A stretch of 33,150 nt of DNA, taken from the NCBI GenBank assembly GCA_025359215.1, contig JANYHE010000125.1, positions 1 through 33,150 of the forward strand. The letters are read 5' to 3'. The notes below the pieces were generated by a model. That model searched no databases. It saw only the letters and a program-made list of their open reading frames with translations, and was not told the DNA's origin. Origin of the DNA: Hyphomicrobiales bacterium (GTDB lineage: Bacteria > Pseudomonadota > Alphaproteobacteria > Rhizobiales > Aestuariivirgaceae). Made by a program: the position numbers and the translations under genes. Within the stretch, counting starts at the first letter, position 1; each line of letters begins with the position of its first letter. Below, piece after piece: positions 1-33,150 of this stretch.

Positions 1-2
1 CT

Positions 3-1127
3 GGCGAAGATGCCAAGGCCCGCGTCGCCCGCATTATGGGCCGCGAATTTATGGACAATGCTGTGCCTGTGAATCATGCAAATGAAGATATTCGCGTTGG
101 GGGATTTGCAGGCCTTCCCACTTATGCACGCGGCCAAAGCACCATGCAGTTTGCTTTTGTGAATGGCAGGCCGGTGCGGGACAAATTGATTTTTGGCGCA
201 ATCCGTGGTGCTTACGCCGATGTGCTGCCGCCGGGGCGATATCCGGCAGTGGCACTGTTTATCGACTGTGCGCCGGAGCGGGTGGATGTGAATGTGCATC
301 CGGCCAAAACTGAATTGCGCTTTCGTGATTCCGGCTTTGTGCGGGGCATGATTGTCTCTGCAATTCGTCGGGCTATTGCAGGCTCCATTGCCAAACCAGA
401 TACCAATATTTCCACCGCGACGGCGCAAGCATTTCGCACACCGAATTATGCTCCGTACACTGATGGTTTTAGAGAAACTACGCAAACTGCCTTTGAAATG
501 CAAATGCCCTTGCAGGCATCAGTTGCCGAAAGCGAGATACAACAGGATTATCCTTTGGGTGTGGCACGGGCCCAAATTCACGGCACTTATATTGTGTCTC
601 AAACCTCAGACGGTTTTATTCTTGTTGATCAACATGCCGCCCACGAGCGCTTGGTTTATGAGCGCATGAAGCGCGAGCGGGCGGGCCAAGGCATTATCAC
701 CCAAGCCCTGCTGGTGCCGCAAGTGGTTGATCTTGATCCCGGCGCGGTTGCTGCCATTGCCGCGGTTGAAGATGTTTTGACCAGTGCAGGATTGAAAACT
801 GAAAGTTTTGGCGAGGGGGCTGTTCTGGTGCGCGAAGTGCCTGCGGCTTTGAGCTCTGGCAATATTGCGGCGATCCTTAAAGACTTGGCCGATGATGTGA
901 AGGAGCTCGATACTTTCACGACACTTGATGAGCGCATCAATCATGTTCTTGGCACCATGGCGTGCCATTATTCAGTGCGGGCAGGCCGCGTGTTGCGCGG
1001 TGAGGAAATGAATGCGCTCTTACGTGAAATGGAAGTGACGCCCAATTCCGGACAGTGCAACCATGGGCGACCCACTTTTATTGAGTTGAAGCTGGATGAT
1101 ATTGAGCGGTTGTTTGGGCGGAAATAA
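3..1127 (+). CDS. mutL: DNA mismatch repair protein MutL (5' end outside window)
   Basis: This is the C-terminal 374 residues of MutL, the ATPase and nicking factor that links MutS mismatch recognition to strand removal. The reading frame is open to the left window edge, so the start and the N-terminal ATPase motifs lie outside; the first ATG at 36 is internal. What is visible is the end of the GHKL/transducer region, including DVNVHPAKTELRF, then a linker of low conservation, then the dimerisation/endonuclease domain. The latter contains DQHAAHERLVYE, which fits the metal-binding endonuclease motif DQHA(x2)E(x4)E, and near the end CNHGRPT. Together these indicate an endonuclease-type MutL, as expected in a lineage without MutH. 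The stop codon abuts the stop of convergent rsmD with no spacer. Confidence 0.96.
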   Translation, partial: GEDAKARVARIMGREFMDNAVPVNHANEDIRVGGFAGLPTYARGQSTMQFAFVNGRPVRDKLIFGAIRGAYADVLPPGRYPAVALFIDCAPERVDVNVHPAKTELRFRDSGFVRGMIVSAIRRAIAGSIAKPDTNISTATAQAFRTPNYAPYTDGFRETTQTAFEMQMPLQASVAESEIQQDYPLGVARAQIHGTYIVSQTSDGFILVDQHAAHERLVYERMKRERAGQGIITQALLVPQVVDLDPGAVAAIAAVEDVLTSAGLKTESFGEGAVLVREVPAALSSGNIAAILKDLADDVKELDTFTTLDERINHVLGTMACHYSVRAGRVLRGEEMNALLREMEVTPNSGQCNHGRPTFIELKLDDIERLFGRK

Positions 1128-1685
1128 TCAGGCCGCCCGATAAATCCGCACCTGCGTTTCACCATAGCTGCGCTGGTCGATGAGTGTGAGGCCTGGTTGA
1201 TCGGCGACTTGCGCTTTTTCGGCTTCTTCCAAAACCACGATGGCACCCGCTGCCAGCCAGCCACCATCGCGCAGAGACACCAATGCTTTTTCACCGAGGC
1301 CCTTATTGTAGGGTGGATCAGCGAACACCAGCGAATAAGGCGATTGTGGAGCCGAAGGGCCTAAATCAGTGGCATCACGCCGCCAGATTTTGCATTGGCC
1401 AATCACGCCACACCCATCGGCATTGCGGCGGATCAAGCCACGGGCTTCGGTGCCGTCTTCCACGAACAAACAAAACTTCGCACCGCGTGAAATAGCTTCC
1501 AAGCCCAAGGCGCCTGTACCGGCAAACAAATCCATAACGCGGGCGTCTTCCAATGTGAAGTCGGCGATGCCGTGGGCGAGGATGTTAAAAATCGATTCTC
1601 GCACGCGGTCGGATGTGGGACGGGTGTCGGACGTGGAGGGGCCTGCAATTTCACGACCCCTGAATTTTCCACCGACAATGCGCAT
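1128..1685 (-). CDS. rsmD: 16S rRNA (guanine(966)-N(2))-methyltransferase RsmD
   Basis: This 185-residue SAM-dependent methyltransferase modifies G966 of 16S rRNA during 30S assembly. The protein starts MRIVGGKFRG, the typical RsmD N-terminus. The SAM-binding motif DLFAGTGALGLE is at about residues 52-63 and the catalytic DPPY at 123-126. The frame is open to 1892, but the upstream part has no family similarity and would run into divergent tadA, so the ATG at 1685 was chosen; it is preceded by AAGGGG. The gene is convergent with mutL and divergent from the tRNA deaminase, with 42 bp between the two start codons, so the two probably share a short promoter region. Length and motifs are normal. 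Confidence 0.94.
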   Translation of the reverse strand: MRIVGGKFRGREIAGPSTSDTRPTSDRVRESIFNILAHGIADFTLEDARVMDLFAGTGALGLEAISRGAKFCLFVEDGTEARGLIRRNADGCGVIGQCKIWRRDATDLGPSAPQSPYSLVFADPPYNKGLGEKALVSLRDGGWLAAGAIVVLEEAEKAQVADQPGLTLIDQRSYGETQVRIYRAA

Positions 1686-1727
1686 AGCCCCTTGACCTTT
1701 CTGAACTTCTGCCGCTTCTGTGCCACG

Positions 1728-2183
1728 ATGAGAGAAAAACTTCCAGAGCTGATGTTGCTTGCCTTTGCCGAGGCGAAGGCGGCGGCTGAGCGGGGTGAAG
1801 TTCCGGTGGGTGCTGTGATTGTGGATGCCAGTGGCCACGTGATTGCGGCGGCTGGTAATCGCACTTTGGAACTTAAAGATCCAACTGCTCATGCCGAGAT
1901 GCTGGCCATCCGTGTGGCGGCGCAGACCCTATCATCTGAGCGCCTGATTGATTGTGATCTCTACGTCACCCTGGAGCCCTGTGCCATGTGTGCAGCGGCC
2001 ATTTCATTTGCGCGGTTGCGGCGGATTTATTTTGCGACCGGTGATGAAAAGATGGGGGCTGTGGAACATGGGCCACGGTTTTTCAATCAAGCCACCTGCC
2101 ACCATGCGCCAGACGTTTATAGCGGCATTGGCGAGAGTCAGGGCCAAGAATTATTAAGATCGTTTTTTCAGTCGCGGCGTTGA
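1728..2183 (+). CDS. tadA: tRNA(adenine(34)) deaminase TadA
   Basis: This 151-residue zinc-dependent deaminase converts adenosine 34 of tRNA-Arg(ACG) to inosine in the cytoplasm. The cytidine/deoxycytidylate deaminase signature is complete: HAE at residues 55-57 (zinc ligand and proton-shuttle glutamate) and PCAMC at 84-88 (two zinc-ligand cysteines). The ATG at 1728 gives the usual family length; the frame continues upstream to 1572, but that part runs antisense through rsmD and is not conserved. No clear Shine-Dalgarno sequence precedes 1728, and an in-frame ATG at 1752 is an alternative. The 3' end overlaps the convergent pdeM gene by 16 bp. It is unrelated to the pilus ATPase that is also called TadA. 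Confidence 0.93.
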   Translation: MREKLPELMLLAFAEAKAAAERGEVPVGAVIVDASGHVIAAAGNRTLELKDPTAHAEMLAIRVAAQTLSSERLIDCDLYVTLEPCAMCAAAISFARLRRIYFATGDEKMGAVEHGPRFFNQATCHHAPDVYSGIGESQGQELLRSFFQSRR

Positions 2184-2971
2184 ACGCGTGACAGTGGGAA
2201 GCGATGAATGGCAGCTTGGCCAATCATCCAAGCGTGTGTTTCAGCTTCATTGAACAGCCCAGCGAAGGCTTTTGAAGTGATGGCAAGACCACCTGTATAA
2301 GCCCCAAAAGCGGGCATGATGAGACGGGTATTATCACCCACAAAACATTTACCATAAAGCCTGCGCCCACGCTGGGTGAGGCCGCAGCCGGGGTGCAGGT
2401 GGCCTGCGATTTCGAAATTGTCTTCTCTCCTTCTCCACGAAGTGGGGAAGGCGGCGCCCTTGCGCCGGATGGGGTGGCTCGAACTTAATGATTCGGCACC
2501 GAGATCCCCACCCGTCTCGCCTTGCGGCGATCCACCCTCCCCGCTCTGCGAGGAGGGAGAAGGAAGAGAAGGTTCGTGGCGTAGAGTGAGTGGGCCTAAG
2601 CTCAGTGACTCCGCACCTTGTCCACCAATCGCTTGCGGCGGTTCGGGATCGTGATTTCCGCAAATCCAAATTGTCTCATAAGAGCTTGTAATGTTTCGAA
2701 TGGTGATGAGATGGGTGTCATCCAACCTCGTTTCACCCTCGCCATCGTGAAAACTATCGCCTAGAAAAATTAATCGCTTCGGATTGGCAGCACTCACCAC
2801 CTCTTCCAAAAGTTTGAGCGTGATGGCTGTATCATAAGGTGGCACGTGAATACCGCGCCGTGCCAGACTGCTGCCCTGCTCCAAATGCAAATCAGCAATG
2901 ATCAGCGTTTCATAATCAGGCACATAGAGTGCGCCAGAAAAATCTGGGATCAGTTCCATGCCGCCCAGCAT
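2168..2971 (-). CDS. pdeM: Ligase-associated DNA damage response endonuclease PdeM (metallophosphoesterase) with in-frame palindromic insert
   Basis: This 267-residue calcineurin-type metallophosphoesterase belongs to the family found beside Lhr helicases and DNA ligases; a DNA-repair nuclease role is inferred from that family. The metal-site motifs are all present: DLH at residues 27-29, GD at 71-72, GNHD at 105-108 and GHLH at 190-193. Between RHEP (131-134) and the GHLH motif lies an extra stretch of 50 residues (about 135-184), rich in Ser, Gly and Arg, encoded by an imperfect palindromic repeat at 2422-2571. The family normally has only a short loop here. The ATG at 2971 lies 13 bp after the lhr stop; an ATG at 2959 is also possible. 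The frame is open further upstream inside lhr, but that part is not conserved. Whether the protein is active is unknown. Confidence 0.88.
   Translation of the reverse strand: MLGGMELIPDFSGALYVPDYETLIIADLHLEQGSSLARRGIHVPPYDTAITLKLLEEVVSAANPKRLIFLGDSFHDGEGETRLDDTHLITIRNITSSYETIWICGNHDPEPPQAIGGQGAESLSLGPLTLRHEPSLPSPSSQSGEGGSPQGETGGDLGAESLSSSHPIRRKGAAFPTSWRRREDNFEIAGHLHPGCGLTQRGRRLYGKCFVGDNTRLIMPAFGAYTGGLAITSKAFAGLFNEAETHAWMIGQAAIHRFPLSRVQRRD
2422..2571. repeat. 150-bp imperfect palindromic element inserted in frame in pdeM
   Basis: The ends are near-perfect inverted repeats, CTTCTCTCCTTCTCC on the left and GGAGAAGGAAGAGAAG on the right, differing by one base in spacing. Inside are further short hairpins: CTTCTCCAC/GTGGGGAAG at 2431-2449, GGCGC/GCGCC around 2454-2466, CGCC/GGCG around 2518-2529 and CCTCC/GGAGG around 2536-2555. 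The unit is 150 bp, exactly 50 codons, with no stop in the pdeM frame. I infer a non-autonomous palindromic repeat of the REP/MITE type: similar CCTTCTCC-type palindromes are common between genes in Rhizobiales, and insertion inside genes recalls Rickettsia palindromic elements. I see no other copy in this window. Confidence 0.72.
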
Positions 2972-2984
2972 AATCTTATGGGTT

Positions 2985-5444
2985 TTAGACAAGCCTTGTG
3001 GCCTCGGAGATGAGTTCGTCAGCAGCTTCGGCGAGAAGGGCATCATGGGCATCGCCGTAAATTGATTCGCGCCCAATCTCAAGCAGCACCGGAACCGCCA
3101 AGGGTGAAACCCGCTCCAGCGCTTTATGCAGAATTTGATTTTTAATGCGCTTCAACATGGCCCCCAACCTGTGCACATCAATCATGCCCTCTGCTGCATC
3201 ATCCCATGCGGCCCGCAATAAAATATGATCGGGCTGATGGGTGCGCAAAGCATCATAAATTAAATCGGTGTTCACAGTCACTTGCCGCGCCGTTTTTTGC
3301 TTGCCAGGATAATTACGCTCGATGAGGCCCGCGATGATGGCGCAGTTTCTAAAGGTGCGTTTCATCAAATTGGATTCCGCCAACCATGCATCCAAATCAT
3401 CGCCTAACATGTCTTCATCAAAAAGTTTGGCGAGCGAAAGTTTGCCGCTGGCAATCATGGCCGACATGTCGCCAAGACTCCAAATGACTAAAGCATATTC
3501 CGAGGCCACAAAACCCATGGGCTTGGCGCCCCAACGCTCTAATCGCCTCGTGAGTAACATGCCCAGCGTTTGCTGCGCCAAGCGGCCTTCGAAGGGGTAG
3601 CACACCAGATAGTGTTTATCGGCACGGGGGAAGGTTTCGACCAGCATTTGGTCGGCCCGTGGCAGGGCAGAAGCCCAGCTTTGGGTGTTGAGCCAGTCTT
3701 GCACTTGGTGCGGAAGAAATTGCTGTTTAGATTTATCAGCAAGAATTCCACGCACCCGTTCAGCCAAATAAGTTGAGAGCGGAAACTTGCCACCATTATA
3801 AGACGGGATCATCGGGTCGCGGCCCGGCGCACGGGTGGCCAGAGCGCCAAATTCATCGAGCCCCTCAAAGCGCAGCACTTCGCCTGAAAATAAAAACGTG
3901 TCACCAATGCGCAATTGGGAGAGGAAATATTCTTCCAGTTCGCCCAGAACGCGGCCCCCTGTGACCACGCGCTTGCCTAAACGGTTGCGAACCCCTGCAA
4001 TGCGGAGCTTTAGCATTTCAGCACCAATAATAGTGCCCATGTTCATTTTATAACGCTGGGCCAAAAGCGGATGGGCAAGGCGAAATTTGCCTGAAGAATC
4101 ACGCTTGAGTTTCGCATAACGCTCATAGGCTTTCAGCGCATATCCACCCGTGGCCACATAGTCTAAAGTCTGATCAAAAAGTTCGCGACTGAGTTTGCGG
4201 TAGGTGAAGGCCGACGTGACTTCAGTATAAAGCTGATCAACATCAAAGGGAGCCGCACAAGCACAGCCCAAAATATGTTGGGCCAGCACATCCAATTTCA
4301 TCACAGTTGGATATTCTGAATCTTGCGCGCCTTCAGCAGCTGCATGGCGGGCGGCTTCACATTCCAAAACTTCAAACCGATTGGAAGGCACCAGCATGGC
4401 ATTGCTGGATTCATCCAAACGGTGATTGGCGCGACCAATGCGTTGCAGCAAACGCGACGACCCTTTGGGTGCTCCCACATGCACTACAAAATCGACATCC
4501 CCCCAATCAATGCCGAGGTCCAAAGTGGAGGTGCAGACCACAGCTTTAATTTTATTGTCGGCCATGGCCGCTTCCACTTTGCGGCGCTGGGCCACATCCA
4601 ACGAACCATGGTGCAAAGCGATGGGCAGATTATCTTCATTGGCCGTCCATAATTCTTGGAAAACCATTTCGGCTTGGCTGCGGGTGTTCACAAAAATCAA
4701 AGACATTTTGGCTTTTTTAATCTCCGCATAGATTTCTGGAATGGCATAGACGGCGCGGTGGCCGCTCCATGGCACGCGCTCAGCGGATTCAAGAATACGA
4801 ATTTTGGGTGGGGCACCTGCATTACCGAACACCAGTTGCGTCGATGGTGAAAGCCATTGTTTAAGCGCATCTGGGTCTGCCACTGTGGCTGAAAGTCCTG
4901 TGAAGCGGGCTTTTGGCGCGTGCGATTTTAATCGCGTTAGCGCAAGTGATAACAACACGCCACGCTTGTTGCTCACCACAGAATGAAGCTCATCAATGAT
5001 CACCGCTTTTAAACTGCGCAGCAAATGCGCGGCTGTGGGATCAGCAATCAGCAAAGAGACTTGTTCTGGTGTGGTGATCAAAATATCAGGCGGAATAATG
5101 CGCTGCCGCTGGCGGCGCGAATGGGGTGTGTCGCCTGTCCTCGTTTCTACGGTGATGGGCAATTTCATTTCCGCAATGGGTGCTTCAAGATTGCGGGCAA
5201 TATCCACCGCCAATGCTTTCAGTGGAGAAATATAAAGTGTGTGAATACCTGAGGTTTCGTGAGGCTCTGCGAGTTCTACCAATGTGGGCAAGAAGCCCGC
5301 CAAAGTTTTGCCGCCGCCGGTTGGCGAAATCAGCAGCGTGTTTTCGTTGTTAAGGCCCAGCTCCAACATGTGCAATTGATGGGTACGCGGCTGCCAGCCA
5401 CGCTCCGAAAACCACTGCACAAATGATGTTGGTAAAAGACTCAT
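2985..5444 (-). CDS. lhr: Ligase-associated DNA damage response DEXH-box helicase (Lhr-like)
   Basis: This 819-residue superfamily 2 helicase is predicted to unwind DNA, or RNA-DNA duplexes, during repair in the cytoplasm. It has the Lhr-core layout: a RecA1 domain with Walker A SPTGGGKT at residues 40-47 and the DEXH box DELH at 151-154, then a RecA2 domain with VCTSTLDLGIDWGDVD and QRIGRANHR, followed by a winged-helix/Lhr C-terminal region. The ATG at 5444 (MSLLPTSF) was preferred over an upstream in-frame start at 5504, because the extra 20 residues lack similarity and would overlap the divergent MATE gene. pdeM follows 13 bp downstream, forming the known two-gene unit; the ATP-dependent ligase and exonuclease that often accompany it are absent here. 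Confidence 0.93.
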   Translation of the reverse strand: MSLLPTSFVQWFSERGWQPRTHQLHMLELGLNNENTLLISPTGGGKTLAGFLPTLVELAEPHETSGIHTLYISPLKALAVDIARNLEAPIAEMKLPITVETRTGDTPHSRRQRQRIIPPDILITTPEQVSLLIADPTAAHLLRSLKAVIIDELHSVVSNKRGVLLSLALTRLKSHAPKARFTGLSATVADPDALKQWLSPSTQLVFGNAGAPPKIRILESAERVPWSGHRAVYAIPEIYAEIKKAKMSLIFVNTRSQAEMVFQELWTANEDNLPIALHHGSLDVAQRRKVEAAMADNKIKAVVCTSTLDLGIDWGDVDFVVHVGAPKGSSRLLQRIGRANHRLDESSNAMLVPSNRFEVLECEAARHAAAEGAQDSEYPTVMKLDVLAQHILGCACAAPFDVDQLYTEVTSAFTYRKLSRELFDQTLDYVATGGYALKAYERYAKLKRDSSGKFRLAHPLLAQRYKMNMGTIIGAEMLKLRIAGVRNRLGKRVVTGGRVLGELEEYFLSQLRIGDTFLFSGEVLRFEGLDEFGALATRAPGRDPMIPSYNGGKFPLSTYLAERVRGILADKSKQQFLPHQVQDWLNTQSWASALPRADQMLVETFPRADKHYLVCYPFEGRLAQQTLGMLLTRRLERWGAKPMGFVASEYALVIWSLGDMSAMIASGKLSLAKLFDEDMLGDDLDAWLAESNLMKRTFRNCAIIAGLIERNYPGKQKTARQVTVNTDLIYDALRTHQPDHILLRAAWDDAAEGMIDVHRLGAMLKRIKNQILHKALERVSPLAVPVLLEIGRESIYGDAHDALLAEAADELISEATRLV

Positions 5445-5471
5445 GAACTGGAACTTGACGCAGACAGAGCG

Positions 5472-6803
5472 GTGACGCAACACCATGCTATGAAACTCAC
5501 GCACCGTTCAGTTTTGGCTATCGCCATTCCCATCACGCTTTCAAATGTCACTGAGCCTTTGATAGGCGTGGTGAACACGACCGTGATTGGGCAATTGCCC
5601 GAGGCCCATTATATTGGAGCGGTTTCGGCGAGCACGTTGATCTTTTCATTTTTGTTTTGGGGCTTTGGATTTTTACGGCTTTCAACGGGTGGGCTTTCAG
5701 CGCAAGCCGTTGGCGCTAAGGATGATGCGGAATTGGCAGCGGTGTTTTGGCGCAGCTTTTCGCTGGCAGTGGCCATTGGGTTGGCACTTTTGCTGGCCAG
5801 CCCGCTTATCGGCAAGCTTGCCTATAGCCTGATTGGTGGATCTAATGAAATTCGCACCGAAGGTCTCACTTATTTTAATTATCGTATTTGGTCGGCACCC
5901 GCTGCGCTGGCCAATTTCAGCATTTTGGGTTGGTTCGTTGGGCAAGCGCGGGCCAAATTTGCATTTTACACGCAGGTGTTTCTCAATGTTGTCAACATGA
6001 GCCTCAGTGCCTATTTGGTTTTGGTGTTGCACATGAATGTGGCTGGCGTGGGATTGGCGGCGGTGATTGCGGAATACGCCGCCGTGATTTTAGGGTTGGT
6101 GTTTGTGGCGCGACGCATGCGGTCCTTAAACGAGCGGTTCGACAGCACTCGGGTTTTTAATGCAACCAAGCTGCTCTCCACACTCAGTTCCAACGGTGAT
6201 ATTATGATCCGCACTTTGTGCCTGCTGTTTGCGTTTGCATGGTTCACAGCGCGTGGCGCGCGGGCTGGCGATTTGGTGATTGCTACCAATGCGGTGCTGC
6301 TCAATTTTTTTGAGATGTCAGCCTATTTGATTGATGGTTTTAGCTATGCGGCTGAGTCTTTGGTGGGGCAAGCGGTGGGGGCTAAAAATCGTCCTCAGTT
6401 TTGGCAGGCAATCAAACTCACAACCGGATGGGCCATGGTGCTGGGTGCTTTGTGCAGCTTTATCATTTGGCTTGGTGGGCCATGGTTTATTGATTATATG
6501 GCTGTGAATCCCGAAGTGCGCTCAATGGCGCGAGAGTATTTGGGTTGGACAATATTGCTGCCAATTATATCTGTGATCTGCTTTCAGTTTGACGGCATTT
6601 TTACAGGGGCCATGGCCACGCGCGACATGCGCAATATGATGGCGCTTTCGCTGGGCATTTATATGATCAGTTGGTGGTTCCTTGAGCGCAGTTTTGGCAA
6701 TCACGGGTTGTGGGCTTCGCTCAATATATTTCTATTGGCCCGCACAATAAGCTTTGCTGCGCGAGTGCCAGCAATCGAAAGAACTGCGTTTCAAACCGCT
6801 TGA
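5472..6803 (+). CDS. MATE family (DinF-like) multidrug efflux transporter
   Basis: This inner-membrane protein of about 443 residues is predicted to have 12 transmembrane helices and to export organic cations or metabolites using an ion gradient. The N-terminus (RSVLAIAIPITLSNVTEPL) and the internal SYAAESLVGQAVGAKN match the MATE family, DinF branch. The start is uncertain: GTG at 5472 or ATG at 5490 (MKLTHRSVL), neither with a strong Shine-Dalgarno sequence. Only about 27-45 bp separate it from the divergent lhr start, so promoters must overlap the coding ends. The 3' end overlaps the convergent TerB-family gene by 13 bp. The substrate cannot be told from sequence. Confidence 0.9.
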   Translation: MTQHHAMKLTHRSVLAIAIPITLSNVTEPLIGVVNTTVIGQLPEAHYIGAVSASTLIFSFLFWGFGFLRLSTGGLSAQAVGAKDDAELAAVFWRSFSLAVAIGLALLLASPLIGKLAYSLIGGSNEIRTEGLTYFNYRIWSAPAALANFSILGWFVGQARAKFAFYTQVFLNVVNMSLSAYLVLVLHMNVAGVGLAAVIAEYAAVILGLVFVARRMRSLNERFDSTRVFNATKLLSTLSSNGDIMIRTLCLLFAFAWFTARGARAGDLVIATNAVLLNFFEMSAYLIDGFSYAAESLVGQAVGAKNRPQFWQAIKLTTGWAMVLGALCSFIIWLGGPWFIDYMAVNPEVRSMAREYLGWTILLPIISVICFQFDGIFTGAMATRDMRNMMALSLGIYMISWWFLERSFGNHGLWASLNIFLLARTISFAARVPAIERTAFQTA

Positions 6804-7204
6804 TAACGCGCAATGGCTGAGCGTTCGATGGCGGCAGTGACCAGCTTATCAAGGCCTAGTGCATCACGCAAAATGGCGAGAAAGCGCAGTTCTTCTTTGC
6901 CGACCACTAGATCGGAAGCGGCCACTTCAACAGCCAATGCATAAGCGGTTTCTTTCAGGCGCGCGGGCAATTGATTGGTGACAAGGCCCAGCACTGTGTT
7001 CATGCCTTCAGGCACTTCCAGAATATCACCACATTCATGGGCAATCGTCACAAGCCTTGTACGGTCAAATGATTTGAAGGCTGGCAGTGTGCGGATGAGC
7101 AAATCCATCTCGGCCAATTCTTCTGTGTTCATCCGGCCTTCGACGGCAGACATCATCACCATGACGTAGATTAAAGCTTGTTGGTTGCTGATGGTGCCGG
7201 GCAT
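6791..7204 (-). CDS. TerB-family (tellurite resistance-like) protein
   Basis: This 137-residue soluble, all-helical protein resembles the TerB domain family. It has acidic and hydrophobic helices in the pattern AVEGRMNTEELAEMD ... ASDLVVGKEELRFLAILRDALGL, where the acidic clusters typify this fold. TerB domains have been linked to metal sensing and membrane-associated stress complexes, but a stand-alone copy like this is common in alphaproteobacteria and need not confer tellurite resistance. The ATG at 7204 has AGGAAC upstream. It lies 32 bp downstream of the FMN reductase gene and is probably the last gene of the helicase-reductase transcript. The end overlaps the MATE gene on the opposite strand by 13 bp. 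Confidence 0.8.
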   Translation of the reverse strand: MPGTISNQQALIYVMVMMSAVEGRMNTEELAEMDLLIRTLPAFKSFDRTRLVTIAHECGDILEVPEGMNTVLGLVTNQLPARLKETAYALAVEVAASDLVVGKEELRFLAILRDALGLDKLVTAAIERSAIARYQAV

Positions 7205-7236
7205 GGGACGTTCCTAATTTAAGTTTAGAAGAAGAG

Positions 7237-7782
7237 TTAATCGAGAGAAGACGCCTTGTCCAGTTTCTCACCCAAGATTCGCAAGGCGCTAGAAATTTTC
7301 TCGGCCATCGCAATATCGTCGGCAATTTGTTTTGATGTAAGCGTTTTTGAAATGAGAGGTACAGCAATGCAGGCCTCCTCGATAATCTCGGCAGCCATTG
7401 TAGTTAACACCACCCGCAATGCATCTTGTGCTGCTGATGCGCGAGGAGAGGCGTTGAATAGTGCTATTTTTTTACCGAAGAATGTTTCACTTCCAACCAA
7501 CCAATCCAGCACATTTTTGAAGGTGCCAGGAATTCCCCGTGCATATTCCGGGCAGGCAAAAATTATGCCATCACAATCTGCCGCCAACGCCCGCAAGTGT
7601 TGAACGGTTTCGGGCAGTGTTGAGCTTTCAAGATCGGGATTGAAATGCGGAAGATCTCCCGCTCCGATCCAAATATTTAAATCCATAGTGTGTGGTGACA
7701 ATAATTTTGTCGCACCAAGCAGTGCGGAATTTGTTGATGCTTGGCGTAGGCTTCCTGAGATGCAGAGGATGGATTTCTTCAT
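7237..7782 (-). CDS. NADPH-dependent FMN reductase family protein
   Basis: This 181-residue flavodoxin-like protein is predicted to bind FMN and reduce it, quinones or other acceptors with NAD(P)H. Residues 10-18, GSLRQASTN, form the phosphate-binding loop of the family, and PEYARGIPGTFKNVLDWL is the characteristic flavin-contact motif. Length is normal. The start codon overlaps the stop of the upstream helicase by four bases (ATGA at 7779-7782), so the two are probably translationally coupled; the TerB-family gene follows 32 bp downstream. The physiological substrate is not evident; chromate, azo or quinone reductase activity is possible in this family. Confidence 0.88.
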   Translation of the reverse strand: MKKSILCISGSLRQASTNSALLGATKLLSPHTMDLNIWIGAGDLPHFNPDLESSTLPETVQHLRALAADCDGIIFACPEYARGIPGTFKNVLDWLVGSETFFGKKIALFNASPRASAAQDALRVVLTTMAAEIIEEACIAVPLISKTLTSKQIADDIAMAEKISSALRILGEKLDKASSLD

Positions 7783-10595
7783 AGTGCTAATCTCGGCGTA
7801 AATTTTTTCACAAATTCAATCGCATCCACCAATCCAACGCGGTCAATTTGAATGCCGGCTGGAAAAGCCGTTGTAAAGCGCGTGGCGAGTCTGGGATCGA
7901 GAATGACAAAACAGCCCCTATCCCCTTCGCGCCGGATCAAGCGGCCAAAAGCTTGGCGCAATCGCAACCGCACCACCATATCCTTATAGGCATTGCCGCC
8001 GAAGGCTTCGGCTCTGGCGCGTTCCAGAATAGTCGGTGTGCCCCACGGCACACGGTCGAGCACGATGAGACGCAATGAATCCCCCGGCACATCAACACCA
8101 TCGCGCACCGCATCCGTGCCCAGCAAGCAGGCATCACGTTCAGCGCGAAACATATCGACCAAGGTTCCGGTGTCCATCGGGTCCACGTGTTGGGCATAAA
8201 GGGGCAATCCCCATTTCGACATTGCCGGAGCCAAGCGCTTATGCACGGCCCGCAGCCTTGCAATGGCTGTAAACAAACCCAATGCACCACCGCCCGCGGC
8301 CAAGAAAAGTTCACGGTAGGCCGAGGCGATTTGGTCCATGTCTTCGCGGTTCACGTCTGTCACCACAATCACGCGGCTGATTTTTTTATAATCAAAAGGG
8401 GATTCGTAACCCACACGTTTCACCGGATAAGGCAGGTGAATGGCACCCGTGCGCATTTCGGCATTGGTCCAATCATCGGGCACATCTGGCGGGCGATCTT
8501 TCAGCGTGGCGGAGGTGATGATCACACCATCGGCACTGCGCAAAACCGTGTTGGCCAATGGCACTGAAGGATCAATCCAATGGCTGTGGAAGCCCAGATC
8601 ATGTTCACGGCCAAAAGCTTGATCGATGGAAAACCAATCAATGAACAGGGCATCGGGTGTTTCAATCAAATGCTTGAGCATTGAAATCCAGCCGCCTAGC
8701 ATAAATTCGCCACGGCGTTTGAGGGAACGGGCCACCGCTTCAATGCGACCGCGATCATTGGTGTTTAGGTCTGAGGCTTCATCATCTAATTTCTTGAGCA
8801 GCAGATTTGCAAGGGCTGCCATGGGTTTTTTAAGGTCTGTCAAAGCTGCGAGCAAATCTTCAACGGCAGCCGGCAGGCCAGTGACCAGCGGCAAACAATC
8901 GGTTTCCAAGCTATTGCCGCCAGATTGCTCAGACCGCGCTAAAACTTGCTGGCGCACAAGCGTGAGAAAATCTTCCGCAGAGCCTTCGGGTTGGCCGCCT
9001 TGAATGCGGCGCGTCCAGCCGGGGCCTGGCAGTGCTGACGCTGCGCGCAGAATTTGTTGCAAAAGTTTTTCAGCATTTTCTTCGTCGGAGACTAAATCAC
9101 CAATGCGTTCGGCCAATCCGCGCCCGCGCCTGCGCTCAGTTTCAGGACCTCGCAACCAGCGGCGCAATTCCGAGGCTTCCATGGCCGTGAGATGGCCAGA
9201 AAATGCGCTATCAGCCGCATCAAACAGGTGATGACCTTCGTCAAAGATCATCCGCCTGATGCCGCCCGGCGCTGCTTCTTCTTCAGCTGTTGTCGCCACA
9301 CCGATGGCTTGATCGGTTGCAGCTTGGTGCAGCACCAGCGCATGATTGGCAATCACAATATCGGCCTTGCGCCCGGCCCGCACCGAGCGCTCAATAAAGC
9401 AGCGTTTGAAATGGGGGCATGCTGCATAAATGCATTCACCGCGTCTATCCGTCAGGCCCAGTGAGGCTGGCGAGAGGTGGCGGGCTTCAGCATCGGTGGT
9501 TACATCTTGAAATAACGTGAGCAGCCACGACGGAAAATCACCGCCTACAATATCACCATCGCGGCTAAACCGTGCCCACCTCGCAATCAATGCAGCCAAC
9601 AAGGCGGAGCGAGCATTGGCATTGGTGAGCCTGCCAAAGACCTCCTGCATGTTGAGTAGACACGCATAATTCTCCCGCCCTTTGCGGATGACAATGCGTT
9701 CACGACGCTCCGCAGGATCAGCCACAAGGCGCGATGTTTCTTGGTCAAGTTGGCGCTGAAGATTTTTAGTGTAAGTGGAAATCCACACGGGGGCATTGTT
9801 CTTGCGCGCCCAAAGATAAGCGGGCGCTAAATAACCCAATGTTTTACCAAGGCCCGTGCCTGCTTCAGCCAACAGAATGTTATTAATGTCCTTGCGCTCG
9901 CGCGGCTCGAAAGCATGGGTGGCCGTTGCGGCATAATCGCGCTGACTTTGCCGGGTTTCGGAATCGCTGCCCAAAATCTCACGCAAAAACCTCTGCGCAT
10001 CTTCGCCTGAAATGGGATGTTGGGTGCCAGGTGGGCGCAGCCCATCATCTTCCCACTCTTCAACCCGGTCCCAGACATTGAGCCCCATGGCAAAGCCTGC
10101 GACCTCTAATTTCGGATTGGCTTTGAGCAGTGCCGCCATCACCAGTTTGGCCCAAGGCCAGTTGGCTCTCGCTAAAAAATTTGCGGTTTCGGCGGCTTCG
10201 CGCAGCAATGGATAATTTCGGTTCGACACCCGCGCTAACAGATCTTCAACCACACGCTGCAGCGTTTCAGCTTCAGTGTCGGCCACTTCCAAAGCTAATG
10301 ACCTTGCAAAGCCTAACGGAGTGGGGGTGGCCACGCGGGCAGGCACGATGAAGGCAAAAAGCTCTGCCACATCAAAATGGCGGATGTCCTTGGCGGCGCG
10401 GATCAAAGTTTTGGGGGCTAAGGCTGTTGCCCCTAGGCGATCGATCAAAAAACCAGAATGGCAAACCAGATGCGGCAAGGCTGAAAGCCTGGCCAATGCT
10501 GCGGCTGCCCCTAACTTATCACCCGATATGACGGCACCTAAACCCTGACTGAGGGCCACGGGCGGGAGGGCGATATTATGGTCAGCACTGTTCAC
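7779..10595 (-). CDS. ATP-dependent DNA helicase, DinG/XPD-like with Fe-S cysteines
   Basis: This 938-residue superfamily 2 helicase is predicted to unwind DNA 5'-3' in repair or at R-loops. Residues 1-200 include HFDVAELFAFIVPAR, a region seen in alphaproteobacterial DinG-like proteins without a recognisable nuclease site. The helicase core then has Walker A GTGLGKT at 246-252, four cysteines (312, 388, 393, 399) spaced like the XPD/DinG 4Fe-4S ligands, the motif IANHAL at 415-420, and the DEAH-type box DEGH at 452-455. The C-terminal half has DGVDVPGDSLRLIVLDRVPWG and the arginine-finger motif RQAFGRLIRR. The start is a GTG at 10595 without an obvious Shine-Dalgarno site. The stop overlaps the start of the FMN reductase gene. 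Confidence 0.92.
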   Translation of the reverse strand: MNSADHNIALPPVALSQGLGAVISGDKLGAAAALARLSALPHLVCHSGFLIDRLGATALAPKTLIRAAKDIRHFDVAELFAFIVPARVATPTPLGFARSLALEVADTEAETLQRVVEDLLARVSNRNYPLLREAAETANFLARANWPWAKLVMAALLKANPKLEVAGFAMGLNVWDRVEEWEDDGLRPPGTQHPISGEDAQRFLREILGSDSETRQSQRDYAATATHAFEPRERKDINNILLAEAGTGLGKTLGYLAPAYLWARKNNAPVWISTYTKNLQRQLDQETSRLVADPAERRERIVIRKGRENYACLLNMQEVFGRLTNANARSALLAALIARWARFSRDGDIVGGDFPSWLLTLFQDVTTDAEARHLSPASLGLTDRRGECIYAACPHFKRCFIERSVRAGRKADIVIANHALVLHQAATDQAIGVATTAEEEAAPGGIRRMIFDEGHHLFDAADSAFSGHLTAMEASELRRWLRGPETERRRGRGLAERIGDLVSDEENAEKLLQQILRAASALPGPGWTRRIQGGQPEGSAEDFLTLVRQQVLARSEQSGGNSLETDCLPLVTGLPAAVEDLLAALTDLKKPMAALANLLLKKLDDEASDLNTNDRGRIEAVARSLKRRGEFMLGGWISMLKHLIETPDALFIDWFSIDQAFGREHDLGFHSHWIDPSVPLANTVLRSADGVIITSATLKDRPPDVPDDWTNAEMRTGAIHLPYPVKRVGYESPFDYKKISRVIVVTDVNREDMDQIASAYRELFLAAGGGALGLFTAIARLRAVHKRLAPAMSKWGLPLYAQHVDPMDTGTLVDMFRAERDACLLGTDAVRDGVDVPGDSLRLIVLDRVPWGTPTILERARAEAFGGNAYKDMVVRLRLRQAFGRLIRREGDRGCFVILDPRLATRFTTAFPAGIQIDRVGLVDAIEFVKKFTPRLAL

Positions 10596-10636
10596 GCGGT
10601 AGCGTTTAGCTGAAGTGCGTGATTTTGACGAGAAGA

Positions 10637-10665
10637 TTGACCACTGCCTGCCTCATCCCTAAAGA
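10637..10665 (+). promoter_or_regulatory. Possible sigma-70 promoter of lysK
   Basis: In the 96-bp gap between the divergent helicase and lysyl-tRNA synthetase genes there is TTGACC at 10637-10642 and TAAAGA at 10660-10665, separated by exactly 17 bp. The -35 box is close to consensus and the -10 box is weak. Transcription would begin about 20 bp before the ATG. An AGGA at 10680-10683 lies 8 bp before the start codon. Confidence 0.35.
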
Positions 10666-10691
10666 ACTCAAAACACTTCAGGACTATCATC

Positions 10692-12311
10692 ATGACCACC
10701 TCTCCCACCCTTCGCGCTGCTGCACTGGAATCAAAGGCTTGGCCTTTTGAAGAGGCGCGGAAGATTTTGAAACGGGTTGAGAAATCGGGGCAAAAGTCGG
10801 TGCTGTTTGAAACCGGTTATGGCCCTTCAGGCCTGCCGCATATTGGCACATTCGGCGAAGTGTCGCGCACCACCATGGTGCGCCGTGCCTTTGAACTGAT
10901 GAGCGATGTGCCCACCCGGCTTCTGGTGTTTTCTGATGACATGGACGGAATGCGGAAGATTCCGGATAATGTGCCTGATAAGTCGTTCCTTGAGCCCCAT
11001 TTGCACAAGCCACTCACATCGGTGCCTAATCCATTCGACGGAGATTACGAAAGTTTTGGCCATCATAATAATGCGATGTTGCGGCGGTTCTTGGACACGT
11101 TTGGTTTTCAATATGAGTTTGGCTCCGCCACAGATTATTACAAGTCTGGCAAATATGATGACATGCTTATTCGTGCGCTGGAAAAGTATGACGATATTAT
11201 GGGAGTCATGCTCCCCAGCTTGGGCGAAGAACGCCAAGCCACTTACTCACCCTTCCTGCCGATCTCGCCGATTTCGGGCCGTGTGCTTTATGTGCCGATG
11301 AAAGCCATTGACGCTAAAAAAGGCACCATCACTTTCGCCGAGGAAGATGGGACCGATGTTACCCTCGATGTGCGCGGCGGGCGCACCAAACTGCAATGGA
11401 AGCCTGATTTTGGTATGCGTTTTGCGGCTTTGGGTGTAGATTTTGAGATGTTCGGCAAGGACCATCAATCCAATGCACCAATCTATGATCGCAATTGCGA
11501 AATTTTGGGCGGCATTGCGCCAGAACATTATGTTTATGAATTATTCTTGGATGACAAAGGCCAAAAGATTTCAAAATCTAAAGGCAATGGGCTCACCATT
11601 GATGAATGGCTGACTTATGCGGACCCTGACTCCCTTTCGCTCTATATGTATAACCGCCCACGCGAGGCCAAGAAATTATTCTTTGATGTGATCCCGCGCG
11701 CGGTTGATGAATATGCGCAACATTTGGCGGGTTATCAAAAGCAGACTGAACCCAAAGACCACTTGATGAACCCCGTCTGGCATATTCACGGCGGCAACCC
11801 GCCGAAGCCCGAAACGGGTGGAGTGACTTTTGCGTTGCTGCTCAATTTGGTTTCCGTGGCCAATACTGAAGATAAGGCAGTTTTGTGGGCCTTCCTCAAG
11901 CGCTATATGCCAGAGATGGATGCGGCCACACATCCGCGGCTTGATAAAATGGTGGGTTATGCCATTCGCTATTATTTAGATTTCATAAAGCCCAACAAAA
12001 CCTATCGTCCGTGCACAGATGATGAAGCGAAAGCTTTGGCTGATTTGAATGCGGCCTTGGGAGAGTTGCCCGAAGGTTCAACACCAGAAGCCATTCAACA
12101 AAAGGTCTACGACATAGGGCGTCGCGAGCCTTATACGGTCACGCAAAAAGATGGCACCATTGGTGTGGGGCAAACATGGTTCAACATGCTCTATCAAGTT
12201 CTGCTCGGTGAAGAACGCGGGCCACGATTTGGGTCATTCGCGGCCCTTTATGGTTTGAGCAATACGCGTGGGCTGATTGATAAGGCCCTGAAGGGTGAGT
12301 TGGGGAAATAA
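10692..12311 (+). CDS. lysK: Lysyl-tRNA synthetase, class I
   Basis: This 539-residue enzyme charges tRNA-Lys with lysine. It is the archaeal-type class I enzyme rather than the class II LysS of E. coli: the Rossmann-fold HIGH signature appears as PHIGT at residues 49-53 and the KMSKS loop as KISKSKG at 292-298, and the class II motifs are absent. Class I LysRS is the usual form in alphaproteobacteria, so this supports the taxonomic reading and does not suggest recent transfer. The gene is full length, with an ATG preceded by AGGA at 8-bp spacing. It stands alone between a divergent helicase and a convergent regulator gene 23 bp downstream. Confidence 0.96.
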
Positions 12312-12334
12312 GTCACTTTTTGCGTGGTCGTTAA

Positions 12335-12970
12335 TCACTGACTCGCCCAGATAATCCGCGCCATCCAATCCACGTCTTTCATGTCCAGCACTTTGGTTTC
12401 GTGGGCGGGGTTGAAGCTGGCTAACTCTAAGGTCTTTGCAGTTTGGCGTTGCATGATTTTGGCCATCACTTGGCCATCAGACGTGCGCACCACAACACGG
12501 TCGCCTTTTCTGATGGTGGCTGCGGGGGAAACCACAATCGTGTCACCCTCGCGGTAAACCGGTGCCATGGAATCTCCGGTGATTTCCAAGCCGTAAGCTG
12601 CGGCATCGGTTACGCCGGGCACGTCAATCTCTTCCCAGCCATTGCCGGCTGGAAAACCTGAATCATCAAAAAAGCCGCCCTTGCCCGCTTTGGCAAAACC
12701 CAGCATGGGAATTTGCTTCAGGCGCGGTGGCTGGCCCTTGCGGCCCGATAACAAATCCATAAATTCTTCAACGGGCGCACCAGCGGCATTGAGCACGCGC
12801 GAGATTGATTCCATGGTGGGCCAACGCGGCCTGCCATCGGGGCCATTGCGCTTTGAAGGGTTAAATGATGTGGGGTCTAAACCTGATTTTTTGGCTAGGC
12901 CTGAAGCGGAATATCCATAACGATCAGCAATGGTGTCAATTGCTGCCCAAACCTGTTTGTGACTGAACAT
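12335..12970 (-). CDS. XRE-type HTH regulator with C-terminal S24 (LexA/CI-like) peptidase domain
   Basis: This 211-residue protein is a predicted DNA-binding repressor of the CI/LexA superfamily. An N-terminal helix-turn-helix lies at about residues 5-65 (SASGLAKKSGLDPTSFN), followed by a linker and the S24 domain with the catalytic Ser in GDSM (S134) and the Lys in VMAKIM (K171). An AKAG sequence at 93-96 may serve as the Ala-Gly self-cleavage site, but this is not certain. The ATG at 12970 is preceded by AGGAG; an upstream in-frame start at 13108 would overlap the divergent DUF952 gene and has no similarity. It differs from canonical LexA, whose N-terminal domain is a winged helix. Target genes are unknown; the divergent DUF952-pyrD promoter 113 bp away is one candidate. 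Confidence 0.86.
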   Translation of the reverse strand: MFSHKQVWAAIDTIADRYGYSASGLAKKSGLDPTSFNPSKRNGPDGRPRWPTMESISRVLNAAGAPVEEFMDLLSGRKGQPPRLKQIPMLGFAKAGKGGFFDDSGFPAGNGWEEIDVPGVTDAAAYGLEITGDSMAPVYREGDTIVVSPAATIRKGDRVVVRTSDGQVMAKIMQRQTAKTLELASFNPAHETKVLDMKDVDWMARIIWASQ

Positions 12971-13083
12971 TTTTGCTTCTCCTGGTCCAGAGCATTTACC
13001 TGAATTAGGAAGCAATACCTTTAATGGAAGTGGTTGTCCAGCCCTATTTGCCCGCCTATGGTTGGTTGGAATGAGGTGAGGCC

Positions 13084-13428
13084 ATGAGCGATTTGTATAA
13101 AATAACAACGATTGACGAATGGAGTTCGGCTGTGGCCAAAGGCAAATTTATGGGTTCTGCATTGGATGTGAAAGATGGCTTTATCCACCTTTCAACAGCT
13201 GAACAGGCACAGGAAACGGCGCGCTTGCATTTTGCGGGGCAAACGGATTTGCTTTTGGTTTCGGTTCTTGAAAGTGCCGTTGCGGCGCATTTAAAGTGGG
13301 AAGCATCGCGCGGTGGAAAATTGTTTCCGCATGTTTATGCAACGCTGAGCCCAAAAGACGCAAATTGGGTGAAGCCCCTTTTGTGGGATGGCGTTACGCA
13401 TATTTTTCCACCAGAGTTTTCAGCATGA
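13084..13428 (+). CDS. DUF952 family protein
   Basis: This small cytoplasmic protein of 114 residues shows the DUF952 pattern: the N-terminal YKITTIDEW, then DVKDGFIHLSTAEQ, and near the end FPHVYATL. The fold is related to ADP-ribosyltransferase-like domains, but no activity has been established for the family that I can state with confidence. The start has GAGGTGAGG upstream. The stop codon overlaps the pyrD start (ATGA, 13425-13428), indicating translational coupling to pyrimidine synthesis. Divergent from the S24 regulator gene. Confidence 0.88.
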   Translation: MSDLYKITTIDEWSSAVAKGKFMGSALDVKDGFIHLSTAEQAQETARLHFAGQTDLLLVSVLESAVAAHLKWEASRGGKLFPHVYATLSPKDANWVKPLLWDGVTHIFPPEFSA

Positions 13429-14489
13429 ATTTTTCTCGCTTGGGTTTTGCTTTAGCAAAGCCATTTCTGCACCAGCTTGATGCTGAACAAGCCCATAAGT
13501 TCACAATTGCAGCTTTGAAAACAGGACTAGGTGGGCGTGACTCTGCCGCCAACTACCCTAGCCTTCAGTCCCAATTGTTTGGTCTGACGTTTCCAAATCC
13601 CGTTGGTCTTGCTCCCGGCTTTGATAAAAATGCTGAAGTGCCAGATGCGATGCTGGCACAGGGATTTGGTTTTGTAGAAATGGGCACCGTGACCCCGCGC
13701 CCGCAAGCGGGAAATGCCAAGCCTCGTCTTTTCCGTCTTGCCGATGATCAAGCTGTGATCAACCGCATGGGATTTAATAATGATGGCTGCGATGTCGTTT
13801 TTAAGCGCTTAGAGGCGCGGCGCAAGCACGGTGGCATTGTGGGTGTGAATATTGGAGCCAACAAAGATTCTGAAGATCGCATTGCTGATTATGTATTGGG
13901 TCTACAAAAATTTGCATCAGTTGCCAGCTATATCACCGTGAACATTTCATCGCCTAACACGCCGGGTTTGCGCAATTTGCAGGCGCGCGATGATTTGCAG
14001 CGCTTGCTTGACCAACTCAATGCCAAACGTCCTGCTCATCTTCCCATGTTGCTTAAAATAGCCCCTGATCTTTCGGTAGACGAATTGCAAGACGTCGCCG
14101 AATGCTGTGCAGGCGGTGCCGTAAGTGCAGTTATTATTTCCAACACCACAATTTCAAGGCCGCCTCTAAAATCAATTGAAGCGAAGGAAACGGGCGGGCT
14201 TTCTGGCAAGCCGTTGTTCGAATTATCAACGCAGCAGCTTTCACTCTTTTATCAAATGACTGGTGGCGCCATTCCGGTGATTGGAGCTGGTGGTGTGGCT
14301 GATGCTGAAACGGCATGGGCTAAAATTATAGCCGGTGCTTCACTGGTGCAGCTTTATTCCGCGCTGGTTTATAAAGGGCCTGCCTTGGTTGCAGAAATTT
14401 GCGCAGGCCTAAGCCAAAAACTTGTCCAGCACAATTTCTTGCGTTTGCAAGATGCTGTTGGATATCAAAATACAAAATCAGGAAAGTAA
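13425..14489 (+). CDS. pyrD: Dihydroorotate dehydrogenase (quinone), class 2
   Basis: This 354-residue FMN enzyme oxidises dihydroorotate to orotate at the inner membrane, passing electrons to quinone (fourth step of de novo pyrimidine synthesis). The N-terminal helical extension (LGFALAKPFLHQLDAEQAHK) marks class 2. The barrel has NPVGLAPGFDKNAE, GFGFVEMGTVTPRPQAGN, the catalytic-loop motif NISSPNTPGLRN, and C-terminal FMN phosphate-binding glycines in PVIGAGGV. The ATG at 13425 overlaps the DUF952 stop. The 3' end overlaps the convergent solute-binding protein gene by 25 bp. Confidence 0.96.
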   Translation: MNFSRLGFALAKPFLHQLDAEQAHKFTIAALKTGLGGRDSAANYPSLQSQLFGLTFPNPVGLAPGFDKNAEVPDAMLAQGFGFVEMGTVTPRPQAGNAKPRLFRLADDQAVINRMGFNNDGCDVVFKRLEARRKHGGIVGVNIGANKDSEDRIADYVLGLQKFASVASYITVNISSPNTPGLRNLQARDDLQRLLDQLNAKRPAHLPMLLKIAPDLSVDELQDVAECCAGGAVSAVIISNTTISRPPLKSIEAKETGGLSGKPLFELSTQQLSLFYQMTGGAIPVIGAGGVADAETAWAKIIAGASLVQLYSALVYKGPALVAEICAGLSQKLVQHNFLRLQDAVGYQNTKSGK

Positions 14490-15304
14490 TGCGCAAAAAT
14501 TTTAGTTGAAGTGCCGTTGGTTTGAAGGCGGTCTAAAGCATAGTCAAAATTTTGGCGCAAAACTTCATGGTCGCGCCTCATTACGAAAGTGAGGCCCCGT
14601 GAGAAGGTTTCGCGGTCAATAAAGCCAGCACCCAATGTTGCACAACAACCGCGAGCGTTTGAGCCCTTCAGCCAAAACTGCCCGTGAAGTGAATCGGCAA
14701 AAGCGACGTCAAGACCACCGGTGCGCAAATTTTCAAAGAGTGCCGCTTCACTGTCAAAGGGTGTGAGCGCAGCACGATCATAATATTTTTCTAAAAACGC
14801 CTGGTGACTGGTGCCTTTGACAAACCCCAAACGCCGGCCCGCCAAGGTTCGAATATCCGGCGATTCAAAAGGCGTGCCCAGTCTTGCAATAAATTGTCCG
14901 CGCGAGAAAAAATAAGGCCTCGTCATAGTGGCTTGCTGCATCACTTCTTTGGTTGTGCGCAAACCTGAAATAATAGCATCGCCCTCATTACTGTTCAGAG
15001 CTGGCAAAAGCTCGCTGAAAGGCTTAGCTAAAATGACACATTTCAACCGCAGTTCCGCGCATGACGCCTGCGCCATTTCAACGGCTAGCCCCGTGACTGA
15101 CCCATCGGCATTCTTAAAACTGAAGGGTGCAAAGTCATCATCCGTAAGAAGTTTAATTTCACCGTTAACGGTGTCAACGGGCGCAATTGCGCCTGCATCA
15201 ACATGCCTGAATTGCGGGATATTATCTTGGGCGAATGCGGCGCTTAAAAGTGCAACTGCAACGAGAATTTCTGCACAACAATACACTCTCCAACTGGTTG
15301 CCAT
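14465..15304 (-). CDS. Periplasmic solute-binding protein, family 3 (amino-acid type), orphan
   Basis: This 279-residue secreted protein resembles the substrate-binding proteins of polar amino-acid ABC transporters. A signal peptide is evident (hydrophobic stretch then AFA|QD, cleavage near residue 25). The mature part begins with the family-typical LTDDDFAPFSFKNADGSVTG, followed by VEMAQASCAEL and a second lobe with LAGRRLGFVKGTSHQAFLEKYY. No permease or ATPase gene is adjacent, so it may serve a transporter encoded elsewhere or act as a sensor-type binding protein. It diverges from the GT2 gene, with 38 bp to that gene's most upstream start. The ligand cannot be assigned. Confidence 0.84.
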   Translation of the reverse strand: MATSWRVYCCAEILVAVALLSAAFAQDNIPQFRHVDAGAIAPVDTVNGEIKLLTDDDFAPFSFKNADGSVTGLAVEMAQASCAELRLKCVILAKPFSELLPALNSNEGDAIISGLRTTKEVMQQATMTRPYFFSRGQFIARLGTPFESPDIRTLAGRRLGFVKGTSHQAFLEKYYDRAALTPFDSEAALFENLRTGGLDVAFADSLHGQFWLKGSNARGCCATLGAGFIDRETFSRGLTFVMRRDHEVLRQNFDYALDRLQTNGTSTKIFAHYFPDFVF

Positions 15305-15342
15305 CGTATCTATTCTGAGCCTTTATTTATGCAGGGCTGAGT

Positions 15343-17088
15343 GTGGGGGAAGACACACTCAAAGGGGGTAAGTTGAGTTATATATCACATCAGCTCCGGG
15401 CTGACAGGGGTCAAGATAAAGCCGATCAGGGAAAGACCCTGCCGGTTCTGCCTCGGTCTTTATTGCCTAGTTTGTTTGGCAGGCTGTCAAATCACGATCG
15501 CGAATTGGCTTTACGTGAAAAAATCATTCCCGTTGCCACTCTCCCCAACCTTACACTGTATGGTGCCGTTGGAGCAGATGCACAACGCCGGGCAGAAGAT
15601 CATGGGCTGCAAGTTGTCGCGCTGATTGATGAACAGGATTTTAAAGCGGCATTACACGGCCTGCTTTCGAAGCAAATTCTGAGCAAGGCGACCTCTGAGT
15701 TAAAATATTCAGCTGCACATTTTTCGGCCTCACACCGCTTCACTGCACAGCAAATTATTTGGGGCGCAGTTATTTTGGCTTGGACCTTGGATGCCGCATA
15801 TTTGCTCCCTCTTGACTATTTTTATGCTGGGATAAGTTTCGTTTTCGGATTGTTTTTTCTTTCTGTGATTGCCTTGCGGCTTTTCAGTTTGATCAATTTG
15901 CCAATGCAAAAGTCCAGATCGCCTGCAAAACTTCAAATTTCTGAACTGCCGATCTATTCCGTACTTGTTCCTGTCTTCCGCGAAACTGGTGTTTTAAGCC
16001 AACTGCTCCACGCGCTTTCAAGATTGAATTATCCCAAATCGAAGCTCGATATTAAAATTATCGTGGAAGAAGGCGACCTGGCTATGCACAGGGTTTTAAG
16101 CACATTCAAATTACCGAGCCATTTTGAAGTAGTGGTTGTGCCCGTTGGCAAACCGCAAACAAAACCTCGTGCGCTGAATTATGCCTTGCAGTTTGCACGC
16201 GGAGAATTGCTCACAATCTATGATGCAGAAGACATTCCAGAACCGATGCAACTTCGAAAGGCGGCCGAAAAGTTTGCGGCCTCATCCAAAACTTTAGTTT
16301 GCTTGCAAGCTGAGCTGGCATTTTATAATCCAAACGAAAATTGGCTCACGCGCCAGTTTACAATTGAATATGGCACACTGTTTAAATTGGTTTTGCCTAG
16401 TTTAGCTGCAGAGGGGTTGCCTTTTCTCCTTGGTGGCACTTCTAACCATTTTCGCACGTCTGTGCTGCGCAGCAGTGGGGCATGGGATCCCTTCAATATG
16501 ACGGAGGATGCTGATCTTGCAATTCGTTTGACTCGATTAGGCTATGATTTGGACGTGTTGGACAGTGTTACTTATGAAGAAGCCAACACCCAACTCAGTA
16601 ATTGGCTGCAGCAAAGATCACGGTGGCTAAAAGGCTTCCTGCAGACGTGGCTGGTGCATATGCGCGATCCGATCGCGTTAATTCAGACAGTAGGCGTCGG
16701 CGGCTTTTGGATTGTTCAGGCAACAACTTTTGGGATTTTTATTTCCTCCCTGTTTCACCCCCTGTTTCTCATTCATGCTTTCTACCTGATCGGATCAGGA
16801 CGTTTTCTTAATTCGAACGCTACGGCCTTTCAACTTCTCGCTGGTGGAATTGATTTAGCGGTGCTTGTAGCGGGCTACGCTGTCTCGATTTATGCGGGAT
16901 GGAAAGCCTTGCGCGTCTCGCATATTAAAGGCTGGTGGTTTGCGCTAGGCACTTTGCCCTTTTATTGGCTGCTCTCAAGCATCGCTGGCTGGTTAGCGCT
17001 GTGGCAATTTGCAGTGTCGCCATTTCATTGGAATAAAACACGGCACGGTCTTTCTGCTTTTCAGAAAAACCGCGCCGCAAAGCATTAA
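15343..17088 (+). CDS. Membrane glycosyltransferase family 2 (cellulose synthase-like) with N-terminal MshEN-like region
   Basis: This protein of 571-581 residues is predicted to polymerise or transfer sugars across the inner membrane. Residues about 40-115 (EKIIPVATLPNLTLYGAV ... ALIDEQDFKAAL) resemble the GspE/MshE N-terminal domain, which in some relatives binds c-di-GMP; this is a weak match by eye. Two transmembrane helices follow (about 135-180), then the GT2 domain with DAED at 294-297, TED at 387-389 and the processive-enzyme motif QRSRW at 424-428, then several C-terminal helices. Two starts are possible: GTG at 15343, or TTG at 15373, which has the better ribosome-binding site. No PilZ domain or cellulose partner genes are adjacent, so the product is not known. 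The 3' coding end contains a strong hairpin. Confidence 0.85.
   Translation: MGEDTLKGGKLSYISHQLRADRGQDKADQGKTLPVLPRSLLPSLFGRLSNHDRELALREKIIPVATLPNLTLYGAVGADAQRRAEDHGLQVVALIDEQDFKAALHGLLSKQILSKATSELKYSAAHFSASHRFTAQQIIWGAVILAWTLDAAYLLPLDYFYAGISFVFGLFFLSVIALRLFSLINLPMQKSRSPAKLQISELPIYSVLVPVFRETGVLSQLLHALSRLNYPKSKLDIKIIVEEGDLAMHRVLSTFKLPSHFEVVVVPVGKPQTKPRALNYALQFARGELLTIYDAEDIPEPMQLRKAAEKFAASSKTLVCLQAELAFYNPNENWLTRQFTIEYGTLFKLVLPSLAAEGLPFLLGGTSNHFRTSVLRSSGAWDPFNMTEDADLAIRLTRLGYDLDVLDSVTYEEANTQLSNWLQQRSRWLKGFLQTWLVHMRDPIALIQTVGVGGFWIVQATTFGIFISSLFHPLFLIHAFYLIGSGRFLNSNATAFQLLAGGIDLAVLVAGYAVSIYAGWKALRVSHIKGWWFALGTLPFYWLLSSIAGWLALWQFAVSPFHWNKTRHGLSAFQKNRAAKH
15361..15375 (+). promoter_or_regulatory. 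Purine-rich ribosome-binding site before an alternative TTG start of the GT2 gene
   Basis: AAAGGGGGTAAG directly precedes TTG at 15373, in frame with the GTG at 15343. The GTG itself has only a poor purine stretch upstream. If initiation is at the TTG, the protein would be ten residues shorter and the divergent promoter region up to the solute-binding protein start would be 68 bp. Confidence 0.4.
17041..17077 (-). terminator. Likely intrinsic terminator of the tad operon, inside the GT2 coding end
   Basis: A 16-bp stem with two mismatches (14 paired) and a 5-base loop is formed by CGGCACGGTCTTTCTG and CAGAAAAACCGCGCCG. On the minus strand it is followed by TGTTTTATT, a T-rich tract, so it would end transcripts coming from tadC, whose stop is at 17091. 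On the plus strand there is no T tract. The hairpin lies within codons for about the last 15 residues of the convergent glycosyltransferase. Confidence 0.55.
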
Positions 17089-17090
17089 AC

Positions 17091-18065
17091 TTATTTCGAG
17101 TGCATCACAGTGATGATAGATGGACCTAGAATAACCACGAAAATTACAGGTAGAAAGAACAGAATCATCGGAACGGTCAGTTTTGGTGGCAGGGCTGCTG
17201 CTTTTCTTTCAGCTTCAGACATGCGTTCATTGCGGTTTTCTTGAGCCAGAACCCGCAATGCAGAACCCAAAGGTGTGCCGTATTTTTCAGATTGGATAAG
17301 ACTCGTCACGACGGATTTCACAGTTTCCAATCCGGTGCGCTTGCTCAGATTGTCGAGAGCCTTTTTGCGATCTTGCAGAAATGAAAGTTCAGCCACAGTG
17401 AGCGTCATTTCTTCAGCAAGCGGCACCGACTGACTACCGATTTCCTTTGCAACACGTTGCATAGCAGGCTCAAGCGCCATGCCTGATTCCACGCAGATCA
17501 GCAGCAGATCGAGTGCGTCAGACCACGCTTTTTTAATCGAAGCTTGTCGCTTTTTCGTGATGTTGGAAAGAGCCAAGTTCGGGATATAGAAACCAGCGAC
17601 CAAACCTAAGATGGCTGAGACGATGCGCATATTCGGTGCAACTTTCTCGGCATAGACTGTCGATGTATACACAAATATTAGAATTGCCAAAATGATCGGG
17701 ATGATCATGCGCAAAGCGAGGAATGTCATCAGATTATTTTCTGATCTGAAGCCAGCGCGGCGCAGTCTTTCGCGAGAGGATTCTGCTTCGAAGATTTTAC
17801 GTAAATTGAGAGATTCAACCAAGCGGGCATAGATTCCGCGCTTAGCTTTGTCACGCAGCTTCACTGGGCCCGATGACGCTGCAAATTGTGCTCTTTGTTG
17901 CTGTTTGAGTTTGTCACGTTCATCAGTCACAAGCTTCATGCGGCTTTTGAGTTTGTCGCCATCAAAAAGCGGAGCGGCGAGAGCAATCACTGTTCCAAAT
18001 GCCGCAAGACTGGCAAGGATCGTGATGATCATTTCTATTTTGAGAATGCTGGTTATGAAGTTCAT
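17091..18065 (-). CDS. tadC: Tad pilus inner-membrane platform protein TadC
   Basis: This 324-residue type II secretion system F-domain protein forms, with TadB, the inner-membrane platform on which the Flp pilus is assembled. It has an N-terminal hydrophobic helix, a basic cytoplasmic stretch, two central helices (about 115-165), the GspF/T2SSF domain with ESGMALEPAMQRVAKEIG, and a C-terminal membrane helix ending IITVMHSK. It is the last gene of the minus-strand cpaB-tadC run, 21 bp after tadB. A tadD lipoprotein/TPR gene often follows at this place but is absent; the next gene is the convergent glycosyltransferase 2 bp away. Confidence 0.93.
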   Translation of the reverse strand: MNFITSILKIEMIITILASLAAFGTVIALAAPLFDGDKLKSRMKLVTDERDKLKQQQRAQFAASSGPVKLRDKAKRGIYARLVESLNLRKIFEAESSRERLRRAGFRSENNLMTFLALRMIIPIILAILIFVYTSTVYAEKVAPNMRIVSAILGLVAGFYIPNLALSNITKKRQASIKKAWSDALDLLLICVESGMALEPAMQRVAKEIGSQSVPLAEEMTLTVAELSFLQDRKKALDNLSKRTGLETVKSVVTSLIQSEKYGTPLGSALRVLAQENRNERMSEAERKAAALPPKLTVPMILFFLPVIFVVILGPSIITVMHSK

Positions 18066-18086
18066 GGTTTGGACCTGTGATGCCGA

Positions 18087-19097
18087 TTACATCTGGAAAT
18101 TGATCATCTGGCGCATGACCAGAACACCAATTGTCATCCAAATTCCTGAACCGATTAAGAGCATGTTGCCCGTGCTGGTGTGGAAGAGGGCATTCAAATA
18201 GGTTGGATTTATCACAGTCAAAGCGCCGACCAACAAGAAAGGCAATGCACCAATGATGGCCGCCGAAGACTTTGCTTCCTGACTCACGGCGCGAACTTTA
18301 GCTTTCATCTTTTTCCGGTCGCGCAAAACACGTGACAAATTGCTGAGCGCTTCAGACAAGTTACCGCCTGTCTTGGACTGAATTGTCATCACGATTGAAA
18401 GAAAGTTTACTTCTGGCAATGGCATACGTTCAGTCATGCGTTCCATGCCCTGATCAACGGAAATGCCCAGGCGCTGGCCTTCAACAATTTCGGTGAATTC
18501 TGGACCAACTGGATCTCCAGTTTCTGTAGCAATAATTTTCATGGCTTCATTCAATGGCAGGCCCGATCTTAGACCGCGTACCATAACATCAATGGCATCA
18601 GCGAAATCATTTAGAAACTTGTTCTGGCGACGGATGCGCATGGTGCGGAGAACGTATTTTGGAAAACCCAGCAAACCCACAAAACCTGCTGCGGCAACAC
18701 CAATTAATGGCACGCCCAACATTAACGAACCAATTGAAAAACCAATTCCGCTTACAAAAGATGCGACCCAAAAAGCCCGGGGTGAAGCGTCAAGGCCGGC
18801 TTGTTGCATTTTTGTTGAAAGGGTAATCTTCTTCTTTTTCGATCTTTCTTTGTCAGCAACCTGATTTAAAGATTCTTGAATTTGCCGACGCCGCACGTCT
18901 TTGCTGTCTTCAGCAAAACGGGCACGAAACGAATTGCCGGTTGCCTCTGATTTTTTGCCGCTGCTGATGGCTTTGAGACGCCCCTTGGAAGAGTCTGCAG
19001 AAAATAGCGGGAAGAGAACGGCAATGGCCAGACCACCAACCGCAAGTGCTGCCATCACAATGAACGCGAGGCTTGTAAGGTCCTGTCCGAAAAACAT
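18087..19097 (-). CDS. tadB: Tad pilus inner-membrane platform protein TadB
   Basis: This 336-residue protein is the partner of TadC and a paralogue of it. It has an N-terminal transmembrane helix (residues about 8-32), a long basic and polar segment with KERSKKKK near 85, central helices, and the T2SSF domain with VMVRGLRSGLPLNEAMKIIATETGDPVG, ending in a C-terminal helix. AAGGGA precedes the ATG at the right distance. It follows cpaF after 19 bp and precedes tadC, the standard order. Confidence 0.94.
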   Translation of the reverse strand: MFFGQDLTSLAFIVMAALAVGGLAIAVLFPLFSADSSKGRLKAISSGKKSEATGNSFRARFAEDSKDVRRRQIQESLNQVADKERSKKKKITLSTKMQQAGLDASPRAFWVASFVSGIGFSIGSLMLGVPLIGVAAAGFVGLLGFPKYVLRTMRIRRQNKFLNDFADAIDVMVRGLRSGLPLNEAMKIIATETGDPVGPEFTEIVEGQRLGISVDQGMERMTERMPLPEVNFLSIVMTIQSKTGGNLSEALSNLSRVLRDRKKMKAKVRAVSQEAKSSAAIIGALPFLLVGALTVINPTYLNALFHTSTGNMLLIGSGIWMTIGVLVMRQMINFQM

Positions 19098-19116
19098 GAT
19101 TTCTTCCCTTTAATCT

Positions 19117-20613
19117 TTAGTCTTTTGCATCTCGCATTTCGGCCTTTTCAAGCGCTTCTGCGAGACGATGTTCTTCATTGTAATAGCGTGCACGATCCCA
19201 GAAATGGGGCCGGGCAATACCAGTCGAGCGATGTTGACCAATAATTTTTCCAGCGGCGTCCTCACCAACGATGTCATAAATGAACAGATCTTGGGTGATG
19301 ATCACATCACCTTCCATGCCCACAACTTCGGTGATGTGTGTGATTTTGCGTGAACCATCGCGCAGACGCGATGCCTGCACAATCACGTCAATCGAACCCA
19401 CAATCATTTCCTTGATGGTTTTGGATGGCAATGAGAACCCACCCATCGTGATCATCGATTCAAGACGCGATATGGCTTCACGCGGAGAGTTGGCGTGGAG
19501 TGTGCCCATTGATCCATCGTGGCCTGTGTTCATGGCCTGAAGCAAATCGAACGCTTCGGGTCCACGGACTTCGCCGACGATGATGCGTTCAGGACGCATA
19601 CGCAAGCAGTTCTTCACCAGCTCACGCATGGTGATGGCCCCTTCGCCTTCCAAATTCGGTGGGCGGGTTTCGAGGCGAACGACGTGCGGTTGTTGCAATT
19701 GAAGTTCAGCGGCGTCTTCGCAAGTGATAACGCGTTCTTCGAGATCAACATAACCCGTGAGACAGTTCAGCAGCGTAGTTTTTCCTGAACCCGTACCACC
19801 AGAAATCAAAACATTGCAACGCACACGCCCGATGATTTCGAGAATCGTTGCACCTTCTGGCGTGATCGATTTGAACTTCACCAAATCAGGAAGACGCAAG
19901 CGATCTTTCTTAAATTTACGAATGGTCAGTGCGGCACCATCGATGGCCAGCGGAGGCACAATCACGTTAACACGTGAACCATCAGGTAAACGCGCATCGC
20001 ATATCGGGCTTGCTTCATCCACACGGCGGCCCACTTGGCTCACGATGCGTTGGCAGATGTTCAAGAGTTGCGAATTGTCGCGAAAGCGTACGCCCGTCTT
20101 TTGCATCTTTCCATCAACTTCGATGAAAACAGCATTGGCACCATTGACCATGATGTCGGCGATATCATCGCGGGCCAACAAAGGCTCAAGCGGACCATAG
20201 CCCAATACGTCGTTACAAATATCTTCGAGCAATTCTTCCTGCTCGGCAATCGACATCACCACATCTTTAAGGGCAATGATTTCGTTCACAATGTCACGAA
20301 TTTCATCGCGCGCAGCATCGCGGTCCAATTGACCAAGCTGCGTGAGATCAATGGCATCAATCAATGCATTGAAAATTGTGCTTTTGATATCGTAATAGGA
20401 TTCCGATTTATGCTTGGCTTCAACTTCGACCGGTTTTGCCGGCGCTGGAGGAGCCACCTTTGGTGCAGCCACACCAGTGCCAAAACCTGCCGATCCACCG
20501 ATTTTTAAATCAGGAACACTCGCACCTGCTGCAGCCGCTGGATGGGCAGCCGCTGGCGATGGCGGCACATTAACTGTTGGGGTGTTACCGGAGTCGGTTC
20601 TTTTGCCGAACAT
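19117..20613 (-). CDS. cpaF: Tad pilus assembly ATPase CpaF (TadA-type)
   Basis: This 498-residue hexameric secretion ATPase powers extension, and in Caulobacter also retraction, of the Tad pilus. Residues 1-70 are a proline/alanine-rich flexible region. The core contains Walker A GGTGSGKT at 272-279, the acidic box CEDAAELQL at 298-306, Walker [10 protein letters not shown] at 343-351 and the His box [11 protein letters not shown] at 365-375. All catalytic motifs are intact. AAGGGA lies before the ATG. It sits between cpaE (12 bp upstream) and tadB. Another name for the family, TadA, should not be confused with the tRNA deaminase in this window. Confidence 0.96.
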
Positions 20614-20625
20614 TATTGTGGTCCC

Positions 20626-21891
20626 TTATTTCTTTTTCATCATGGGAAGTCTTTGCAACATCCCAGGCAGAGCAAATCGTGATGTCTTTACAGGCTTTTG
20701 TGTGCCCGCAATGGTTTCAGCCAAATCGAACATGATTTCAGCAGATTTGGATTTTGGAGCAACTTCAAAAACCATTTGACCATTGCCTTGAGCAAGACCA
20801 AAGCTTTGTGGATCATGCGGAATAATTGCTGAGGGTGAGAGGCCAAGGGCCTTGCCAAATTCAGCTGCTGGAATCTCTGGTCGCTTAGGCACGCCCACTT
20901 GGTTCAAAATCAGGCGCGGTTGACGATCATGCGGCCTTCCGGCTTTCAACATGTCCACCAGATTCTTGGCATTGCGCAAGCTTGGTAATTCTGGCGTTGC
21001 GGTGATGATAATGTCATCGGCGTTCAGCAATGTGTGTTTCACCCATGGTGCCCAAAGATTTGGCACATCCACCACAATCATTGGCGCACTGTGGCGCACA
21101 ACGTTGAGAACAGTTTCAACGGATTGGGCTTCAATATTGAATTCTTTGTCAATGCCACCAGGACCATTGAGCAGGCTCAGCTTATTGCCAAGCTTAGTCA
21201 TCAAACGCTCAATCAGCGTTCCATCAACGCGGTCTGGCTGGGTCAAGGCTTCAAAAATGCCGCCACCGCCATCTTGATTGAAGTTCAGTGAGGCAGTGCC
21301 AAAAGACAAATCAAGATCGGTGATCACAGTTTCAATATTGAGACGCTGTGAAATGGCCCAACCAATATTGTGAGCAATGGTGGAAGATCCCACGCCACCT
21401 TTGGAGCCGACGAACGCTACGATACGACCGAGGGGTGCCGATTTCGGATCGCTGAAGAGACCAGCAATGGTTTCGATCAATTGTGGAGCTGAAATGGGCG
21501 CTACAAGATATTCGCTAACGCCATTCTTCATCAGTTCGCGGTAGAGAATAACATCATTGATATGACCAATGACGACAACCTTGGTGTTGGGCTGGCACAC
21601 TTCAGCGAGTTGACCCAGTTCGGACATGATTTTGTTACGGTCGCCATGGGACTCGACCACAATCACGTTTGGCGTGGCCTCCGATTCATAAACCTGCGCT
21701 GCCGCAGCAACACCACCCAACTGGATAGTGACAGAAGCACGCGCCATGCGCCGATCAATGCTGGCAGCTTGGGCTGTTTCACCTGTTTGCTGATTGTCGC
21801 AGAATATCCCGATATTGATGCGAGGAACCAATGCTACAGGATAATGTTCTGTAGGTGCGGAAAGTTTGGGCTCTGTAGCTGCGATATTCAT
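20626..21891 (-). CDS. cpaE: Pilus assembly protein CpaE (TadZ; MinD/ParA-like)
   Basis: This 421-residue protein is predicted to direct the Tad machine to its cellular site, usually a pole. Residues about 25-150 form a receiver-like domain lacking clear phosphoacceptor chemistry, with MKNGVSEYLVAPISAPQLIETI as its end. The ParA/MinD ATPase follows, with the deviant Walker A KGGVGSST at 164-171; the first lysine, the signature residue, is present, while the usual second lysine is serine, as is common in CpaE/TadZ. Later motifs are TDLDLSFGT and VVDVPN. AGGA lies 8 bp before the ATG. The gap to cpaD is 50 bp. Confidence 0.94.
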   Translation of the reverse strand: MNIAATEPKLSAPTEHYPVALVPRINIGIFCDNQQTGETAQAASIDRRMARASVTIQLGGVAAAAQVYESEATPNVIVVESHGDRNKIMSELGQLAEVCQPNTKVVVIGHINDVILYRELMKNGVSEYLVAPISAPQLIETIAGLFSDPKSAPLGRIVAFVGSKGGVGSSTIAHNIGWAISQRLNIETVITDLDLSFGTASLNFNQDGGGGIFEALTQPDRVDGTLIERLMTKLGNKLSLLNGPGGIDKEFNIEAQSVETVLNVVRHSAPMIVVDVPNLWAPWVKHTLLNADDIIITATPELPSLRNAKNLVDMLKAGRPHDRQPRLILNQVGVPKRPEIPAAEFGKALGLSPSAIIPHDPQSFGLAQGNGQMVFEVAPKSKSAEIMFDLAETIAGTQKPVKTSRFALPGMLQRLPMMKKK

Positions 21892-21941
21892 TCGATATGT
21901 CCTGTCATGACCAAGTGGTCTTCAGATTTTAGGCAACGTGT

Positions 21942-22628
21942 TTAGTTAAAAATCGACCACCAAGGTGCGCTATCTCTGGAGGTATCTCTTTCGAGACCTC
22001 TGATGGCATTCACCCGTGTGTTGGCGCGGATGGGGTCGACGGCTGATGGCACAACCAATGTTTCTGGATCTGCAACCATGGCGGCAATGTTGGATTGAAC
22101 AGCGCAACCATGCGATGACATATGGGCGTTGTCTTCGGTCTCAGTTGCATCTTGCGTAACTTGGCCACAGGGCTTGGTTTTTGCATAGGTCGATATGTAG
22201 GAAACATGCACAGGTGCTGAAGCTGGGCCCGAATAAGTGCCTATGCGGATCATGTTTCGCGATACACCCTGTTGCGAGACCAGTGACGCAACTTCGCTTG
22301 CAACACGTGCCGAGGCACCGCCACCGCTGGGCCTGCTAATGGTGATGGGTGTAACGCCAGCCTGCTCGGCCTGATGAGCAAATCCTGAAACTGCATTGAC
22401 TTGAGCCGGAGACAACGTGCCTTGATGTGAATCCACATCCAAAGTGACTGGGCCTTTGGCAACGGTGATTGGATAAGCTTCCGAACCACTATAGGCTATG
22501 GGTTCAGCTGCTTGATCAGCAAAATTCCCGTCATTCAAGCAGCCCCCCAAAACTGAGGTTGAGAGCAGCAGCGTCGCAATGCCCATCCGGCGAATAATAT
22601 TAGTATTTAACTGTGACATGATACTCAT
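21942..22628 (-). CDS. cpaD: Pilus assembly lipoprotein CpaD
   Basis: This 228-residue outer-membrane-associated lipoprotein is thought to support the CpaC secretin. The signal peptide ends in the lipobox VLGGC, with the lipidated cysteine at residue 30. The CpaD pattern follows: PITISRPSGG in the middle, then HGCAVQSNIAAMVADPETLVVP and DPIRANTRV near the C-terminus. The ATG at 22628 lies just after the cpaC stop; another in-frame ATG at 22619 is possible. It lies between cpaC and cpaE in the operon. Confidence 0.92.
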   Translation of the reverse strand: MSIMSQLNTNIIRRMGIATLLLSTSVLGGCLNDGNFADQAAEPIAYSGSEAYPITVAKGPVTLDVDSHQGTLSPAQVNAVSGFAHQAEQAGVTPITISRPSGGGASARVASEVASLVSQQGVSRNMIRIGTYSGPASAPVHVSYISTYAKTKPCGQVTQDATETEDNAHMSSHGCAVQSNIAAMVADPETLVVPSAVDPIRANTRVNAIRGLERDTSRDSAPWWSIFN

Positions 22629-22633
22629 CCGCT

Positions 22634-24079
22634 TTACTCAACTATAAACCCGACATTGCCTTTGTAAGACCCTGAAGGGGCCTTGCCAGCACTGCCGTAG
22701 AGTTTGTTCATTCTGCCCATGAAAATCGCCTGTTTATCTGACACTGGAGCTATGTTTTCATCAGGTGACGAAAGCTGCTGTTGCGACACACTGCGCACGA
22801 TGTGCGGCGTTACGATCACCACCAATTCAGTTTCATTCTGGATAAAATCACGGCTTCTAAACAAGGCACCCAAAACTGGGAGCTGCTTCAAACCCGGTGT
22901 GCCATTGATATTTTGGCGGGTCGTTTCACGAATAAGACCAGCCATCATCATCGAACCACCGTTTGGCATTTCGAGCACGGAATCAATTGAGCGCTTGTTC
23001 AATCCGGGCACATTGGTGCTGCCTGAGAGGACTGTGTTCAACTCACTCGCGTCGGTATGAATTTTGAGATTGATGCGACCATCGCTCAGAACAATCGGCG
23101 TGAAGCTAAGACCCACACCAAATGATTTAAAGGCAATTTGGCAGGTTTGATTTGCGCCACTACCGTTACAAATTTGGTAAGGAAACTCTCCACCAGCCAG
23201 AAAGCTGGCGGGCTGACCAGACACTGCTGTTAGATTAGGTTCTGCCAAAGTGTGAAGCAGCCCATCACCTTCCATCGCAGTTATCAAGCTGTCAAAATTA
23301 CTGCCGCCGCTTGCGCCGGATGCTTTATAGCCACCCGTTGGGCTGAGCAATCCATTGGCAAAAGGATTAATACTGGCAAGGCTAAATGCAAACTTGCCCG
23401 TATCAATAAGTGCTCTGAAATTGATGCCAAACTGCTTTAGAACATCGCGCTGGATTTCAACGATTTTTACTTGCAACATCACTTGGTCTTCACCAGCGAT
23501 TTTGATGGTATTTACAATTTTCCCACCGCCAGCAAACCAAGAGGCTGAGTCAATAAACTGCATCGCCAAATCTTCAGCGGTTTTTGCCTCAGCAGCGTTC
23601 AGCGCCATGCCGCCAAGAACAACGTTCTTGCCCATCGTATCAATGGTAATCTGCGAACCCGGCATTGTGCGCTGCATGAGCTTCTTGAGAGGCATCGTGT
23701 CCAATGCCACTTCCAGATCTAGCGACATGATTTGCGTGCCGTTGGCATCAAAGAAGAAAATATTGGTTTGGCCGGGTTTCCGAGCAAACAAATAGGCAGT
23801 GTTCTTGGTCTTGATGACAGCATCAACCACATCAGGGTTGCCAACAACCACGTCCTTGGCATCGCCTGGGAGATGAATAACGATCGATTTATCAAGACCG
23901 ATGCGCACAAAGCGACTGGCGGAGCCTTCACTGGTTGCCGCGGGGGCCATATCTGTGGCCAGTGCGGGCACGGATACGGTGGGCGCGAAGACCAAAAGCG
24001 AGGCTAGTAAGGCTGCAGCACAGGATGAGATTTTCATAAGGCCAGCAACTTTAAGACTGATTGGGAATGTGTTTTTCAT
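22634..24079 (-). CDS. cpaC: Tad pilus outer-membrane secretin CpaC (RcpA)
   Basis: This 481-residue protein forms the outer-membrane channel for the Flp pilus. An N-terminal signal peptide ends near ALA at residues 40-42. Then come the pilus-formation N-domain (about 53-125, with VVVGNPDVVDAV and FARKPGQTNIFFFD), a BON/N-type domain, and the secretin domain with PNLTAVSGQPASFLAGGEFPY and VPGLNKRS ... MPNGGSMMMAGL. Near the end is TELVVIVTPHIV, typical of the secretin terminus. The first domain is homologous to the separate small protein encoded at 25754-26233. The start at 24079 could instead be the in-frame ATG at 24037. Confidence 0.95.
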   Translation of the reverse strand: MKNTFPISLKVAGLMKISSCAAALLASLLVFAPTVSVPALATDMAPAATSEGSASRFVRIGLDKSIVIHLPGDAKDVVVGNPDVVDAVIKTKNTAYLFARKPGQTNIFFFDANGTQIMSLDLEVALDTMPLKKLMQRTMPGSQITIDTMGKNVVLGGMALNAAEAKTAEDLAMQFIDSASWFAGGGKIVNTIKIAGEDQVMLQVKIVEIQRDVLKQFGINFRALIDTGKFAFSLASINPFANGLLSPTGGYKASGASGGSNFDSLITAMEGDGLLHTLAEPNLTAVSGQPASFLAGGEFPYQICNGSGANQTCQIAFKSFGVGLSFTPIVLSDGRINLKIHTDASELNTVLSGSTNVPGLNKRSIDSVLEMPNGGSMMMAGLIRETTRQNINGTPGLKQLPVLGALFRSRDFIQNETELVVIVTPHIVRSVSQQQLSSPDENIAPVSDKQAIFMGRMNKLYGSAGKAPSGSYKGNVGFIVE

Positions 24080-24089
24080 CTGGCTTTAC

Positions 24090-24914
24090 TCAATTGCTCG
24101 TAATATGATTTTCAACGCCATAGCGAACGACAAGCGTGTCGATGCCACCGCGGTGGGCTTTGCCGGAAAACTTATCGGTTAGTTCTGGCATAATATCTTT
24201 GAGGGCCTTGCCATCGTTTTCCGCGATGGAGCGCAACACCAGCGAAATTTCGCCTGTTGATTCAACCATGGCTATTACTTCTGTTTGCTGCGGTGTGAGC
24301 TCGAGTGTTGCAGTTTCATTTTTTTCAACAGTTACTGCTTCACCTTCAGTGGCCTTGTTGTAAATCTGGTTGATAGCAAGCACTCGGACATTGGTGATCA
24401 CAGTATCGCTTCTCACCAGAGTGATACCGCTGTCATTGGTCTTTTTGGTCAGAATGAGATCAACACGGTCATCTGGCAAAATGAACCCGCCGGCTGACGA
24501 ATGATTTGAAATTGAAACGGATGCAGCGCGCATGCCCTTGGCCAACATTGCGCCCATGAAGCCACCATCACCTGGGTTTAACACCTTTTTGTCGAGCACA
24601 ACTTCGCCATCATAGAGTGCAACACGGGCGCGCGAGGTTGCCATTTCTTGTAAAGCATCTGGTTTGGCGTCTTTTGTCACCATTGAAGGCTGCAGGTTAT
24701 CTTTCGGCCAAGCTTTCCAAACCAAAGTGCCATCGACGAATTTTTCGCCCAAATGGATATCTTTGGCGGCCACAAGCACATCCACAGTTTTCACTGTGTT
24801 CACTTCAACAACTTTTTCTTCTTGTTTCTTTCCAAGAACGCCCTTGGCAAGAAGCCCCGCCATAATGGCTGAGGCTAAAGCCACCGCAAACATCACCAAA
24901 CGCATTTTACTCAT
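24090..24914 (-). CDS. cpaB: Tad pilus assembly protein CpaB (RcpC)
   Basis: This 274-residue protein has one N-terminal membrane anchor and a SAF domain (about residues 42-105, VLVAAKDIHLGEKFVDG), followed by the RcpC-type periplasmic region with VSISNHSSAGGFILPDDRVDLILT. It is thought to stabilise or regulate the CpaC secretin, possibly by binding peptidoglycan. The ATG at 24914 has GAGGAA at 6-bp spacing; a TTG at 24920 in the same frame was rejected for that reason. It is the first gene of the cpaB-tadC operon. The preceding gap to cpaA contains one GTTAACCTT motif read on this strand. Confidence 0.93.
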   Translation of the reverse strand: MSKMRLVMFAVALASAIMAGLLAKGVLGKKQEEKVVEVNTVKTVDVLVAAKDIHLGEKFVDGTLVWKAWPKDNLQPSMVTKDAKPDALQEMATSRARVALYDGEVVLDKKVLNPGDGGFMGAMLAKGMRAASVSISNHSSAGGFILPDDRVDLILTKKTNDSGITLVRSDTVITNVRVLAINQIYNKATEGEAVTVEKNETATLELTPQQTEVIAMVESTGEISLVLRSIAENDGKALKDIMPELTDKFSGKAHRGGIDTLVVRYGVENHITSN

Positions 24915-24920
24915 ATTCAA

Positions 24921-25009
24921 TTCCTCACACGGTGCGCCGCACCAACTGAAACTTAACTTTGTGACTTAAATGTCAAATTAAGGTTAACAAAAATCAGTGC
25001 TCACCAAAC
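24921..25009 (-). promoter_or_regulatory. Probable promoter/regulatory region of cpaB operon
   Basis: This 89-bp AT-rich gap separates cpaA from cpaB. It contains GTTAACCTT on the minus strand at 24980-24988 and, just downstream, TTAATTTGACATTTAA, which resembles the spaced TTAA half-sites bound by CtrA but with the wrong spacer (8 instead of 7). The assignment is by inspection only. No pilin gene fits in this gap. Confidence 0.35.
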
Positions 25010-25525
25010 TTAGACAATTGCGTGCATCCACCAGCTGTCTTTAAACGCGATTATGCCGCCCACTGCGAACGCCAGCCCATAGGGAACATTTGGTTTTAAA
25101 GAGAACAGACGTTTACCAAAACTGGCCATTTTCAAATCTGAGGCGTGAATATCCCAATGCATGGCGACAACGGACCAGAGGCCTACAAAAACCGCCAAGA
25201 GGCCGCCCGCCAATGCAGTCATGAATAGGAACGGCAATGCCTGCGCGCTGCCAAACCACAGCCCGGCTGCCGCCATCAACTTGGCATCGCCGCCGCCGAA
25301 CAAACCAAATTGAAAGAACATGAAGCCGGCCATGAATAGACCCACCCCAACCGCCAAGTGAATGCCAAACTCGTGCAGCGGCATGCCTGTGATCCATGCC
25401 ATAGGAAAGAAAAGTGCTGCTGTTAAGATGTTCAGCCAATTGGGAATGCGAAGTGATAAAACATCGGATGCTGCCGCAATGATGAGCAATATTGGGAGGA
25501 GAGAGTTTGAGAGTATCTGCAACAT
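25010..25525 (-). CDS. cpaA: Prepilin peptidase CpaA (TadV)
   Basis: This 171-residue inner-membrane aspartic protease removes the leader peptides of Flp pilin and of the TadE/TadF pseudopilins. It is an A24-type peptidase without the methyltransferase domain. The two catalytic aspartates are visible: D21 (in ASDVLSLRIPNW) and D80 in GGGD at 77-80. There are about five to six membrane helices. The frame is open to a GTG at 25606, but the ATG at 25525 gives the family start. It is separated from cpaB by 89 bp and diverges from the pilus N-domain gene. Confidence 0.93.
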   Translation of the reverse strand: MLQILSNSLLPILLIIAAASDVLSLRIPNWLNILTAALFFPMAWITGMPLHEFGIHLAVGVGLFMAGFMFFQFGLFGGGDAKLMAAAGLWFGSAQALPFLFMTALAGGLLAVFVGLWSVVAMHWDIHASDLKMASFGKRLFSLKPNVPYGLAFAVGGIIAFKDSWWMHAIV

Positions 25526-25753
25526 TTGTAAGCGGTCCAAAAGTTCACAATTTGAGAATTGCACTTCAAAACTGAAGCGGGTTAGACCGAAGATCACATG
25601 GCGCACGTAAAGACGGAGTTAACCTTGACAAAAACTTTCAAAAGAAATTGGAACCCATTCTAAGCGACTTGGTAACTTTAGATTCACCATTGTTAGTTAA
25701 CCTTACTCACTTAGTGCAAAGGCTGTGTTGGCCTGTGGTTAAGGAAATGTGTG
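25526..25753. promoter_or_regulatory. Divergent intergenic region between cpaA and the pilus N-domain gene
   Basis: These 228 bp hold no convincing gene on either strand, specifically no Flp pilin. GTTAACCTT occurs twice on the plus strand, at 25618-25626 and 25696-25704. TTGACA is present at 25625-25630, but the -10 position at normal spacing is poor. AAGGAA at 25741-25746 is the ribosome-binding site of the downstream gene. The region presumably drives both arms of the pilus locus. Confidence 0.5.
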
Positions 25754-26233
25754 ATGAAAATTGGTTTTTGGTCCAATGTCGCGGCAATGCTCATGCTCGG
25801 ATTTGGTGCTCATTCGGCGCTCGCCGGGGAGCCACTATCGATTAAAACTGATAGTTCATTGTTGATGACAATCTCTGCTGAGCCTGGCACAGTGGTGATC
25901 GGAAACCCCTCAATTGCCGACGTCACCATGAACGGCAAGCAAATTTTCATCCACGGTCGCGCCTTTGGCGAAACCAATTTGTTGATCCTTGATACTGGTG
26001 GAAGCCAGATTGCCAATTTTGATGTTACTGTTGTTGAGAATAACTCAAACATCGTTACGGTTTACCGTGGCACTGTGCACAATACCTTCTCATGTGCACC
26101 AAATTGTAACCCGACCATGATGGTTGGTGACGATAACCTCGAGAAAATTATCTCCCAGAATATTTCTAAAAACCTGTTTGCAACGGGTAAAATATTTGCC
26201 GAGGGTACAAAGGTCAATTCACCTCCACAGTGA
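25754..26233 (+). CDS. Secreted pilus assembly N-terminal domain protein (CpaC N-domain homologue)
   Basis: This 159-residue periplasmic protein has a signal peptide (hydrophobic stretch, then SALA|GE near residue 24). The mature part is a stand-alone pilus-formation N-terminal domain: GTVVIGNPSIADVTM and FGETNLLILDTGGSQIANFDV align with the matching part of the CpaC secretin in this locus. After it comes a tail with CAPNC (C-x3-C) and GDDNLE, common in alphaproteobacterial members. It is probably an accessory of the Tad secretin; this is inferred from homology and position. The ATG at 25754 has AAGGAA at 7-bp spacing; a GTG one codon upstream is possible. It diverges from cpaA and is followed after 138 bp by tadE. 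Confidence 0.84.
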   Translation: MKIGFWSNVAAMLMLGFGAHSALAGEPLSIKTDSSLLMTISAEPGTVVIGNPSIADVTMNGKQIFIHGRAFGETNLLILDTGGSQIANFDVTVVENNSNIVTVYRGTVHNTFSCAPNCNPTMMVGDDNLEKIISQNISKNLFATGKIFAEGTKVNSPPQ

Positions 26234-26371
26234 AGATTGACTAACAAAACTACTATTCGTTCAATTTTTAATGAAGTTGTTCAAATCTCCATAATCTTAG
26301 ACTGCTAAAGTGACGATATCGATTTAGATCTGCTTTGGCAGTTCGCCTGTCGTCCGTTAGGGGAAAGCATT

Positions 26372-26953
26372 ATGTTAAAAACAATTGGACGCCTGTTTTC
26401 GCGTCACATGAAACGCTTTGCAAAAGCCGAGAGTGGCGTTGTTGCCGTCGAATTCGCAATCGTAGCCTTGCCCTTCATTACACTTCTGGGAGTTATTCTC
26501 GAGACGGGCATTGTGTTGTTTGTCGAATATACTTTGCAAGCCAGCGTTCAAGAAGCTGCACGTTTGGTGCGAACCGGGCAAGCGCAAGCGGGGGCATATT
26601 CTCCGTCTGACTTCAAAGCCAAAGTTTGCAAGACGGCAGATTTGTTGATTGATTGCAGCGGCAAAGTTTCTATCTATATGGCCTCGAATACGAGCTTTGC
26701 AGCTCTTAAAGCGGCTCTGCCTTCGTTTTTAAATGTCGGACTTAAAGTGGACGGCACTGCAAATGCCACGTCTTATTCCTGTGGTGGTCCATTGCAGACA
26801 ACCGCAGTTGTTGCCACCTATGATTGGAAATTGCTCATGCCCGGCATGAGCTACATGGGAAATTTCAATGGTGACACTGTTCGTAGAATTGTGGGATTTG
26901 CAATGTTCCAAAACGAGCCTTTCCCTTCAGGCACAACGTGCAAGGCGAGTTAA
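26372..26953 (+). CDS. tadE: TadE-like pseudopilin
   Basis: This 193-residue minor pseudopilin has a short basic leader, the prepilin cleavage site ESG|VVAVEFA near residues 20-27 with the conserved glutamate at +5, then a hydrophobic helix (about 25-50). The C-terminal part is a periplasmic domain with four cysteines. It should be processed by CpaA and is needed for pilus assembly in studied Tad systems. AGGGGAAAG precedes the ATG. Three bases separate it from the tadF-like gene. The distinction between TadE and TadF is by order and leader type only. Confidence 0.88.
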   Translation: MLKTIGRLFSRHMKRFAKAESGVVAVEFAIVALPFITLLGVILETGIVLFVEYTLQASVQEAARLVRTGQAQAGAYSPSDFKAKVCKTADLLIDCSGKVSIYMASNTSFAALKAALPSFLNVGLKVDGTANATSYSCGGPLQTTAVVATYDWKLLMPGMSYMGNFNGDTVRRIVGFAMFQNEPFPSGTTCKAS

Positions 26954-26956
26954 ATC

Positions 26957-27544
26957 ATGAGTAGAAAACTATTTTCAGAATTTCTGAAAGCAGAAAGCGG
27001 CATAGCTGCAATTGAAATGGCCTTCATTTTGCCTGCAATGTTGTTGCTTTACTGTGGGTTGATTGATGTGACTGGTTTGGTTTCACTCAACCGAAAAATA
27101 ACAGCTTCGGCCAGTATCACTGCCGATTTGGTAGGACAGCAAAGAACATCGGTTTTGAAACCCGTCATTGTTGATGACTATAATGCAACAGAAATGATTA
27201 TGTCGCCCACGTCCATTACCAATGTTCGCGTGGAAGTATTTGGCTACCGAGTCAATGCAGCGCTGACAACCGTAACGAAGATTTGGCACACAAGTAACAA
27301 TCAAGGGCCATCCTGCGGTGTTGATCCTGATATGGGAACGATGCTGCCTTTGATGACGGCTGGCAATGATCTGGTGGTGGCGCGGTCCTGCATTACTTAC
27401 ACACCTTATGTGACAAGCTTTCTTGGAACGACAATTCTGGGGTCGACTTCCTTTTTGGTAAAGCAGACAATTTCCGTCCGCCCACGTTCGTCTTTACAGC
27501 TTACCTGTTATGACACCACTGTGGGTGGCACTGTCTGCGCATAA
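26957..27544 (+). CDS. tadF: TadE/TadF-like pseudopilin
   Basis: This 195-residue protein is a second minor pseudopilin with the same architecture as its upstream neighbour: leader FLKAESG, cleavage before IAAIEMAFILP, a hydrophobic helix to about residue 38, then a periplasmic domain with paired cysteines near the C-terminus (C185, C194). It is almost certainly co-transcribed with tadE (3-bp gap). A clear intrinsic terminator follows 22 bp after the stop. The TadG-type protein that often follows in this position is absent. Confidence 0.86.
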   Translation: MSRKLFSEFLKAESGIAAIEMAFILPAMLLLYCGLIDVTGLVSLNRKITASASITADLVGQQRTSVLKPVIVDDYNATEMIMSPTSITNVRVEVFGYRVNAALTTVTKIWHTSNNQGPSCGVDPDMGTMLPLMTAGNDLVVARSCITYTPYVTSFLGTTILGSTSFLVKQTISVRPRSSLQLTCYDTTVGGTVCA

Positions 27545-27565
27545 TCTGGTAATGCTCTGAATTGA

Positions 27566-27590
27566 GGCCGCATTTTTTGCGGCCTTTTTT
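27566..27590 (+). terminator. Rho-independent terminator after tadE-tadF
   Basis: GGCCGCA at 27566-27572 pairs perfectly with TGCGGCC at 27578-27584 across a TTTTT loop, and is followed directly by TTTTTT and more A/T. It ends the plus-strand pilus transcript and isolates the downstream transporter gene. Confidence 0.88.
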
Positions 27591-27630
27591 ATTTGATCTG
27601 ATCGGCAATTGAGTTCATTGACTCATTGCT

Positions 27631-27647
27631 GGTGGAGTTAAGCCTTG
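27631..27647 (+). promoter_or_regulatory. Ribosome-binding site deciding the TTG start of the EamA transporter
   Basis: GGTGGAG at 27631-27637 lies 7 bp before TTG at 27645, and no ATG is present in frame near this position. The protein from this TTG begins MSLSLFLIVLIAAFLHAAWN, matching the first transmembrane helix of the family. Confidence 0.6.
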
Positions 27648-28484
27648 AGCCTTTCGCTTTTTTTGATTGTTTTGATTGCTGCTTTCCTGCATGCGGCGTG
27701 GAATGTGCTGGTCAAGTTCAATCTGGATCGCTTTCTCGCCCTATTTCTGCTGCAAAGCTTGATGGGCGTGATGGGTATTGGCATGTTGCTCGTCTTCGCC
27801 TTTCCCAGCCAGAGCAGCCTGCCTTTCGCGCTTGTTTCTGGCGTTCTTCACACTGGCTATAATTTGTTCCTCGCACGCAGCTATCGCACGGGCGATTTGA
27901 GCGTAGTTTACCCCGTGGCGCGTGGCACGGCGCCCTTGATTACGTTGGTTGCCAGTCAGATTTTTGCTCATGACGCTGTTCCTCCGTTTGCCGTTATTGG
28001 CATTATTGCTTTGGTGGCTGGCATTTGGTTGATTGCCCTTGGCCCTTCCAAAGCCTTGCGTGTTGACCGGACCACGCTGCTGTTTGCGCTTGGCACTTCG
28101 GTGTTTATTGGCTGTTATACCATCGTCGATGGGCTGGGCGGGCGGGCTTCTGCTGCCCCTTCTGGTTACACGGCAGTGGTGTTCATTCTTGATGGTATTT
28201 TCATGATGTGCACCGGTGTTTATTTGAGAGGGCCAGCAATTTTTAAAGCGGTGCAGCCATTTTGGCGCAGCGGCGTGGTGGGCGCTGCAGCGTCTGGCAG
28301 TGCTTATTGGATTGTGATCTGGGCAATGAGCCAAGCGCCCATCGCCATGGTGGCTGCACTGCGCGAAACCAGCATATTATTTGCTCTTGGGCTTTCAGCA
28401 AAACTTTTGAAGGAACAGTTGACAGTTTCGAGGGTTGCAGGTGGATTGTTGGTCGTGGCTGGCGCTATGGCGCTGCGGGCCTAA
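27645..28484 (+). CDS. EamA/DMT-family transporter
   Basis: This 279-residue inner-membrane protein has about ten predicted helices in two EamA repeats (first repeat to about residue 130, second from about 143). Motifs such as NLFLARSYRTGDLSVVYPVARGTAPL and APIAMVAALRETSILFALGL are typical of the drug/metabolite transporter superfamily. The start is a TTG at 27645, supported by GGTGGAG at 27631-27637 with 7-bp spacing. It stands alone between the tadF terminator and convergent pncA. The substrate is unknown; amino acids or other small metabolites are usual. Confidence 0.88.
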   Translation: MSLSLFLIVLIAAFLHAAWNVLVKFNLDRFLALFLLQSLMGVMGIGMLLVFAFPSQSSLPFALVSGVLHTGYNLFLARSYRTGDLSVVYPVARGTAPLITLVASQIFAHDAVPPFAVIGIIALVAGIWLIALGPSKALRVDRTTLLFALGTSVFIGCYTIVDGLGGRASAAPSGYTAVVFILDGIFMMCTGVYLRGPAIFKAVQPFWRSGVVGAAASGSAYWIVIWAMSQAPIAMVAALRETSILFALGLSAKLLKEQLTVSRVAGGLLVVAGAMALRA

Positions 28485-28518
28485 TTGACTGGTAACCCCA
28501 TGCCGCGCCGCGCATGCG

Positions 28519-29115
28519 TCATCGCAAGATAATACCGCGCTCGATAAAGCTTTTCCGAGTTGCTGCAGCTGTGCCGCCTAGGTCAATCGCCCGCGTGGCA
28601 CTTTCAATCACTTCAATTTCAAAGCCTAAATTCTTTGCATCTTCTGCCGAATACCGAACACAATAATCAAAGGCCAATCCAACCATCGTGATTTTTTTGA
28701 ACCCGCGTTCCCTCAAATATCCACTCAGACCAGTGGGGGTTTTGTGGTCATTTTCAAAAAACGCTGAATAAGAATCAATCTCTTTTCGAAAGCCCTTGCG
28801 GATAATTAATTCAGCATGGGGAACGTTCAAATCTTTATGAAAAGAAGCACCATGGGAACCCACAATGCAATGATCAGGCCAAAGGGTTTGCCTGCCATAG
28901 GGCATGTCAATCTGGGTGAAAGCCTCGTGACCGGCATGTTGTGATGCAAATGAAGAGTGGCCCTCAGGATGCCAATCTTGAGTCAGCACTACATGCTCAT
29001 AAGTGCTCGCCAATTTATTGATGGGGTGCACAATTTCGTCGCCACCATTTACGGCAAGACGGCCCCCGGGACAGAAATCATTCTGCACGTCGATAATAAT
29101 AAGAATAGCGCTCAT
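28519..29115 (-). CDS. pncA: Nicotinamidase
   Basis: This 198-residue cysteine hydrolase converts nicotinamide to nicotinate for NAD salvage (and would activate pyrazinamide). The catalytic triad is visible: D9 in DVQNDF, K107 in RKGF and C152 in AFDYCV. Metal ligands are D48 and H50 in QDWHPEGH plus H82 in PDHC. The ATG at 29115 overlaps the stop of glk (ATGA, 29112-29115), so the two are coupled; the frame continues seven codons upstream inside glk. The gene is convergent with the EamA transporter 34 bp away. Confidence 0.94.
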   Translation of the reverse strand: MSAILIIIDVQNDFCPGGRLAVNGGDEIVHPINKLASTYEHVVLTQDWHPEGHSSFASQHAGHEAFTQIDMPYGRQTLWPDHCIVGSHGASFHKDLNVPHAELIIRKGFRKEIDSYSAFFENDHKTPTGLSGYLRERGFKKITMVGLAFDYCVRYSAEDAKNLGFEIEVIESATRAIDLGGTAAATRKSFIERGIILR

Positions 29116-30053
29116 GCAGGCAGAGCCGCGGCACAACCTTTGAAGGCCGGAAATTTATCAATGATCACATAAAGTGGAATTGATTTCATCAATCCAGCGA
29201 TGCGACCCTTATCTTCAAAAACGGCGCGAAATTTTGGAGCTTTCAGTTTTTCCACCAAAGATGGCGCAATGCCACCTGCCAGATAGATGCCTCCGCGTGC
29301 CTGCAGGCTCATTGCGGCATCGCCGGCAAGCCGAACAAGGAACGTCATAAAGTGATCAAGGGCTTTAACTGCCGATGGGTTGGCGTTGGCAAGTGCCGCC
29401 TGCAACACGGCTTCAGGTGTTTGCAAATCGGGTGACGCACTAACAGCCCGGTAGAGCGCTAACAGGCCAGGGCCTGTTAATACATCTTCGACTTCCGCAA
29501 ATTTTCCAACACCTACCAATTTATCACGGAGGGTCAGTTCTTCGGCATTGATGATTGGCAATGTCGTATGGCCCATCTCACCGGGAATGGGCAACCACCC
29601 CCCTTGAGGTAGAGGGGCGAGTGTGGCCATGCCCAAACCTGTACCAGGGCCAAGAACGACTTTCACTTGTGCTTTAATTGATTTTTCGCCACCAATTTGA
29701 ACCAAATCGTGGTCTTCGATGTGCGGCAGCGAATAGGCCAATGCTTCAAAATCATTGAGAAGGCGAAAGGATTTCGCGTTGGTTGCTTCTTTCAAGCTGT
29801 TGGCACTGAAGGTCCAATCTCGATTGGTGAGGGTGATTAAATCACGATCAACGGGGGCTGCCACGGCAATGGCTGCTGCATGGAGCGTGCTAACGCCGCG
29901 CTGCTTCAAATAATGCGAGACCGATGCTTCCAGCGACGGAAAATTATCATTCTTTTGGGCTTCCACATCTTTCACGACCATGGAGCCCTGCTCCACCAGC
30001 CCGAAACGGGAATTTGTGCCGCCAATATCGCCTACAAGAGAAAGATTTTTCAT
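29112..30053 (-). CDS. glk: Glucokinase
   Basis: This 313-residue enzyme phosphorylates glucose to glucose 6-phosphate with ATP. It is of the proteobacterial Glk type: the N-terminal phosphate-binding loop is GDIGGTNSRFG at 8-18, with the sugar-binding region LLNDFEALAYSLP and the second motif GPGTGLGMATL followed by GEMGHTTLP. Near the C-terminus is GIYLAGGIAP. The ATG at 30053 was preferred to a TTG at 30059. The product can enter the Entner-Doudoroff pathway, whose last enzymes are encoded at the right end of the window. It overlaps pncA by four bases; prfC diverges 85 bp away. Confidence 0.95.
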   Translation of the reverse strand: MKNLSLVGDIGGTNSRFGLVEQGSMVVKDVEAQKNDNFPSLEASVSHYLKQRGVSTLHAAAIAVAAPVDRDLITLTNRDWTFSANSLKEATNAKSFRLLNDFEALAYSLPHIEDHDLVQIGGEKSIKAQVKVVLGPGTGLGMATLAPLPQGGWLPIPGEMGHTTLPIINAEELTLRDKLVGVGKFAEVEDVLTGPGLLALYRAVSASPDLQTPEAVLQAALANANPSAVKALDHFMTFLVRLAGDAAMSLQARGGIYLAGGIAPSLVEKLKAPKFRAVFEDKGRIAGLMKSIPLYVIIDKFPAFKGCAAALPA

Positions 30054-30123
30054 GGTCAATTGTCACTGCCACATGTCACACAAAAGGGCAACGGTTGACT
30101 GGACGTGGAGGCTTCATAATTGT

Positions 30124-30130
30124 AGGAGGG
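30124..30130 (+). promoter_or_regulatory. Strong Shine-Dalgarno site of prfC
   Basis: AGGAGGG is the best ribosome-binding site in the window, eight bases before the ATG at 30139. It fixes the start of prfC against several upstream in-frame candidates that lie inside the divergent glk gene. Confidence 0.75.
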
Positions 30131-30138
30131 CACCCACC

Positions 30139-31716
30139 ATGACCCTTGATATTCAAACCGAATCTGCCAGACGGCGCACATTTGCCATTATTTCACATCC
30201 TGATGCTGGTAAAACCACGTTGACGGAAAAACTGTTGCTGTTTGGTGGTGCCATTCAATTGGCCGGCCAAGTGCGCGCAAAAGGGGATCGCAGGCGCACA
30301 CGCTCGGACTGGATGTCAATTGAACGCGCACGTGGCATTTCGGTGGTCACTTCTGTAATGACATTTGAATATAATAATTGCGTATTTAATCTGCTTGATA
30401 CGCCGGGTCATGAAGACTTCTCGGAAGATACTTACCGGACGCTAACGGCGGTGGATGCTGCCGTGATGGTGATTGACGGGGCCAAGGGCATTGAAGATCG
30501 CACGCGCAAGCTTTTTGAAATATGTCGTTTGCGCGATATTCCCATCGTCACGTTCGTTAACAAGTTTGACCGTGAAGCCCGCGAGCCTTTGGACCTGCTT
30601 GATGAAATTGAAAAGGGCTTAGCGCTCACGATTGTTCCTATGGTGTGGCCCATCGGCATTGGTAAAACATTCGCTGGCACTTATGATTTGATGTCTCACC
30701 GCGTGCGCCGTATTGACGAAGACCCCGCTGGGCAAGTTGTTTCGGGACCAGAGGATAAACTGATCGACAGTTTGCTTTCACCAGCAGGTGCAGCACAGTT
30801 TCGCGATGAATTGGCACTGCAACAAATGGCCGGGCAAAAGTTTGATCATCAGGCTTTTCTTGAAGGGCATCTTTCGCCGGTTTATTTCGGCTCGGCATTG
30901 AAGAATTTTGGTGTACGAGATTTGCTTGATGCTTTGATCGCCTATGCGCCACCGCCGCGTGATCAGAAGGCGCGGCAACGTGTAGTGAAAGCCACGGAAG
31001 AAAAACTCACAGGCGTGGTGTTTAAAATCCAAGCCAATATGGACCCCAACCACCGCGACCGCATTGCCTTTATGCGTGTGGCTTCAGGAAAGCTTATTCG
31101 CGGCATGCGAGTTAAAATTGTGCGCACAGGCAAAAGTCTTGCACTCAATGCGCCGCAGTTTTTCTTTGCCCAAGATCGTTCCTTGGCTGAGGAAGCTTTT
31201 GCTGGCGATGTTGTGGGCATTCCAAACCATGGCGTGCTGCGCATTGGCGACACGTTGACGGAAGGCGAGGAACTTGTGTTCACCGGCGTTCCAAGTTTTG
31301 CCCCTGAAATTTTACGGCGGGTGCGCCTTGGTGATCCGATGAAGGCCAAGAAACTTAAATCGGCCCTTGAAGAATTGGCTGAAGAAGGTGTGGTGCAATT
31401 GTTCACACCCATTGATGGTTCAGGCGCCATTGTGGGTGTGGTGGGGGCATTGCAGCTTGATGTTTTGGCGGACAGGTTAGAAAATGAATATGGCGTGCCC
31501 ACAACATTTGAAGCAACGCGATTTGAAATTCTGCGTTGGATTTCTTGTGATGACGCAAAGGTGTTGGAAGGTTTTCAAGATGCAAATCGCTCGGCCATTG
31601 CCCATGACCTTGATGGCGCACCTGTTTTCATGGCATCATCGGCTTTCAATTTGAATTATGCTTTGGAGCGCACTCCTTCCATTCAGGCCGCCACCATCAA
31701 GGAAATCCACGCATGA
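30139..31716 (+). CDS. prfC: Peptide chain release factor 3
   Basis: This 525-residue translational GTPase recycles RF1/RF2 from the ribosome after termination. G motifs are intact: G1 SHPDAGKTT at 19-27, the switch I region RTRSDWMSIERARGISV, G3 DTPGH at 87-91 and G4 NKFD at 141-144. The later part carries the RF3 domain 2 and the C-terminal domain. The ATG at 30139 has AGGAGGG at 8-bp spacing, so longer in-frame starts upstream (to 29980, within glk) were rejected. The stop overlaps the start of the DUF599 gene. Confidence 0.96.
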   Translation: MTLDIQTESARRRTFAIISHPDAGKTTLTEKLLLFGGAIQLAGQVRAKGDRRRTRSDWMSIERARGISVVTSVMTFEYNNCVFNLLDTPGHEDFSEDTYRTLTAVDAAVMVIDGAKGIEDRTRKLFEICRLRDIPIVTFVNKFDREAREPLDLLDEIEKGLALTIVPMVWPIGIGKTFAGTYDLMSHRVRRIDEDPAGQVVSGPEDKLIDSLLSPAGAAQFRDELALQQMAGQKFDHQAFLEGHLSPVYFGSALKNFGVRDLLDALIAYAPPPRDQKARQRVVKATEEKLTGVVFKIQANMDPNHRDRIAFMRVASGKLIRGMRVKIVRTGKSLALNAPQFFFAQDRSLAEEAFAGDVVGIPNHGVLRIGDTLTEGEELVFTGVPSFAPEILRRVRLGDPMKAKKLKSALEELAEEGVVQLFTPIDGSGAIVGVVGALQLDVLADRLENEYGVPTTFEATRFEILRWISCDDAKVLEGFQDANRSAIAHDLDGAPVFMASSAFNLNYALERTPSIQAATIKEIHA

Positions 31717-32429
31717 GCCTGCCTTATGATTTCGATTTTCTGCATCTTTTCGCGGTGCTGTGGATTTTCATCATGTGGAGTCTCTATGCGCCGTTCTTGC
31801 GATTTTTCGGTCATGGCACATTGAATGCGCAGTTGCATGTGGTGCGGCTGAAATGGATGCGCATGTTGCTGCATAGCCGCCGTGAAAACCGCGTGTTTGA
31901 TGGCATTTTACTCGGCCATATTTCAGGATCGATTTCATTCTTCGGATCGGCCACTTTAATTGTGCTTGCCGGGCTGGTGGGCACTTTGGCATCAATCAAC
32001 CATGTTCATGCTTCCCTTACAGAAATGGCGTTTTTTCCGCCTATCAGCTTGGGGCTGTTTACAATTTATTTTGCTTCCATCGCTTTGATCATGGCTATTT
32101 GTTTTTTCTCATTCACCTATGCCATTCGCAAACTGGCTTATACGTTGGCCATGATTGGGGGTCTCGATGAAGCACCCGGTGACACACCACAGTCAAAAAT
32201 CATGATTGCACAAACGGCAACCGTTCTGACCGAGGCCTTGAAGAGCTTAAACAATGGTATTCGCGGGTTTTATTTCGCCGTGGCCGCATTGTTTTTATTT
32301 ATCGGACCCGGTGTTTCGATCGCAATGACTTTGTTCATCAGCTTGTTGCTGTTTTATCGCCAAGGCCTATCAACAGAGGCCTTAGCAATTGAGCGTTATG
32401 TGCAAGCGATGAATGATGGCGGGAACTAA
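31713..32429 (+). CDS. DUF599 family membrane protein
   Basis: This 238-residue protein has about four predicted membrane helices (residues about 8-28, 65-90, 110-135 and 185-220). The family pattern includes the N-terminal DFLHLFAVLWIFIMWSLYAPFL, then NRVFDGILLGHISGSISFFGSATLIVLAGLV, and a C-terminal segment around NNGIRGFYFAVAALFLFIGP. The function of DUF599 is not known. The start overlaps the prfC stop by four bases (ATGA), suggesting coupling, but no functional link to release factor 3 is known to me. It ends one base before convergent eda. Confidence 0.87.
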   Translation: MSLPYDFDFLHLFAVLWIFIMWSLYAPFLRFFGHGTLNAQLHVVRLKWMRMLLHSRRENRVFDGILLGHISGSISFFGSATLIVLAGLVGTLASINHVHASLTEMAFFPPISLGLFTIYFASIALIMAICFFSFTYAIRKLAYTLAMIGGLDEAPGDTPQSKIMIAQTATVLTEALKSLNNGIRGFYFAVAALFLFIGPGVSIAMTLFISLLLFYRQGLSTEALAIERYVQAMNDGGN

Positions 32430-32430
32430 T

Positions 32431-33069
32431 CTATTTCAGCGTTGAAGCTTCGCGGGCCAGTTTTTCAATGCCCGCCCAATCGCCAGCTGCGATTAAAGTT
32501 TTTGGAATCATCCATGAGCCACCCACAGTGATCACATTGCTCAGCTTCAAATAGTTGGGTGCCAAGGCAGGCGAAATGCCACCGGTGGGGCAGAATTTTA
32601 CTTGTGGCAAAGGCGATGCGAGACTTGAAAGATAGGGCGCTCCCCCTGCTGGTTCAGCAGGGAAGAATTTTTGAATGGTATAGCCCCATTCCAACAGTGC
32701 CATGCATTCGCTGGCTGTAACGCCGCCTGGAAGCAAAGCAATATCTTCATCTTCGGCAGCCCCTAAAAGCTTTCCAGTTGATCCAGGAGACACTGCAAAT
32801 GTGCAACCGGCTTTGCGGCTATCACGCAATTGTTGAGGCGTGAGCACGGTGCCAGACCCAATCACGGCCCCCTCCACTTCAGCCACAATGGCGCGAATGC
32901 ATTCAAGGGCCGCTTCCGTGCGCAAGGTAATTTCGAGAACGGGAAGGCCACCGCTTACCAAGGCGCGGGCCAAGGGTACTGCATCTTTCACATTTTCGAT
33001 CACCATTACAGGAACAACGGGTGCCAGCTTAAGTGCGGCCTCTAAGCCTTTTTGAAGTTCATTGCTCAT
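32431..33069 (-). CDS. eda: 2-dehydro-3-deoxyphosphogluconate (KDPG) aldolase
   Basis: This 212-residue class I aldolase cleaves KDPG to pyruvate and glyceraldehyde 3-phosphate, the last step of the Entner-Doudoroff pathway. Active-site residues are present: E46 and R50 in LEITLRT, the Schiff-base lysine K134 in IQKFFPAE, and T162 in PTGGIS. The ATG at 33069 follows the TAA of the upstream edd gene without any spacer, so both are on one transcript. Length is typical. It is convergent with the DUF599 gene. Confidence 0.95.
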
Positions 33070-33150
33070 TTAAATCATCCCAAAAATTGATGCGCCTTGA
33101 TCAGCGCGGCCCGCAAGATTTCGAAACGCTGCGAAAAGTTCGCGACCTGT
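33070..33150 (-). CDS. edd: Phosphogluconate dehydratase, C-terminal end only
   Basis: The last 26 codons of a gene running in from the right edge read TGRELFAAFRNLAGRADQGA followed by SIFGMI and TAA. The GRELF...GA pattern fits my recollection of the Edd C-terminus, and the position directly before eda (stop and start codons adjacent) is the classic edd-eda arrangement. Only this tail is visible, so the assignment leans on context. If correct, the enzyme dehydrates 6-phosphogluconate to KDPG. Confidence 0.78.
   Translation of the reverse strand, partial: TGRELFAAFRNLAGRADQGASIFGMI

Follow-up and report, generated by a model that had tools for sequence, protein, structure and literature searches.

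An in-frame REP/BIME-like palindromic repeat inside pdeM of a Hyphomicrobiales bacterium, probably tolerated as a loop of the protein

Background

Does a dispersed palindromic repeat that comes to lie inside a protein-coding gene destroy the gene, or can it be read through as protein sequence? This question is raised by the pdeM gene of a Hyphomicrobiales bacterium (assembly GCA_025359215.1, contig JANYHE010000125.1), in which a palindrome separates the codons of two conserved motifs, RHEP and GHLHP, of a ligase-associated DNA damage response endonuclease. A preliminary description, made from the DNA letters, had pointed to a 150-bp palindromic repeat at 2422-2571, inserted in frame and adding 50 residues to the nuclease. 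Here we analysed the window, i.e. the whole stretch of 33,150 nucleotides, together with the rest of the genome and related genomes. The features at the locus are collected in Table 1.

Table 1. Features at the pdeM locus (coordinates are those of the window)
Feature	Coordinates	Strand	Basis and remarks
Two-armed palindromic repeat (REP/BIME-like), conserved core	2428..2564	+	BLAST copies, covariance model, terminal arms, alignment
Net insertion of 132 bp (44 codons, residues about 175-218)	2429..2560	-	Orthologue alignment; placement +/- few bases
pdeM, ligase-associated DNA damage response endonuclease	2168..3082	-	304 aa called from TTG, true start uncertain
Ligase-associated DEXH-box helicase	2985..5504	-	TIGR04121, 1083.3 bits; upstream neighbour of pdeM

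Results

The host gene

The pdeM open reading frame (ORF) scores 194.9 bits against TIGR04123, for which the NCBI curated cut-off is 150, and this places its product in the PdeM family. The product also matches PF00149 (23.8 bits, cut-off 21.5), and among solved structures, chains 6nvo and 6nvp of nuclease MPE are closest to it in sequence (phmmer, E 1e-14). As called, the ORFs of pdeM and of the DEXH helicase overlap. Residues D64, H66, D109, N143, H144, H169, H228 and H230 of PdeM are invariant in all 12 aligned sequences; as in other metallophosphoesterases, they would be the metal ligands. The view that all visible metal ligands remain despite the insert holds as regards the residues.

On the + strand, an ORF that by eye resembles a nucleoside deaminase ends at 2183 and converges with pdeM, whose stop codon occupies 2168-2170, giving a 16-bp overlap (2168-2183). 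Further along the window, a 539-aa ORF (10692-12311) resembles, by eye, a class I lysyl-tRNA synthetase, and 17091-27544 a Tad/Flp pilus cluster with ATPase, secretin, prepilin peptidase and TadE-like proteins.

A palindromic repeat with many copies in the genome

The 150 bp first delimited do start with CTTCTC and end with GAGAAG, but their outer bases have no clear conservation among copies of the repeat, and the conserved, GC-rich core is smaller (Table 1); it is bounded by a perfect 9-nt terminal inverted repeat (2428-2436 and 2556-2564). The internal hairpins that had been noticed are borne out by folding: as a single strand, 2415-2580 reaches -41.7 kcal/mol, compared to -29.07 (sd 3.35) for 200 shuffles (z -3.77), none of which folds as well as the real sequence. 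The pdeM frame is free of stop codons across 2422-2571, as described. An Rfam scan of 2200-2800 gave no match, and no direct or inverted repeats of at least 40 bp were found within the window, the other copies of the element being situated on other contigs.

A 166-bp query against the genome itself (3,024,979 bases in 148 contigs) found 29 BLAST matches, counting that of the window. The highest-scoring of the others has 80% identity over 145 bp, and identity rises to 94% in shorter matches. From 15 copies a covariance model was built, with a consensus structure of 35 pairs; it returned 64 rows, which after merging of the strands correspond to 31 full-length places and three partial ones. As 150 of the 738 first-look candidates were scored, the number of full-length copies is at least 31. 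Of these, 19 score at least 107 bits, and the remaining 12, at 27.6-89 bits, belong in part to another subfamily. Aligned, the copies share an architecture of two inverted REP-like arms around a variable middle. The preliminary description had staked its reading on the presence of other copies in the genome, and at least 30 further full-length ones were found.

Own genome included, nine of 61 genomes have a BLAST match at E 0.001, one of which (G030) has 15, and model matches at E 1e-10 occur in 14 of 37 genomes (own included, G030 being outside the 37), all below the best of the own genome. The distribution is patchy: G016 is rich in copies, with 38 model rows that are weaker than the best of the own genome, while G003 and G021, whose PdeM is closer to that of the window, have none at E 1e-10 among the 88 candidates scored in each. 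A 7.5-kb stretch on another contig of the own genome (C47:7846-15352) holds four full-length copies (L136, L019, L018, L013) and a 36-bp piece, adjoining ORFs that by eye resemble phage or gene-transfer-agent head and tail genes.

Position of the copies relative to genes

By a greedy choice of flanking ORFs, 14 of the 31 copies lie between unidirectional ORFs, 8 between convergent and 2 between divergent ones, 3 are undecided and 4 are inside an ORF; six copies partially overlap an ORF as called, and at 26 at least one flanking ORF begins or ends within 20 bp of the repeat. The four counted as inside consist of the pdeM locus, where the greedy choice took the wrong overlapping frame, and three copies in ORFs of 80-142 aa beside long neighbours. 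With family scans covering the ORFs of pdeM and its neighbours, and the ORFs beside other copies judged by eye, the copy in pdeM is alone among the 31 in lying clearly within a recognised gene. This suggests that in-gene insertions are mostly lost.

Two candidates for a second in-gene copy, at C47:14018 and C131:12414, are spanned by stop-to-stop ORFs that extend 70 codons or more to either side; they were rejected by eye, because neighbouring ORFs begin or end beside the repeat. Among copies in other genomes (27 loci, or 25 after removal of two duplicates), six spanning ORFs of at least 200 aa, reaching 30 codons or more beyond the repeat in either direction, were found at L156, L158, L168 and L172, and these were likewise set aside since their frames look by eye antisense or low-complexity.

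The copy in pdeM has four of its six frames open, compared to a mean of 2.97 for the 31 copies, and the trimmed core is divisible by three in length in 8 of the 31. Given these numbers, a neutral landing in frame is not very unlikely.

Relatives carry an empty site

A PdeM match was obtained in 55 of 61 genomes, own included, and among the matches listed none of those from the other 54 genomes covers residues 178-216. The two halves of PdeM were both located in 52 other genomes, 35 of the same genus and 17 at order level. At the site of the insert, all 35 same-genus genomes (of 36, G022 being left out as a fragment of residues 1-37 only) have 6-8 residues, compared to 51 in the window, from which follows a net gain of about 44 residues, rather than the 50 first proposed; the bases gained and the repeat have the same ends, give or take a few bases (Table 1). 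The site is likewise empty in all 29 aligned same-genus orthologues. At order level, 16 of the 17 genomes have 5-8 residues and G043 has an estimated 18, its first match ending early. The expectation that close relatives lack the added residues is thereby confirmed, and the same loop was not seen in any of the 52 genomes with both halves located, 51 of which have 5-8 residues at the site.

A distant Hyphomicrobiales orthologue (L069:3001-3690) has a somewhat longer PdeM loop at the same site, made of other residues, so that this loop of PdeM seems to tolerate changes in length.

An insertion that is probably translated and tolerated

The reading that we favour, with a probability of roughly 0.88, is that a repeat of the REP/BIME kind was inserted in pdeM and is translated as a loop of about 44 residues, which the still constrained enzyme tolerates. 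The two-armed palindrome would have entered the short loop that joins the RHEP strand to the GHLHP strand, presumably by transposition through an activity supplied in trans. With a net length divisible by three and four of its six frames open, the insert would be translated as about 44 extra residues. The resulting loop would have no function of its own, and the enzyme would remain active and under purifying constraint. In favour of this, the repeat occurs in many copies, relatives have an empty site, the frame is open, the motifs are intact and the host protein is at an ordinary distance from other orthologues. As counterpoints, the sequence comes from an assembly in 148 contigs, and neither a target-site duplication nor a mobilising enzyme was found. 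In AlphaFold2 models made from 12-row alignments, the protein with the insert and an insert-free relative (L060) have an identical series of 19 strands and helices, with a mean pLDDT of 74.8 and 82.2, respectively. Residues 177-220 form a low-confidence coil (pLDDT below 50); AlphaFold2 confidence is low for any stretch without homologues, so this is expected and proves little. The insert is predicted to be a flexible Ser/Gly/Arg-rich loop beside the active-site strands, between RHEP and GHLHP, in line with the preliminary description.

An alternative is that the insertion inactivated pdeM, leaving a young pseudogene in which by chance no stop has yet arisen. In-gene insertions look selected against, with a single clear case in a recognised gene among 31 full-length copies, and this one is located beside conserved active-site strands. 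Moreover, the part of PdeM after the insert is 0.68-0.70 identical to that of its three nearest relatives, the insert-free L031-L033, which are 0.85-0.99 identical among themselves; before the insert no such contrast is seen between the window and L033 (0.64, against 0.66 for L031-L033). The lower C-terminal identity could reflect a faster-changing C-terminal part in the lineage of the window, but the distances to eight other same-genus orthologues do not support this: after the insert, the mean divergence from these eight is 0.418 for the PdeM of the window and 0.417-0.424 for L031-L033, and before it 0.383 and 0.407-0.417, respectively. The 81 residues from E224 on are open and no further from these eight orthologues than those of the insert-free relatives, and every invariant residue is kept. 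Nor is the insertion evidently recent: of 118 scored sites in the pdeM copy, 105 (89%) agree with the consensus of 14 other copies, for which the agreement is 77-95%. Where dS could be computed for pdeM, it is near saturation and dN is well below it. Taken as sequence evidence, and short of proof, these comparisons indicate that pdeM is under constraint and not decaying; the gene probably still functions, the insert being a spacer that is tolerated, and we consider inactivation improbable.

Equally improbable, in our judgement, is that the insert has been recruited, its loop or mRNA hairpin tuning the substrate binding or the translation of pdeM, an option to which its location between the RHEP and GHLH strands, the Arg residues in the loop and the strong folding of the DNA strand lend some appeal. 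Against recruitment, the 13 differences of the pdeM copy from the repeat consensus are spread over codon positions 1, 2 and 3 as 5/4/4, without bias, and in the 35 same-genus genomes where both halves were located no such loop exists. The even split, small as the numbers are, fits a spacer in which the residues would not be constrained.

Very unlikely is an artefact in which a copy of the repeat was spliced into pdeM at assembly, even though repeats commonly cause misjoins and the genome is in 148 contigs. One copy (C96) does have an exact run of 41 bp in common with the copy in pdeM, but in the other 29 of the 30 copies compared the longest such run is 24 bp, and the best-scoring copy is 80% identical. 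Furthermore, a misjoin would be needed on both sides, yet the flanks continue one gene in frame, with a net 44 codons.

Least probable of all is that the mRNA hairpin is skipped by programmed ribosome bypassing, or is removed, to give a PdeM of normal size, the repeat then being a mobile, tolerated 'byp'-like element.

Discussion

Translation of the inserted repeat as a tolerated loop would provide a clean before-and-after case, with the empty site preserved in 35 same-genus genomes, of a dispersed palindrome becoming protein sequence, here in a DNA-repair enzyme of an environmental alphaproteobacterium. It makes the mere tolerance of such inserts directly testable on one soluble nuclease. The preliminary description is confirmed in its observation and supported in its interpretation, with the corrections given above. 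Among the titles and abstract beginnings of the literature on REPs and palindromes (partly on Hyphomicrobiales and on in-gene repeats) and on PdeM or MPE, no report of a repeat in pdeM was found.

Compared to the nuclease MPE of 6nvo and 6nvp, the protein belongs to the same family by TIGR04123 and phmmer, and its gene adjoins that of the ligase-associated DEXH helicase; it differs by the approximately 44 additional residues between RHEP and GHLHP.

As to the repeat, its many dispersed copies (31 full-length places) that fold as stem-loops, and their mostly intergenic position close to gene ends, are features of the REP/BIME type. REPs carrying a GTAG or CGTC tag are described as having this terminal tag beside a stem of about 6-9 bp, which is 8-9 bp in CGTC REPs (PMC3733652, in the part available). 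By eye, a CGTC in the 3' arm of the present repeat precedes a stem of 4-5 bp, followed by TCCA, and the repeat does not clearly fit either definition. Of the terminal inverted repeats and target-site duplications that characterise MITEs, perfect 9-nt terminal arms are present, and duplications were not seen by eye at the ends of the 31 copies.

The Y1 transposase of RAYT-type systems (PF01797) was considered as mobiliser and rejected. It gave no match at E 0.001 in the own genome, which is 99.2% complete, and of the 41 genomes searched 11 possess it. G003 and G021 each have a Y1 transposase; with 88 of about 600 candidates scored per genome, neither showed a repeat at E 1e-10. G016 has a Y1 transposase and many repeats.

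Within the Hyphomicrobiales, Br-REP1 of Bradyrhizobium japonicum was first found in the overlapping 3' ends of convergent genes (PMC5082802). Both repeats comprise several palindromes and occupy intergenic regions of a Hyphomicrobiales genome, but the core printed for Br-REP1 is by eye unlike the repeat of the window, and the terms 'intragenic' and 'inside genes' are absent from the main text of that paper.

Rickettsia palindromic elements (RPEs) had been proposed as a parallel, being found in frame inside apparently functional genes, with many in-gene copies in Rickettsia conorii (PMC3733652, in the part available). The parallel applies to the in-frame insertion of a palindromic repeat into what appears from its sequence to be a functional gene; it does not extend to lineage or frequency, with one clear in-gene copy out of 31 here compared to many in R. 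conorii.

Another close likeness is to the intragenic REPs of the same source. REPs are presented there as small palindromic repeats that often form dimers and are mainly found in the intergenic space of unidirectional or convergent gene pairs; many of those inside genes reside in genes for DNA synthesis and repair, and the in-gene dimers or groups code in most cases for 20-30 residues and some clusters for 43-82 (PMC3733652, in the part available). The present family shares the small palindromes, the mostly intergenic position between unidirectional or convergent pairs and the presence inside a gene, and differs in its unclear GTAG/CGTC fit; the search of this genome for a Y1 (RAYT-type) gene likewise found none. 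The part of that paper available does not name pdeM among the hosts of in-gene REPs. Such in-gene events are uncommon and have already been described in other bacteria (PMC3733652, same part); to the many in-gene REPs in repair genes the present locus adds one case, which cannot by itself carry a claim. It is an in-gene dimer of the REP type, a known phenomenon, here in another gene and another lineage.
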